A DNA stretch of 50,236 nt, from the IMG/VR virus record IMGVR_UViG_3300037349_000149, positions 1 to 50,236 of that record; one strand, 5' to 3'. Below are positions 1 to 50,236 of this stretch, piece by piece; position 1 is the stretch's first letter; each line of letters opens with the position of its first letter. A model generated the notes under the pieces. The model had not been told where the DNA came from and did not search any database. It saw nothing but the letters and a program-made list of their open reading frames with translations. The DNA comes from a virus. A program made the translations under genes and the position numbers.

Positions 1-56
1 GTAATCGGCGAGCGCCCCCCGCAGATGCGTGCACGCTACACGCAACTCACCCGCGT

Positions 57-73
57 AATCCCGCAGCGGGATT
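57..73. promoter_or_regulatory. 17-bp perfect dyad, operator-like
   Basis: AATCCCGC and GCGGGATT are perfect inverted arms separated by one base, and CGCG occurs just outside on both sides. It lies in the noncoding stretch before the first gene. The symmetry is visible directly; use as a repressor operator or as part of a structure is inference. Confidence 0.4.
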
Positions 74-89
74 GTTCGCGTGCAGTCTG

Positions 90-126
90 CACTATCCGAA
101 TCGATACAGTGCGCATCGGGATAGTG
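90..126. terminator. Imperfect hairpin after the GIY-YIG gene
   Basis: Arms CACTATCC (90-97) and GGATAGTG (119-126) pair across a 21-base loop. It sits ten bases past the stop of the leftward GIY-YIG gene. There is no T-run, so it is a weak terminator candidate or a second dyad binding site. Nothing else coding is seen in 1-135. Confidence 0.3.
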
Positions 127-135
127 CGCGAAACG

Positions 136-489
136 CTATGAAACAAGCGGTTTCGTGCGTGAACGTCCGGCGCGTGTCCGCTCGGGCCACGGGTTGAGCA
201 GTGGCGCGCCGGCTCGCGTGAGTACGCCGCGCCACTCGCGCTCCGCCCGATGCGCGTTAGCTCTGGCCTTCCCTTGGTCGACGACGGTGGCGACAATTCG
301 CATCGACGGCGCCAGCCCCAACGATTTCAGGTGACGACACCACGAGTATGTCGCGTTCGATGCCGCTCCGTAGCGGTGCTCGGCTAGTCGCTGTCTCGGC
401 TGACAGGTCTCGCCCACGTACATGTCGAGCCCGGAGCGCGGGTCCGAAAGGACGTACACGAAACGAACGCTTGACACATGGTCGACCAT
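136..489 (-). CDS. GIY-YIG domain protein
   Basis: A 117-residue protein whose N-terminus carries the paired YVL...YVG signature of GIY-YIG nucleases (residues 12-27), followed by an Arg/His-rich helix region (RQRLAEHR) where the catalytic Arg is expected. It is about the size of one GIY-YIG domain, so it is probably a stand-alone small nuclease or homing-type enzyme. It is the only leftward gene of the left arm and faces the RHH gene starting at 510; only 20 bp separate the two start codons. Its start codon lies inside the palindrome at 477-490, so its expression may be controlled there. No extra DNA-binding domain is seen. Confidence 0.7.
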   Translation of the reverse strand: MVDHVSSVRFVYVLSDPRSGLDMYVGETCQPRQRLAEHRYGAASNATYSWCRHLKSLGLAPSMRIVATVVDQGKARANAHRAEREWRGVLTRAGAPLLNPWPERTRAGRSRTKPLVS

Positions 490-509
490 GGGCCAATCAT
501 AGTCCGGTC
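471..509 (+). promoter_or_regulatory. Promoter/operator of RHH gene with 14-bp palindrome
   Basis: A perfect -35 hexamer TTGACA (471-476) is followed directly by the perfect palindrome CATGGTCGACCATG (477-490) and an AT-richer CATAGT (498-503) about seven bases before the ATG at 510. The spacing is long for a sigma-70 promoter. The end of this element, TCCGGTC before ATGGCGC, is repeated before the ATG at 6592. A dyad within the promoter fits autoregulation by the RHH protein (inference). Confidence 0.5.
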
Positions 510-701
510 ATGGCGCTGATACAAGTAGAGGTCCCGCTCCCGGAGAGGCATCGTCTCAGGCGAATCGCGCGGGCTTCGGGGCAGACGATGCGGCAGGTGA
601 TCCGTCAGTGGATCGCCTTGGACCCGAGGGGCGACGTTCGCGCCTCAGACGTGCGTGACGTCGCGGGCGTTGACGCCCTGGCGGGAAAGGCGGGAGGGTG
701 A
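510..701 (+). CDS. Ribbon-helix-helix DNA-binding protein
   Basis: A 63-residue protein. The short N-terminal strand with alternating residues (ALIQVEVPLP) followed by two helices (ERHRLRRIARASG, then TMRQVIRQWIAL) is the RHH/CopG arrangement. Such proteins dimerise and bind DNA through the strand. The ATG at 510 is preferred over an upstream in-frame ATG at 348 because the upstream part lies antisense to the GIY-YIG gene and only the part from 510 has a domain. The palindrome just upstream is a plausible autoregulatory operator. Confidence 0.65.
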   Translation: MALIQVEVPLPERHRLRRIARASGQTMRQVIRQWIALDPRGDVRASDVRDVAGVDALAGKAGG

Positions 702-706
702 GAATC

Positions 707-958
707 ATGCCGGGCAAGGGATTCGCAGCGCTGAGCGAGGACGAGCGAAAGCAGATCAGCTCGATGGGGGGTCGCGCGGCGCAGGCGGTGGGGACGGCGC
801 ACAAGTGGACGAGCGAGGAGGCGAGGGCCGCGGGTCGGAAGGGCGGGGCGGCGGTGCACGCGAAGCGGAAGGAGGAGGCGCGGTTGCGGGGGCACGTGAA
901 GCCCAGCGCAGAGGAGCGCACGGCGTCCCTCCTGGATCTGGTCGACAAGGACGAGTAG
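707..958 (+). CDS. KGG-motif small stress-type protein
   Basis: An 83-residue hydrophilic protein with Gly-Gly motifs set in charged helices: SMGGRAA near residue 25 and AGRKGGAAVHAKRKEE near residue 45. This resembles the KGG repeats of small bacterial stress and conidiation-type proteins, usually disordered. A GTG lies at 698, but the ATG at 707 sits eight bases behind GGGAGGG and is preferred. Function in a phage is unknown. Confidence 0.55.
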   Translation: MPGKGFAALSEDERKQISSMGGRAAQAVGTAHKWTSEEARAAGRKGGAAVHAKRKEEARLRGHVKPSAEERTASLLDLVDKDE

Positions 959-1066
959 CCGATCGCCCCTCCGAGGCAGCGCGCGACCCCAACCCTTCAG
1001 ACCCCCCGTTGGATTGGGCGGCGCGCGTTGCGCTCGGGGGCACGATCTCCCGAAGGAGCACGACCA

Positions 1067-1345
1067 ATGAGCGATCGAAAATACGTGGTGGTACGGACCT
1101 ACTCGGCAGGCGTGCACGTGGGCGAGCTGAGCGACCGACGCGCGAAGGAGGTTGATCTCGTCAATGCGCGTCGCATCTGGAGCTGGAAGGGGGCGAACAG
1201 CCTGCACGAGATCGCAAACAAGGGCGTGGGTGCCGGGAGTCGCGTGAGCGAGACCGTCTCCGCCATCACGCTCACGGAGGCGGTGGAGATCATCGACTGC
1301 ACGGAGGCGGCGCAGGCCAACCTGCGGGCCGCTGCCTGGTCGTGA
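1067..1345 (+). CDS. Conserved phage protein of unknown function (DUF6948-like)
   Basis: A 92-residue protein with the pattern YVVVRTYSAGVHVGEL, then NARRIWSWKGANSLHEIA, then SRVSETV and LTEAVEII. I recognise this as a small phage-borne family of unknown function (from memory DUF6948; not checked). The ATG at 1067 follows GAAGGAG by seven bases. Its stop overlaps the GTG of the next gene (GTGA), so translation of the repeat protein is probably coupled to it. Confidence 0.65.
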   Translation: MSDRKYVVVRTYSAGVHVGELSDRRAKEVDLVNARRIWSWKGANSLHEIANKGVGAGSRVSETVSAITLTEAVEIIDCTEAAQANLRAAAWS

Positions 1346-1692
1346 GCGAGGGATCGCTGTCCGGGTCCGGGTCCGGGTACGGGGACGGGGACGGGGACGG
1401 GTCCGGGTACGGGTACGGGTACGGGTACGGGGACGGGTACGGGGACGGGTACGGGTACGGGGACGGGGACGGGGACGGGGACGGGTCCGGGTACGGGGAC
1501 GGGTACGGGGACGGGTACGGGTACGGGGACGGGGACGGGGACGGGGACGGGTCCGGGTACGGGTACGGGTACGGGTACGGGGACGGGTACGGGGACGGGT
1601 ACGGGTACGGGGACGGGGACGGGGACGGGGACGGGTCCGGGTACGGGGACGGGTACGGGGACGGGTACGGGTCCGGGTCCGGGTCCGGGTGA
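1342..1692 (+). CDS. Gly-(Ser/Tyr/Asp) dipeptide-repeat protein
   Basis: A 116-residue reading frame that is almost entirely Gly alternating with Ser, Tyr or Asp. Every Gly in the repeat is GGG and partners are TCC, TAC or GAC, so the protein is a direct readout of the hexanucleotide array. The GTG start overlaps the previous stop (GTGA), and the frame stays open through 54 hexamers to a TGA just past the array. The predicted product is acidic, tyrosine-rich and disordered. It may be a real low-complexity protein, or the frame may stay open simply because every array codon is a sense codon. The opposite strand also has a long Arg-Thr/Pro frame, which I treat as a shadow. Confidence 0.5.
1363..1689 (+). 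repeat. GGG(T/G)(C/A)C hexanucleotide array with 150-bp higher-order unit
   Basis: Fifty-four consecutive hexamers of three kinds (GGGTCC, GGGTAC, GGGGAC) plus a final GGG. The order is not random: the stretch 1399-1518 recurs exactly at 1549-1668, a 150-bp period of 25 hexamers. Each hexamer begins with at least three G, giving regular G3N3 spacing, the pattern of telomere-like G-quadruplex formers. The period suggests growth by segmental duplication of a block, not simple slippage. Confidence 0.95.
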
Positions 1693-1723
1693 TCTTCAAC
1701 AACGCAGCAAAAGGAACACGACC

Positions 1724-1924
1724 ATGACGACGACGCAGACGGCAGGTGGACCGAAGGTGAGCACGGGAACGAACGGCACGGCGAAGCGCACGCGGACGCG
1801 CAAGGTGCTCGACGCGAAGGCGGCGGGGATCAAGATCAGCGAGATCCTCGACGCGCTGCCCGAGGGTGACCGGGCGAAGGCGCTGAGTATCGCGAAGGCG
1901 CTGAGCGAGCCGGTCGCGCCGTGA
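1724..1924 (+). CDS. Hypothetical small protein
   Basis: A 66-residue protein: a Thr/Gly/Lys/Arg-rich N-terminus ([13 protein letters not shown]), then a predicted helical C-terminus ([26 protein letters not shown]). The ATG at 1724 follows AAAAGGAA. The stop overlaps the next GTG. No family recognised; the basic N-terminal half could contact nucleic acid. Confidence 0.6.
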
Positions 1925-2106
1925 CGCTCATGGAGGCCCTCACTCGCGCGGGTCTCCTAGACGAGACTGACGCGGGCGCGTTCCGTATCTATTCCGGCAC
2001 ATGTCCCGCGTGCAGCCTCCGCCAGAATCTCGCCGTTCCGGTCGGACAGGTTGCGAAGTGCATCGGATGCCACGAAGCGCTCCCCGTGCAGGTCGGAACC
2101 GCATGA
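1921..2106 (+). CDS. Small zinc-ribbon protein
   Basis: A 61-residue protein with two cysteine knuckles, CPAC near residue 28 and CIGC near residue 47, the minimal arrangement of a zinc ribbon. The GTG start overlaps the previous stop and the stop overlaps the next ATG, so it belongs to the coupled run of small genes leading to rusA. Partner and role unknown. Confidence 0.6.
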
Positions 2107-2294
2107 CCGGCGAGTGGGACGTGAAGGCCGATCCTCCCTGTACGGCATGTGGCAAGCGCCACATCGGCGCAGGGACGGCGGAGATGAATTGCATGCGCGC
2201 GGAGATCGTGAAGCTGCGGGGCGAGCTGGCCGCGTCGCGATTTGTGGCCGACTCCTTCGCGCGGGCGCTCGCACCGGGAAGAGGTGGGCCATGA
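2103..2294 (+). CDS. Hypothetical protein with half zinc knuckle
   Basis: A 63-residue protein with CTAC followed by GKRH near the N-terminus and a helical, partly heptad-like C-terminus (MRAEIVKLRGELAAS). The ATG at 2103 overlaps the previous stop as ATGA; a longer frame from 2001 would run antiparallel to the logic of the overlapping genes and is rejected. Function unknown. Confidence 0.55.
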   Translation: MTGEWDVKADPPCTACGKRHIGAGTAEMNCMRAEIVKLRGELAASRFVADSFARALAPGRGGP

Positions 2295-2557
2295 AGAGGT
2301 GTGGTCGGTGCAGGCTCAGCCTGGGCGCGCCTTCGCGGCGTGCTCCCGTGCGTTGCGGCTGCGCGTGGGGCATCCCGGCGCGCGTGTACGTGGCGCCAGA
2401 GCGGACCATCGTGCCCCCGGCGGAAGATGCTTCGCGGCGCGGGGGCAGGGCGTCGGCGCTGCGGCGGGCGGTGCGCAGGATGCTGGACGGGTTGGAGTGG
2501 GACACGAGGTCGCTGGCCGTGCGCGCGCTGGAAGCGCGGGGGAGCCTGAAGACATGA
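2291..2557 (+). CDS. Hypothetical Cys/Arg-rich protein
   Basis: An 88-residue basic protein with clustered cysteines at the start (CGRC near residue 4, then CGC near residue 23) and an Arg-rich helix (SALRRAVRRMLDGLEWDTR). The ATG at 2291 overlaps the previous stop and follows GAGGTGGG. A metal-binding N-terminus is likely; the function is unknown. Confidence 0.55.
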   Translation: MKRCGRCRLSLGAPSRRAPVRCGCAWGIPARVYVAPERTIVPPAEDASRRGGRASALRRAVRRMLDGLEWDTRSLAVRALEARGSLKT

Positions 2558-2778
2558 GCACGAAGAGCGGACTGCATACCGATGGGCCGACGCCGACGAA
2601 GATGAGCCCATCGAAAATCGCCGACGCGAAGAAGGACCTTGCGCTGATGGCGGGGCTCGAGCTCGCGGCGGAGGCGAACCCGCTGCTCAACTTCCGCCTG
2701 AGCGACCTTCGGGGCCGCGCGCTGAAGGCGCTGCTCGAGTGGGTCGACGCGGAGAAGGCCGCTGGGCGCGTCGAGTGA
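2554..2778 (+). CDS. Hypothetical small protein
   Basis: A 74-residue protein, disordered for about 25 residues and then helical (KIADAKKDLALMAGLELAAEA, LRGRALKALLEWVDAEKAA). The ATG overlaps the previous stop (ATGA), and its own stop overlaps the GTG of rusA. Tight coupling suggests expression with the resolvase. No family recognised. Confidence 0.6.
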   Translation: MSTKSGLHTDGPTPTKMSPSKIADAKKDLALMAGLELAAEANPLLNFRLSDLRGRALKALLEWVDAEKAAGRVE

Positions 2779-3194
2779 CGCTGCCGGTACTACCGAGGCC
2801 CCACGCCGATCCGCCGGCGGAACTCCGCTTCGTCGTGCCCGGCGATGTCGTGCCGGCGCAGATGGCGACCCTGCTCCCCGGCGGTGGCGTCGCAACGAAG
2901 GGCAAGCAGCTCGGGCGGGTGAGGGCGTACCGCGACCACGTGAGGCTCCGCACGATGATGGCGGTGAACATGGGCCGGTGGAGCTCGTCGCCGGACGAAT
3001 CTTTCGCGGTGGAGCTCCGGTGCTTCGTAGGAAACGCCCGCACGATCGATTGCGACAACGCGGCGAAGAATATTCTGGACGGGCTCAAGGGAACGTGTTT
3101 CCCGGATGATCGCCAGGTGGTGGACCTGCACGTGACGAAGCAGATCGACCGGGAGCAGCCGCGCCTCGAGGTGCTCGTTAGGCGATTGCCCTGA
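2775..3194 (+). CDS. rusA: RusA-family Holliday junction resolvase
   Basis: A 139-residue endonuclease that would cut four-way DNA junctions made during recombination and packaging. The RusA signature is clear: IDCDNAAKNILDGL with acidic residues D92 and D94, then PDDRQVVDL with D111, D112 and D117. These match the acidic triad region and following helix of RusA. The length is normal for the family. The GTG at 2775 overlaps the previous stop (GTGA), which favours it over the in-frame upstream ATG at 2739. It lies upstream of the primase and shares the arm with the ERF/YqaJ recombination genes. Confidence 0.88.
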   Translation: MTLPVLPRPHADPPAELRFVVPGDVVPAQMATLLPGGGVATKGKQLGRVRAYRDHVRLRTMMAVNMGRWSSSPDESFAVELRCFVGNARTIDCDNAAKNILDGLKGTCFPDDRQVVDLHVTKQIDREQPRLEVLVRRLP

Positions 3195-3260
3195 CGAGCC
3201 CGAGCGTTGTAGGTTCGTCGGATCGGCCGCGCAAAGCGGCGTGCGAGGGAGCACCGGCAC

Positions 3261-3608
3261 ATGAACAGCGTGAGGACCCGGCAATCCGGGGAGTGGCTGC
3301 ACGACGTGGGCACGGAGAAACGCGTGACGTGCCCAGCGTGCGGGGGCGACAACTGCCATCCCACGCGGGTCGAGGTGAATCAGGGGGGCCGCGTCGACAC
3401 CATCGACAAGGGCGGTCACCGTGCGGGCATCGCGCCGCCGAGTGGGCGCGGTAGCTCCGTTGCCGTGCACTTCTACTGCGAGGAATGCCCGGCGCTGTTC
3501 GCGGCGGCGTTCCAGTTCCACAAGGGGGGCACGTACTCAAGCCCCGTGGTGGTCGGGGCGGGGGTCGTGGGGGAGAGTCCGCCCGGGGGGGAGCTCTGGC
3601 GGGACTGA
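3261..3608 (+). CDS. Zinc-ribbon hypothetical protein
   Basis: A 115-residue protein with CPACGGDNC near residue 24 and FYCEECPALF near residue 73, a likely four-cysteine zinc ribbon with a 45-residue insert. The C-terminus is Gly/Val-rich and probably unstructured. It stands alone in a 66-bp-spaced position before the primase gene. Zinc-ribbon partners of phage primases are common, but the role here is inference. Confidence 0.6.
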   Translation: MNSVRTRQSGEWLHDVGTEKRVTCPACGGDNCHPTRVEVNQGGRVDTIDKGGHRAGIAPPSGRGSSVAVHFYCEECPALFAAAFQFHKGGTYSSPVVVGAGVVGESPPGGELWRD

Positions 3609-3617
3609 GGCCCCGCC

Positions 3618-5957
3618 ATGAATACCCGACCCGTCGAGAACCCGATCCGTGACGCGGCGCTGAGCTACATCGCGCGCGGTTGGCCCATCTTCCCCTGCCA
3701 CACCCCCACGGGGGACGACCGATGCTCGTGCCGGTCGGCGAAGTGCAGCGGGACGAACCGCGGGAAGCACCCGCGCACGCAGCGGGGCATGCTTGAGGCG
3801 TCCACGCAGCCGAACGCCGTCACCGCGTGGTGGATGCAGTGGCCCGACGCGAACGTAGCGATCCGATGCGGCGCGGGGCTGCTTGTGCTCGACATCGACC
3901 GTCGAAACGGTGGAGACGAGACGCTGGCGGCGCTCGAGCGGGAGCACGGGCCGCTTCCGATGTCCTATCGCGTGATCACGGGCAACGGCTTCCACGTCTA
4001 CTTCCAGACGGACCCCGGGGCGCGGTTTCGGGGGACGCTGGGGGAGGGCATCGACGCGAAGTGGGACGGGTACGTGATGGCGCCCCCGTCGCTGCACTGG
4101 TCGGGCCTCCGCTACACGGTGGACCTCGGGAGCGACGAGGGACCCGCGCCTGCGCCGGCGTGGGTCATCCAGCTTCTGCAACGCGAGCTCGGGACAGAGA
4201 GAGCCGCTCTTCCCGGGACCGATGCTCGAGAGACGCTGCTCGGGGAGGCGTTCTCCCTCGCGGGAATGCTCGGGCGCCATCTCGGCCAGGGGAAGTGGAG
4301 CGTGCGGTGCCCGTGGCTGCTCGACCACTCCCCCGACGCGCAGGGGCAGCGCACCGGCGACGGGCAGGACTCGAGCACGGCGCTCTTTCCGCCGACGACG
4401 GCCGCGCGCGTGGGGGGGTTCTGTTGCAGGCACTCCCACTGCGAGGGGCGCGGGCTTCAGGACGTGCTGCGGATGCTCCCCGTCGAGGCGGTGGCGCAGG
4501 CGCAGGCCAGGTTTCCGCGGATGGTCGCCGCGCCGAGCTCGCCGGCGGACGAGCCGCCGTGGGGTGACGACGATTCCCCGTCCCCCCCACCCCCGGAGGG
4601 CGAAGAGGGTCTCTCGTTCGTTCGCGGAGACCACGTGGAGCTCGGGGCCGCGCTCGTCGCCGTCCTCAAGCGCTCGGGGCCGATCGTCCACTGCGAGGGA
4701 CAGATGTTCGGGTACCTCGAGACAGGGATCTTCGTGCCCGTGTTCGACGAGGCTCAGAGTCGCATCGTGCAGGGCTTCGCCGGCGCGCTCGTCGGTCGCA
4801 AGGACCCCAAGTACCTCAAGCTCAAGGCGAGCGACGTCGCCGGCGCGCTCAGGCTTGGGGGGCACGCGGTCGCTGATCGGGAGTTCTTCGCCACCGCCCC
4901 CGCGGGACTCGCGTTCGGCAACGGCTTCGTCAAGGTCTCCGCGGCGGCAGCGGTGCTTGAGGAGAGCTCGCCGGCTCACCGCGCACGCCACGCGTACCCG
5001 TTCCCCTACGAACACGGGAAGGCGACGCCCATGTGGCTCAAGTTCCTCGCCGACATCTTTCGCGACGACGAGGATCGGGAAGAGCGCGCCTTGCTGCTCC
5101 ACGAGTTCTTCGGCGGCGCGCTGCTTGGGATCTCGACGGCCTACGATCAGTGCTTGGCCATGCACGGTCTCGGCGACGACGGAAAGTCCACGCTGCTCGA
5201 CATCCTCTCCGCGGCGATGCCTTCGGGGAGCGTCGCGTCAGTGCCCCCCCACAAGCTCAGCGGCACCGGGGACTCGAGCGACTACTTCCGCGCTCAGCTC
5301 GTCGGCAAGCTGCTGAACATCGTCTCCGAGCTCCCCGAGGCGGACCTACTCGAGTCGACGGGCTTCAAGGCGATGGTGTCCGGGGATGCGGTGGGAGCGC
5401 GACAGCCGACGAAGCCGGCGTTCACGTTCCGCCCGAAGGCGGCCCATGCGTTCGCAGCAAACCGGCTCCCGGCGGTGTCCGACCAGAGCCACGGCTTCTG
5501 GCGCCGCTTCCTCGTGATGCCGTTCACGCGGCAGTTCAGCAAGGACCCGGACCGCGACCCACACATCGGGCAGAAGATCATCGCCCAGGAGCTCCCCGGC
5601 ATCGTCTCCGCGCTCATCGACGGCGGCCGTCGCCTGCTCGCCGCGGGGAAGTACACCACCCCGAGCACCCACGGCGCAGCTCTGCGCGCGTGGCAGCTCC
5701 GGGCCGACGCCGTGCGGCAGTTCGTCGAGGACTGCTGCGACCCGTGCGACGTCCGGGACGGTGCCGCAGCCAAGGCGCTGCACGGGGCGTACAAGCGGTG
5801 GGCTGTCGAGGCCGGGCACAAGGTCCTCGCCCGCAATGCGTTCGGCGAGCGTCTCGCCCTCGCAGGGTACCCCGGGAAGCACTTTGCAGAGGGGTCCAAA
5901 TACCCTCTGCGGCTCCGCCAGGGGGCTGGCCACCGCGATTCTGTCGATGACGGCTGA
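3618..5957 (+). CDS. D5-type primase-polymerase/helicase
   Basis: A 779-residue replication protein. The N-terminal third is a primase-polymerase (AEP) domain: a Cys-rich insert near residues 35-45, catalytic D92-I-D94 in VLDIDRR, and the H of GNGFHVYF near residue 120. A linker with Cys/His (FCCRHSHC) follows near residue 275. The C-terminal half is a D5_N/superfamily 3 helicase: Walker A GLGDDGKST at 517-525, a downstream ELPEAD acidic patch, the sensor Asn in AANRLP, and an Arg-rich FWRRF. Such proteins prime and unwind DNA for phage replication. The iteron cluster begins at its stop codon, the usual place for an origin bound by the cognate helicase-primase. Shine-Dalgarno sequence is poor. 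Confidence 0.9.
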   Translation: MNTRPVENPIRDAALSYIARGWPIFPCHTPTGDDRCSCRSAKCSGTNRGKHPRTQRGMLEASTQPNAVTAWWMQWPDANVAIRCGAGLLVLDIDRRNGGDETLAALEREHGPLPMSYRVITGNGFHVYFQTDPGARFRGTLGEGIDAKWDGYVMAPPSLHWSGLRYTVDLGSDEGPAPAPAWVIQLLQRELGTERAALPGTDARETLLGEAFSLAGMLGRHLGQGKWSVRCPWLLDHSPDAQGQRTGDGQDSSTALFPPTTAARVGGFCCRHSHCEGRGLQDVLRMLPVEAVAQAQARFPRMVAAPSSPADEPPWGDDDSPSPPPPEGEEGLSFVRGDHVELGAALVAVLKRSGPIVHCEGQMFGYLETGIFVPVFDEAQSRIVQGFAGALVGRKDPKYLKLKASDVAGALRLGGHAVADREFFATAPAGLAFGNGFVKVSAAAAVLEESSPAHRARHAYPFPYEHGKATPMWLKFLADIFRDDEDREERALLLHEFFGGALLGISTAYDQCLAMHGLGDDGKSTLLDILSAAMPSGSVASVPPHKLSGTGDSSDYFRAQLVGKLLNIVSELPEADLLESTGFKAMVSGDAVGARQPTKPAFTFRPKAAHAFAANRLPAVSDQSHGFWRRFLVMPFTRQFSKDPDRDPHIGQKIIAQELPGIVSALIDGGRRLLAAGKYTTPSTHGAALRAWQLRADAVRQFVEDCCDPCDVRDGAAAKALHGAYKRWAVEAGHKVLARNAFGERLALAGYPGKHFAEGSKYPLRLRQGAGHRDSVDDG

Positions 5958-6188
5958 CGAACTCCTGACGAACCTGACGAACCCAGTTCGTCAGCCGCAA
6001 CGCCGCGGAATGTGGCTGAAATAAGCCAAACTGACGGACTGACGAACCAAACGGGGAGATCTTCTACACGCGCGCGCATACACGCATGGGAGCCCTCCGG
6101 GTTTAGTTCGTCAGTTCGTCAGCCGACGCGTATCTTTTTGAAAAAACTCAGGTTCCCGCTGACGGACTTGGGGCCACGAGTTCGTCAG
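5954..6188. other. Iteron cluster, candidate replication origin
   Basis: The 9-mer CTGACGAAC occurs exactly four times (5954, 5965, 5974, 6039) and its reverse complement four times (5986, 6106, 6114, 6180). Two near copies, CTGACGGAC, sit at 6031 and 6159. Between them is an AT-rich patch (6131-6149, TATCTTTTTGAAAAAACTC) that stands out in GC-rich DNA and could be an unwinding element. The cluster starts on the stop codon of the primase-helicase gene. Iterons plus an AT-rich patch next to a D5 primase is a standard origin layout; origin function itself is inference. Confidence 0.7.
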
Positions 6189-6204
6189 GTGGTGGGACTG
6201 TAAC

Positions 6205-6541
6205 TTTATGAATATGGCGGAGGTATCCCACCCCCCGACCGATCGCCCGAGCGCGAAATCCGACCCCTCCCCCCCCTCGGCTCGAGGCCGCCGTCGCCGC
6301 GCTCCGCCCCCGCCTCCCCCGACCGAGATGGGCGTGCTCCCCGCCTCCTGCCCCTCTCCCGCCCGGCCCCCAGCTCCCTCGCCCACGATCCCCGCCACCG
6401 CCCGCGCGCTTTCCCGCCCCCCGTGCCCCGTAGTGGCGGGTACCCCCCACCGACGCGCCATATCGCATCCTGGCGCGATTCCCCCTCCCCGTTCGCCTCC
6501 GGCTCCCATCCCCGATTCCCCTTGCCCCCCTCCGTCACCCT
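6205..6541. other. C-rich noncoding stretch
   Basis: About 340 bases dominated by C on the plus strand, with many runs of four to six C and hence G-runs on the minus strand. I see no believable gene: the frame 6208-6660 is Pro/Arg low complexity. It separates the origin cluster from the promoter before the RHH and methyltransferase genes. Its right part (6456-6528) is the inverted copy of the window end. Confidence 0.6.
6456..6528 (+). repeat. 73-bp inverted repeat, internal copy
   Basis: These 73 bases are the exact reverse complement of 50164-50236. The copy begins with CGCCA...TGGCG, a small stem with a ten-base loop. It lies 64 bases upstream of the ATG at 6592, while the other copy lies 31 bases upstream of the RHH gene at 50133. 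Both copies therefore sit in front of genes beginning ATGGCGCA. Confidence 0.95.
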
Positions 6542-6591
6542 GCCGTACCGATTACGTTGACAGGGATACGGCAACGGGTTACGGTCCGGTC
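6542..6591 (+). promoter_or_regulatory. Promoter with imperfect operator dyad
   Basis: TTGACA (6557-6562) is followed after 17 bases by TACGGT (6580-6585), a weak -10, which would start transcription near the ATG at 6592 and give a leaderless or nearly leaderless mRNA. Arms CCGTACCGATTACGTTG and CAACGGGTTACGGTCCGG around it are an imperfect inverted repeat, a likely regulator site. The last bases, TCCGGTC before ATGGCGC, match those before the RHH gene at 510. Confidence 0.5.
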
Positions 6592-6660
6592 ATGGCGCAA
6601 GGCAAACAGTCGGCATCGGTCCCCATCATGGCGAAGGTCGCACCGCTGGGGGTGTCCTGA
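6592..6660 (+). CDS. 22-residue leader ORF
   Basis: A tiny frame, MAQGKQSASVPIMAKVAPL plus GVS, whose TGA overlaps the ATG of the RHH gene (TGATG). It starts at the predicted transcription start and begins MAQ like the two RHH proteins. It could be a translated leader that couples initiation of the next gene, or the remnant of a duplicated RHH gene. It is too short for any family call. Confidence 0.35.
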   Translation: MAQGKQSASVPIMAKVAPLGVS

Positions 6661-6869
6661 TGGCTCAAGTCATGGTGCACGACGCGGCGCTCATCGTCCG
6701 CATGCCGCGCGCGCTCAAGGATGCCCTCACGCGCGTCGCATCCGAGAGGGGCATCACACGGGCGGACCTTGCGCGGGAAGCGCTGGCAACGTCCGTGGCG
6801 GTGGCGAGCGGGGCCATGCCGGGGTGCGGGTGTCCGAACTGCCTCAGCAAGCGGCAGGTGACGCCGTGA
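6660..6869 (+). CDS. Ribbon-helix-helix DNA-binding protein
   Basis: A 69-residue protein: strand ALIVRMP, then helices ALKDALTRVASERG and TRADLAREALATSVAVA, the RHH/CopG plan. The C-terminal tail carries CGCPNC, an extra possible metal site. It is coupled to the 22-codon leader (TGATG) and to the methyltransferase (GTGA). The inverted repeat at 6542-6589 is a plausible operator for it, which would make it the regulator of this rightward operon. Confidence 0.65.
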   Translation: MAQVMVHDAALIVRMPRALKDALTRVASERGITRADLAREALATSVAVASGAMPGCGCPNCLSKRQVTP

Positions 6870-7693
6870 GCGCCGCCACCATCGCGGACGTCCTCTCCGG
6901 CGCGGCGCGGTGGTGCGTTGTGGAGGGCGATTGCCTCGACGTCATGCGGGGGATGGCGGATCGGAGCGTGGCGCATGTGATTTGCGATCCGCCGTACGAG
7001 GCCGAGGCGCACACGAAACAACGTCGGGTCAAGACGGGGGAAGGGTGCGTCGCGATGCCGCTTACGTTCGCGGCCATCACCGCAGAGGAACGGAAGTCCG
7101 CTGGGTACGAGTTCTCACGCGTTGCCACGCGGTGGATACTCGCGTTCTGTCAAGTCGAGGCCGCGATGAAGTGGCGGGACGCCATCGAGTGCCGCGACGC
7201 GGACGGGCTCACGCATTCGATGGCGACCTATCGACGCACGTGTGTCTGGGTCAAGCCGGACGCAATGCCGCAGTACAGCGGAGACCGTCCGGGCATGGGC
7301 TACGAGTCGATCGTTGCCTGCCATCGTACGGGGCGAAGCGCGTGGAACGGCGGCGGACGTATCGGCGTCTTCACGGCGTATCGAGCGCAGACCGGGCCGA
7401 TCAACGGCGGCGTACGCACGAAGAACGAGCACCCGACCACGAAGCCGGACGATCTCATGGCCGAACTCGTCGCCCTCTTCACCGACCCGTCCGACCTCAT
7501 CCTCGACCCCTTCGCCGGCTCCGGCACGACCGGCGTCGCGGCCCTCCGCCTCGGCCGCCGCTGCATCCTCATCGAGAAGGACCCCAAGTACGCCGCCCTC
7601 TGCCGCGAGCGGATGACCGCCGAAGAATCATCGTCAACGTTGCAAGCGAAACGCGCGGGACAGGAACCGCTCTTCGCAAAGGAGACCACATGA
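6866..7693 (+). CDS. Site-specific DNA methyltransferase (N4/N6, beta-type order)
   Basis: A 275-residue S-adenosylmethionine-dependent enzyme. Catalytic motif IV is DPPY at 41-44 and the SAM-binding motif I is LDPFAGSGTT at 213-222, late in the chain, which is the order of beta-class amino-methyltransferases. HPTTKP (189-194) is the usual motif before it. The DPPY form fits N6-adenine or N4-cytosine methylation. No restriction endonuclease is adjacent, so it is an orphan; it probably protects the phage genome from host restriction or marks DNA for regulation. The GTG start overlaps the RHH stop. Confidence 0.88.
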   Translation: MSAATIADVLSGAARWCVVEGDCLDVMRGMADRSVAHVICDPPYEAEAHTKQRRVKTGEGCVAMPLTFAAITAEERKSAGYEFSRVATRWILAFCQVEAAMKWRDAIECRDADGLTHSMATYRRTCVWVKPDAMPQYSGDRPGMGYESIVACHRTGRSAWNGGGRIGVFTAYRAQTGPINGGVRTKNEHPTTKPDDLMAELVALFTDPSDLILDPFAGSGTTGVAALRLGRRCILIEKDPKYAALCRERMTAEESSSTLQAKRAGQEPLFAKETT

Positions 7694-7884
7694 ACGCCCC
7701 GAATCTTCGCATCACCCCCGACGTCTCGAACCGCGACGACATGACCCTGAAGCTCCTCGGCTACGTGCAGGAGGAACTCAGCGCCGCGAAGCTGACCGAT
7801 GACCACGTGATTCGCATGCGCCACCTGGAGCGCGCGCAAGTGTTCATGTCCGAGGCGCTTCGCTCGTTCAGGAGCGGCACGTGA
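7690..7884 (+). CDS. Hypothetical small helical protein
   Basis: A 64-residue protein, mostly helical, with LKLLGYVQEELSAAKLTDD and VIRMRHLERAQVFMSEALRSF. It overlaps the methyltransferase stop (ATGA) and the next GTG. Not recognised; position suggests an accessory to the recombination block. Confidence 0.6.
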   Translation: MNAPNLRITPDVSNRDDMTLKLLGYVQEELSAAKLTDDHVIRMRHLERAQVFMSEALRSFRSGT

Positions 7885-8129
7885 GCGCCTTCGAGTCTCG
7901 GGACTTCGAGTTGGCCTACTTCGTCGTGTTCGCCATCGTCCCCAACCTGGAGAACGCCGGTCTCGACATGGCCAAGAAGCTGGCCGAGCTGACGCGCACA
8001 CCCGGGGAACTCATCGACGCCGCCCGCGCGATGCGCGACGCCCCGATCCACAAGCGCGTGTTCGCGGCGCTCGACCTGCTCGAGAAGGCTCGGGCGGGGG
8101 ACACCATCCCGGCTCCGGTGCAGTCGTGA
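7881..8129 (+). CDS. Hypothetical small protein
   Basis: An 82-residue protein starting with GTG in a GTGA overlap. An N-terminal hydrophobic stretch (LAYFVVFAIVPNL) is followed by helices (MAKKLAELTRTPGELIDAARAM). It directly precedes and overlaps the ERF gene. No family recognised. Confidence 0.6.
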   Translation: MSAFESRDFELAYFVVFAIVPNLENAGLDMAKKLAELTRTPGELIDAARAMRDAPIHKRVFAALDLLEKARAGDTIPAPVQS

Positions 8130-8854
8130 GCGAGAAAGCCGCACTCGTTGTCGACCACACCCGAGAGGCGCAAGCGTCGGTGCTCGACGTCATCGACCGC
8201 GCCGCGCGCGATCCGTCTGTCGACGTGGAGAAGCTGGAGCGCCTGCTCGCGATCCAAGAGCGCCTGCTCGCCGACCAGCGGAAGACGGCCTACTTCGCCG
8301 CGCTCGCGCGACTGCAGGCCACGCTGCCGCAGATCGCCAAGTCGGGAGCGATTCTCGACAGAGGCGGCACGGTTCGCAACAAGTACGCAAAGCTGGAAGA
8401 CATCGATGTGGTGATTCGTCCGCTATGCGCGGCTGAGGGATTCTCGTTTTCGTTCGACAGCAAAGCCGCGGAGAAAGGCTCGATGTACTCGTGCGCGATG
8501 CAGCATTGCGACGGGCACACGGAGACCAAGACGCTCACGCTGCCGACCGACACGGGCGGCGGTCGTGGCGACGTGCAGTCGGCAGGTTCTACGCTGTCGT
8601 ACGCGAAGCGGTACCTACTCGGCATGCACCTGCACATCGTAACTCGCGACGAAGATACAGACGGTCATTCTCACGACCCCATCACGCCAGAGCAAGCCAT
8701 CGAGCTGCGCGCCTCACTCGCGGAATCGGGGGGCAGCGAAGAGCGGTTCCTGAAGTACCTCAATGCGGAGACATTCGAGGCGATCCGAGGGGATCAGTTG
8801 GCCAAGGCGAAGTCGCTCATCGAGGAGAAGAAGCGGCAGAAGGTGGCGCGATGA
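8126..8854 (+). CDS. erf: ERF-family single-strand annealing protein
   Basis: A 242-residue recombinase that would anneal complementary single strands. The ERF core is visible: KTAYFAALARLQATLPQI, then NKYAKLEDIDVVIRPL near residue 90, then SAGSTLSYAKRYLLGMHL near residue 155. The last 60 residues are a charged helical tail. With the YqaJ exonuclease 320 bp downstream it makes the usual exonuclease/annealase pair. Such annealases tolerate short homologies, which matters for the repeat-leader array that follows. Confidence 0.88.
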   Translation: MSEKAALVVDHTREAQASVLDVIDRAARDPSVDVEKLERLLAIQERLLADQRKTAYFAALARLQATLPQIAKSGAILDRGGTVRNKYAKLEDIDVVIRPLCAAEGFSFSFDSKAAEKGSMYSCAMQHCDGHTETKTLTLPTDTGGGRGDVQSAGSTLSYAKRYLLGMHLHIVTRDEDTDGHSHDPITPEQAIELRASLAESGGSEERFLKYLNAETFEAIRGDQLAKAKSLIEEKKRQKVAR

Positions 8855-9177
8855 AACGGGTGTGGTGCACCACTCGGGACGGACGACGACGCTGCACGGC
8901 GTACAGTGACACGCGGCGCGCGCTCGTCATCACGCGGAGCTACAAGCCGTTGGCGCCGTCCGTCGACCGCTACGCCATCACGCATCGGAGAACGGGGCTG
9001 CTCGTGTGCGGTGAGACACTGTTCGCCGATCTGCCCACCGCACGCAAGGCGCTCCGCGCGCTGCTGCCGCTCGGGTGGGACTACGACGAGCCGCAGACAG
9101 AGCCTCGGACCAAAGACGCGATGCGGACCCTGGAGAGGATCAAGCGTGTGCTGGCTGCACTCAGGAGGGACACATGA
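8851..9177 (+). CDS. Hypothetical protein between ERF and YqaJ
   Basis: A 108-residue basic protein, overlapping both neighbours as ATGA. It contains TRDGRRRCTAYSDTRRALVI, possibly a small beta domain, and a C-terminal Arg-rich helix. No family recognised; being locked inside the recombination operon suggests a partner role. Confidence 0.6.
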   Translation: MKRVWCTTRDGRRRCTAYSDTRRALVITRSYKPLAPSVDRYAITHRRTGLLVCGETLFADLPTARKALRALLPLGWDYDEPQTEPRTKDAMRTLERIKRVLAALRRDT

Positions 9178-9797
9178 TCATCCACGACGTTCAGCAGGGC
9201 ACCACCGAATGGCTTGCCGTGCGCGCGGGCATCCCAACCGCCTCGTGCTTCGACAACATCATCACGCCTGGCGGAAAAGCGTCGAAGTCGGCCGTCAAGT
9301 ACATGCACAAGCTCCTCGCCGAAAGGATGATGCAGAGACCGATCGTCGAGTTCGTCGGCCCGTGGGCGGAGCGAGGGAAGGATCTGGAGGCGGACGCCGC
9401 GCTGTACTACGAGGGCGTGCGTGAGCTGGAGACCACGAAGGTGGGATTCTGCACCAATGACGCGGGGACCATCGGGGCGAGCCCGGACAGGCTAGTGGGC
9501 CAGGATGGGCTGTTGGAACTGAAGGTCCCGGCCGAGCACACCCACGTGGCCTACCTTCTCACGCGCGCGGTCGACGCCGAGTATTACCCACAGGTCCAGG
9601 GGCAACTCTGGATCGCTGAGCGCCAGTGGCTCGACATCATGTCCTACCACCCCGAGATGCCGCCCGCGATCATCCACGTCGAGCGAGACGAGAAGTACAT
9701 CGCAACCCTGAGCGCGGCGGTGCAGACATTCTCGGGGGAACTCGAGCGGATGGCGGTGGACCTTCGGGAGCGCGGGTGGATACGGGCGCTGGCGTAA
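9174..9797 (+). CDS. YqaJ/lambda-type exonuclease
   Basis: A 207-residue nuclease of the lambda exonuclease/YqaJ fold that resects double-stranded ends. Signatures in order: TEWLAVRAGIPTAS (11-24), a glutamate in GKDLEADAA (near 72), and the catalytic core GASPDRLVGQDGLLELKVP with D105, E115 and K117. WLDIMSYHP and a late helix finish the fold. It supplies 3' strands to the ERF protein. It is the last gene of the coupled run; a TGCGCGC leader begins right after its stop. Confidence 0.88.
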   Translation: MIIHDVQQGTTEWLAVRAGIPTASCFDNIITPGGKASKSAVKYMHKLLAERMMQRPIVEFVGPWAERGKDLEADAALYYEGVRELETTKVGFCTNDAGTIGASPDRLVGQDGLLELKVPAEHTHVAYLLTRAVDAEYYPQVQGQLWIAERQWLDIMSYHPEMPPAIIHVERDEKYIATLSAAVQTFSGELERMAVDLRERGWIRALA

Positions 9798-9943
9798 GGT
9801 GCCTGCGCGCGAGCGCTGGAAGGAGATCAAGACGATGAGGCGGCCACTGGCCCTTACCCGATGTTCGTGCAGGTTGCCCCGCACCTCGCGCGCGTGCGGG
9901 CGTGAGACTCGTGTCTTTGCGCGCTTTCGGAGAGGAGACGACC
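9798..9943 (+). other. Double leader with a possible frameshifted micro-ORF
   Basis: Two leaders flank 9835-9905. After the first, an ATG at 9835 stands nine bases behind AAGGAG but its frame runs into the next gene as Arg-rich nonsense. A protein-like frame (MFVQVAPHLARVRA, ATG 9861, stop 9903-9905) ends exactly where the second leader begins, in a different phase. One missing base after the ATG at 9835 would join them into a 23-residue peptide. It looks like a tiny cassette gene with a frameshift, or a sequencing error. Confidence 0.3.
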
Positions 9944-10126
9944 ATGAGCTACGCGTGTCCGCGATGTGGCACCACGTTGGTAGAGACCGACGACGACGTG
10001 AACGACTACGAGCTTGAGGGGGCGCAGGTGCGGCATACCGTCAAGCGGTGCGAGGAGTCGAAGTTGTCCACCGGCGATGAGACGATGTGTCCGCCGGACG
10101 CAGGCTCGTACCCGACTGCAAGATAG
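9944..10126 (+). CDS. Small cysteine-knuckle protein
   Basis: A 60-residue protein opening with MSYACPRCGTTLVET, half of a zinc ribbon, with further cysteines near residues 31 and 44 (KRCEE, MCPPD). The ATG follows GAGAGGAGACGACC from the leader. First clear gene of the leader array. Metal binding is likely; the function is unknown. Confidence 0.6.
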   Translation: MSYACPRCGTTLVETDDDVNDYELEGAQVRHTVKRCEESKLSTGDETMCPPDAGSYPTAR

Positions 10127-10155
10127 AAAACATGCGCGCGACCCAGGAGGACTCG

Positions 10156-10473
10156 ATGGTGACCGTTACCCGAGCTGAGTTCATGGCGGACGCTGGAGCA
10201 GTCATGCGCCGGTCGGAGACCGAGGGGCCGATCGGCATCGAAGGTGAGGACGGGAAGGTGGGCGTCATCGTTCACTGCCCGAGGGACGAGCGACTCTCAG
10301 ATCAGGAGATGGCTGACCTCGTGCGCGCCGTGTGGCCCATCCCGTGCGAGGACTCGGGCTACATCCCGACGTGCCGCTACTGTCGCACGCAGATGGGGAC
10401 ACCGGACGGTGAGGCGTTCGAGCATAAGCCGACGTGCGCTTGGCTGCGCTTGAAGAATGCGATCAGTGCGTAG
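10156..10473 (+). CDS. Hypothetical protein with zinc-finger-like C-terminus
   Basis: A 105-residue protein. The leader (TGCGCGC at 10133, AGGAGG at 10144) fixes the start at ATG 10156 rather than the in-frame ATGs at 10087 and 10132, which lie in the previous gene or in the leader. It has an N-terminal RAEFMADAGAVMRRSE region, reminiscent of small antitoxin-like N-termini, and a C-terminal CRYC...HKPTCAW cluster that could bind zinc. Function unknown. Confidence 0.6.
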   Translation: MVTVTRAEFMADAGAVMRRSETEGPIGIEGEDGKVGVIVHCPRDERLSDQEMADLVRAVWPIPCEDSGYIPTCRYCRTQMGTPDGEAFEHKPTCAWLRLKNAISA

Positions 10474-10495
10474 ACCCTCTGTTTTCGGAGGGACC

Positions 10496-11332
10496 ATGGG
10501 CCTGGATGACTTCGGCGACCGAATGAAGATGTACGAGGGGCTGGCGAACGTCCGGTTGCTTCCCGGCGCCATCGTCTGCGCTCGTCTCGACGGGCGCGGC
10601 TTTCACACGTTCACGAAGCACGCAGCGCGACCGTTTAGCTCGACGTTCCACGCGATGATGGTGGACGTGACGCGGCTCTTGGTCGTCGAGGGTTGCGCGA
10701 CGGTGGGGTATACGCAGTCGGACGAGATCAGCCTGGCGTGGATCGACAATCCATTCTTCGATGGCAACCCGCAGAAGATGACCTCGACGCTCGCGGCGAT
10801 GGCGAGCGTCGCACTCAATGCGAAGTCGTACCTCGTGAACGCTGAGGGTTCGACGATGGGCGACGTCCGAATCGGGCGCGAAGTGGCTTCGGGACTGCGG
10901 TGGCACGACGCTCCGACGTTCGATTGTCGCGTGTGGGTAGTGCCGTCACTCGTCGAGGCGTCCAACGTATTCCTCTGGCGGCAGCAGGACGCCGCGCGCA
11001 ACTCGGTGCAGATGGCGGCTCGCTTCCACTTCTCGCACAAGGCGTGCGACAACTTGAACGGCAAAGAGCTGCAAGAGAAACTCTTCACCGAGGCTGGCGT
11101 GAACTGGAACGACTACCCGTCGTCTTTCAAGCGCGGGACTTTCGTCAAACACGCCAAGACGCACCGCGCCTTCACCCACGAGGAGTTGGAGGCGCTCCCT
11201 CCGAAGCACGACGCACGGAAGGATCCAGGTATGGTCGTCGAGCGGCGGATCTTGGTGGAATGCGACATCGACCTACGCAGTCACGGAGACCGGCCAAGCG
11301 TTCTGTTTTCGGACGACTTGGCCGGTTCCTGA
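10496..11332 (+). CDS. Thg1-like tRNA(His) guanylyltransferase family protein
   Basis: A 278-residue protein with the Thg1 catalytic layout: RLDGRGFHTFTK (D32, G33) and GYTQSDEISLAW (S75, D76, E77), the carboxylates that bind the two metal ions in the palm-like domain. Known family members add nucleotides in the 3'-5' direction, either G-1 on tRNA(His) or repair of tRNA 5' ends. A C-terminal region with KACDNLNGKELQEKL and NWNDYPSSFKRG follows, as in bacterial Thg1-like proteins. It is by far the largest gene of the leader array and is preceded by a shortened leader (TGTTTTCGGAGGGACC) that lacks the TGCGCGC core. Confidence 0.85.
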   Translation: MGLDDFGDRMKMYEGLANVRLLPGAIVCARLDGRGFHTFTKHAARPFSSTFHAMMVDVTRLLVVEGCATVGYTQSDEISLAWIDNPFFDGNPQKMTSTLAAMASVALNAKSYLVNAEGSTMGDVRIGREVASGLRWHDAPTFDCRVWVVPSLVEASNVFLWRQQDAARNSVQMAARFHFSHKACDNLNGKELQEKLFTEAGVNWNDYPSSFKRGTFVKHAKTHRAFTHEELEALPPKHDARKDPGMVVERRILVECDIDLRSHGDRPSVLFSDDLAGS

Positions 11333-11377
11333 CTTGGACTTTTGCGCGCAAACTGGAACGGAACGAAGGAGACGAAC

Positions 11378-11770
11378 GTGGACTCAAGAGGACGCGCCAC
11401 GAAGTGGCTCATCGAACACAATCACCATGCCTGTCACCTCGTAGATGGGCAGGACGGAGAGATCCCCAAGCCGGATGACGCCGACGCACTCGCGGCCGAG
11501 TTTAGAGCCGCGCAAGAGTCGCCGGAGTTGGAGAAGGTCATCGAGGCTGCGAGGGAGGCGACGTGCGACACGCACAACATCCCGGCATGCGTCGAGCTGG
11601 GGAAGGCGCTCTACGAGTACGACAAGGCGCGCGGCGCTCTCTGCCCGATCTGGCTGGCCGAGCGCATCCGTGAGCTTTGCGCGGCGCAGGGCTCGTGTGG
11701 TGAAGCAGGGTGCACCGCGGTGGCGACGTGCGACTTGCTGCGCGTGCTCGATGAGGAAACCGCGCGCTAG
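11378..11770 (+). CDS. Hypothetical protein of the leader array
   Basis: A 130-residue acidic protein. The leader (TGCGCGC at 11343, AAGGAG at 11366) points to GTG 11378; the in-frame ATG at 11342 lies inside the leader. Cysteines near residues 60, 89 and 102-117 (CAAQGSCGEAGC) may form a metal site. The last 17 bases plus the following leader form a 27-base exact repeat with 15503-15529, the end of another array gene. Confidence 0.6.
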   Translation: MDSRGRATKWLIEHNHHACHLVDGQDGEIPKPDDADALAAEFRAAQESPELEKVIEAAREATCDTHNIPACVELGKALYEYDKARGALCPIWLAERIRELCAAQGSCGEAGCTAVATCDLLRVLDEETAR

Positions 11771-11780
11771 CCTGCGCGCT
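11754..11780 (+). repeat. 27-bp direct repeat across a cassette boundary (copy 1)
   Basis: Exact 27-base match with 15503-15529. It covers the last codons and stop of the upstream gene plus the start of the leader, so the two unrelated genes end in the same ETAR residues. Fits recombination at cassette ends. Confidence 0.9.
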
Positions 11781-11790
11781 GTGGCGGAGC

Positions 11791-11832
11791 ATGAGGGCGT
11801 GGGTGCGCGAGCACCTAAGAGAAACGGTCTGA
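11791..11832 (+). CDS. 13-residue micro-ORF between two leaders
   Basis: ATG 11791 follows TGGCGGAGC and encodes MRAWVREHLRETV before a TGA at 11830-11832. A leader precedes it (11773) and another follows its stop at once (11837). It therefore occupies a full cassette position of the array with an extremely short frame. It may be a real micropeptide or the remnant of a deleted gene. Confidence 0.3.
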   Translation: MRAWVREHLRETV

Positions 11833-11865
11833 GGCCTGCGCGCGAATCACGAGAAGGAGATGGCG

Positions 11866-12216
11866 ATGGTGGAGTGCGTAGCAGTCGGTTGTGTGGTGTG
11901 GCTGGACGGGCAGGAGTGGGCGACCTGTCGCACCCCAGGACAGGCGGCCCGCGTGGCTGAGGACATGAGGGCGGCCGACGCGGCTGAACGTCGCATGTCG
12001 AACCTGCTCGACACGGTAGAGCGGCCCGCGAGTGTGCCTGAGGGGGCGCCGGGTTCGCTGCATCGACGAGCGTGGGGCCTCGGCAAGCGCCTCGACTTCG
12101 AGCGGACGAACGACCGGATCGTGGAGATGGAGGACATCCTTCGTTCCGCATACCCGGTACTGCGACAGGCAGATCAGTGGTCGCTGGTGGACAGGATCGA
12201 CAAGATTCGCGGCTGA
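11866..12216 (+). CDS. Hypothetical protein of the leader array
   Basis: A 116-residue protein. ATG 11866 is chosen over ATG 11860 because the latter touches the AAGGAG. The N-terminus is hydrophobic (VECVAVGCVVWLDGQEW) and the remainder helical and charged (RVAEDMRAADAAERRMSNLL, RTNDRIVEMEDILRSAYP). No family recognised. Confidence 0.6.
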   Translation: MVECVAVGCVVWLDGQEWATCRTPGQAARVAEDMRAADAAERRMSNLLDTVERPASVPEGAPGSLHRRAWGLGKRLDFERTNDRIVEMEDILRSAYPVLRQADQWSLVDRIDKIRG

Positions 12217-12261
12217 ACGCTGCGCGCTTTCGGAATCAAGAAGAAGGAGACGAGGTAGACC

Positions 12262-12723
12262 ATGCCGGAGATCCCCACGTACGACTGGAAGTACCTCATC
12301 TGCCCGAAGGGTGAGGCCACATGGGGCGAGTTCGCTGAGCACGGGACCTTCCCCACCGCGCCCTCATCCAACAGAGACTTTGACTGCACCCGCGTCGCGG
12401 AAGACATCGCGAGGCACATCGGCGCGGACGACGACGCGACCATCTGCCTGGAGGACCCGCACGGCAACCGCTACGAGGTCGACGTCACGCGCGAAGAGGC
12501 GGTCCGGTATGACTCGGTGGGGTACCGAGAGCTGGGCAAGAGTACGCAGGTCGCGAAGGTGCAGTGCGTGGACTGCTCCAAGGTCGCTACGCACCAGAAG
12601 TGCGCTCGTGGTCCAGAGAGCGGGCACCCGCTCGGCACGCCGCTTTGCGCGACGCATGCGTGCCCGGACTGCACGCCATATGCCGCGCTGGCGGTCAACG
12701 CAGAAGGCCCGCACGCACCGTAA
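12262..12723 (+). CDS. Hypothetical protein with C-terminal cysteine cluster
   Basis: A 153-residue protein preceded by a leader (TGCGCGCTTTCGGAA, then AAGGAGACGAGG). The N-terminal half (YDWKYLICPKGEATWGEF) looks globular. The C-terminal 55 residues hold CVDC, CARG, LCATHACPDC, a pattern fitting one or two zinc-binding knuckles. Unknown function. Confidence 0.6.
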   Translation: MPEIPTYDWKYLICPKGEATWGEFAEHGTFPTAPSSNRDFDCTRVAEDIARHIGADDDATICLEDPHGNRYEVDVTREEAVRYDSVGYRELGKSTQVAKVQCVDCSKVATHQKCARGPESGHPLGTPLCATHACPDCTPYAALAVNAEGPHAP

Positions 12724-12820
12724 GGGGTTTGCGCGCCTGGAGGGCTCGTGCGGGGGCGAATGCGACGCGTGCGGCGATCAGCCGGGCTAACCCGTGCGCG
12801 CTTTTGACGAGGAGGCGAGG
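12724..12820 (+). other. Two leaders with a possible zinc-knuckle micro-ORF
   Basis: Leaders at 12730 and 12795 bracket a short stretch. The frame that ends at TAA 12788-12790, just before the second leader, reads LEGSCGGECDACGDQPG, a CxxxCxxC pattern like those of its neighbours, but has no ATG or GTG start. A GTG at 12748 behind GGAGGG is in another phase. Possible decayed cassette. Confidence 0.25.
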
Positions 12821-13009
12821 ATGATCAATGTGACGGTGGCCGAGGCGGACAGGATGCGGGACGAGCGGCGCTTCGTGGAGCTGAACGCGCTCAAGAGGCG
12901 CGGTGTCGCCACGTGGAGCGATGAACGGGAGTTGGGTGAGTTGGAGCGGCGCATGACCCTACGTGACGCGCGACGCTTCGCACGTAAAGGAGACAGCGGA
13001 GATGGCTGA
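12821..13009 (+). CDS. Hypothetical small charged protein
   Basis: A 62-residue, highly charged helical protein (VAEADRMRDERRFVELNALK, DERELGELERRMTLRDARRF). The leader TGCGCGCTTTTGACGAGGA (12795) and GAGG place the start at ATG 12821, not at 12794. Its end overlaps the next gene by eight bases. Unknown. Confidence 0.55.
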   Translation: MINVTVAEADRMRDERRFVELNALKRRGVATWSDERELGELERRMTLRDARRFARKGDSGDG

Positions 13010-13247
13010 GAACGCGGGGTCGAAGGACCGAACTGGAGACATCCTGCGCGACGCGGCGGACGACCTCCGCGACGACTGGCCATGGCACGCAGACGCGTTG
13101 CTGGTGATGCTCAACGGGCTGAGGACGATTGCCGGTCGAAGTGTCGGCCCCGATGCGCGCGAGGCCGCGAGCGTGTTGGAGCACGCGGAACGTGTAGCTG
13201 AGGGTGAGCGCGACTCGGTGGAGCCGCTCCTTCCCCCGGCAAAGTGA
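13002..13247 (+). CDS. Hypothetical small protein
   Basis: An 81-residue protein. ATG 13002 follows AAGGAGACAGCGGAG. Helical with two acidic/Arg patches (DILRDAADDLRDDWPWHADALLVMLNGL, and REAASVLEHAERVAEGE). This is one of the few array genes without its own leader; it overlaps the previous gene instead. Confidence 0.55.
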   Translation: MAENAGSKDRTGDILRDAADDLRDDWPWHADALLVMLNGLRTIAGRSVGPDAREAASVLEHAERVAEGERDSVEPLLPPAK

Positions 13248-13288
13248 TGCGCGCTTTTGACGAGGACATGAAGGAAGGGTGACGAGCC

Positions 13289-13879
13289 ATGCCGACTGGA
13301 TACACCGCAATCATCGAGGAACGTGCGGACCTGACGTTTCGGGACTTTGCGCTCCGGTGCGCACGAGGGATGGGCGCCTGCATCATGCAGCGAGACGACC
13401 CGACAGACGACCCGCCCAAGGCGCCGGAGCCGTCCGACTACTACGCCAAGTCGAAGCTGAAGGCAGAGGCAAAGCTCGCCGAGCTTCGTGCCTTGACCAG
13501 CGAAGGGGTCCGAGCGCTCTGGCAATCCGACTGCGAGAGCATCGCCAAGAGCAACGCTGAAAGCGTTGCGAAGGCGAAGGAAACGGAACGTCGGTATGCC
13601 CGCATGCGGGCGATGGTCGAGGCGTGGAAGCCGCCCACGGTAGACCACGAGGGACTCCGGCAGTTCATGCTCCAGCAGATCGACATCTGCAAAATCGACT
13701 GGACGCCGTACACGGTCGAGGCGCCGGCAACCCCTGGCGACTGGCTGTCGAAGCAACTGGAGTCGGCCGAGTGGTCTCTCAAGTACGCCATCGAGCAAGG
13801 GGGTGATGAGGTCAAGCGCACGAACGAACGCCGTGACTGGATCACGGCCCTGTACGCGTCCCTGCCGGAAGGTGCGTGA
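13289..13879 (+). CDS. Conserved hypothetical phage protein
   Basis: A 196-residue protein that begins MPTGYTAIIEERADLTFRD and contains ALRCARGMGACI, a start I associate with a phage-borne family of unknown function. The middle is a long charged coiled-coil candidate (about residues 50-115, with KSKLKAEAKLAELRAL and AKAKETERRYARMRAM). The tail ends NERRDWITALYASLP. Leader TGCGCGCTTTTGACGAGGA at 13248; ATG follows GAAGGGTGACGAGCC. Confidence 0.65.
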   Translation: MPTGYTAIIEERADLTFRDFALRCARGMGACIMQRDDPTDDPPKAPEPSDYYAKSKLKAEAKLAELRALTSEGVRALWQSDCESIAKSNAESVAKAKETERRYARMRAMVEAWKPPTVDHEGLRQFMLQQIDICKIDWTPYTVEAPATPGDWLSKQLESAEWSLKYAIEQGGDEVKRTNERRDWITALYASLPEGA

Positions 13880-13935
13880 AGAGGCGCATGGACCCGGCGA
13901 TACGCGTCGAAACGCTGCGCGCGAAGGAGAACAGG

Positions 13936-14118
13936 ATGATCGAGAAAAGCTACCAAGACGCTGAGCTGACCTTGCGAGCGGCTGCCACCGCACACGCGTC
14001 CGCGCTTCGTGGCAGCGGCGGCTCTGATGCCACGCAACAACGCCTCGACGAGGCTTGCTTGTACATGTACGAGATGGCGGACGAACGTGGTCGCGATGGC
14101 CATCCAAACGACGACTAA
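13936..14118 (+). CDS. Hypothetical small helical protein
   Basis: A 60-residue protein. The leader TGCGCGCGAAGGAG at 13916 sets ATG 13936; the in-frame GTG at 13876 lies in the previous stop. Helical (SYQDAELTLRAAATAHASAL, QQRLDEACLYMYEMADE). No family recognised. Confidence 0.55.
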   Translation: MIEKSYQDAELTLRAAATAHASALRGSGGSDATQQRLDEACLYMYEMADERGRDGHPNDD

Positions 14119-14159
14119 GCTGCGCGCTTTCAACGACGGGACGAAGGAGAAGTGAAGCG

Positions 14160-14399
14160 ATGAACCCTCGACGACGACGATTCGCCAGGATGCGCCGATC
14201 CGTGCGGAGACAGGTAGAGCAATGGGTGCAGGCCCACCACGACCACGACTACACCGCTATGGCTCGCCTGGAGAAGCTGGCGACCCTACAGGCGTTCGCG
14301 CGGATGCTGACGGAGCGAGGAGTGACCACGCTACCCGCCATTCTCCGGCGTCGGGTGATCAGCGCATCGGTGCGTGGGTACACTGGGATTCGGGTCTAA
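14160..14399 (+). CDS. Hypothetical basic protein
   Basis: A 79-residue, very basic protein (NPRRRRFARMRRSVRRQVEQW), then helix (MARLEKLATLQAFARMLTERG). Leader at 14121 with CGAAGGAGAAG gives ATG 14160; a longer in-frame frame from 14055 is rejected. Could bind nucleic acid; unproven. Confidence 0.55.
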   Translation: MNPRRRRFARMRRSVRRQVEQWVQAHHDHDYTAMARLEKLATLQAFARMLTERGVTTLPAILRRRVISASVRGYTGIRV

Positions 14400-14425
14400 G
14401 GCTGCGCGCGAAGGAGGACGAGACG

Positions 14426-14605
14426 ATGGCCAGGGGCGTTCAGTGCACCGTGCACATCCGATGCTGGGACAACGGCGTAAAGGGTAAGCGACTGCATCCG
14501 TTGCGCATCAGGTGCGCGAAGTGCGGAGAGACGCTCGCGGTACACGCGGCCGAGCATCCGCACGACAGAGGCGACGGGTGCACGGGGTTCGAGGCAAAGA
14601 CGTGA
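14426..14605 (+). CDS. Small zinc-finger-like protein
   Basis: A 59-residue protein with CTVHIRCW near the start, CAKCGETLAVHAAEH in the middle and CTGF at the end, giving enough Cys/His for a zinc site. Leader TGCGCGCGAAGGAG at 14403 directly precedes ATG 14426. Function unknown. Confidence 0.6.
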   Translation: MARGVQCTVHIRCWDNGVKGKRLHPLRIRCAKCGETLAVHAAEHPHDRGDGCTGFEAKT

Positions 14606-14635
14606 TGCGCGCCAACTGGAACGGAACGAGGACCC

Positions 14636-14851
14636 ATGAGCAGACCGGGCGAAGAGGACCACGACAGGGCGTACCGTGCGCGGGAGGATCGGGAGTGCGC
14701 TGCGCGCGCCGTTGTCGATGCGCTGCACGACCTGTACGAAGAGGAGCACTTGCAGTGCGAGCACCGGAACGCTGACGAACCGTGTGACGTCTGCGTGCCT
14801 TGCGTAGCCCGGCTGAAGTACCAGCAGGCGCACGACATGGTGGGCAGTTGA
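14636..14851 (+). CDS. Small Cys-rich protein
   Basis: A 71-residue acidic helical protein with a compact cluster CEHRNADEPCDVCVPC near residues 41-56, likely binding zinc. The leader at 14606 shares 23 of 24 bases with the one at 11343. Not recognised. Confidence 0.6.
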   Translation: MSRPGEEDHDRAYRAREDRECAARAVVDALHDLYEEEHLQCEHRNADEPCDVCVPCVARLKYQQAHDMVGS

Positions 14852-14894
14852 GCCGCTCTGACGTGCGCGCGACTCCACAAGAAACGAGGGAGCC

Positions 14895-15128
14895 ATGACG
14901 AACGACGAGACACATTTGCCCAAGCGCCGACTCGGCCGCCGACAGTTGCAGAAGTTGGAGCTGATGGCGCTCTACACGAGCTTCACCCCCATGACGGCTT
15001 TTCGCACACTTCTGTCCCTGGGCGCGCTCGGCCTTGCCGAGATGAAGCCGAAGCAACCCCGCTGGTGGCGCATCGGTCGTCGGTGCGCGACCCACGCGCG
15101 ACGCCATCTGCAACAGGTGCAGGCATAG
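14895..15128 (+). CDS. Hypothetical small basic protein
   Basis: A 77-residue protein: basic N-terminus (LPKRRLGRRQLQKLEL), a hydrophobic helix (FTPMTAFRTLLSLGALGLAEM) and a basic tail. Leader at 14864 (ACTCCACAAGAAACGAGG) precedes ATG 14895. Could be a membrane-touching or DNA-binding protein; unknown. Confidence 0.55.
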   Translation: MTNDETHLPKRRLGRRQLQKLELMALYTSFTPMTAFRTLLSLGALGLAEMKPKQPRWWRIGRRCATHARRHLQQVQA

Positions 15129-15165
15129 GCCTGCGCGCTACTCCACATGAATCGAAGGTGACACC

Positions 15166-15519
15166 GTGAAAGACGTGACCGTTCAGGAGATCGCGGCAGC
15201 GCTGTACACGACGCCGCAGCGTGCAGTGCAACAGGCGAAAGACTGGGGCGACGAGCTACACAAGCTCCGCGGTCGGCTCGTGTCGTGGGCGTCGAGCTAT
15301 CGGCTCATCGAGCGCGAGTTGACCGGACGCCTCGACATCGACACGCCGTTTGACGCGGCTCGCTCCAACGAGATCACGTACCGGGTGATTGACGCGCTCA
15401 AGCGGCTGGAGGCCACGCGCCGTGTCGTGAACGAGCTGCGGTCGAAGTGGTACTCGGAGGAGGGCCGTGCGTCACTGGCGCTCATCGCCGCCGAGTTGGA
15501 GAAGGAAACCGCGCGCTAG
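15166..15519 (+). CDS. Hypothetical helical protein
   Basis: A 117-residue, mostly helical protein (VTVQEIAAALYTTPQRAVQQ; KRLEATRRVVNELRSKWYSEEG). The opening could be a small helix-turn-helix, but this is weak. GTG 15166 follows the leader at 15132. The gene end plus the next leader repeat 11754-11780 exactly. Confidence 0.55.
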   Translation: MKDVTVQEIAAALYTTPQRAVQQAKDWGDELHKLRGRLVSWASSYRLIERELTGRLDIDTPFDAARSNEITYRVIDALKRLEATRRVVNELRSKWYSEEGRASLALIAAELEKETAR

Positions 15520-15529
15520 CCTGCGCGCT
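15503..15529 (+). repeat. 27-bp direct repeat across a cassette boundary (copy 2)
   Basis: Second copy of the 27-base repeat at 11754-11780, again spanning gene end, TAG stop and TGCGCGC core. Confidence 0.9.
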
Positions 15530-15552
15530 ACTCCAAGAGAAACGAGGAAACC

Positions 15553-15831
15553 GTGGCGAACAAGAACAGGTCGGCGGAGGCTGTGATCGAAAAGGGCGCG
15601 ATTGTGATCCGCCTGCCCATCAAAAACCTACCGCTGGCGGTGAAGTACGGCCCCGAGCCTGAAGGTACGCGCGTGACCGACGCGAGGTCTTTCGCCAAGG
15701 ACGTGGTCACGTGCCTGAACGCAGACGACGAGGTGGGTACGACCGCCATTCACCGCATGTTCGACGACGCCTTCGCACAGGCGATCGAAGATGGGTCAAT
15801 GGCCGTCGAGGTGGTCGGCGAGGATAAGTAA
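15553..15831 (+). CDS. Hypothetical protein, last gene of the array
   Basis: A 92-residue protein with beta-type N-terminus (AVIEKGAIVIRLPIKNLPLAV) and acidic C-terminus (MFDDAFAQAIEDGSMAVEVVGEDK). GTG 15553 follows GAAACGAGGAAACC of the leader at 15522. After its stop comes one more leader with no gene behind it. No family recognised. Confidence 0.55.
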   Translation: MANKNRSAEAVIEKGAIVIRLPIKNLPLAVKYGPEPEGTRVTDARSFAKDVVTCLNADDEVGTTAIHRMFDDAFAQAIEDGSMAVEVVGEDK

Positions 15832-15857
15832 AGCGCAGCTAGCCTGCGCGCATGGCG
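15832..15857. terminator. Convergent junction with orphan leader and weak stem
   Basis: The rightward array and the leftward late operon meet here with 26 bp between stops. It contains the last TGCGCGC core and the arms CTAGC and GCTAG around it, a short possible stem. No T-run is visible; a bidirectional terminator is expected by position but is not well supported by sequence. Confidence 0.3.
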
Positions 15858-16439
15858 CTAGTGCCCGAGCAGATGGTGGGCGAGCCAGCCGAGCGCCCCG
15901 AACACGGCCGCCTTCCAGCCCCAGCTCACGGCCTGGCCAATGCCGGTCAGGAAGAACGCCCGTACGCGGCGGTAGGCGCCGAGCTCCTTCGCCTCGCCGA
16001 TCCGCGTCAGCACCTTGTCGACCTCGCGATCGACGAGCCGCGTGAGATCCGCCTCGGTGAGCGGGTTATCCTTGCTGACGGCGGCCTTTTTCAGACCGCG
16101 GCGCAGGCTGGCCAGCGCGGGATCGTACTCGTGGATGCTCGCCTCCTTCTCGCGCATAGGGGGCACCGTGGGTGGCGGCACCGAGCCGTTGCGTCGCCAG
16201 TCCTCGAGCACGACCACGCGCGCATCGACGGCCTTGAGGTGCATCGACACGGCCTCCACGTGCTGCCTGAGCGTCTCGTGCTGGCGTATCCAGAGCTCCA
16301 CGGCCTGACGCGTGAGAAGCGCCTCGTGGACCGCCCGGAGCGCGAGCTTGCGTTCCGACACGCCAAACATGTCCTCGCGGGTCGTGTCGGGGCCGACCCA
16401 CTCGGGCTCCCGCCGCGGGGGGCGGGGGATGTTGCTCAC
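15858..16439 (-). CDS. C-terminally membrane-anchored protein of the lysis region
   Basis: A 193-residue protein: soluble N-terminal part with a coiled-coil candidate (TLRQHVEAVSMHLKAVDARV), a Pro-rich hinge, a charged helical part, and a hydrophobic end (TGIGQAVSWGWKAAVFGALGWLAHHLL). The layout resembles XhlA-type holin-associated proteins, though it is longer. It is the last gene of the late operon, after the endolysin, so a role in membrane disruption is plausible. Its start overlaps the endolysin stop. Confidence 0.55.
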   Translation of the reverse strand: MSNIPRPPRREPEWVGPDTTREDMFGVSERKLALRAVHEALLTRQAVELWIRQHETLRQHVEAVSMHLKAVDARVVVLEDWRRNGSVPPPTVPPMREKEASIHEYDPALASLRRGLKKAAVSKDNPLTEADLTRLVDREVDKVLTRIGEAKELGAYRRVRAFFLTGIGQAVSWGWKAAVFGALGWLAHHLLGH

Positions 16440-17200
16440 GCGGGCTCGTCGTCGGGCGGAGGTGGGACGGTGGAGACCGAGTGGAACGGGACGGGCGGCG
16501 GGATGAGCGATGGCCGGGTCGGCGCTTCACTTGGGTCGGGGTCCTCGACGTTGACGTCCCCATCCGCGAGCCCGCAGAGGCCCCCCTGCATCACGGTGTC
16601 CCGGTCGATGCCGATGCCCGCCACGGTCGTCTGCGCCTGCTGGTGGAGCGTCCAGCCCTTGCTTGGCGTCGGCCGCTGGGAGAGGGCGGCGTAGTCGGCC
16701 CAAAATCGGACGGGGTAGTCGGCCCAGATCGGGTCGCCCTCGAGCGCGTCAAGCGTAGCCGTGGTCATGCCGCTGGCGTACCCGACGTAGACCAGCGCGG
16801 CGTATCCAACGAGCCGCGCGCACCAGGCTGCGGCATGCGCGGGCCCACCGCGGCCAACGCCCTCCAGGTCGAGACCGAGGTATAGGCCCAGTGACGGTGC
16901 GTAGCCCGCGGCCGCCGCGTTCTTCATGGCCCACCCGGCGTCCGCCTCGCCCGTCTCCGTCGAGCCCACCCACCCCGGGTTACGCACGTGCTGGACGAGC
17001 AACACCGTGAAGCCGAGGCCCGTCAGCATCGCGATCTCCGCGGCATCGATGTCGCCGGGGCGCGCAGGGCCAAAGAAGACGTACCGGATGATGGTGCGCT
17101 CACCCGCGGCCCAGAGCGCGCGCGCTTCGCTGAGGGAGAGCTTGGCCGAGGTGTCCGCCACGGCGGAACCGACCGGGATGGGGCGAGCGACGAGGGTCAC
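16436..17200 (-). CDS. Glycoside hydrolase-like endolysin (DUF1906/Rv2525c-like)
   Basis: A 254-residue protein with a TIM-barrel-like order: FDTSA-type opening (VADTSAKLSLSEARAL), RYVFFG, a region IAMLTGLGFTVLLVQH, and LGLYLGLDLEGVG, whose acidic residues are where this GH25-like family puts its active site. It ends in a Pro-rich tail. I recognise it as the glycoside-hydrolase-like domain often used as phage endolysin, so peptidoglycan cleavage is the likely job. It lies beside a two-helix holin candidate, supporting this. Confidence 0.7.
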   Translation of the reverse strand: MTLVARPIPVGSAVADTSAKLSLSEARALWAAGERTIIRYVFFGPARPGDIDAAEIAMLTGLGFTVLLVQHVRNPGWVGSTETGEADAGWAMKNAAAAGYAPSLGLYLGLDLEGVGRGGPAHAAAWCARLVGYAALVYVGYASGMTTATLDALEGDPIWADYPVRFWADYAALSQRPTPSKGWTLHQQAQTTVAGIGIDRDTVMQGGLCGLADGDVNVEDPDPSEAPTRPSLIPPPVPFHSVSTVPPPPDDEPA

Positions 17201-17400
17201 GGCCCGTGGCCCCGATGGTCGTGGAACGTCCCGCCGAAGTCGACGAGCCCGAAGTACCCGAGCAGCCAGACGACGATGACCAGCACGACCACGGCGACGA
17301 TGAGCGCCTTGATCGGGGGCGCCATGGGGATGTAGGTCGTGACGAGGTAGAGGCAGAACCCGACCACGACGAGGAGGATGAGGAGGCCGACGATGCTCAT
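17197..17400 (-). CDS. Two-helix membrane protein, holin candidate
   Basis: A 67-residue protein with two hydrophobic segments, about residues 4-22 (VGLLILLVVVGFCLYLV) and 29-51 (IKALIVAVVVLVIVVWLLGYF), and a short charged His-rich tail. Size and topology fit a class II holin, and the endolysin gene overlaps its end. Similar short proteins are also annotated simply as membrane proteins, so the holin call is by context. Confidence 0.6.
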   Translation of the reverse strand: MSIVGLLILLVVVGFCLYLVTTYIPMAPPIKALIVAVVVLVIVVWLLGYFGLVDFGGTFHDHRGHGP

Positions 17401-17431
17401 GGTGCTCAGCGTAGGGTAGGCGTGAGGAGGC

Positions 17432-17617
17432 TCAAGCGGACGCTTCCACGTAGGCCGCGCAAGCCTCTCGGAAGCGCTTGAGGGCCAACGTCCAGGCGCC
17501 CAGGATGGGCGCGTCCTCTGCCTTGGTGCTGCCGATGGCCATGTCTGCTTGCGGGCGGATCGCCTCCAGGTCGGCGCTCGCGGCCTGTAGTGCGCTGGAT
17601 GCGGCGGCGCGAGTCAT
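17432..17617 (-). CDS. Hypothetical small protein of the lysis region
   Basis: A 61-residue Ala-rich helical protein (MTRAAASSALQAASADLEAI, LALKRFREACAAYVEA). ATG 17617 overlaps the stop of the upstream membrane microprotein (ATGA), which favours it over the GTG at 17650. No family recognised. Confidence 0.55.
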   Translation of the reverse strand: MTRAAASSALQAASADLEAIRPQADMAIGSTKAEDAPILGAWTLALKRFREACAAYVEASA

Positions 17618-17712
17618 CGCGCCAGCTCGCACCCATGGGCCACGAGCCACGCCCCGCCGACGAGGAAGGCCCCGGCGAGGAAGAAGCGGATGCGGTCGGA
17701 CCAGAGAGTCAT
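17614..17712 (-). CDS. 32-residue membrane microprotein
   Basis: A frame of 32 codons: a basic start (MTLWSDRIRF) followed by a single hydrophobic segment (FLAGAFLVGGAWLVA) and a short HGCELAR end. Both ends are locked into overlaps, TGATG with the gene before and ATGA with the gene after, which argues that it is translated. Position in the lysis region fits a small holin or antiholin-like role (inference). Confidence 0.55.
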   Translation of the reverse strand: MTLWSDRIRFFLAGAFLVGGAWLVAHGCELAR

Positions 17713-18512
17713 CAGGGTCCGGGGGGTACCATGACGCTGGACGACTGGAGCGCGTCGAGGTCCGCCGTCAGGGCATCCCAGTCCACTCCGTTGGGGGCAG
17801 CGCGCTGCCCCTGCGCGAGCCAGTCCGGGGTGATGAGCGCGTAGACGGCCCCTCCGTTCGAGGAGCTGCCGTAGTCCGCGATCGCGTCGTAGGTGAGCAG
17901 CCCCGTCATGGCCCACGTCCCGATGGTGACGCCGTTCGAGTTGTACCCCGCACCCATGACGCAGTGCCCGTTGCTTGGATCTGCTGCGCCCGCGACGTCC
18001 CAGGTGAAGCCGGATGCGCTGGGCATCGGCTGGACCCACGCGTCGGGTAGCTCGATGCCGAAGTAGAGGTTGCACCCGAGCCAGAGCGCAAGCTGGAGGT
18101 GCGCCTCGTTCGTCGGGTCGAGCTCCACGAAGCCGGCCAGTTTGCTGCCGTCTGCCGCGGGGTTCTGCGACCACCACGTTAGTGCCGTCACCTCGTCGCA
18201 ACCCTGGTCGGTCGACGGATCGCCCGGGACGTAACCGCCGATTGCAGAGTAATCGGCGATGATCTGCGCGGCGGTCGCGAGGAACGGCGTGCCGGTAGCG
18301 TTCCCTGATGCGACGCCAAGCACATGGTAGAAGCCGGCGATCACGCAGTCCCCCATCGTGTCGTTGCCGTACATCTGCGCGAGCGCCGCGTTGGCCTTTG
18401 GGGTGTAGTCGCACGACGCGGGAGGTGTCGGTAGACCCGGCGCGAGGTAGTCCCGCAGCTTGAGCGTGGTGGAGCGCTGTCGGGCGGTGGGCCGCCTGCG
18501 ACCGAACTTCAC
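17712..18512 (-). CDS. Papain-like cysteine peptidase fold protein
   Basis: A 266-residue protein with the pair GNDTMGDCVIAGFYHVLG (Cys56) and NGHCVMGAGYN (His183), which is the Cys...His order and local sequence of papain-like (C1/C39-type) enzymes. The Asn following in GYNSNG may complete the site. Between the lysis genes and the fibre genes, it could be a second peptidoglycan-degrading enzyme or a virion maturation peptidase. GTG 18512 overlaps the previous stop (GTGA). Confidence 0.55.
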   Translation of the reverse strand: MKFGRRRPTARQRSTTLKLRDYLAPGLPTPPASCDYTPKANAALAQMYGNDTMGDCVIAGFYHVLGVASGNATGTPFLATAAQIIADYSAIGGYVPGDPSTDQGCDEVTALTWWSQNPAADGSKLAGFVELDPTNEAHLQLALWLGCNLYFGIELPDAWVQPMPSASGFTWDVAGAADPSNGHCVMGAGYNSNGVTIGTWAMTGLLTYDAIADYGSSSNGGAVYALITPDWLAQGQRAAPNGVDWDALTADLDALQSSSVMVPPGP

Positions 18513-19141
18513 GGCGCCACCGGGGACGGAGCAGGCTTCGCGATCACCGGCAGCGCGCCGACGACGCCAGAGCACTGCGAGTTGGCGAAGTTCGACGCGC
18601 TGAAGCCCGCGATGGCCGAGTCGACGAGCATCAGGCCACCCACGACCGCGGCGCTGATGGCGAGGTCCGTCTTGGCGTTCGAGTCGCTCACCGCAGCGCC
18701 CGCGGAGCCGAGTCCCGCGCTGATGCCGCCGAGGACGAATCCGCCGATCACGACGTCGTTGTGTACCGCGGCCGATGACTGGCACGAGGAGACCTGCGCC
18801 GTGTTGGCCGGCGTGACCGGGACGATCGGTGCCGAGGAGATACACCCGGAGAGGAGCAGCATCAGAACGCCCAGCGGCGCGATCTTCGACGCGTCCTTCC
18901 GTACCGCATCGAGCTTGCCCATCGTCAGCGACGCGGCGTTGACCTGCACCCTGGTTGCATCCGCCGACGCCACGCCGATGCTCAGCTTCCCGAGGCTGGT
19001 CAGGTCGACGCCGAGGCTGGCGAGGATGACGCCGAGTCGGTACCAGAAACTCTCGGGGGAGCAGAGCTTCTCCAGCGCGCCGCCCACGGTGCCGAAAACG
19101 GTGGCGACCGTTGCGAGGATGAGGAGCGTGTTGTCGGACAT
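18509..19141 (-). CDS. Membrane protein with internal lipobox
   Basis: A 210-residue protein with an N-terminal hydrophobic helix (TLLILATVATVFGTVGGAL), then a second basic-hydrophobic stretch from M74 (KIAPLGVLMLLLSGC) that reads as a lipoprotein signal with LSGC and Cys100, and later hydrophobic segments near residues 130-175. It could be a fused inner-membrane plus lipoprotein gene, reminiscent of spanin pairs, or a plain membrane protein. No Shine-Dalgarno is seen before M74. Confidence 0.5.
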   Translation of the reverse strand: MSDNTLLILATVATVFGTVGGALEKLCSPESFWYRLGVILASLGVDLTSLGKLSIGVASADATRVQVNAASLTMGKLDAVRKDASKIAPLGVLMLLLSGCISSAPIVPVTPANTAQVSSCQSSAAVHNDVVIGGFVLGGISAGLGSAGAAVSDSNAKTDLAISAAVVGGLMLVDSAIAGFSASNFANSQCSGVVGALPVIAKPAPSPVAP

Positions 19142-19151
19142 GGGTCCGAGC

Positions 19152-19451
19152 CTACCTCGTCAGCGCCCCGGTCGCGAGGTCGATCTTCCACCCCGGTGCG
19201 CCGAGGTCCACGCCCGCATCCTTGCCCGCCGCCAGGGTCGCCGCGTCCGTCTCCACCATGAGGTCGACGAGGCGCTGCCGGATGGGCGCGGCCTGCGCGT
19301 CGAGCTTGGCGCGTTCGAGGTCGATGGCGCCGAGCTGCTCGCGGGCCGCGCGCTGACGGTCGTGGAGGGCGCGGATGGCGAGGAGGGCTTGGCCGGAGAG
19401 GTGCGGGGCGGAGGGCTTGGGCTTGCGGCTCATGCGGGCAGCATAGCTCAT
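19152..19451 (-). CDS. Hypothetical coiled-coil protein
   Basis: A 99-residue protein dominated by one long charged helix (LLAIRALHDRQRAAREQLGA and AQAAPIRQRLVDLMVETDA). ATG 19451 overlaps the upstream stop (ATGA); ATG 19433 is the alternative. It ends with a short beta part (DLGAPGWKIDLATGALTR). Unknown. Confidence 0.55.
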   Translation of the reverse strand: MSYAARMSRKPKPSAPHLSGQALLAIRALHDRQRAAREQLGAIDLERAKLDAQAAPIRQRLVDLMVETDAATLAAGKDAGVDLGAPGWKIDLATGALTR

Positions 19452-20530
19452 GTCAGGATCGTGATGTTGTTGGTGCCGTAGGTCCACACTTGGAGTGCCG
19501 TCGAGCCCGTACCGATGAGCGCCGTCAGTTGCGTGGAGGAGATGGTCTTGGTCGTGGTGCCGTTCTTGAAGCCGAGCGTGAAGCCGGTGATCGTGCCGAC
19601 GCCGGAGATGTCGACGACGAAATAGCCGGTGCTGGCGTTGGTAGAGAAGTCGACGACCGCGTTGCTGCTCAGCGTGCCCGTCGTGACGAGGAAGAACGGG
19701 ATGATCGCCTGCGCCGCGCTGATCGTCTGCGTGCCGCCCGTGCCGCAGGCGACGGTGTTGGGGGAGGTCTGGCCGGAGAACTGTACGGATACGCCGGATA
19801 GTCCGCCGATCGCAGCACGAAATGAGGCCAGCCCGCCACCGAGATTCAGGTAGGTCGCCGCCGCGACACCCAAAGAGATAGCGCCGCCGGTCGCGCTGTT
19901 GAAGCTGACGTTGGTGCCAGCGGCGCTGCTGTAAAGTAGGTAGTTGCTCGCGCTGGGCGTGACGGTGGCCGGGTAGATGGCGCCGTAAGCGTTACCCGAT
20001 TGCCCGAAGAGCTGACCCACCTGAAACAGCGGACCCGCGGCGTTTCCGATGTTGACGTACCCCGTGGTGCCCGCCGTGGCCGATCCGCTCGTGCCACCGT
20101 TTCCGGCATACACGTTGATGTTGCCGCCGTTCCCGCCATTGTTCCCCACCCCCGTCGCCGCCTGCCCCGCCTGCGCCGTCACCGCGAGGGGTTGGCCCGC
20201 GGCGCCGGAGCCGGCGGAGGTGGAGGCAAGGGCGGACTGCGTGATGGTGGGCGTGGCGTACGACGCAGCCCACGGGACGCTGTTCGCCCCGAAGCCGACC
20301 GCGTAGGCGTAGTTGGCGTTCGAGCCGAGCTTCCGCCCGCCATCGGGCGTGGCTACCGGGGCGCCCGCGTCACTGCCGCCCGCTGCTGGCGGACCCTCGA
20401 CGGCCGAGTACACGCCAGCCGGGTTGCTGTAGCCCGCGCGTACGACCAGATCGTAGGTGCACCCGCTTAGCCCGCAGAGCGTGGCGAGCGCCAGAACGAA
20501 CTTCAGAAACCTATTCGAGCAAGTATCCAC
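19448..20530 (-). CDS. Lipobox-bearing, low-complexity fibre-like protein
   Basis: A 360-residue protein. The first 24 residues form a lipoprotein signal: basic NRFLK, hydrophobic FVLALATLCG, then LSGC with Cys24. The rest is Gly/Ser/Thr/Asn-rich and beta-like, as in phage fibres, with a GNNGGNGGNINVYAGNGG stretch. A secreted or lipid-anchored fibre-like protein in a phage late operon is unusual: it might be a surface-exclusion lipoprotein displayed on the host, or a virion appendage. GTG start, overlapping the upstream gene by 20 bases. Confidence 0.6.
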   Translation of the reverse strand: MDTCSNRFLKFVLALATLCGLSGCTYDLVVRAGYSNPAGVYSAVEGPPAAGGSDAGAPVATPDGGRKLGSNANYAYAVGFGANSVPWAASYATPTITQSALASTSAGSGAAGQPLAVTAQAGQAATGVGNNGGNGGNINVYAGNGGTSGSATAGTTGYVNIGNAAGPLFQVGQLFGQSGNAYGAIYPATVTPSASNYLLYSSAAGTNVSFNSATGGAISLGVAAATYLNLGGGLASFRAAIGGLSGVSVQFSGQTSPNTVACGTGGTQTISAAQAIIPFFLVTTGTLSSNAVVDFSTNASTGYFVVDISGVGTITGFTLGFKNGTTTKTISSTQLTALIGTGSTALQVWTYGTNNITILT

Positions 20531-20915
20531 CGGCCGACCCTCCGTTGTACCAAGTGAGATCCATGCCCAGCGCGCTCGGTGTGACCCAGTTCGTTCCGGG
20601 GCCGAACACGAAGGACGTGACGAACGTGCCGTTGACGGGCGGAGGCTGGTCGAGGTGGCCCGCGGCTGGCGGGTTCACCGTGATCGTGTTCGTGAATGCC
20701 GTGTTGCTGTCCTGCGCGACCTGCACGAACTGCCCGAGCCCGAGCGACGGGAGGTTGATGACGACGGCGCCGCCCGACGCGTCCACCACGATCGTTTGAT
20801 TCGCGGAGGCGGCGTAGGGGCTCTGCGCGCTTGTGATGTGCGCTACGTTCATCGACTCGCCTCCCTGCCCATCGGCGGCGAATAGCGCGCTTGCGAATGC
20901 GAGTGCATGGCCCAC
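20511..20915 (-). CDS. Tail fibre-associated small protein
   Basis: A 134-residue Ser/Thr/Asn/Gly-rich beta protein with NQTIVVDASGGAVVINLPSL, as found in phage fibre or capsid appendage domains. GTG 20915 lies behind AGGAGG; an internal ATG at 20852 also has a good GGGAGG seven bases upstream and gives a 113-residue product without the hydrophobic start. Either could be used. Confidence 0.55.
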   Translation of the reverse strand: MGHALAFASALFAADGQGGESMNVAHITSAQSPYAASANQTIVVDASGGAVVINLPSLGLGQFVQVAQDSNTAFTNTITVNPPAAGHLDQPPPVNGTFVTSFVFGPGTNWVTPSALGMDLTWYNGGSAGGYLLE

Positions 20916-20941
20916 ACGACTCCTCCTAGCTCACATTGCGG

Positions 20942-21691
20942 TCATTGAAACACCGGCTCGATGGCGAAGTACGTCGACTGCCCGTACTTGGTGGTCGGCT
21001 GAGCCTCTGCGCCGGTCGTGGACAGGCCAAAGACGTTCTCCGGCGTGTTGTCGCCTCCCATGTAGCGCCAGTAGGGGCTCGCGAGCACGGGAGCGACCGG
21101 CACCGTGCCATTGCTCTGGCTGTTGCAGATGGTCTGGAAAGCCGAGTTGACGTTGCAGTAGTAGCCGCCCGATCCGCCGGGCGCGTAGGTCGAGACCACG
21201 AAGGGAAGCGCCAAGTCTCCGGCCTGCACCGTATACGGGGAGGTGAACGTGACGGTGTTTATGCCCGTGGGAACGGCGACCGCTGTCCCCGTCCCGAGGC
21301 TCACTGCGTTTTGCCAGAGGGTGCACTTGACGTCGACAGCCCCGCCGCTGGGGGCGACCCAATAGAACTTTACGCCGAGGATCTTGGTGCCGACGACATT
21401 CGGGGAGAAGTACACACCCGCGGTGGTGGCCGAGAAGGCCGGGCCGTCGCAAGTGCCACCGATCGACGCGATGAGGTCCACGTACGGAAACAGGAACGGC
21501 GCGCCTCCCGGATTGAGGTTCGGGTTGGTCGCCGTGTTCGTGAGATCCCACTGCCCCGTCACGGGATTGAGCGTGACGCTGAGGCCCGTCGAGATGTTGA
21601 GCACGATGCTGGGCGGAGAGCCGAGCGCGAGCAGCGCGCCGTTGAGGGCAAGTCGCTTGATGCCGGCGAGAAGCGGGTCGAGGTTGCCCAT
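20942..21691 (-). CDS. Tail fibre/appendage structural protein
   Basis: A 249-residue protein: a helical N-terminus (PLLAGIKRLALNGALLALGS), then a long beta-type region (VKFYWVAPSGGAVDVKCTLW; NTVTFTSPYTVQAGDLAL) typical of receptor-binding or decoration domains. It follows the gpI equivalent and another fibre-like gene, overlapping the latter as TGATG. Receptor binding is inferred from place and composition. Confidence 0.6.
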   Translation of the reverse strand: MGNLDPLLAGIKRLALNGALLALGSPPSIVLNISTGLSVTLNPVTGQWDLTNTATNPNLNPGGAPFLFPYVDLIASIGGTCDGPAFSATTAGVYFSPNVVGTKILGVKFYWVAPSGGAVDVKCTLWQNAVSLGTGTAVAVPTGINTVTFTSPYTVQAGDLALPFVVSTYAPGGSGGYYCNVNSAFQTICNSQSNGTVPVAPVLASPYWRYMGGDNTPENVFGLSTTGAEAQPTTKYGQSTYFAIEPVFQ

Positions 21692-22614
21692 CAGTTCGGC
21701 CTCCACTGCTTGCACACGCCCGACCACGTGCCAATCAGATTGAGGTCCACCTGATTCGACGAGCTGATGTAGTCGACCCGCGCGAAGATGCAGAGTGACA
21801 GCGCGTTGGCCGGGAGCGTGACGGGACTGCTGGCCATGGCGTACCACCCCGACAGCGCCACGGGCGTCGTGACGTAGCCGCCGGCCAAGTAGTTCGCGTT
21901 CACGAACGCGTTGGGCAGCCCCGCGGTGGAGAGCAGGCTGCCGTTCTGCACGAGGCCGAAGCCAACCTCGATGAGAGCGTTCTGCGTCCCCGTGTGCGTC
22001 AACGTGACAGCCGTGAAGTTCATCGAGACTTCGAGGAGATCCCCGGAGGCGAATACCGGCGGGATGCTCGTCGTGTCGCTGAGCGATTCGAGCGTCAGGG
22101 TGGTCGACGCGAGGGCCACAACGGACGTGCTCGTGAAGTTGGTGTTGGTGCTCCACGGATTCGAGTAGAACGGCGTCGAGATGAAATTGCCGCCGACGAT
22201 GGGGTACTGATTGTAGAGGCGGAACTTGCCCTGTCGGCGGTAGAGGAACGGGACCGGATTGATCGTCCCCTCGATGGCCGCTCCGAGCGGACCCATGTCG
22301 ATCAGGTCCCCGTTGGCGGGGATGGTCGTGGCGGGGAGAAGCTCGTAGTCGATGCTGTAGCCCGTCGTCGCGGTGCCGTTCGCGGTGGTGCCATTGAGCG
22401 TGTACGCGTTCGCCGATGTCTTGGTGATCTGGAACTGGCCGTCCGCGATGCCTGACGTGCCCTCCTGCTCGATCGTGTCTCCCGTGTTGTAGCCGTGACC
22501 CGTGCACGTGATCGCTATCGGGGACGTGTTGGCGACAGCGGAGATGGCCTTGCGCACGCCCGCGCCGGTGGTGGGGCTGACGAGCGTTCCGTTGCCTGAG
22601 TAGACCGTGCTCAT
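21691..22614 (-). CDS. Tail fibre-like structural protein
   Basis: A 307-residue beta-rich protein (SPIAITCTGHGYNTGDTIEQ; FQITKTSANAYTLNG) carrying the GHGY.TGD pattern frequent in phage fibre domains. The same GHG pattern occurs in the J-like baseplate protein upstream, so the module may be shared. First gene after the gpI equivalent, where Mu carries its fibre gene S. ATG 22614 follows AGGAG. Confidence 0.65.
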   Translation of the reverse strand: MSTVYSGNGTLVSPTTGAGVRKAISAVANTSPIAITCTGHGYNTGDTIEQEGTSGIADGQFQITKTSANAYTLNGTTANGTATTGYSIDYELLPATTIPANGDLIDMGPLGAAIEGTINPVPFLYRRQGKFRLYNQYPIVGGNFISTPFYSNPWSTNTNFTSTSVVALASTTLTLESLSDTTSIPPVFASGDLLEVSMNFTAVTLTHTGTQNALIEVGFGLVQNGSLLSTAGLPNAFVNANYLAGGYVTTPVALSGWYAMASSPVTLPANALSLCIFARVDYISSSNQVDLNLIGTWSGVCKQWRPN

Positions 22615-22615
22615 G

Positions 22616-23542
22616 TCATCCCACTCCTAGCACGCCGCCGCCGTCCGAGGTGCCTGTCACCAAGGTACACGTACTCGCGGCGGGACGCGCGCTCACGTAC
22701 TTCGTCCCGTACGTCGCATCCGCGACGATCTTCCCGTAGTACCCCCACGAGCCATCGGGCAGCTTCGTCCCCGTGACGCCCGTCTCCAGAAACCATGTGC
22801 TGTCGTAGTTCACGACGATCCACGGCACCCATGTGCCTGCGCTCTTATACGTCTTTGCGAGCGCGGTGAGCTGCAATGCCTGCTGCGCCGTGCCCGTCCA
22901 GCCGTAGCAGGACACGCCATCGCCCCACGTGCCGCCCCCCCACGTCTTGGTCGGCGCGACCCACGGCGCCTGACTCCCGAAGGACGAAATGATGACCCAC
23001 GTGCGCCATCGCATCCACGGGTAGTAGTAGGGCTGCGAGGCGCCGTCCCAGTCCCAGTTTGCCGTGTCGACCGTGAGGATCGCGGGCGGCGTCGGGATGG
23101 TCTGCCCCGGAGGGAAGGGCGCGCTCCCCGCGACGTACGTCTTCCACACCGTTCCCGGCGTCGTGCCCGCCCAGCTCGTGACCGTCTGCACCTGGGGGGC
23201 GAGAGGGGTGAGCCAGGATAGGTAGGCGAGGAGCACCGCCGTGGGACTCCCGGTAAGCCGCGCGAGATCGAGCCACTGGATGAGGCGCGCCGTGTAGCCT
23301 GCGACGTTCTCCCCCGGTCCCTGGAAGACTTGGCGATCCTGCGCGAGCCATGGCAGCGCGTCGGGGGGCGCGTAGCTCGGGAAACGGGCCCGCACGGCGA
23401 ATCCCGCGGTGTCGACGAGATCGTCGTAGAGCACCGCCATCGCGTAGCGGTACGACTGAAAGATGGGCCCGTTGAGGTACGTGGGGCTGATCTCGTCTCC
23501 GAGTACGCGGTAGGACGGAGCGGGGATGATGGGCTGGGTCAT
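22616..23542 (-). CDS. Baseplate wedge protein, gpI/Mu gp48 position
   Basis: A 308-residue protein. The N-terminal half resembles tail protein I-type: YRYAMAVLYDDLVDTAGFAVRARFPSYAP, then WLAQDRQVFQGPGENVAGY and LARLTGSPTAVLLAYLSW. The C-terminal half is Trp/Tyr-rich (WDWDGASQPYYYPWMRWRTW). It follows the J-like gene by an ATGA overlap, the fixed order of contractile-tail baseplates. It should link baseplate and fibres. Confidence 0.7.
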   Translation of the reverse strand: MTQPIIPAPSYRVLGDEISPTYLNGPIFQSYRYAMAVLYDDLVDTAGFAVRARFPSYAPPDALPWLAQDRQVFQGPGENVAGYTARLIQWLDLARLTGSPTAVLLAYLSWLTPLAPQVQTVTSWAGTTPGTVWKTYVAGSAPFPPGQTIPTPPAILTVDTANWDWDGASQPYYYPWMRWRTWVIISSFGSQAPWVAPTKTWGGGTWGDGVSCYGWTGTAQQALQLTALAKTYKSAGTWVPWIVVNYDSTWFLETGVTGTKLPDGSWGYYGKIVADATYGTKYVSARPAASTCTLVTGTSDGGGVLGVG

Positions 23543-25170
23543 ACGAAAATGACCGCCAGTCCGCTCGTCGATCCGAGCACGGGCACCTCGGAAACGGTCA
23601 GCGTCGTATCCGCGCTGAGCGATGGCGTCGTCAACTGGAACGAGACGGTTCCCGCGTTGGCGTTCGCGCACGTCACGAGGATCTCCGAGCTCGGAACGAT
23701 CCCTGCGCCCTCGGCCGTGACGCCCCCGATGGGAACGCTGTCGAAGTACGCGGTGAGTGCGGCGACTATGTTCGCGATGGCGGTCGTGGCCGTGATGCCG
23801 GCCTTCGTCGGGATGTACGCCGTGCCCGCGACGCTGATCGGCACGTTCGTTGCGGCCTGCACGAGCGCCGCTTGGCCGGTCGGAACGATCTGCGCCTGGA
23901 TCGCGGCGTCCACCATGCCGAGGTCGCCCCCCTCGAGCACGCCCCCGCTCGTGTAGCTCCCGGGGCTGAGGGCAAGCGCGAAGGTGATGGTCGAACCGCT
24001 GGCCGTCGCTGCGAGCCACGCCACATTGCCGGCGATCTGATTGTTCACGCCCGTCGCGCCGAGGACGCCCGAGATGCTGAAGTACGCGCCCGGTCCGAGT
24101 CCGTGCGCACTCGCCGTCGTGACGGTCGCCGTGCCGCCCGACCAGGAGACGTTCGTGATGGCGAGCTGGGCGCATCCCGTGAGGCCGCCCGCCGCGTTCG
24201 CCGCGTACACGTCCACGACGCCGCTACCGATGTTGAGCACATCGGACACGCGCGTAGCGGGCGCGGTCACGCCCCACGGATTCGCGCTCGTCGGGGCCGT
24301 GTACTGCTGCGAGCCGGCCGAGTTGAATCCGAGCGCTGCGAGGAGCGCCTTCGCCGCGGTCGCGATCGGAACGCTTGTCGAGGCTGCGTAATCCGCGATG
24401 TCCGAGGGCGGCTGAAGAAACGAGCCGAAGACGGGGAGCGACTCGGCGATGTACTGGTAGGCGGAAGCCGCTCCGTTGGGAGAGAGCGCACCAAGCTTCG
24501 CCTCGCACCGCGCGAGAAGATGCGCGTTCGTCTCGATGGGCGAGCCTACGAGGCCACCGCCTACGGGCTGCGCCACGGGCGTCACGCCAGGAAACGGTGT
24601 CAGGAGGATCGCCGTCTGCCCCGTGGAGAGCGTGCCGATCGGGCCGACGAAGGCGGGATCGGCCGTGACGAGGATTGTCGACTGGACGGGCGTCGGCGGG
24701 CTCGCAGCGGGCGCGATCGTACCTGCGCTCGTATTTGTGTAGGTGGCGCCCGACGTCGGATGCTGGAAGTGAAGCTGCCCGGCGGCGTACGTCTGCCCCG
24801 TCGCCGTGATGTTCTGGACAGGGATGCCGCCCGACGCGGCGGAGGGCTCGACGCGGGACGTGTTGTAGACCTGGGTCGAGACCAGATCCATCCACGCGGT
24901 CATGTACCCGGCGCCATCGTTCGAGTCGGTGATCCCCGCGGGCATGATCGCCGCATAGGACGCGAATCCGCCCTGCGCGATGCCGGCGACCACGGCCGAC
25001 TCCTGGCTGACGAGATTCGCGTTGACCTGAAGGATCGTGCGCGACGGGTCGAGGGGCTGCCACGAGGTCACGGGGAGGTTCAACTGCGTCGCAACGGAGA
25101 GCTCCAGCGCGAGGACGTCATCGACGGTCGACGTCGTGACGAGCTCCGCGAGCGTGATGATGGTCGTCAT
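23539..25170 (-). CDS. Baseplate J-like protein
   Basis: A 543-residue wedge protein. It has the N-terminal AELVTTSTVDDVLALELSVATQLNLPVTSW, the central SPIETNAHLLARCEAKLGALSPNGAASAYQYIAES pattern that marks gpJ/Mu gp47-like proteins, and the C-terminal QIVPTGQAALVQAATNVPI with SSEILVT. An extra beta insert with GHGLGPGAYFSISGV sits near residues 360-430. Position between gp46-like and gpI-like genes confirms the call. Confidence 0.85.
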   Translation of the reverse strand: MTTIITLAELVTTSTVDDVLALELSVATQLNLPVTSWQPLDPSRTILQVNANLVSQESAVVAGIAQGGFASYAAIMPAGITDSNDGAGYMTAWMDLVSTQVYNTSRVEPSAASGGIPVQNITATGQTYAAGQLHFQHPTSGATYTNTSAGTIAPAASPPTPVQSTILVTADPAFVGPIGTLSTGQTAILLTPFPGVTPVAQPVGGGLVGSPIETNAHLLARCEAKLGALSPNGAASAYQYIAESLPVFGSFLQPPSDIADYAASTSVPIATAAKALLAALGFNSAGSQQYTAPTSANPWGVTAPATRVSDVLNIGSGVVDVYAANAAGGLTGCAQLAITNVSWSGGTATVTTASAHGLGPGAYFSISGVLGATGVNNQIAGNVAWLAATASGSTITFALALSPGSYTSGGVLEGGDLGMVDAAIQAQIVPTGQAALVQAATNVPISVAGTAYIPTKAGITATTAIANIVAALTAYFDSVPIGGVTAEGAGIVPSSEILVTCANANAGTVSFQLTTPSLSADTTLTVSEVPVLGSTSGLAVIFV

Positions 25171-25622
25171 GTGGACGCCAGGAGGTTCGCGTTGAGGAGG
25201 GTCACGGTCACGCTCGACACGGCGAGGACGAGGGTGAATGGGCCATAGGACGACTGAATGGCCTCGTTGATCGTGAGGCCCGACGTCTGAAACGAGTAGC
25301 TCCCGGTCACGATGGCGGACGTGACGCGCTGGTCCTTTAGAAGCTCCGTCTGGATCGTCCCGTAGAGCTGCGTGATGGCCGCGGGCGTCATGCCCGCGCT
25401 CACGTAGTCGATGATGTTGATGCAGTCGTTCGGGCAGTCGATGACGCTTCCGCGCGGCGTCGTCTGCCGGCATAGAAGCGACTGGATGAGGAGCTGACGG
25501 CCCGTCGTCGTTCGCATCGACGGGTCCGCGTCGAGGATCGTGTTGCCGGCGTTCTTGTTCGGACCCGGCGCGAAGCCGATCCAGAAGTCGATGCCGAAGG
25601 GATTGGGGGCGGGCTGGGTCAT
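25167..25622 (-). CDS. Baseplate gp46/gpW-like protein
   Basis: A 151-residue protein (PFGIDFWIG; TTTGRQLLIQSLLCRQTTPRG; INEAIQSSYGPFTLVLAVS), matching the small gp25-type wedge protein that precedes J in Mu-like phages. Coupled to both neighbours by ATGA overlaps. Confidence 0.7.
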   Translation of the reverse strand: MTQPAPNPFGIDFWIGFAPGPNKNAGNTILDADPSMRTTTGRQLLIQSLLCRQTTPRGSVIDCPNDCINIIDYVSAGMTPAAITQLYGTIQTELLKDQRVTSAIVTGSYSFQTSGLTINEAIQSSYGPFTLVLAVSSVTVTLLNANLLAST

Positions 25623-26101
25623 CCCACCACCCCCAGCGCTGCGGCGATCGTGGGGTCCGGCGTCGGGAGACCGGACACGCCCGCCATCGCGCGAAGGACG
25701 ACCCCCGCGCTGATCGTCGGGAAGATCGTCGGGTCCGTGCCGGCGATGAAGGGGCGCACGGGCGAGCCGTTCACGAAGCCGACGCGCACGAGGCTCCCCA
25801 CCGTGGGCACGCACACGAAGCCGCTCGCGTCCCCCCAGAGAACGATCGGAATCGAGGAGAACGCGGGGCCGAAGATCGCGAGCGCGTCGGGATCGGTGAG
25901 CTGGACGTTCACGTAGCCCGGCGTCGTGTACGTGGCCGGTCCCTGGAAGAGCGCCGATGCGAACGCTCCCGAGGGGGTCGGCGGAACAGCGAGAAGGACG
26001 CGCCCTTCCCACTGGCAGAAATAGGACAGCCGAGGGAGCATGAGCGCGAAGATCGACTCCAGTGCAGCCTTCAGGCGATCGAGCGATTCGGGCTCAGGCA
26101 A
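25619..26101 (-). CDS. Baseplate spike protein, Mu gp45/gpV-like
   Basis: A 160-residue protein with a helical N-terminus and a beta (OB-fold-like) core VCVPTVGSLVRVGFVNGSPVRPFIAGTDP, the characteristic motif of spike assembly proteins. A TTG start is used: TTG 26101 lies six bases after GGAGG and overlaps the previous stop, and no ATG or GTG is in a suitable place. The spike punctures the host envelope. Confidence 0.7.
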   Translation of the reverse strand: MPEPESLDRLKAALESIFALMLPRLSYFCQWEGRVLLAVPPTPSGAFASALFQGPATYTTPGYVNVQLTDPDALAIFGPAFSSIPIVLWGDASGFVCVPTVGSLVRVGFVNGSPVRPFIAGTDPTIFPTISAGVVLRAMAGVSGLPTPDPTIAAALGVVG

Positions 26102-26789
26102 GCATCACCTCCGAGCGCAAGCCGTCGTGGCGGAGGTAGTGCGTCACCCGAGAAACTGTACCCGAGATCGTGGGTCCGAGAAAGGTCGCCCCGGGCGTCC
26201 AGTCGCCAACGGCGTCCGTGGCGATGGTCGCGATCCCTTCGTCCCCCCGGAAGTCGATGCACGTGAAGGGGCTGAGGATGGGTGTGGGGGGCCGCACGGG
26301 GGCCACCTGCACGGTGCCGGTCGCATCGATCCACCAGTCGTCGCCCAGCAGGTCTTGAAGCACCAGGCTCATGGGACCCGCCTGGAACACGTACGAGCCT
26401 CCCAGCGGCGGCGAGCCGAGGAGCGGCGAGCCGACGTACCCGGCAAGGTTCGGGGGCGCTTCCGTGGCGAGCCCTGCTGCCGTCGCGAGGACGAGCGCGA
26501 TGGGCACGCCCAGAGGAGACGTGAAGGGAGGCGGAGGGACGAGCACGGGACGCCGCCAGCCTCCCGTACCGCCCACGAGGCGCGCCTTTCGCACCCCGGC
26601 GAAGTCTCCCACCCGAACGACCGCGCAGGCCCACGTGGAGCCGGCCAGGGCGAGCACCTGGGGGCCGACGAGGGGCGCCGGGAGCACCCGGTCAAGGGTC
26701 ACGTCCGCGTGCCAGATGCCCGAGTAGGGCACCGTGAGGGCGCATGCGACGACGGGCACGCCGGAAAGGGACGCGAAGAGGCCGGGCAT
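26094..26789 (-). CDS. Baseplate hub protein, gpD/Mu gp44 position
   Basis: A 231-residue beta-rich protein (ACALTVPYSGIWHADVTLDR; DWWIDATGTVQVAP; DFRGDEGIATIATDAVGDW). The DWWID...TG and later FTCIDFRGDEG are consistent with hub proteins that sit on the spike. The gene lies directly before the spike gene, the place of the hub in Mu. Call rests mainly on synteny. Confidence 0.55.
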   Translation of the reverse strand: MPGLFASLSGVPVVACALTVPYSGIWHADVTLDRVLPAPLVGPQVLALAGSTWACAVVRVGDFAGVRKARLVGGTGGWRRPVLVPPPPFTSPLGVPIALVLATAAGLATEAPPNLAGYVGSPLLGSPPLGGSYVFQAGPMSLVLQDLLGDDWWIDATGTVQVAPVRPPTPILSPFTCIDFRGDEGIATIATDAVGDWTPGATFLGPTISGTVSRVTHYLRHDGLRSEVMLA

Positions 26790-27409
26790 CAGATGGGCCC
26801 GTTGAAGGTTTCGGGGTTGCCGCCGTTCAAGATCATCTGATCCCTCGCGATGGCATTCTGGTCCGCGATGTTTTGCGCGGCGTAGGGAGACACGGCGGTC
26901 GCTCCGCCGGCGCCCGAGATGGCGGGAGGGGCCGCGAGGGGCGTGACCGTGGCAGGGACAGGCGGGGGAGGGAGAAACTCGCGCACGGTCCACACGGCGC
27001 GAGAAAGCTTCGTGTCCCTGTCCACCTTCTGCGCGCCGATGTCCTCGATGAGGATCGCGCTGATGCCGAGCGTAGCGAGCGACGGGTACGACACGGCGTA
27101 GACGGGCGGGGGCATACCCGGCTTGCTCGCCCGGTAGTTCACGATCGGGTAGACGAAGAACGCGTAGTAGGCGTCTTGCGCGTCGTTCCACCACGAGAAG
27201 ATCAGCTTGAAGGGCTTGGGCTTCGTGCCGCGGTAGGTCTGCGTCGCGCCGTCGAGGCCCTGACCGTCCTTTTGATCCACCTTGAAGAAGCGAGACGCGC
27301 CGTCGATCTCGATGGCGGCGCCCATGCCCGCGGGCCCACCCCACGGAGCGCCATTGATGGTGATGATGTCCCAGGACTGGGACTGGAAGTAGGGCGACGG
27401 CTGCGTCAT
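26789..27409 (-). CDS. Tail/baseplate protein, Mu N (gp43) position
   Basis: A 206-residue protein (WDIITINGAPWGGPAGMGAA; SRFFKVDQKDGQGLDGATQT; KLIFSWWNDAQDAYYAFF), then Pro/Ala-rich to the end. It sits between tape measure and hub, where Mu encodes its DNA-circularisation/baseplate protein N. Several Trp/Tyr-rich beta segments fit a tail protein. Synteny-based. Confidence 0.55.
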   Translation of the reverse strand: MTQPSPYFQSQSWDIITINGAPWGGPAGMGAAIEIDGASRFFKVDQKDGQGLDGATQTYRGTKPKPFKLIFSWWNDAQDAYYAFFVYPIVNYRASKPGMPPPVYAVSYPSLATLGISAILIEDIGAQKVDRDTKLSRAVWTVREFLPPPPVPATVTPLAAPPAISGAGGATAVSPYAAQNIADQNAIARDQMILNGGNPETFNGPI

Positions 27410-29061
27410 CCGCCGAGTTCCTGCGCGATGCGCTCGAGGAGATCCGTTCCCGCTTCCAGTGACACGCTCCGCAACTCCTCGGCCGCTTGCCCTCCACTCT
27501 CGATGTGGATCTGCACCGCGCCCGCCTCGATCGTGATCGTGCGCGACGTGCCGCCGCCCGCGGGCGCGGGCGCGGGAAGCTCCGGCATCGCCATGTCGCC
27601 CATCGCGCGCGCGACGCGATCGGCGCTGGCCTCGCCACCCATGGCGAAACCCTCGCCGTAGTCGATTCCAAGCTCGAACGCCTTGCGCGACGGGGAGTGG
27701 GCGTCAATGCCGACCTTTGCGCCTTCGTGCGCCGCCTCGCCAAGCTGCTGGCCGGCCGCGTGCACGCCGGGAACGCCCGCATAGAGCGAGTTGACGAGCC
27801 CTTGAACGAAGCTCTCTCCCGTACCGATCCCCCCGACGTGGCCGCCCACCGCACCGACGGCTGCGAGTGACGTCACGACGCTGGCCGTTTCATGGGCCAG
27901 GACGAGCATCCCGTCGGCCATGAAGCGGATTGCTAGCCCGACGCCGTTGAGTACACCCTGCGTCGCCCCGATGCGATCCAGCTCGTCGGTGAGAGGCTTC
28001 GCGCCCACGCGCGCGTCGAGCCACGACCGCTCGAGCGACAACGCGAAGTGCGTCCCGTAGTTCACGACGTCGCCGAGGGCCGAGATGATGAAGTTGACGT
28101 CGTGGACGATCTCGTCCTTGAACGACGCGAACGCCGGCTGCCCACTGGAGAACTGTCCGATGAAGTCCTTGAGCGCGCCCGTCAGCGGCCCCGCGTTGAC
28201 GTCCTCGGTGAGCTGCTTCCAGATGTTGTGCCAGTCGGTCGCCACGTCCGTGAGATCGAACTTCTTGGCTGCGAGCTGTCCGACGTTGCCCGTGAGGATG
28301 GCCTGATCGATGGCCGCGATCCCCTTGTCGACCTCGATCTTCCCCGCGGCGAGATCCGCCTTGAGCTGCGCAGGCGTCTCGCCCAAGGACTTCGCGAGGC
28401 CGCTCATGTCGAAGCCGATGCCGCCGAGCTTCTTCGGGAGGATGAGATGCCCCGCGGCTTCGCTCTGCTCGACGAGCCGCTTCAGCTTCTCCGCGCCCGC
28501 GTCGAGCCCGACACGCTGAAGCGCCCCCTGCGCGGCCACGGTGTCCGAAAGGATCTGCTCGTTCTCCACGCCCGATAGCGCCAGCTCCTTCGCGGCGGTC
28601 AGCGTCTTGCCGATGTCGAGGTGACGCGCGGCGGCCATGCCCTCGATCGCCGCGTACGTCTTCTCGCCTTCGTCCTCGGTCTGCGAGACGACGTTGAACG
28701 CCTCGACCATGTTCTCTTTGAACTCGGCCGCCTCGAGAGAGAACTTCACGCCCTCGATCCCGAACTCGATGACGGACTTTCCCGCCTCGACGAACGCCTC
28801 GCCGATCTTCTTGACGCCCTCGGCCGCCAGCTCCGCAAGCGCAATCTCCGGGATGAGGTTTCCGGAAAACTCCTTGAGAAAGCCCCCGTGCTCCTTCTCC
28901 TTCTTGCCGGCCTCCTCGTGCGCCGACGAGTGTGACTTCAGCGCCTTCTCGTTCTTCGCGAGGGCCGCGTCGAGCTCGCCGAGGGCTTCCGCCTCGTGAT
29001 GGGCGGGGCCGGACATGCCGTCCTTAATCGTCGTCTCGTAGTCGAAGCCGGCGTCACTCAT
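27406..29061 (-). CDS. Tape measure protein
   Basis: A 551-residue protein with a charged coiled-coil start (EAEALGELDAALAKNEKALK), Ala/Gly-rich helical body with hydrophobic segments (LNGVGLAIRFMADGMLVLAH; VTSLAAVGAVGGHVGGIG) and an SPSRKAFELGIDYGEGFAMG motif common in tape measure C-termini. This is short for the class; at about 0.15 nm per residue it predicts a tail near 80 nm. Its ATG overlaps the end of the frameshifted chaperone product. Confidence 0.85.
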   Translation of the reverse strand: MSDAGFDYETTIKDGMSGPAHHEAEALGELDAALAKNEKALKSHSSAHEEAGKKEKEHGGFLKEFSGNLIPEIALAELAAEGVKKIGEAFVEAGKSVIEFGIEGVKFSLEAAEFKENMVEAFNVVSQTEDEGEKTYAAIEGMAAARHLDIGKTLTAAKELALSGVENEQILSDTVAAQGALQRVGLDAGAEKLKRLVEQSEAAGHLILPKKLGGIGFDMSGLAKSLGETPAQLKADLAAGKIEVDKGIAAIDQAILTGNVGQLAAKKFDLTDVATDWHNIWKQLTEDVNAGPLTGALKDFIGQFSSGQPAFASFKDEIVHDVNFIISALGDVVNYGTHFALSLERSWLDARVGAKPLTDELDRIGATQGVLNGVGLAIRFMADGMLVLAHETASVVTSLAAVGAVGGHVGGIGTGESFVQGLVNSLYAGVPGVHAAGQQLGEAAHEGAKVGIDAHSPSRKAFELGIDYGEGFAMGGEASADRVARAMGDMAMPELPAPAPAGGGTSRTITIEAGAVQIHIESGGQAAEELRSVSLEAGTDLLERIAQELGG

Positions 29062-29566
29062 CGCCGCTTACTCCCCGACGTGAGAAACGCGATGACGCCC
29101 TCGACGAAGAAGGACAGCCGCAGAGCCGCCGCGTCTGTCTCGGGTGTCGACTCCACACCGAAGAGCGCTTGCCAGTGCCTTGCCGCGTCGAGCCTGTCTC
29201 CCGGCCGCTTGCTCGTGTGCTTGCCTACGGCGCGGGCCAGTTTTTTCCCAGGAGATCGTCCGCCTGCCCGGTGAGCCACGCTACCGCGTTCTGCACCTTC
29301 TGATGGGCGAGCACGCCCTGGAAGCGGTCGAGCAAGGCCGAGACTTCCTGCGGCGACGGGTACACGCAGATCGTGACGAAGAGGTTGCGGAACGCCTCGC
29401 CCTTCATCGCGTCGTCCCGAAGCGACGCCTGGAATGCGCGATGCTCGTGGAGCGTCGGCGAGCGAAGGACGAAGAGCGATGGGCGCGTGTGCGCACTCAC
29501 GAGCTCCACCTTGGTATCCGGGAACCGCGACCGACACTCCGCCACCACCGCGGCCTCGTCCACCAT
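29058..29566 (-). CDS. Tail assembly chaperone, -1 frameshift long form
   Basis: Translation begins at ATG 29566, shifts -1 on GGGAAAAAAC (29249-29240) and continues to TGA 29060-29058. The new part reads GKKLARAVGKHTSK, then RPGDRLDAARHWQALFG and ends with GVIAFLTSGSKRR. Zero-frame codons are CTG GGA AAA AAC, so both G_GGA_AAA and A_AAA_AAC are correctly phased slippery heptamers. A long/short pair just before the tape measure gene is the conserved rule for tail chaperones. The long form recruits tail tube subunits around the tape measure. Confidence 0.8.
29225..29566 (-). CDS. Tail assembly chaperone, short form
   Basis: A 113-residue protein ending at TAG shortly after the slippery site. 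The fold region reads CRSRFPDTKVELVSAHTRPS, RAFQASLRDDAMKGEAFRNL and ALLDRFQGVLAHQKVQNAV, as for small tail-assembly proteins such as Mu gp41. It is the zero-frame product; the longer product arises by -1 slippage at 29249-29240. Confidence 0.8.
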   Translation of the reverse strand: MVDEAAVVAECRSRFPDTKVELVSAHTRPSLFVLRSPTLHEHRAFQASLRDDAMKGEAFRNLFVTICVYPSPQEVSALLDRFQGVLAHQKVQNAVAWLTGQADDLLGKNWPAP

Positions 29567-29610
29567 GAGTCACCTCCGCGGACGACGGTAGCACGGCGTT
29601 CACCCCCGGC

Positions 29611-30108
29611 TCAAGCGACGGCCCCGATCGAGTTGAGGTCGAAGGCCCCGGGCATCCCGTTCCAGTTGATGGCGCCCGGGAGGTAGAGGCCGAACGTGCG
29701 CTCGCTTGGATCGTCGGAGACCTTGTTCTTCGCCTCCTGCTTGCCGATGAAGCAGGAGAAGGAATCGAGGATCGTGGGGAGCGGTCCGATGGGCGCGTAC
29801 GCGACGGAGATCGAGATCGGAACGAACCGGAAGCCGCCGAGGGGCAGACCGATGGCGCCCAGCGTCGTCAGGAGCAGCGTCGCGGGATTCGCGAACATCG
29901 TGATCGACCCGTTCGCCTCGTACTTGCCGTTCGTGAGGCCGAGCGAGACCTTTTGCGTGCCGTACACCTTCGACCGCTTGCAGTCGTCGTCGTAGTCTAC
30001 GGCGGACACGCCCACGAACTGGAGGATGCCTGCGCCCGCGACACCGACGCGCAGCACGATGTCGGCGAAGGACGGATACGCGCCATTGATCAAAGGGAAA
30101 ACAGCCAT
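29611..30108 (-). CDS. Tail tube protein
   Basis: A 165-residue beta-rich protein (ADIVLRVGVAGAGILQFVGV; KVSLGLTNGKYEANGSITMF; PTILDSFSCFIGKQEAKN) located between sheath and chaperone genes, the invariable place of the tube gene in contractile tails. Size fits. ATG follows AAGGAGCGCACC. Confidence 0.75.
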   Translation of the reverse strand: MAVFPLINGAYPSFADIVLRVGVAGAGILQFVGVSAVDYDDDCKRSKVYGTQKVSLGLTNGKYEANGSITMFANPATLLLTTLGAIGLPLGGFRFVPISISVAYAPIGPLPTILDSFSCFIGKQEAKNKVSDDPSERTFGLYLPGAINWNGMPGAFDLNSIGAVA

Positions 30109-30118
30109 GGTGCGCTCC

Positions 30119-31687
30119 TTACTGTCCCACGACGACGGCAGCGACGTTCGTGAAGGTGATGGTGACGTCGATGGTCTGGAGGTATCCCAGCGGCTGGATG
30201 CTGAACGTCACCGAGAGCGTCGCCGTCTGGAGGATGTTGTCGGTCAGCGAGACGACGCAGGTGGCGCTCGACACGGCGCCCGCGTTCGTCAGCACGTTCG
30301 CAAGCTCCGCGTTGGCCCGCGTCTGGATGTCCGTCGCATCGAGGGGGAGGATATTGCCGGCCGAGTTGACCCGCACCGAGTCGGAGAGGTAGTCGGTGAA
30401 GAAGTCGACGCCGACGAGGCACGCGGCGCAGATGACGTGCGTGTGGACGAACCAGTTGAAGTCCGATCCGGGCGAGCACATCAGGTTGTCGTTCGTGAAG
30501 AACCATCCCGGCTTCGGGCTGCTCGTCATCAGCGTGACGAAGCGCGCGGCGTCGAGGCCTGGGTTGACGTACTCGTCGTGGTAGACGAAGCCGTCCGCGA
30601 CGGGCGGGGGGCTGTTGACGACGTTCGCGTTGGCGCCGTCGAGCCGGCGTCCCCACTTCACCTGGATCGCGACGGCGCTGTCGCGCGCGGCGGCGAGCCA
30701 GATCGCCGAACGCCGAAACTGGCTTTGCGAGTAGGGCGAGACGATGTTGTAGTTTCCGGCGGCGACGCCCACCTGCGCGGGCCTTCCGACGCCGCCCGAG
30801 ACGACGGAGGCGAAGTTCGTCTCGAGGCTCGTCATCCACTGCTGCTCGGTCTCGGTCGATGCGCCGCCCCAGAGGACGTCGCCCGCCTGGCAGGCCAGCG
30901 CGTTGTACCTCTTCTTATTGAAGAGCGTCTGCATGTACCCGTCGAACGTCGTCGCGTCCGCCGGCTGGATGCCCACCGTGGCGGGGTAGTACCCGCCCGC
31001 GCCCGGGGCCGCGTAGCCGTTGCCCGCGGTCCTGCATGCCGTCCCGCCCGCGATGAAGATGTCTTCGGGCACGAGCGACGGGATCGGCAGCATGCAGTTG
31101 ATGGCCGAGTTGATCGCGGCGTCGGTGAAGACGCCCTCGGTCGACACCCAGGAGAAGGAGTCGCCTTGAACGAGCGTGCCCGCGCCGAAGGTGAGCGTTA
31201 GACCCGTTTGCGTCGTGAAGGTCGTGCCGGCGCCGATGATGCCGCTCGTCGGGAGGTTGAACGTGAACGCCGTCGTCCGGTTGTTGTCGAGGGAGATCCC
31301 GATCTGGATGCCCGCGACGCCGATGGTGCCTCCGACGAGGACCGACGCGATGGCCGGGACATACGTGTCGAAGGGCGTTCCGGTGACCGTAGCGGCGCTC
31401 GTCGAGCCGCCCGGCGTCTTCGGCGAAACCGCCGTGTTCGCGCCTCCCGTCAGCGGAACGGCGACGAAAGCGACGGGATTGCCCGTGGCGTTCGCGGTGT
31501 AGCCCGCGAGCTCGACGCCAGGGCCGTAGCCGTTGGCGAGGAACGCCGTGGGGTTACTCGACTGAATGAGCTGGAAGAACGGACCGACCGATCCGCCGCC
31601 GATGACGTACTCGGTGTTCCCCTGGCCGGGCAGCGCCTGCTGAAGTCCGTTGTCTTCTACGTTGATAACGACCGCGGGAGCGCCCAT
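30119..31687 (-). CDS. Contractile tail sheath protein
   Basis: A 522-residue protein. Beta-type N-terminal half (GNTEYVIGGGSVGPFFQLI; TFNLPTSGIIGAG) and a helical/beta C-terminal half with ARFVTLMTSSPKPGWFFTNDNL, VDFFTDYLSDSVRVNS and a final strand pattern LSVTFSIQPLGYLQTIDVTI, as in sheath proteins where the C-terminus interlocks subunits. Presence defines a myovirus-type tail. ATG 31687 follows GAGGTGG; GTG 31690 is the alternative. Confidence 0.82.
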   Translation of the reverse strand: MGAPAVVINVEDNGLQQALPGQGNTEYVIGGGSVGPFFQLIQSSNPTAFLANGYGPGVELAGYTANATGNPVAFVAVPLTGGANTAVSPKTPGGSTSAATVTGTPFDTYVPAIASVLVGGTIGVAGIQIGISLDNNRTTAFTFNLPTSGIIGAGTTFTTQTGLTLTFGAGTLVQGDSFSWVSTEGVFTDAAINSAINCMLPIPSLVPEDIFIAGGTACRTAGNGYAAPGAGGYYPATVGIQPADATTFDGYMQTLFNKKRYNALACQAGDVLWGGASTETEQQWMTSLETNFASVVSGGVGRPAQVGVAAGNYNIVSPYSQSQFRRSAIWLAAARDSAVAIQVKWGRRLDGANANVVNSPPPVADGFVYHDEYVNPGLDAARFVTLMTSSPKPGWFFTNDNLMCSPGSDFNWFVHTHVICAACLVGVDFFTDYLSDSVRVNSAGNILPLDATDIQTRANAELANVLTNAGAVSSATCVVSLTDNILQTATLSVTFSIQPLGYLQTIDVTITFTNVAAVVVGQ

Positions 31688-31699
31688 CACACCACCTCG

Positions 31700-32361
31700 T
31701 CAGGGAAGAACGATCGGACCGGAAACGCTGCTCGATCCGTCTGGGGCTGTCGCCGTGACGGTGAGACTGACCTGCACCGAGGCGCCCGGGACGCCCGGAT
31801 TCGCGACAGGAACGATGTAGTAGGGCTCGTCGGTGATGTCGCACGCCCAGCCGATTGGCAGGATGAGCAGGCGCCCGGAGCGCTTGATGTCGGTCGGCTG
31901 CTCCCACCGCGCCGTGCCGATTCGCACGTTCGGGGCGCCGCCGAGGTTCCGGTAGAAGGAGCCGAGTAGCTCGCGATACAGTTCGAGCGCGTTGTTGAAG
32001 TCGAGCAGCGGGTTCGCGCCGGTCGGGTCGACGTCCCCCCAGATGTGGACGTTGAAGTGCAGGATCGCCCGCCAAAAGGGCGCGCCGGCAGTTGGCTCAC
32101 CAGTCCTTGCGGCGGCTGGATGCCCATGGTCTGCGCCGGAAGCTTCTCGATGTCGGTGGGCACGAAGACGACGCGGGGCGCCGACAGTTCCTGCCACACT
32201 TGCTCTTGGCCCATGAGGAACGGGGCTACGGGCGAAGTCGTCGGACACACGAGCGGAGGAAGGCCGCGGGCGACGCGCACCGCAGCGACGTCGGCGGCGA
32301 TCTGCCCGATGGCCACGGTGAGGTCGAGCATCGGGCCTACGTTGAGCGTCTGGAGTCCCAT
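31700..32361 (-). CDS. Probable tail terminator (gp37 position), interrupted by a -1 shift
   Basis: The first 95 codons from ATG 32361 (MGLQTLNVGPMLDLTVAIGQ onward, to SQLPARPF) and the protein-like remainder (WRAILHFNVHIWGDVDPTGA, ending VSGPIVLP) are in different frames. The switch lies at CCCTTTT (32080-32074), which in the zero frame is phased C_CCT_TTT, a canonical -1 slippery heptamer. Without a shift, the zero frame continues to 31687 as Ser/Thr/Arg-rich nonsense. Either programmed slippage, a natural mutation, or one T missing from the run in the assembly. Neck location between gpG-like and sheath genes suggests the tail terminator. Confidence 0.55.
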
Positions 32362-32795
32362 CACGCCACCGCCTTGGCTGCGAGGAAGGACGCCGTGCGA
32401 TCGAGGATGCGGCGCCACGACGGGGGCAGGCCACGATGGGGGAGGATGCGACGCGGGGGCACACGCGTTCCCTTCACGCGAAAGCCCGTTTGCGCGAAGG
32501 CGCCGTAGGAGCGGCCGAGGACGACGAGAATGCCGCCGCGTCCCGCATACGCCTTCGTCCCATCGGCGAGCGCGCGCGTGTCCGTCAGCGGAGGCGGTCC
32601 GTGCTTTCGGAGCGTGGACGGCTTGAGCGGCGCCCACGGTTTGCCGTACGGGTCCACGCCCGCGCGGAACTGGTCGCGCAGCTCGGCCGAGATGAGCGGC
32701 GCGGCGGTGACGGCGAGCTTGTGCGGCAAGCGAGCCAGCTCCTCGAGGGAGCGGCGCACCTGACGAAGCGCCGCGCGGCAGGCGGAGGCGTTCAC
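32361..32795 (-). CDS. Virion morphogenesis protein, Mu gpG/P2 gpS-like
   Basis: A 144-residue basic protein with the family marker DPYGKPWAPLKPSTLRKHG near residue 50 and GRGGILVVLGRSYGAFAQTG later. These proteins act at head-tail joining or tail completion. GTG 32795 overlaps the previous stop (GTGA). Confidence 0.75.
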   Translation of the reverse strand: MNASACRAALRQVRRSLEELARLPHKLAVTAAPLISAELRDQFRAGVDPYGKPWAPLKPSTLRKHGPPPLTDTRALADGTKAYAGRGGILVVLGRSYGAFAQTGFRVKGTRVPPRRILPHRGLPPSWRRILDRTASFLAAKAVA

Positions 32796-33064
32796 GTCAG
32801 ACCCCGATACGGCGCCGATGCCGTCGTGAAGGCGAAGATGCCCGTTGCTGTCGTGCCTCCAGAAAGTACCGACAGGATCGCGATCGGGTAGATGACGCCC
32901 GCGAGCACGGTGAGCGTCGGTGTCGTGTTGCGTGCCGTCTTGATCTGGATCGTACCCGCAACCGTCACCATGAATCCGGCCACGGGCTGCGACCAGATGT
33001 TGCCGCTCGCGACCGGATTGACCGGGACGCAATCGTCGTAGGTGACTGCCTGGATGTCCGACAT
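32792..33064 (-). CDS. Small structural protein, unknown
   Basis: A 90-residue beta-rich protein (SQPVAGFMVTVAGTIQIKTA; PTLTVLAGVIYPIAILSVLS). Located among neck genes; probably a small head or neck component. No family recognised. Confidence 0.5.
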   Translation of the reverse strand: MSDIQAVTYDDCVPVNPVASGNIWSQPVAGFMVTVAGTIQIKTARNTTPTLTVLAGVIYPIAILSVLSGGTTATGIFAFTTASAPYRGLT

Positions 33065-33080
33065 CAGGCCGACTCCCGCG

Positions 33081-33524
33081 TCACGAGATCACCGGAGTGC
33101 CGCGCGAGTTGAACTGCGCGTACCCCCGCTGCGGAGACGACGACACCTTGGGGAGATCGTAGGTCGGGTTTCCGGGCGAGGGCGCCGAGACCGTGACCTG
33201 TGGATGGATCTCCTGGCGCTGGATGCCCTGCGCCCACGCGAGGGCCTTCTCGTAGTCCTTCACCCAGCTCGGGTCTGCCCCGGCGTCGGGGTTGTAGCCC
33301 CGGACCGAGAGACAGATGTACACGGCGATCTTGGCGCAGTGGTACGTGAAGGACGAGGGAAAGGCCAGGAGCGGCAGCGGGTACCGCCCCCCGATGTGGT
33401 CGTCGATGAGGGCGGACGCTCCTACGATGGCAGCCGACTGATCGGCCGGCGACACGTCAACGAACGCGAGCTCGTTGATGCCGATCGTTGTGAGATCTGA
33501 GACCGCGCAATAAAGGGTGCCCAT
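33081..33524 (-). CDS. Head-tail connector, Mu gp36-like (DUF1320)
   Basis: A 147-residue protein with LYCAVSDLTTIGINELAF, then ADQSAAIVGASALIDDHIGGRYPLPL and KDYEKALAWAQGIQ, the helical pattern of gp36-like connectors that follow the major head gene in Mu-like phages. Length is typical. Confidence 0.8.
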   Translation of the reverse strand: MGTLYCAVSDLTTIGINELAFVDVSPADQSAAIVGASALIDDHIGGRYPLPLLAFPSSFTYHCAKIAVYICLSVRGYNPDAGADPSWVKDYEKALAWAQGIQRQEIHPQVTVSAPSPGNPTYDLPKVSSSPQRGYAQFNSRGTPVIS

Positions 33525-33587
33525 TACGCGGCCCTCACGATGGGATCTTCGCGCTCGAGATCGGAGGCAGCGCGCAGCTCTGGCACC

Positions 33588-34613
33588 TCATGGGCCTGAC
33601 CGGAAAAGCAACCACGAGAACCCCCAAAATGGCATGCCTCGCGCCTTGCCGCCCCAGAGCAGCTTGTGCATGTCGAACACGGTCGGATCGGTTTCGGCGG
33701 TGCGCGGCACGACGGTCCACGCCTCGCGCAGACCGAACATCACCGGCTTGCCGTAGGTGCCGCGCGATGTGTCGCCGAGGTACCAGTTCTGCGGATCGTT
33801 CAGGAACTCGTTGCACCGCGGCACGACGCCGTAGCGCTTCCACGCGTTCTCCGCCGCACCGACCTGGCTCGTGATGTTGCCCCAGGCGGGCGGGGAGAAA
33901 TACGTGTTCTTGAGCACCACCTCGACTTCGCCGATGAGTTGCGGCGGGTGCATGAGGTCCGTCGCCTTGACGCCCAGGCGCTCGCCGTCCTCCCCCTTGA
34001 TCGTGTGCATGTACTCGACGAGCGTCTTGAACGCCGTCACGCCGAACGCGCCGCCCGTCAGGATCGAGTAGGTGCCGCCGATCGTCTTGGCGTACGAGAT
34101 CGTCTGCCCGCCGTTCGTGAAGTCGTTGCAGTACGTGCCGAGGCCGGGGTTGTAGAAGTCGATGAGGTGGGCCGTGTTGAAGAACGTCAGGCCATCGAAG
34201 CCGTTTTGCGCAGCGCCGGTGTAGCCGCCCGCGTTCTCCAGCATGTCGCGCGTTTCGAGCGCCTGCCATCGTCGCGTCTGGCGAACGAGGTCCGGCAGGA
34301 TGCGCCGGTAGACGTCGTGGATGTCGTCCTGCTTGATGAACTGGTCGATTGCGTACGTGATCTCGTACGGGCGAGGGACGTACGTCACCGTCTGGAGGGC
34401 AGCCTCGCTGACGACGCGCGAGCCGTACCAGATGCGCGCCTTCGGCATCAGGTTCTGCCAGATGATGACGAGTTGCTCCGTCGTCACCGGGATTTCCCCG
34501 AGGAGCGGGCCGAACTCCTGGCCCTCCAGCGGATCGGAGTCGTACACCGTGCCGAAGCCGGCATTGATGTCCGAGAAGAAGAGAGCCGAATTGGTGGGGA
34601 TCGGACCGGCCAT
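33588..34613 (-). CDS. Major capsid protein, Mu gpT-like
   Basis: A 341-residue HK97-fold capsid protein with ARIWYGSRVVSEAALQTVTY, EITYAIDQFIKQDDIHDVYR, RRWQALETRDMLENAG, and the C-terminal WYLGDTSRGTYGKPVMFGLR...FDMHKLLWGGKARG, close to the Mu-like major head subunit pattern. It follows scaffold and decoration genes as expected. Start ATG 34613. Confidence 0.88.
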   Translation of the reverse strand: MAGPIPTNSALFFSDINAGFGTVYDSDPLEGQEFGPLLGEIPVTTEQLVIIWQNLMPKARIWYGSRVVSEAALQTVTYVPRPYEITYAIDQFIKQDDIHDVYRRILPDLVRQTRRWQALETRDMLENAGGYTGAAQNGFDGLTFFNTAHLIDFYNPGLGTYCNDFTNGGQTISYAKTIGGTYSILTGGAFGVTAFKTLVEYMHTIKGEDGERLGVKATDLMHPPQLIGEVEVVLKNTYFSPPAWGNITSQVGAAENAWKRYGVVPRCNEFLNDPQNWYLGDTSRGTYGKPVMFGLREAWTVVPRTAETDPTVFDMHKLLWGGKARGMPFWGFSWLLFRSGP

Positions 34614-34645
34614 TTACAGGGCCCTCGCGTTGGAGTGGAGATTCA

Positions 34646-35155
34646 TCACGACGGGGCTCCGGTGGCGCCGGCAGGCTGGCCGACCTTGAAGGCGGCGAGA
34701 CCGGCGAGGTCAGGACGGTTCGGACAGAGCGTGGTCGCGAGGCCGAGGAAGACGCCACCGACCGGACGCGTGTTGCTGCTGCTCGTTGCGCCCATCGTCG
34801 TCTCGTTGATGACGTACGCGGTCGCGCCGATGTTGGCCGCCGTGAAGGCGTCCGCGCCCGTGCCGTTCGCGAGGAAGAACGATCCGGTTGCGATCTCCGC
34901 GGTGACGGAGCCGTTGGACGTGCCGCCCGTGATGCCGGGGTTGACGTCCGCTACGCCGGGGCCTGCCTTGTCGATCAGGCCCCACGTGATGTCGCCCGAC
35001 TGCGGCGACGACGCAGCGACGAGATAGCCGTTGCGCGTGGTGGCGATCGATCCGCGGTACACGACCGCGCTGGCGGTGATCCCCAGGTTCTGGGGCTGCG
35101 TGGAATTGCCCGGCGTTCCGTACCGAAACGTCTTCACATCGGCGGAGAGCGCCAT
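34646..35155 (-). CDS. Capsid decoration/cement protein (DUF2190-like)
   Basis: A 169-residue Gly/Thr/Ala-rich beta protein (VKTFRYGTPGNSTQPQNLG; VVYRGSIATTRNGYLVAAS; AEIATGSFFLANGTGADAFT). Small beta proteins with this composition between scaffold and capsid genes are capsid-stabilising proteins. ATG 35155 overlaps the scaffold stop (TGATG). Confidence 0.65.
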   Translation of the reverse strand: MALSADVKTFRYGTPGNSTQPQNLGITASAVVYRGSIATTRNGYLVAASSPQSGDITWGLIDKAGPGVADVNPGITGGTSNGSVTAEIATGSFFLANGTGADAFTAANIGATAYVINETTMGATSSSNTRPVGGVFLGLATTLCPNRPDLAGLAAFKVGQPAGATGAPS

Positions 35156-35997
35156 CAGAACCTCCCGGGCGCGCCGTTGGGGGCGCCCGCGGCGACAGCG
35201 CGCCGCCCGTTGATCATGTTCGTGCGGACCGCGGCCCGCTGGGTGTCGGTGAGGTTCGGGAGTGCCGCGACCATCTTGTCGATGTCCGCGAGCTGCGCCG
35301 CCGGAAGGTCCGCGTGCTCCTGCGGATTCGGGTGGAGCAGGTCGGTCTCGTCGGTGTTCACGATGGCCTTGGGGCGCATCGAGAGGAAGTCGGCCACGAA
35401 TGCATCGGGCTTTGCGGCCAGCGTCTTGGCCTCGCCCGGGGTGATGCGCGGACCCTTCGTGGCCGGCTGGTCGCCGTACGCGCCGCCGGTGAGGGCCGCC
35501 TGGATGGCCGAAGCCTTGCGCTCGGCCGCGCGCTCCTTCTTGATCGCGTCGAGATCGGCCCGAAGTGCCGCATCCTGCCCGGCCTGCGATGCGAGGGCCG
35601 CAGCCGCTCCCTCGGGGAGCAAGGCGGTGCGGCGCGCGACGAGCTCGGCCCGCATGGCCTTCGACTCGGCGTCCTCGCCCTCGTCTTCGGCGCCCATGGC
35701 GTCCTCGGCCTTCTGGTCGCACTCGGCCGCCTTGCGACGGAACTCGTCGCCCTTCGCCTTGTGCCCGGCGGCCTCCGCCTTCTTCTTCGACAAGGCTTCC
35801 TTCTTCGCAGCCTTGTCGGTGGCGTTGTCCTCGTCAGGGTCGTCGTCCCCTTCGTCGTCGTCCCCGCCTTCGGCCTTCGCCGCGGTGAGCTTGAACGAAG
35901 CGAGATCCCGCTCCAGCCGCAGCTTCTTCTTCGGTTCGGTCGCTGCGGCGAGCGCGGCCTCCGTCTTCTCGATGAGCAACTTGAGCGCGACGCTCAT
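35155..35997 (-). CDS. Scaffold-like head protein
   Basis: A 280-residue, strongly charged protein. A long coiled-coil with an acidic run (GGDDDEGDDDPDEDNATDKA near residues 45-62) and Lys/Ala/Glu-rich helices covers the first two thirds; the C-terminus is globular (PNPQEHADLPAAQLADIDKM; TDTQRAAVRTNMINGRRAV). It sits between protease and capsid, where Mu has its scaffold. ATG 35997 is chosen over ATG 36021 because GAGGTCC lies at the right distance. Confidence 0.7.
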   Translation of the reverse strand: MSVALKLLIEKTEAALAAATEPKKKLRLERDLASFKLTAAKAEGGDDDEGDDDPDEDNATDKAAKKEALSKKKAEAAGHKAKGDEFRRKAAECDQKAEDAMGAEDEGEDAESKAMRAELVARRTALLPEGAAAALASQAGQDAALRADLDAIKKERAAERKASAIQAALTGGAYGDQPATKGPRITPGEAKTLAAKPDAFVADFLSMRPKAIVNTDETDLLHPNPQEHADLPAAQLADIDKMVAALPNLTDTQRAAVRTNMINGRRAVAAGAPNGAPGRF

Positions 35998-36073
35998 GGG
36001 CGGGACCTCGGGGTTAGGCACTCACTTCGTAGTGACGCTTTCAGAGGTGACACGCCCGTGCTGGATCTGTCAA
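35998..36073 (-). promoter_or_regulatory. Possible internal promoter and hairpin before the scaffold gene
   Basis: This is the widest gap in this part of an otherwise overlapping operon. It has a perfect TTGACA on the minus strand (36073-36068), overlapping the protease stop, but only a poor -10 (TCACCT) 17 bases on. The stem TCACT-TCGT-AGTGA lies closer to the scaffold gene. Extra expression of capsid genes would make sense; evidence is weak. Confidence 0.25.
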
Positions 36074-36876
36074 GCGCGTTGTTTGCTGAGCGCGCGCGCC
36101 ACGTCGTCCAGCGACTGCACGGAGTCGAGCAGGCCGGCCGCCTTGGCCTTGGGGCCAAGGAAGATCCCCGCCTGCATCGCGTCGATCTTCTTCGTCGGAA
36201 CCGCGCGCGCCTTGCTGGCCAAGGTGATGAACAGGACCGCGAGATCCTCCACGCGATCCCGCTCTGCCGCCTCGGCCTCGTCGGTGATGGCCGCGTGCGG
36301 ATTCCCGTCTGCCTTCCGCGCGCCGCTCGTGATGAGCCGCACTTCCACGCCCGTCATCTCGTCCTGCTTGGCGAACGAGACGATCGTGGACACGGTGCCG
36401 ATGCTCCCGGTGACGGAGCTTGCCGGCCCGATGATCTCGTGGCCGCTGCAACAGAGGGCGTAGCCTGCGCTCGCTGCCATCTCGTTGACGTACCAGACGA
36501 GCGGCACGCCCGAGCGCGGGAACATGCGCTGGATGTCCGCGACGCACTGAAAGAGACCCGCCACGACGCCCCCGCGCGAGTCGATGCACACGAGGACGGC
36601 CGCCGGAGGCTCCTTCGGCTCTTCGCTGTCGGTGCCGCCCTTGGCCGCAGCGAGCTTGCTCACGATCCCCTCGTAGCTGTCCGAGCCTTCGGTGAGGTGG
36701 TGCTCCAAAACACCGCGAACATGTACGATCGCCACATCCGGGTACAGCGCATGGCGCGCATTGGGCGGTGTCTGGGGGCCAAGCATCCAGAAGAACCCAT
36801 CGGCTCCCCGATGCACGGCGCCCGGGTCGATGGCGAGCATCTCCCGCGGGGAAACGAGGCGTCTACGGTCGACCAT
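36070..36876 (-). CDS. S49/SppA-like head maturation protease
   Basis: A 268-residue Clp/SppA-fold serine protease. Markers: VAIVHVRGVLEH near 48, LVCIDSRGGVVAG near 95, and WYVNEMAASAGYALCCSG with Ser136 as nucleophile, followed by ASSVTGSIGTV. A Lys further on would be its dyad partner. It trims scaffold and capsid during head maturation. It overlaps the portal gene end by 14 bases; ATG 36876 follows GGGGGTGG. Confidence 0.8.
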   Translation of the reverse strand: MVDRRRLVSPREMLAIDPGAVHRGADGFFWMLGPQTPPNARHALYPDVAIVHVRGVLEHHLTEGSDSYEGIVSKLAAAKGGTDSEEPKEPPAAVLVCIDSRGGVVAGLFQCVADIQRMFPRSGVPLVWYVNEMAASAGYALCCSGHEIIGPASSVTGSIGTVSTIVSFAKQDEMTGVEVRLITSGARKADGNPHAAITDEAEAAERDRVEDLAVLFITLASKARAVPTKKIDAMQAGIFLGPKAKAAGLLDSVQSLDDVARALSKQRA

Positions 36877-38359
36877 TGCCACCCCCGGGTGCGGGCGACG
36901 GAGTCGGCTGATCCGCTTTCTTCATCGCTGCGTCGGCAGTCTTGTGCGTCGCCTCCGCCGTGGACGCGGACGCCTTCGCCGTCGTCACCGCGGGCGGCTC
37001 GGCAATCTCGAACGCGGGCATCTCGCGCAGGCCGAACATCTTGCCCGCCCACTGGCGTACCTCGTTCGGGTCCTTGAACTTCACACCGCCCGTGGCCAGC
37101 CCCTGCATCGACGTGCTGAACTTGGAGAACGCGTCCGCGTTCGCGGCGTGGTCCTCGCGTGGGGGATCGGGCACGTCCCATCGCGTGATGGGCGCCAGGT
37201 CCGCGTCGCCGAAGTTCAGGAAGGCGAAGGGGCGCGCGAAGTCGTGGTGGATCGTGCGCTTCCACGCCTTGTTGTCGGCGGAGACCTGGGAGATGTCGCC
37301 CTTCTCGTGGGTCTGCGAGGCCGCGAGCGAGCCGCCCGACGTGATCTGCGTCGTCAGGTTCTGAAACTTGATGGCGAGCACGATCGCGAGGTCGCAATCC
37401 GCTCGTAGGCCAGGGAACGATTGCCACGCCGTGGCCTCGGCCTCGACGAGCTCGTAGCCGTAGCCGATCGACTCCCCGTCCACGCCCGTGGGGATGATCA
37501 TCGCCGTGTTGCTGCCCATGCTGGCCAGCGACGCCTCGAACGCCGAGCGCTGGGCGGGTTCCGACGCAGCGGGCACCTTGCCGATGCGCTGGGGGAAGCC
37601 GTGGATCTCGCTGAACCCCGCCCAGTCGCGCACCGCGAAGTGGCGGATCACCCACGGCTCTGCGACCGCGCGCATCGCGGCCCGGACCCAGGCCCTGTAG
37701 CTGCCGAAGGGCTGGTGTCCGTACCACTTGGCGTCTCCACAAAGTATCGCCTTGTTGCCGTCCTGGGAGATCGCGATGTACTTCCGCGTCGTCCAGTCGA
37801 AGTACTCGAACATGGGGTGCCACGGGCGAGCCTCGGGGCGCCAGACTTTCCCCGTCGTGTCCCATACGATCTGCCCGTGCGCGAAGCCCTGCATGGTGGA
37901 GTACGCGGCCGACTCCGCAAGGGCGTACCCTCCGCAGAGGTCCACGGCGCTCGGCTCCCACGCGATGCAGCACTCTTTCGCCGCCGCCGAGTCGTTCGCC
38001 GGCTCGACGATCAGCTCCCGCGCGAAGAGCCCCCCGATGCGGCTGCCCAACGTGGCCTGCACGCGGTCGTCACCCAGCATCGAGTCAATGAGCTGGCCAG
38101 AGTTGTAGAAGTAGCCCCACATCGACTGGTAGAGCGCCGCGCGAACAGACTCCGCGCTCCACGTGTTCTGGATCGTGATGTTCGGGATGTCGCGGAAGAC
38201 GATGCCCGCACGCTGCTCGACCTTGTCCCGCGACTGGTCCGTCAGCGGGTCGAAGGGCGGCTGAAAGCCGGGGTCCTTCGTGTAGTCGTGCGGCTGCGCC
38301 CCGCCCGTGGCGCGCTCGATCTGATCGCGGCGCCCAGCGGGCGGGGTGTAGCCGTTCAT
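36863..38359 (-). CDS. Portal protein, Mu gp29-like (DUF935)
   Basis: A 498-residue portal protein. The pattern YNSGQLIDSMLGDDRVQATLGSR, PEARPWHPMFEYFDW, WVIRHFAVRDWAGFSEIHGFP and GKMFGLREMPAF matches the Mu-like portal family. It forms the dodecameric ring through which DNA is packaged. The tail end is Ala/Lys/Pro-rich and probably flexible. Position after terminase supports the call. Confidence 0.85.
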   Translation of the reverse strand: MNGYTPPAGRRDQIERATGGAQPHDYTKDPGFQPPFDPLTDQSRDKVEQRAGIVFRDIPNITIQNTWSAESVRAALYQSMWGYFYNSGQLIDSMLGDDRVQATLGSRIGGLFARELIVEPANDSAAAKECCIAWEPSAVDLCGGYALAESAAYSTMQGFAHGQIVWDTTGKVWRPEARPWHPMFEYFDWTTRKYIAISQDGNKAILCGDAKWYGHQPFGSYRAWVRAAMRAVAEPWVIRHFAVRDWAGFSEIHGFPQRIGKVPAASEPAQRSAFEASLASMGSNTAMIIPTGVDGESIGYGYELVEAEATAWQSFPGLRADCDLAIVLAIKFQNLTTQITSGGSLAASQTHEKGDISQVSADNKAWKRTIHHDFARPFAFLNFGDADLAPITRWDVPDPPREDHAANADAFSKFSTSMQGLATGGVKFKDPNEVRQWAGKMFGLREMPAFEIAEPPAVTTAKASASTAEATHKTADAAMKKADQPTPSPAPGGGNGRP

Positions 38360-38376
38360 GGGATCACGACCTCAGA

Positions 38377-39024
38377 TCAGGAAACGCGGCCGTCCCTCTG
38401 TCCGGCAACGCCACGCTCGCGGCGGAACTCTCCGAGGTCGATCGGCTTCAGCTCGCTCGTCAGGTAGCTCTTGACGAAGCGGAGATCCTTACCCTGAAGC
38501 TCAGCCTGCAATGACACCTCGTAGACGGCCTTCACGACGTGCTGGAGGAAGGGCATCGTGAACCATGCGCCCTCCTTGATGTCGTCGCGCTTCCGGCCGA
38601 ATCCGTCCGGCGCGAACACGTTGCGGTCGTCGGTGAAGCCGTGCTTGGCCTGCATGGCCTTCAGCGGCGGAAGCTTCCACGTCACCTTGGTCGACGTGAT
38701 GACCGGCGTCTCGAGCTTCTGCCCGTCCGCGTCCACGTCCTTCACCTTGAACTCGATCGTTCCGGTGACGGGGCCGGCCCAGTCGGATCGCTCGAAGCTG
38801 AACGTGGCCGACAGCATGCCCCACGGCCTTCGATCCGGGATCGGTGTGCCTCGCTCGATCGACACGCGGCGCTCGGCCGACATCGTGGCGCCTTCCAGTG
38901 CCGCATCGCCTCGCGCAGTGTGGACGGCCGCGTTCGCCGCTGCCTCGGCCTTGGCCGCCTCGTACTCGGCGACCGTCATCGTGATCATCTTCTCGCCGGC
39001 CTCGGCCTCGTCCTTTTTCGCCAT
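38377..39024 (-). CDS. Unknown protein between terminase and portal
   Basis: A 215-residue protein: charged helical start (AEYEAAKAEAAANAAVHTAR) and a beta-type body (MLSATFSFERSDWAGPVTGT; TIEFKVKDVDADGQKLETPV; STKVTWKLPPLKAMQAKHGF). No small-terminase features (no N-terminal HTH) are visible, and no other small terminase is found. ATG 39024 is taken over GTG 39030. Function unknown. Confidence 0.55.
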   Translation of the reverse strand: MAKKDEAEAGEKMITMTVAEYEAAKAEAAANAAVHTARGDAALEGATMSAERRVSIERGTPIPDRRPWGMLSATFSFERSDWAGPVTGTIEFKVKDVDADGQKLETPVITSTKVTWKLPPLKAMQAKHGFTDDRNVFAPDGFGRKRDDIKEGAWFTMPFLQHVVKAVYEVSLQAELQGKDLRFVKSYLTSELKPIDLGEFRRERGVAGQRDGRVS

Positions 39025-39072
39025 GCCCACACGCTACGCCGGAACCGTACCTCATTCAAGAGGTGGGAGGCG

Positions 39073-41529
39073 CTACCATCCCTTGTCGGGCGGCATCGGG
39101 TCCTGCCGGGCCAGCCGCCGCGCACCCACGCCGTAGGGCACGAACGCCGCCGCGCCCCCCAGGATCGCGTCGCAGACGGACACGAGCGCGTCGAACTCGT
39201 CGTCGTCCCGCTCCTTCTCGCTGCCAGTGAACATCATGGCGCGGGCCACGAATCCGTTGACCCACGTGCCGTGCTCGGGGACGAGGATGTTCCCGTCGTT
39301 CCAGCGCTGGATCGTGTTCTGCGCGCGGTACGCCTTGCTCCACCGGGCGTTGATGCCCTGGATGGGGACGCCCTTGTCGGTGAAGTAGCGGATCGCTCCG
39401 TGCTCGGGGCCGGCCACGTAGGAGAAGATCGGGCAGCGACCGTACCGCTCCCAGCGCTGCTGAAGGGCGTGGAGCATCACGTCGAAGTCGGGCTTTTCGC
39501 GCACCACCTCGACGATGAAGCCGCGCAGCCCGTAGAACTTCATCACGACGCAGGCGAAGTAGTCGGACCGCTCGCCGGCCTTGTACGCGAGGTCGACGCC
39601 CATCGCGTACCGGAAGCCCGGCCACGTCGGAAGCTCGGTGTAGCGGCGAGGCTGGCGCACCTTGGAGTCGAGCGCGGCGCGGGGTTCGTTCTGCCACTGA
39701 GACCACCAGAGCATCTCGCCGGGGTCGGCCTCGGAGGCTTCGGCTCGACGACGCTTGATCTCTTCCAGGGGCATGACGTCCGGTGCGAACGCTCGCTCGG
39801 TAGGTAGCCCCTCGTCCTCGATGGCGCGATGGTGGACGTAGACCCAGTGCGCTTTCATGCGCGCCTGTCGCCGGCCCTCGGGGTCGTCCGGGTGGATTCG
39901 CGACATGACGATGAGCACCGAGCCCGTGCACCTGTTCGTGTACAGGTCGATCGCGTGGTCGACACGATCGCGCACGGCCGCGTCGTACCAATCGCCCTCG
40001 GGAATTGGGTCGTCCACGATGAGATCGTCCACGTCCTTGCCGAGCGACGACTGCTTCGCGCCCATCCACACGACGCCGCCGCCCTGCTTGTTCTTCCAGT
40101 CGACCGTCTTTGACTCGCCGCGCATCGGACCGACGCCGCAGAGGGAGCAGATCCGCCGCGTCATCATGCCCAACTCGTACGCCCGGTCATGGTCCGCGCA
40201 GAAGCCGATGATGCGGCGCGTGGGCTGACGAACGAGCTTCCAGGCGATGCCGTGGATCGTGGTCCAGGTATTGTGCGTGACCACGAAGCCATAACCGGCG
40301 CAAAACAGATGGTCGACCGCGTCGACAGTGAAGCATCGTGCGGCGGATTCGCCAGCCGGGAGCACCTCGCGGATGAATCGCCGCGGACGATTCCGGGCTG
40401 ATGGCGGCTTCATGCGCAAAACCTTGCGTGCCAGCCTGAAGCCGCTCAATCCGTCGGGCAGTCGGAACTGAATCGCGTAGGCAATCTTCGGCATCTTCTT
40501 GAGCGCGCCTTGCGGCGGCTGCGTGACGCAGATTGTGCACTTACCGCCGAGACTGTTGACCAGGATCTGGATGTCCCTCAACAGGCGCGGCGATGTCGTG
40601 CAGATGCTCTGGTGGGATCCGTCCCTGGCAGCATGCCCGTCCGTGTCGGCCAGCCCCTGGAGGACCGCCAGCCTCGCCATGGCGTTGGCCCGTAGGTAGC
40701 AGTCGGGCACGTGCTTTTCGGCCTTCTGGACCACCACCTTTTTTCGCCCGTAGGTGCGACTGATCAGGCCTAACGCCCTGAGCTTCGTCCACATCCCTAG
40801 AATACGGTACGTGGTAGCGCGCCCCGTAGTCGCGCAGGTACTCGCCCCAATGACGTACCCGGCGTCACGGAAGGCGCCTATGATTTCAGGATCCATCGTG
40901 GTGATGTCAGCCGCAGTCGATGTGCCGTCGCCAAGCCACACGCCGAGCAAGTACGGATCGATAGGTAGCGGATCGCTATGCCCGTCCACCGGCTTGACCA
41001 TCGGTATCCGAAGCCTTAGCGGTGCCGTACGCCGGTTGAATCGATCGGTATGTTCTACGACCTCCGCCGTGGTGAGGATGCGTGGCCCGGATGTCCAGTC
41101 CCAGTGGCGTACCTCCCATAGGTGATCGGCGCACGCTCGAATCTCTGCGGCGTCGCTGAAACGAACTCGGAAGAGTGGCACCACCCCCTGAGGGTGCACG
41201 CCGGTCACGGTCACGAAGTGACCATCAGCGCCGGGTACCCGATCGCCAACCTTGACCTGATCCGCGCGTACCCACCCGCGAGACTCGGTGAGCATCGGGG
41301 TGTCATCCGCGAGGGCCTTGTGATGCCGGATGGGGACGGCCACCATGCCACGAATGCGCTCCGTCATTGAGCGCTCGATCAGACTCGTCCACGAGCTGAG
41401 GTGATGCGGCGAAGCGAACTGCGGCGATACGTAGGGGATGAAGTCGAGCAGTGGCATCGTCGACAAGGCAGACGCATCGAACGATCCGGTGCGTTCGATC
41501 GCCTCAGCCGGATCGGTCTCCTCGCTCAC
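39073..41529 (-). CDS. terL: Terminase large subunit precursor, intein-interrupted
   Basis: An 818-residue precursor. Extein parts: residues 1-71 up to VAVPIRHHK, and 421-818 from TWTTIHGIAW. Joined, they give PIRHHKTWTT, a variant P-loop. Further motor and nuclease marks are DDLIVDDP (Walker B, 506-508), the coupling-region SRIHPDD, the nuclease Asp in YAMGVDLAY (D646) and the late DDDEFDALVSV. The product would be a 469-residue large terminase, normal for the family. GTG 41529 overlaps the GroES-like gene stop. The intein must splice out before the ATPase can work. Confidence 0.88.
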   Translation of the reverse strand: MSEETDPAEAIERTGSFDASALSTMPLLDFIPYVSPQFASPHHLSSWTSLIERSMTERIRGMVAVPIRHHKALADDTPMLTESRGWVRADQVKVGDRVPGADGHFVTVTGVHPQGVVPLFRVRFSDAAEIRACADHLWEVRHWDWTSGPRILTTAEVVEHTDRFNRRTAPLRLRIPMVKPVDGHSDPLPIDPYLLGVWLGDGTSTAADITTMDPEIIGAFRDAGYVIGASTCATTGRATTYRILGMWTKLRALGLISRTYGRKKVVVQKAEKHVPDCYLRANAMARLAVLQGLADTDGHAARDGSHQSICTTSPRLLRDIQILVNSLGGKCTICVTQPPQGALKKMPKIAYAIQFRLPDGLSGFRLARKVLRMKPPSARNRPRRFIREVLPAGESAARCFTVDAVDHLFCAGYGFVVTHNTWTTIHGIAWKLVRQPTRRIIGFCADHDRAYELGMMTRRICSLCGVGPMRGESKTVDWKNKQGGGVVWMGAKQSSLGKDVDDLIVDDPIPEGDWYDAAVRDRVDHAIDLYTNRCTGSVLIVMSRIHPDDPEGRRQARMKAHWVYVHHRAIEDEGLPTERAFAPDVMPLEEIKRRRAEASEADPGEMLWWSQWQNEPRAALDSKVRQPRRYTELPTWPGFRYAMGVDLAYKAGERSDYFACVVMKFYGLRGFIVEVVREKPDFDVMLHALQQRWERYGRCPIFSYVAGPEHGAIRYFTDKGVPIQGINARWSKAYRAQNTIQRWNDGNILVPEHGTWVNGFVARAMMFTGSEKERDDDEFDALVSVCDAILGGAAAFVPYGVGARRLARQDPMPPDKGW
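40270..41316 (-). other. Class 3-type intein with LAGLIDADG endonuclease in terL
   Basis: A 349-residue intein inserted between Lys and Thr of the P-loop. It begins with Ala (ALADDTPMLT), not Cys or Ser, and ends VVTHN followed by Thr. The three WCT residues of class 3 inteins are present: Trp in ADHLWEV (block B), Cys in ARCFTVDAVDHLF (block F) and Thr in THN (block G). Endonuclease motifs LLGVWLGDG and LQGLADTDG are intact, so it could still be mobile. Splicing competence is inferred from the motifs. Confidence 0.85.
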
Positions 41530-41954
41530 TCGACTACCGCCATCACTTCCACCTGCCCCACGATCCACACCCGCCCGCGCACGCCGAAGAACTCGTACGT
41601 CCGCATTTTGTCGAGCCATAGGTGCGGCTCGAACAGCACTTCGTCCCCGACCTTGCAGCCCCACGGCACCTCGGCACCACCGATCCACGCTTCGCCGTCA
41701 AAGCTCCGCGGTGTGACGCCGGGCGGGCCCATCGCGAGGACGCGCCCTCGGTACCATTTCTCGTCGTTGTCGTTGTCCTTCCTCGTGATGATGACGGACT
41801 TACGCCGGGGGATCTCCTCCACCACCGCGCGGCCGGGCAGCATGCGGAGCCCGACGTGACCCTTCACGACCATGCCCGCGCCGTGCGAGTCGAGCGCGCT
41901 CATCACGTCGGCCGCCATCATGTGATCGGCCTCGATGCTCATTCCTTCGGTCAT
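41526..41954 (-). CDS. GroES-like co-chaperonin
   Basis: A 142-residue protein. From residue about 30 it follows the GroES fold: LPGRAVVEEIPRRKSVIIT, then KWYRGRVLAMGPPG, then CKVGDEVLFEP and the final GQVEVMAVVE. Between the first two parts, where GroES has the mobile loop that contacts GroEL, it has the short sequence RKDNDNDEK. The first 25 residues are extra. Phage co-chaperonins such as T4 gp31 redirect GroEL to fold capsid protein; this role is likely here as the gene precedes the head genes. Confidence 0.72.
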   Translation of the reverse strand: MTEGMSIEADHMMAADVMSALDSHGAGMVVKGHVGLRMLPGRAVVEEIPRRKSVIITRKDNDNDEKWYRGRVLAMGPPGVTPRSFDGEAWIGGAEVPWGCKVGDEVLFEPHLWLDKMRTYEFFGVRGRVWIVGQVEVMAVVE

Positions 41955-42805
41955 TGTGCGTACACCAATCCTTCCGCGCTGCCTCGAAACCGATGTTGGC
42001 CCACGTGGTCCGCCGGGTGCGAGACCATCATCATCGCGGGCGTGAGGCCCAGCTCGGGCTTCGTCTGGCACACCGCTCCGTAGCGCTCGCAGAACGAGTA
42101 GTCCTCGGAGTAGAGCGCCCGGAACCGCTTGCCGCGCACCTCGCCCGTCTGCGAGAAGAGGAGCCCGAACACCGCCACGCAGTCGTAGTGCTTCCCGTTC
42201 ACGACGTCGGTGAACCAATCATCCTCGGCGAACGCGTCCCACACCGCGTTCAGCGCCTTGATGCTCGTGTACATGCACCCGAAGCCCATGCGGGCCACGG
42301 GCGTGCAGCCGTTCTTGACGTCCACGGTTGCAACGGCGCCGGCGGTCTCCGTCTTGGGATTGTCGAAGTGGTAGCAGTAGTCGTACGCGTGCCACTCGGG
42401 CGACTCTTCGGGGAGCGCGTGCTTGACCCGATCCCAGTGCATCCGCTTGCGAGGGTATGGGCACCCCACGACGTCGAGGCCCGTGGCCAGCATCGCCGCG
42501 AGCGTCCCATCCTTCGGCACCGTGTCGGTGTCCAGCCAGAATACGCCCGTCGCGCCCACCATCCTGGCGTGCATCACGGCGCGCGAGCGCGCGCGCACCA
42601 CGTCGGTGGGATAGCAAAGCCACTCGGGTTCCGTGAGGGCGATCTCGCGGTGCTCGGACAGGAGGCGCGCCGCCGTCACGGCGTACCCGAGCGCGCACAT
42701 CGCCGACTCGGGGTGGCCGTCCACCGGCGAAGCGAGAAGGATCTTCGTCCCTTGGATCAGGGTCGTCAGGAGCGGGCGCGGGTCCGAGCCGTCCGAGCCG
42801 ATCAC
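41951..42805 (-). CDS. GT-A type glycosyltransferase
   Basis: A 284-residue enzyme. KILLASPVDGHPESAM opens a nucleotide-sugar fold and TGVFWLDTDTVPKDG holds the DxD-type metal site (residues 91-95). Later VARMGFGCMYTSIKAL and YSEDYSFCERYG resemble the acceptor side of GT2/GT-A enzymes that carry an ED motif. GTG 42805 overlaps the previous stop. Donor and acceptor unknown; it belongs to the phage glycan module. Confidence 0.7.
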   Translation of the reverse strand: MIGSDGSDPRPLLTTLIQGTKILLASPVDGHPESAMCALGYAVTAARLLSEHREIALTEPEWLCYPTDVVRARSRAVMHARMVGATGVFWLDTDTVPKDGTLAAMLATGLDVVGCPYPRKRMHWDRVKHALPEESPEWHAYDYCYHFDNPKTETAGAVATVDVKNGCTPVARMGFGCMYTSIKALNAVWDAFAEDDWFTDVVNGKHYDCVAVFGLLFSQTGEVRGKRFRALYSEDYSFCERYGAVCQTKPELGLTPAMMMVSHPADHVGQHRFRGSAEGLVYAQ

Positions 42806-43626
42806 GCCTTCACCGCGTTTCGCAGGACCATCCCCACACAGTCGTGGAGGCACGTCCCGCACAAGATGACGCCACCGCGCTGCGTGAGGCCGAGGCTCCG
42901 CCAGCAAGACTGGCAGGCCAGTGGGTTGGTGATGCCGCGCCGCATCGCATCCAGGTAGGCCGTCGAGCTCCACGTGTTCTCCACGAACGGCGGGGCGTCC
43001 ACGGTGGGGCGCCAGTAGTCGGGGGAGGTGAGGTCGGCGACCGCTGCCCCCCAGTCCACCGGCGACACCCGCAGCTTGTGATTGTCGTACCCGAGCGAAG
43101 ATCGCGTCTGCACGTCGTGTCGCACAAGCGCGGGGATCGTGCTCCAGAGCGGCTCTTGTCGCGAGTACGCCTCGTGGATCGCGATGACGTCCTCGTTGCG
43201 CCCAGGCGCGGCCATGAACGCCCACGGAAGCTTCGTCCAGAAGTCGAGGAGCTGCGTCGCCCGACCTTCGGGGAGGATGTAGCCCGGACCCGTGAGCCAG
43301 TACGAGCGGAGCCAGGGGCCCTTGACGTTCACGGCCTCGGGCGCGCTCGTGTGAAGCGAGATGGGCCGCCCCTTCGCCACGTCGGCCACCACGTCGATGA
43401 CGCGCGTGAAGTCGGGGCAGGTGAACACGTCATCGTTGAGGCAGCACACGGGCCCCTTGACGTCCTCGGCGCGCTCCCAGAGGCGCCGCGCCCAGATGGT
43501 CGCGTGCTCCGGGCGTCGGCTGGACAACACCTCGACGTCGGCGCCTTCCAGCTCGACGAGCAGCCGCGCGAGGGTGGCCTTCCGCTCGGGGAGCCACTCG
43601 GAGCAGGTCGCGATCAGGATCTTCAT
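42802..43626 (-). CDS. Glycosyltransferase-like protein with C-terminal zinc knuckles
   Basis: A 274-residue protein beginning KILIATCSEWLPERKATLARLL, with CCLNDDVFTCPDF near residue 75 as possible metal-binding site of a GT-A fold, and YWLTGPGYILPEGRATQLL. The C-terminus has ACQSCWRSL and ILCGTCLHDC, a four-cysteine zinc-binding pair rarely joined to such enzymes. ATG 43626 chosen over 43692 by homologous-looking start. Confidence 0.6.
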   Translation of the reverse strand: MKILIATCSEWLPERKATLARLLVELEGADVEVLSSRRPEHATIWARRLWERAEDVKGPVCCLNDDVFTCPDFTRVIDVVADVAKGRPISLHTSAPEAVNVKGPWLRSYWLTGPGYILPEGRATQLLDFWTKLPWAFMAAPGRNEDVIAIHEAYSRQEPLWSTIPALVRHDVQTRSSLGYDNHKLRVSPVDWGAAVADLTSPDYWRPTVDAPPFVENTWSSTAYLDAMRRGITNPLACQSCWRSLGLTQRGGVILCGTCLHDCVGMVLRNAVKA

Positions 43627-43642
43627 CTCGGCATCTCCACGT

Positions 43643-44557
43643 TCAACATGCGCCGTTCTCCAGGTACCACGCGTAGGTCTCCTCGAGCCCACGACGAAGA
43701 GGGATCTCTGCGCGCCAGCCGAGCGCGTTCACGCGTGTCACGTCGAGCACCTTGCGGGGCGTGCCGTCTGGCTTGCTCGCGTCCCACTCGACGCGACCGC
43801 GAAAGCCTACAACGTCCGCGACGAGCGCGGCGATCTCCCGCACCGAGAGATCCTCGCCCGTACCAACGTTCACGATCTCCTCACCCTCGTACATGTTCAT
43901 CAGGTGCACGCACGCGCGCGCGAGGTCGTCCACGTGCAGCAGCTCGCGTCGGGGCGTCCCGGTGCCCCACACGGTCACGCTTGCTTCGCCTCGCACCATC
44001 GCCTCGTGCATCCGGCGCATGAGCGACGGCACGAGATGGCCCGTGTCGTCGAAGCGGTCGCCGGGGCCGTAGAGATTCGTCGGCATCAGGCAGATCCCCC
44101 GGAAGCCGTATTGCTTCCGGTACGCCTTCACCATCGCGATGCCGGCGAGCTTCGCCCACGCATAGGCTTCGTTCGTCGGCTCCAGCGACCCGGTGCCCAG
44201 GTACTCTTCGCGGATAGGCTGCGGGCACTCGCGAGGGTAGATGCAGGACGAGCCGAGGAACAGCAGCTTCGCGCCGACGTGATGCGCCAGCGAGATCGCG
44301 TGCGTCTGAATGCGCAGGTTGTCCTCGATGAAACAGGCCGGCTTTGCCGCATTCTCCGCGATGCCGCCGACCTTCGCGGCAGCCATGTAGATGAGCGTGG
44401 GGCGCACACTCAACAGCGGGCGCCAGGTGTCGCTATGTCGGAGGTCTCCGGCCGGCGTCGTCAGGAGAAAGTGATCGTCGGGACGATCCGCCAGCGCTCG
44501 ACAGATGGCCGAACCGACGAGCCCCTTATGACCGAGCACGAGCACGCGTTCAGACAC
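43643..44557 (-). CDS. fcl: GDP-L-fucose synthase
   Basis: A 304-residue short-chain dehydrogenase/reductase that epimerises and reduces GDP-4-keto-6-deoxymannose to GDP-L-fucose. NADP-binding GHKGLVGSA (9-17), [24 protein letters not shown] and the Tyr/Lys pair in [11 protein letters not shown] are all typical of Fcl/Wca[14 protein letters not shown] follows. Full length. GTG 44557 overlaps the gmd stop by eight bases, so the two enzymes are translationally coupled. Confidence 0.92.
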
Positions 44558-45479
44558 GATCGGCCTCCACCATCATCTGCACAAGCCCCTTGAAGTCGAC
44601 GCGCGGCTTCCAGCCAAGCACCGAGCGTGCGTACGAAGCGTGACCGCACAGGTCGTAGACCTCGGTCGGACGGTCGTATTTTGGATCGTGCGTGATCTTT
44701 GGCGTGTGCGCAACGTAACAGCACGCCTCATCAAAGAACTCTCGTACGGTGTGGCTCGCCCCAGTCGCGATCACGAAGTCGCGTGGCTCGACATGCTGGA
44801 GTATCAGCCACATCGCTTCCACGTAGTCGCCTGCGAAACCCCAGTCCCTCCGTGCGTCGAGGTTCCCGAGCGCGATCGTCTTGTCTCCGCGGCCGAGCGC
44901 CCGCGTGATCTTCCGCGTGACGAAGGTCTCCCCTCGTCGAGGCGACTCGTGATTGAAGAGGATCCCGCACGCCACGAAGAGGCCGTGCGCCTCGCGGTAG
45001 TGCCGCGCGTACCAGTGGGCCGCGAGCTTGCTGACGCCGTACGGCGACCGAGGGCAGAACGGAGTCGACTCGTTCTGCGGCGCAGGGGATGAGCCGAACA
45101 TCTCCGACGAGCTGGCCTGGTAGACGCGCGGCGCGTCGCCCATGTCGCGGATCGCCTCCAGTAGCCGCAGCGTGCCGAGCGCATTCACGTTGTGCGTGTA
45201 CTCCGGCTCGTCGAAGCTGACTCGCACGTGGCTCTGCGCCGCGAGGTTGTAGACCTCGTGGGGGTGGACGAGACCGAGCACGCGGCGCAGGCTCGTCGCG
45301 TCGGTCATGTCCGCGTGGTGAAGGTGCAGGCGCGTGAAGATCGGATCGATGCGCCCCGTGTTCAGACTCGACGAGCGGCGGATCGTGCCGTGCACTTCGT
45401 AGCCCTTCGACAGCAGCAGCTCGGCAAGGTAGCTCCCATCTTGACCCGTGATGCCGGTGATGAGCGCGCGCTTGGTCAC
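44550..45479 (-). CDS. gmd: GDP-mannose 4,6-dehydratase
   Basis: A 309-residue enzyme making GDP-4-keto-6-deoxymannose from GDP-mannose. Cofactor motif [15 protein letters not shown], the [12 protein letters not shown] segment, [26 protein letters not shown] and the catalytic [14 protein letters not shown] are characteristic of Gmd, as is [17 protein letters not shown]. Full length. Its product feeds the adjacent Fcl. Confidence 0.95.
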
Positions 45480-46285
45480 GTCATCACCTTGCGGAACCGC
45501 GAGCCGTTGCCGATGTCGTGGAAGGGGCCGCCCGTGTGCGTCTGTTGGAAGCAGACCGGGTAGCGATCGTCGGGGTGCACGTCGAAGTGATTGTGCTGGT
45601 CGAGCTCCCGGTGCATGGGGATCTTGTACTTCAACATCAGGTTGGTCAGGACGGCTTGCTCGCTCCGATGCTCGTGGAAGTCCTCACACTCGGGGCTGCG
45701 GATGCGACCGTGCTCGAACGTCGTGGCGTACTTGTTCACCCCGTACGCGAGCCACTCGCAGAGGAATTGAAACGGCGGCCAACGGCCCTTCTCGATCAGG
45801 ATGAAGCGCGCCACGCCCGCGTGAACCGGATGCTCGCGGTCGCCTTCGATGCCCTCCAGTCCCATCACGAGCTGACAGTCCTTCGTGGTCCACCAGTGAT
45901 GAAGGTGCCCGCACGCACCGAAGCACATGATCCCGCCCTCGGCCTTGCAGATGTCGAAGAGGCTGCCGAACTGGTCGATCGGGCACGAGTCGCCGTCCAC
46001 GTACATCACGACGTCGCCGTCCTTCATCCGTTCCAGCGCGTGGAACAGGATGCGTGCCTTCCAGATGTACCAGCCGAAGCCCCTGCCCTTCGGTGAGCTT
46101 GGGATCGCGCTCACGTGATCCCAGAGCCACGCGTTCATCTCGCGGAAGTCCTTGTCCTCGTGAACAAGCCAGAAGTCGTCGTAGACGTACACCTCGTCAG
46201 CACCGAGCTTCGTTCCGCGCTCGACGGTCTGTCCGATCGCGTGGTCGTACGCGGCCCCGCCGAAGGTCAGCAGAATCCTTCTCAT
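45476..46285 (-). CDS. GT-A fold glycosyltransferase
   Basis: A 269-residue enzyme starting [19 protein letters not shown], with [16 protein letters not shown] and [13 protein letters not shown], whose DGD (97-99) is the metal/nucleotide-sugar site. [20 protein letters not shown] and the [12 protein letters not shown] end are typical of sugar transferases found in capsule and O-antigen loci. ATG 46285 overlaps the HNH gene stop (ATGA). Confidence 0.7.
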
Positions 46286-46740
46286 TCGTCCCTCGACTTG
46301 ATAAACGCTTCCAGGCGAGCGATCACGCCGCTCGCAATGAGCCCCTCGAACGAGTTGCAGCGACGACAGAGCCACGCGCGGATGCGGCCCGTCTTGTGAT
46401 TGTGATCCAGCACCAGGCGCGCCACGCTACCGCAGTGCTCACAAGAAACCGGCTTTCGATCGAGCCATGTCTGTACGGCCGTCGCGGCCTCGATGAGCGA
46501 CATCCCGTGGCAAAGCCCGACGTTGCCTGTTCGGGCGGCCCATCGCCAAGACCATCGGACCATGTAGATGGCGAGGTTGGCCGAGCGGTACGCGCGCACG
46601 CGTGCCTTGTGTTTTACTGAATTGCGACGATACTCGTTCGCCTTCGCCAGTTTCGCGGCCACGCGCTCTTCTGACGTCATGGCGCTGTAGTCGGCGCGTC
46701 GAGCAGCCTTCTGCGCCTCGCTGCGTTGCCGCTTGGCCAT
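46282..46740 (-). CDS. Endonuclease VII-type HNH protein
   Basis: A 152-residue protein: a basic N-terminus rich in Arg/Lys (HKARVRAYRS), a helical middle, then SCEHCGSVARLVLDHNHKTG and WLCRRCNSFEGLI. Cysteines 100/103 and 125/128 bind zinc and DHNH (112-115) is the active site, as in T4 endonuclease VII relatives. In the middle of a sugar-transfer cluster it is more likely a free-standing mobile nuclease than a packaging resolvase. ATG 46740 follows GAAGGGGGTGG. Confidence 0.75.
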   Translation of the reverse strand: MAKRQRSEAQKAARRADYSAMTSEERVAAKLAKANEYRRNSVKHKARVRAYRSANLAIYMVRWSWRWAARTGNVGLCHGMSLIEAATAVQTWLDRKPVSCEHCGSVARLVLDHNHKTGRIRAWLCRRCNSFEGLIASGVIARLEAFIKSRDE

Positions 46741-46753
46741 CACGCCACCCCCT

Positions 46754-47401
46754 TCAATACCCTGCGCATTCGAGGTCCCTCATCGTCTGAACGAGATTCG
46801 TGAAGCTCGACTCGCGGCAACCCTTGAAGTCTTTGGCGTGCACGCAGGTCACGAGGTCGATGGCCGAGCGCGCGAGCGTCGTGTTGCGCTGGCCACCCTC
46901 CCACGAGTCGAGCGTGATGGGACCCGCGGTGAAGACGCGCGCGCGGTTGATGAACGACGCCTGCGTTCGCGCGTTGTCCGTGGCGAGAAACACGGGCATC
47001 GTGAAGCCGTCCGCCCACGCGACGTACTCGTCATCCTCGATGTAGCCGCCCATCTCCTTGGCCAACTGCACGTGATCGGTGCGGCGCACGTGCATCGCGG
47101 CGTAGGGCTGCCGGTCGCGCAGATCCTTCACGCGCTCCGCGTGCTCGGGCCTGAGCTTCAGATCGCGGTACCGGAGGCGCCATCCGTCCTTCGCGTGCGG
47201 GTAGGGGTCGAGCGTCTTCGTGCCGCACCACCCGTCGTCGAGGAACGTCACGCCGTCGATGGGCTCGAACACGTCCGCGAAGCGTCCGTGCGCGATCTCG
47301 CCGTCGGGTCGCCACACGATCTCGAGCGGCCCAAAGGTGTGCCTGTACGAGAAGACCACCCTGAGCCTATTTGCGAGGCCGCCGAAGGCGCGGATCTTCA
47401 C
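46754..47401 (-). CDS. Fucosyltransferase-superfamily-like protein
   Basis: A 215-residue protein beginning KIRAFGGLANRLRVVFSY, equivalent to the GxGNQ start of fucosyltransferases, with a later AAMHVRRTDHVQLAKEM matching the donor-binding HxRRxD motif of the alpha-1,2/alpha-1,6/O-fucosyltransferase superfamily, and VFLATDNARTQASF. Short for the family but with both key motifs. GTG 47401 overlaps the FkbM stop (GTGA). Confidence 0.65.
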   Translation of the reverse strand: MKIRAFGGLANRLRVVFSYRHTFGPLEIVWRPDGEIAHGRFADVFEPIDGVTFLDDGWCGTKTLDPYPHAKDGWRLRYRDLKLRPEHAERVKDLRDRQPYAAMHVRRTDHVQLAKEMGGYIEDDEYVAWADGFTMPVFLATDNARTQASFINRARVFTAGPITLDSWEGGQRNTTLARSAIDLVTCVHAKDFKGCRESSFTNLVQTMRDLECAGY

Positions 47402-48090
47402 GGCCGGACCCAGCACTCGGTACCCTTGTCGCCGTCCCCGCCGCCCTTCGCGCACTTCCAGCCCTGAGCCTTCGCGAGCGCTCGGATCTTGTCGCGATTG
47501 GAATCCGAGTGCCATTCCACAAGCAGCACCTTCACGGTGTCCCAGTACTTGTAGTAGTCCACCACGTCTCCCTCCGCCCCTTCGCAGTCCAGCTTGATCA
47601 CGCCGACTTGCGGCAGATCGCGCGGGTGAATGGCGGGCACGGAGAACGGCTCGCCGTCCGGCTTGCGGTCCCCGAGCGGCACGACGCAGGGGTCCGTGTG
47701 CCCGCATCCCCAGCGCTCGTCGAGGTGGAACATCGGCGCAGGGTCCGCGGTCACGGCCTCGGTGTGGATGTAGATGCGGCGATCGGGGAAGCCGTCGAGC
47801 ACCTGCCGGATGTTCCGCTTGGCCAGCTCGCCGCATCCCGGGTTCGGGTCGTACGCGACCACCGAGCGCATGGCGGGCCACCAGTGGAACATCCAGACGG
47901 TCGCGATCCCGATGTTGTGCCCGATGTCGAGGGCAGAGTGAACGTCCTCCACCTTCTCGCGCGGGTACTCGTACATCGAGCCGCACACCTCGTTGATGCA
48001 CGCCTCGCCGTCGAGCTCGTGGGCCGTCGTGTCGGTCGGCACGAGCAAGGGATCGTAGCCGTGGACGTGCACTTCTTTCGTCGGGATCAT
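47398..48090 (-). CDS. FkbM-family methyltransferase
   Basis: A 230-residue SAM-dependent O-methyltransferase. SAM site HSALDIGHNIGIATVW (52-66) and the FkbM marker VIKLDCEGAEGDVV (164-177) are plain. Such enzymes cap or modify sugars of polysaccharides, consistent with surrounding glycosyltransferases. Full length. Confidence 0.85.
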   Translation of the reverse strand: MIPTKEVHVHGYDPLLVPTDTTAHELDGEACINEVCGSMYEYPREKVEDVHSALDIGHNIGIATVWMFHWWPAMRSVVAYDPNPGCGELAKRNIRQVLDGFPDRRIYIHTEAVTADPAPMFHLDERWGCGHTDPCVVPLGDRKPDGEPFSVPAIHPRDLPQVGVIKLDCEGAEGDVVDYYKYWDTVKVLLVEWHSDSNRDKIRALAKAQGWKCAKGGGDGDKGTECWVRP

Positions 48091-48097
48091 TGAGCTC

Positions 48098-48865
48098 CTA
48101 TCCTATCCACGCCGGATCGTTGTGCGTCAGCGGCCCCGCAACCTTCCACGTCGCTGGCCAGAAGTCCTCGTCCTCCCACTTCTGCACATGGGGCGTTCGC
48201 TTGCGAAACGCCTCAGTATGGTAGTGCGCGGGGCGGATCACGTTGTCCTGGCCGCTGAGCCACGCGCCCCACCACGAGAAGGTGGAGTTGGCCACAATGT
48301 GACCCGCGCACATGGCCATCGTGTGCAGGTCATCCTCGGCGCCACCGAGCGCGAAGCCCACGTCACGCCGGTGCACGAACATGGCGCGGCACTCGGGGAT
48401 GGCGTCCGAGAAGCAAAGGAACCGCGCGCCCGGAAACTTCGCCATCTGCGCCTCGTACCAGGGCGCCTCGAGCTGCACGTACGGGCCGCCCACGTAGTCC
48501 CCGCGCCGCACGTGAACAGCGATACGATCGGTGCGCAGGCGACGCGATGTGGGGGCGAAGGCCCGGCGGATCAAGCTCTCGTGATCGGCGAAGTACTTGG
48601 GCGAGATGAAGTTGCCGCGCAGTTCGATGGTGCCTAGGGCGCCGTTCGCGCTGATTGTCTCATAGGCCAAACTCGATTGCTCGTAGCTGGCCGTAGCCTC
48701 TGGGATCTCGCTGAAGCACTCCGGCGAAAGAGAGAAGAACGGCGCTCTCTTCCACGGCGGAAAGCGCGCGACGTCGCCACGCCTGGTCGCGCAGGCCAGC
48801 GTCGCCGCTATCCCAAAGAGCTGATTCCCGAGACCCGACGTGTTCACGCCCTTCCAGGTGATCAT
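48098..48865 (-). CDS. GT11 fucosyltransferase
   Basis: A 255-residue enzyme of the alpha-1,2-fucosyltransferase family. GLGNQLFGIAATLA (11-24), HVRRGDYVGG (118-127) for GDP-fucose binding, and the late NSTFSWWGAWLSG (193-205) are the three hallmark motifs. It would use the GDP-L-fucose made by Gmd and Fcl encoded downstream in the operon. ATG 48865 overlaps the previous stop (TGATG). Acceptor unknown. Confidence 0.88.
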   Translation of the reverse strand: MITWKGVNTSGLGNQLFGIAATLACATRRGDVARFPPWKRAPFFSLSPECFSEIPEATASYEQSSLAYETISANGALGTIELRGNFISPKYFADHESLIRRAFAPTSRRLRTDRIAVHVRRGDYVGGPYVQLEAPWYEAQMAKFPGARFLCFSDAIPECRAMFVHRRDVGFALGGAEDDLHTMAMCAGHIVANSTFSWWGAWLSGQDNVIRPAHYHTEAFRKRTPHVQKWEDEDFWPATWKVAGPLTHNDPAWIG

Positions 48866-49491
48866 CAGAGCAACTCCAGCAGCGGGTACGGGGCGCGCGC
48901 ACGGATCACCTGCGCGATGCGCAGTTCTTCGCCGGGACCGTTCTTCCACTCGTTGCTGTTGGCCCAGTGGTATGCGCTCAGCACCTCGGGGCAGAACGTG
49001 CACCGCTTTTCGCCCGCTTGCTCGACGGCCGCAAACATGACCACCATATCCCAAGGCACCTGCGCACCCGGTTCCCACTTGAGATCCTCGTCGCGAAGCC
49101 GCTGGAAGAGACCTGCGCGAAAGGACTTCAGGTGTGTCGTGACCCACGGCTGTCGACGGATCGGCGTACCCCAGTTCACGGGAGCCGCGAATCCGGGTCG
49201 ACCGTCGGCGAACACGAACGAGCCCCACGTCACCCACGCGCCCGCGTCGTGCATCGCCTTCACGATCGCGCACGCGTCGTCCCTGACCATCCAGTCGTCA
49301 CCGTCGAGCCAGATCACAACGTCCTCGGGATCGAGGCAGCTGATCATCGTGCCCATGTTCGTGATGACGTCCACGGTCGGCTCGGACTCGATGTAGTGGT
49401 GCATCACGTCGGGCTTCTGCGAGCGCACGGACAGGATGCACTTCTCGCGTGTCGGCGCGGCAAGGCCAGTGGATACCACGTGGAGCATCAC
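48865..49491 (-). CDS. GT2-like glycosyltransferase
   Basis: A 208-residue GT-A enzyme: LHVVSTGLAAPTREKCILSV, DVVIWLDGDDWMVRDDA with the DGDD metal site (63-66), and a later QVPWDMVVMFAAVEQAG. It is short but carries the nucleotide-sugar core. Start is GTG 49491 in a GTGA overlap or ATG 49488; they differ by one codon. First sugar enzyme of the module. Confidence 0.72.
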   Translation of the reverse strand: MMLHVVSTGLAAPTREKCILSVRSQKPDVMHHYIESEPTVDVITNMGTMISCLDPEDVVIWLDGDDWMVRDDACAIVKAMHDAGAWVTWGSFVFADGRPGFAAPVNWGTPIRRQPWVTTHLKSFRAGLFQRLRDEDLKWEPGAQVPWDMVVMFAAVEQAGEKRCTFCPEVLSAYHWANSNEWKNGPGEELRIAQVIRARAPYPLLELL

Positions 49492-49868
49492 GGCCGCTTG
49501 ATCGCGGGCATCGTGGTCGCCAGAGTCACGCCCGCTGCCGCTGCGCGCATCGCCTGCGCCATCTTCGCCCCGTTCTCCACGACGGCCCGGAGCGCAGCAC
49601 GCTCCGTGCGGGACAGCGACGTGATGGGAATCGTGAGCGCGCCTTCCGGCAGGTCGATCTCATCGAGCGATCCGAAGAGCAGCACCGGAAAGCACGCATG
49701 CGAGATGTTGATCGATCCTCCCGGCCCTTGCTGCATCCCGGCTTTCAGGTCGTACACGGGCGAAAGAGTGCGCCCCGTGAGCAGGCCAAGGAGCGTGAGC
49801 CCGTTCGTCTGCGCGATGACGTAGCCGGCGAGCGGACCCTTGTCCGCGCCGTTCAAGATGTCGACCAT
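49488..49868 (-). CDS. Hypothetical protein upstream of the glycan module
   Basis: A 126-residue protein: GYVIAQTNGLTLLGLLTG, NISHACFPVLLFGSLDEIDL, and an Ala-rich helical end (ALRAVVENGAKMAQAMRAAA). ATG 49868 overlaps the stop of the membrane microprotein (TGATG), which rejects the longer frame from 49952. No family recognised. Confidence 0.55.
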   Translation of the reverse strand: MVDILNGADKGPLAGYVIAQTNGLTLLGLLTGRTLSPVYDLKAGMQQGPGGSINISHACFPVLLFGSLDEIDLPEGALTIPITSLSRTERAALRAVVENGAKMAQAMRAAAAGVTLATTMPAIKRP

Positions 49869-49945
49869 CACTCGTCTCCGTTCCCGATGCGTTGCATGAG
49901 CACACCCGCGGTGATGAGCCAGAGCGAAACCCAGAGTAGGGTCAC
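49868..49945 (-). CDS. 25-residue single-helix membrane microprotein
   Basis: GTG 49945 overlaps the RHH stop (GTGA) and the TGA overlaps the next ATG (TGATG). The frame reads MTLLWVSLWLITAGVL then MQRIGNGDE: one hydrophobic segment with a charged end. Exact fitting into two overlaps in a coupled operon is good evidence that it is a gene. The function is unknown. Confidence 0.6.
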   Translation of the reverse strand: MTLLWVSLWLITAGVLMQRIGNGDE

Positions 49946-50133
49946 GGGTCACCTCGCTTCGTTCCGTCCACGCTGCCCGCCGTCTCGCCGCGCACCGCCA
50001 CGACCGGCGAAGAGACGAACTCGCGAACGAGGATCTCCACGACCTCGACGCGTGTGATCGCGCGCCCCTTCGCGTTCGTCATCCGCACGCACGCCTCGTT
50101 CAGCAGCTCGTCATCGATGCGTACCTGCGCCAT
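49942..50133 (-). CDS. Ribbon-helix-helix protein, first gene of late operon
   Basis: A 63-residue protein with strand AQVRIDDELLNEA and helices ACVRMTNAKGRAI and TRVEVVEILVREFV, the RHH plan. It heads the leftward operon, and the promoter must lie in or beyond the inverted repeat 31 bases upstream. It is a candidate regulator of late expression. Its start region (TAACGGTGCAGACATGGCGCAG) resembles that of the 6592 leader. Confidence 0.65.
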   Translation of the reverse strand: MAQVRIDDELLNEACVRMTNAKGRAITRVEVVEILVREFVSSPVVAVRGETAGSVDGTKRGDP

Positions 50134-50163
50134 GTCTGCACCGTTAGCACCAGGTGGGGCGGT

Positions 50164-50236
50164 GGGGCAAGGGGAATCGGGGATGGGAGCCGGAGGCGAA
50201 CGGGGAGGGGGAATCGCGCCAGGATGCGATATGGCG
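50164..50236 (-). repeat. 73-bp inverted repeat, terminal copy
   Basis: Exact reverse complement of 6456-6528, ending at the last base of the window. The match may continue beyond the window. It forms the upstream region of the late operon's first gene, where its promoter should be. Confidence 0.95.

Follow-up and report, generated by a model that had tools for sequence, protein, structure and literature searches.

Small-gene array and its leaders

The DNA analysed here comes from an uncultured virus (IMG/VR record IMGVR_UViG_3300037349_000149, positions 1-50,236; hereafter the window, 50,236 nucleotides). Between positions 9798 and 15857 about 17 small genes follow one another, and ahead of nearly every one, just 5' of the ribosome site, stands the same exact 7-mer, TGCGCGC (the core). 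Gene starts are those of our own gene caller, and an independent caller places the array genes identically. The array (9944..15831, plus strand) spans 16 plus-strand genes, at 9944-10126, 10156-10473, 10496-11332, 11378-11770, 11860-12216, 12262-12723, 12821-13009, 13002-13247, 13289-13879, 13936-14118, 14160-14399, 14426-14605, 14636-14851, 14895-15128, 15166-15519 and 15553-15831. The gene at 10496-11332 (plus strand) encodes a tRNAHis guanylyltransferase and has no core ahead of it. Plus-strand recombination genes adjoin the array (8126..9797), encoding an Erf-like annealing protein (8126-8854) and an exonuclease (about 9174-9797), both possible agents of gene exchange. The exonuclease gene ends at 9797, 6 nt ahead of the first core, and a minus-strand gene, whose end is at 15858, converges on the array from the other side.

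The leaders, all on the plus strand, fall into subtypes according to the bases around the core. TTTCGGA leaders precede the genes at 9944 (9918..9943) and 12262 (12221..12261), and a TTTC leader (14121..14159) the gene at 14160. The GA type heads the genes at 10156 (10133..10155) and 11860, or 11866 with the alternative start (11837..11859), and the GAAGGAG type those at 13936 (13916..13935) and 14426 (14403..14425). Leaders of the AACTGGAACGGAACGA type are found at 11343..11377 (gene 11378) and 14606..14635 (gene 14636), and three of the ACTCCA type at 14864..14894 (gene 14895), 15132..15165 (gene 15166) and 15522..15552 (gene 15553). The leader at 12795..12820 (gene 12821) is of the TTTTGACGAGGA type; its core and the next 12 bases are identical in the leader at 13248..13288 (gene 13289). 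The flank subtypes described in the earlier note are real, and identical or near-identical stretches recur in other pairs: the leaders at 11343 and 14606 agree in 23 of 24 bases, and the core plus 7 bases is identical in the pairs 13916/14403 and 15132/15522. The leaders at 11773 and 15522 have 27 bases in common, reaching back across the stop codon into unrelated genes, so that gene end, stop and core form two identical plus-strand copies (11754..11780 and 15503..15529).

Several cores have no normal gene behind them. Between the first leader (9804..9834, core 9804-9810) and the next core there is just a doubtful short ORF or gene remnant, as read from the sequence; the leader at 11773..11790 heads a 13-codon ORF (11791-11832); the core at 12730 is joined to a gene remnant with a Cys-rich tail and a TAA end (12730..12790); and the terminal core at 15845 (15838..15851), with the left flank GCTAGCC as in 11773 and 15522, ends the array and heads no gene. 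Extra cores precede gene remnants. A decayed extra leader, TGCGCGA...AAGAGAAACG, resembling the one at 15522, lies at 11804..11826. In the window, three cores (11773, 15522 and 15845) have one left flank in common but each a right flank of its own, and right flanks recur behind differing left flanks.

The motif is not rare as such, since its 49 occurrences on both strands of the window are close to the 41 +/- 6 expected from composition; it is the placement that is special. Of 21 forward copies in 9798-15857, 18 fall into the gaps between genes (16 gaps, together 806 nt) and 3 within genes (10322, 13154 and 14701), a 40-fold enrichment in gaps (Fisher p = 1.3e-13) that bears out the shared leader at gene boundaries claimed for 9798-15851. 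Shuffling every gap 1000 times gave a mean of 0.6 cores and a maximum of 5. At least one core is present in 15 of the 16 gaps, the exception being 10474-10495, and one boundary (12821-13009/13002-13247) is formed by overlap rather than by a gap. Of the 18 cores, only about 15 head normal genes, which corrects the earlier note. Across all same-strand gaps of the window, with genes from the independent caller, TGCGCGC is the commonest 7-mer (14 of 34). Elsewhere in the genome, the direct stop/start overlaps described in the earlier note broadly prevail, although core-less gaps occur there too.

Arrays in other phages and the genes they carry

Leader arrays were found in at least 8 other, largely unrelated phages by a leader-pattern scan of IMG/VR and via a syntenic relative, G1, giving about 60 leaders over ten genomes; the refuting outcome named in the earlier note, leaders conserved in no related genome, did not occur. 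G1 has a leader array at the same place with wholly different genes, and was the sole match in a search with the phage lipoprotein. L004, a relative by its exonuclease, has structural genes in common with the window and lacks the leaders, and no arrays were found in other A2 relatives (L037, L039, L041 and more). Some scan matches, such as those in L059, L060, L067, L068 and L071 and at loci with a single match, look like chance rather than arrays. A terminase-based search for relatives and a search for the exact C-type leader pattern returned no match, and a 35-nt consensus leader gave only chance-level matches among 50,697 phage records. Against bacterial genomes, the exonuclease had a single distant match, in Stutzerimonas; that locus led to a phylum of which 399 genomes were scanned with the leader pattern, giving 0 matches versus 1 for the control, and no host was found there. 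The closest cultured match is the portal of Myxococcus phage Mx4 (29%), which is only a hint, and the gaps of Mx4 hold zero cores. No protein common to all carriers was found, and no common regulator.

For three gene pairs, genes do move with their leaders, as the earlier note had asked. The window gene at 11378 and its G23 homologue (37% protein identity) both have cores and the same core-to-start distance (35 nt); the same is true for the window gene at 13289 and its counterpart in G2 (41 nt in both) and for a G1/G30 pair (90%; 23 nt in both). Homologues outside arrays lack a core (G1 10041, G26 132021 and probably G27 87281, all on the minus strand). G1 and G30 have 563 nt of DNA in common, including a 221-nt block whose first base is base 0 of both cores and which ends 5 nt ahead of the next G30 core; a second in-array block ends 3 nt ahead of a G1 core. 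Block edges lie at cores in G1/G30 and in the window/G23 comparison, in a sample of few blocks.

These edges would also fit cassette recombination, in which TGCGCGC would serve a site-specific recombinase as its cutting and joining site and promoterless single genes would be gained and lost, integron-like but with another site. Several observations agree with this: cores delimit common blocks, an equal left flank occurs with differing right flanks, some leaders are empty or in tandem and accompanied by gene remnants, and single genes stand in one orientation behind an exact 7-mer. In addition, a tyrosine recombinase gene lies within the array of G27, and a weak candidate adjoins that of G24. 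However, no tyrosine (PF00589) or serine recombinase was found in the window, G1, G2, G25, G26, G28 or G30, records which may be fragments; attC-like inverted repeats are absent; the ribosome site that always follows the core would be needless for a pure recombination site; and some genes are common without their leader (G1 49670/G26). We consider such a mechanism quite unlikely. A broader version, in which the core is the joint of a viral integron-like gene-capture platform that trades promoterless single genes, each with its own ribosome site, between unrelated phages, using a recombinase from the host or general phage recombination, is unlikely as well.

Anatomy of the leader and how it may be read

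The layout common to the leaders of all ten genomes is a stop codon, a few bases, TGCGCGC(GA), a purine-rich ribosome site and a start, with the alignment consensus TGCGCGC(GA)..AAGGAG. The core, always in the coding direction, lies as a rule 0-12 nt past the upstream stop and 15-43 nt (up to 60 nt) ahead of the start, with the ribosome site in between and not overlapped by the core. Within arrays, the exact 7-mer is present in 32 of 34 gaps and the remaining 2 have four mismatches, with none at 1-3 mismatches; permuted cores gave a mean of 0.3 exact matches and 17 gaps at 1-2 mismatches. The core-to-start stretch, unlike the core, is widely diverged. As the additional carriers were picked by exact-core patterns, the invariance between phages, but not that within arrays, is partly a selection effect.

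This invariance bears on the idea that leaders are passive scars, i.e., recently duplicated ribosome-binding sites left by gene shuffling, with a functionless core. Subtypes common to neighbours do resemble duplications, but drift would be expected, and the core is free of 1-3 mismatch forms while the sequence behind it has diverged; it is also identical in unrelated phages. We regard a passive scar as highly implausible.

Selection on the entire 7-mer fits a DNA-binding site equally well. The core could be part of a small promoter or a stoperator-like operator through which a phage or host DNA-binding protein switches each gene: it is short, invariant, intergenic, in one orientation and present once per gene, and there are precedents in halovirus HF2, where intergenic repeats were proved to hold promoters (PMC8707807), and in ESAS elements, which hold putative SigA promoters (PMC11373665). 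The leader alignment, however, has no second conserved element at a fixed distance besides the upstream stop codon and the downstream ribosome site, and no sigma-70 candidates (two hexamers 16-18 nt apart) were found in the arrays scanned, a scan blind to promoters that depend on an unusual polymerase or sigma factor. Visual inspection had suggested array-head promoters in G1 and G23; they were dropped, as the scan gave no support. Moreover, many cores abut a stop codon, leaving only coding sequence upstream, and the carriers have no regulator in common; stoperator-type sites bound by a phage repressor would be putative. A transcription signal is therefore rather unlikely. Among the promoter, translation signal and recombination joint proposed in the earlier note, we favour a signal read on RNA that doubles as a joint, and the promoter is disfavoured.

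The leaders are not more folded than their shuffles (mean z +0.6), which rejects a conserved RNA structure; no conserved inverted repeat was found in them, and Rfam covariance models matched at just two places, both at chance level and outside the leaders. Codon-phase signals are present. In 28 of 43 cases the core follows the upstream stop at a distance divisible by 3 (p = 3e-5), the gene start is in the NUG frame of the core in 30 of 60 (p = 0.009), 11 of 16 stops near the start are in that frame, and the ribosome-site phase is 33:15:6 (p = 3e-5). These signals would fit a translated leader, in which the core, read as NUG-CGC-GCN, opens a very short ORF that either continues in frame into the gene or terminates at the gene's start codon, so that translation of successive genes is coupled. 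Yet the base ahead of the core TG does not favour start codons (G21, C20, A15 and T4 in 60 leaders, with CUG commonest in the window), so that a leader peptide from NUG is not accepted; frame-0 coding potential is confined to leaders whose gene itself uses that frame, and the short ORF has no ribosome site. A translated leader is thus very unlikely, and the codon-phase regularity falls outside what an RNA-leader model explains.

Proposed role and comparison with known systems

The leader is a cis element that occurs once per gene in small accessory-gene arrays, and common genes bring it along, with the common DNA beginning at the core. Judged from its position alone, it would act at the RNA level. 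We propose that TGCGCGC and the purine-rich stretch form a start-associated leader that acts on RNA, is present once for each gene, is passed on together with that gene and doubles as an exchange joint, a reading whose chances we see as evenly balanced. The leader would be read gene by gene on a polycistronic mRNA, with UGCGCGC recognised by an RNA-binding protein or a small RNA of the host and the purine-rich part serving as the ribosome-binding site. We place the recogniser in the host because the carriers have no phage protein in common; the leader thus predicts a common reading factor, probably host-derived. Any gene put behind a leader would be expressed and regulated along with the rest. 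As all boundaries end in one and the same sequence, leaders could also be the points where phage recombination, here probably by Erf and the exonuclease, joins, swaps and drops genes, which would explain a persistent leader amid changing gene content. Small phage genes come and go fast, and the leader bears on how such genes get plugged in and expressed; its invariant 7-mer also provides a sequence handle for finding accessory-gene arrays in uncultured phages.

A literature search for the motif itself found no paper. Among the nearest known systems is the start-associated sequence (SAS) of cluster K mycobacteriophages, a 13-bp element (GGGATAGGAGCCC, with at most two deviations; PMC3203893) found in one cluster of related phages. 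It lies 3-9 bp ahead of start codons, overlapping the Shine-Dalgarno site, and is suspected to function in translation (PMC3203893; PMC12699233; PMC11373665). The likeness drawn in the earlier note extends to the way of working: both are short one-orientation repeats just 5' of the starts of non-structural, mostly uncharacterised genes, tied to unrelated gene families and missing from structural genes. The leader is nevertheless not a member, as its invariant part is TGCGCGC and differs from the 13-bp consensus, and its core lies 5' of, and separate from, the ribosome site. It is, in addition, tied to the upstream stop and found in largely unrelated phages, with common gene blocks ending there. 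SAS would thereby gain a wider, independent parallel. ESAS, 17-bp imperfect inverted repeats with a SigA-like promoter beside SAS (PMC11373665), differ from the leaders, which have neither a conserved inverted repeat nor a sigma-70 site. A 26-bp SAS-like repeat of Citrobacter phage Mordin, CCAACAATCCTAAACTGGAGAATCTA, is likewise placed ahead of start codons, at 8 hypothetical genes that lie in one arm of the genome, but is unrelated in sequence (PMC4611695). The HF2 repeats also sit between viral genes; they are 29-58 bp long with AT-rich motifs (PMC8707807), whereas neither an AT-rich stretch nor a second element is present in the leaders.

Integron cassettes form one-orientation arrays of single genes with a 7-bp conserved core per boundary, and their hallmarks are an IntI-type tyrosine recombinase beside the array and attC sites (RYYYAAC...GTTRRRY) with a stem-loop. 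The leader arrays share the single genes, the one orientation and the 7-bp core at boundaries; unlike integrons, most carriers have no integrase, there is no attC stem-loop, and each core has its own ribosome site behind it. In mosaic phage genomes, linker or boundary sequences are short conserved sequences at the joints of module exchange. Leaders differ in that one sequence serves every array boundary and is common to largely unrelated phages, and leader arrays make the linker idea of phage mosaicism directly testable.

Core placement and anatomy of the leaders

The window (50,236 bases, 66.8% G+C; IMG/VR virus record) belongs to a tailed phage whose portal is Mu-like, the closest cultured match being that of Myxococcus phage Mx4 (29% identity). 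It also encodes a primase-helicase, a methyltransferase, an Erf-like annealing protein and an exonuclease. Its array of about 17 small genes (9798-15857), nearly all lacking a known family, ends at convergent genes. This gene map was reproduced by our own gene caller, a simple one whose output defines the gene starts. The eighteen TGCGCGC cores that the earlier note had placed at array gene boundaries are indeed concentrated there: the 806 nt of array gaps hold 18 of 21 forward copies (40-fold, p = 1.3e-13; both p-values in this text count related leaders as independent), and 1000 rounds of gap shuffling put at most 5 cores there. Overall, TGCGCGC is not commoner in the window than expected. 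It is the top-ranking 7-mer of same-strand gaps in the window genome and, genome-wide, in two other phages, G23 and G27, where it ranks above ribosome-site words. Gap cores in the coding versus the other direction number 18:1 (window), 16:2 (G23) and 10:1 (G27).

In a leader, the upstream stop codon is followed, usually after 0-12 nt, by TGCGCGC; a variable segment then leads to the purine-rich ribosome site and on to the start. Right flanks in the window form the families TTTCGGA, TTTTGACGAGGA, AACTGGAACGGAACGA, ACTCCA and GAAGGAG, and cores with three differing right flanks share the left flank GCTAGCC (up to 19 nt). Three gaps have two cores each, separated by a mini-ORF or gene remnant, with a decayed third core at 11804 in one of them. 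The final core (15845), which heads no gene, forms a short hairpin (GCGCAGCTAGCCTGCGC, 15833-15849) between two convergent operons that could be a terminator for the minus-strand genes. The sole array gap without a core (10474-10495, before the tRNAHis guanylyltransferase gene) contains an inverted repeat, CCCTC-TGTTTTC-GGAGGG, which could conceal the ribosome site. The leaders have no conserved RNA fold (mean z +0.6), an Rfam search gave no match to them, and no second conserved element was found at a fixed distance from the core.

Across the leader arrays of the various carriers, 32 of the 34 gaps measuring 14-130 nt contain the exact 7-mer and two come no closer than four mismatches, with nothing between; permuted cores in the same gaps gave on average 0.3 exact matches and 17 with one or two mismatches. 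Single leaders within an array were not selected for exactness, whereas pattern-found carriers were. The core thus looks like a recognised sequence, not a drifting scar.

Elsewhere in the window, the gene at 1342-1692 consists of about 55 hexanucleotide copies (CGGGTA) encoding a Gly-Tyr/Asp/Ser repeat protein. Two separate stretches of an 818-aa terminase-like protein (39073-41529) match terminase families; its C-terminal half resembles the smaller terminase gene of the relative G3, and its N-terminal half a G2 protein. An enzyme block at 42802-49488 is common to the window and the syntenic phage G1 (31-62% identity); judged by sequence, 44550-45479 seems to encode a GDP-mannose 4,6-dehydratase, which suggests sugar modification of the virion or cell surface.

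Other carriers and gene exchange

Two phages, G1 (L016) and G2 (L017), were reached through the array protein at 13289-13879. In G1 (104 kb) the convergent neighbourhood is present as well (homologues of 16436, 17712 and 18509 at 39, 39 and 58% identity), and the same location holds a mini-array with the same leaders but no array genes resembling those of the window. Scanning viral contigs with the leader pattern yielded arrays in G23, G27, G28/G29, G26, G25, G24 and G30, all carriers beyond the first relatives being picked up by exact pattern. The total is 60 leaders in ten genomes, with 11 in a curated stretch of G23, eight in G27, five in G28/G29 (one phage) and three in G2, the weakest case. 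Conservation beyond the window, set beforehand as one test of the idea, is therefore borne out by other phages, counted as at least eight because G2 is so weak. Apart from G1 and G2, the 22 background phage records scanned gave only single scattered matches, and 399 bacterial genomes gave none. Leaders apart, the carriers share little: no protein family occurs in all of them, and among the phages compared the top count for any family is five.

A small KGG-repeat protein (GFA..KGG.AAHA..AH.F..EEAR.AG.KGG) is found in five leader phages (window 707-958; G1 28183-28422; G24 43563-43838, immediately 5' of the first leader; G25 13196-13417; G28 1117-1383). In G2 (IMGVR_UViG_3300044823_000252), a 60.8-kb phage contig, the region L017:4219-7900 encodes a 691-aa Cas12f/Cas12u1-like nuclease (PADLOC E-values of about 1e-73 to 1e-70) and, beside it, holds a CRISPR array whose repeats are 36 nt long (GTCGCGACGGCAGCGGGGTCGATCGAAGACTCCGAC).

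Genes do move with their leaders, as the earlier note had wondered: in three gene pairs, each shared between two arrays, both members carry the core, at an identical distance from the start (window 11378/G23 12320, 37% identity, 35 nt; window 13289/G2 26786, 41 nt; G1 50020/G30 46107, about 90% identity, 23 nt). Non-array homologues have no core (G1 10041(-), G26 132021(-) and probably G27 87281(-)). G1 and G30 come from one metagenome and have 563 nt in common, in three blocks. One, of 221 nt (90%), begins at the first core base in both genomes and ends 5 nt short of G30's next core, within the G1 gene; another ends 3 nt ahead of a G1 core. These edges, together with the kept distances, suggest that leader and gene form a unit with the leader at its 5' edge and that cores delimit exchanged DNA, a view resting on few shared blocks.

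The identical sequence at every boundary would then serve as a joint for gene exchange, in the window phage plausibly via the Erf/exonuclease pair encoded directly upstream of the array. Rad52-like phage recombinases are relaxed in their recombination. A true site-specific cassette system could draw on the tyrosine recombinase gene (PF00589) within the G27 array (L110:10030-11067) and a weak tyrosine recombinase match beside the G24 array (L120:1004-2311); we regard it as quite improbable.

Level of action and codon phase

Several features suggest that the core acts on messenger RNA, gene by gene: it sits between the stop codon and the ribosome site, points in the coding direction, occurs once per gene and comes without promoter elements. 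A DNA-level switch at each core appears unlikely, given that promoter scans, for sigma-70 only, found no such elements. The carriers have no phage protein in common, so UGCGCGC would probably be read by a factor of the host, either a protein or a small RNA. Whether the leader is both an RNA-level, gene-by-gene element and an exchange joint we consider an even call.

Of 43 leaders, 28 have an upstream stop-to-core distance divisible by three (p = 3e-5); with all distances counted, the tally is 10/15 in the window and 20/35 elsewhere. Ribosome site and start are likewise phased with the core, and gap lengths in general have no comparable three-base phase. The core directly abuts the stop codon in 7 of 50 cases, and the phase could stem from cores that formerly adjoined stop codons, the stops then shifting upstream in frame. 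It could also reflect a leader translated now or formerly; a translated leader is nonetheless very doubtful, start-codon preference being absent. No explanation of the stop-to-core and ribosome-site phase fits fully.

Compared with known systems, the arrays resemble those of integrons in layout but are without integrase and attC. Cluster K start-associated sequences work similarly, but the leaders lack their defining sequence and position.
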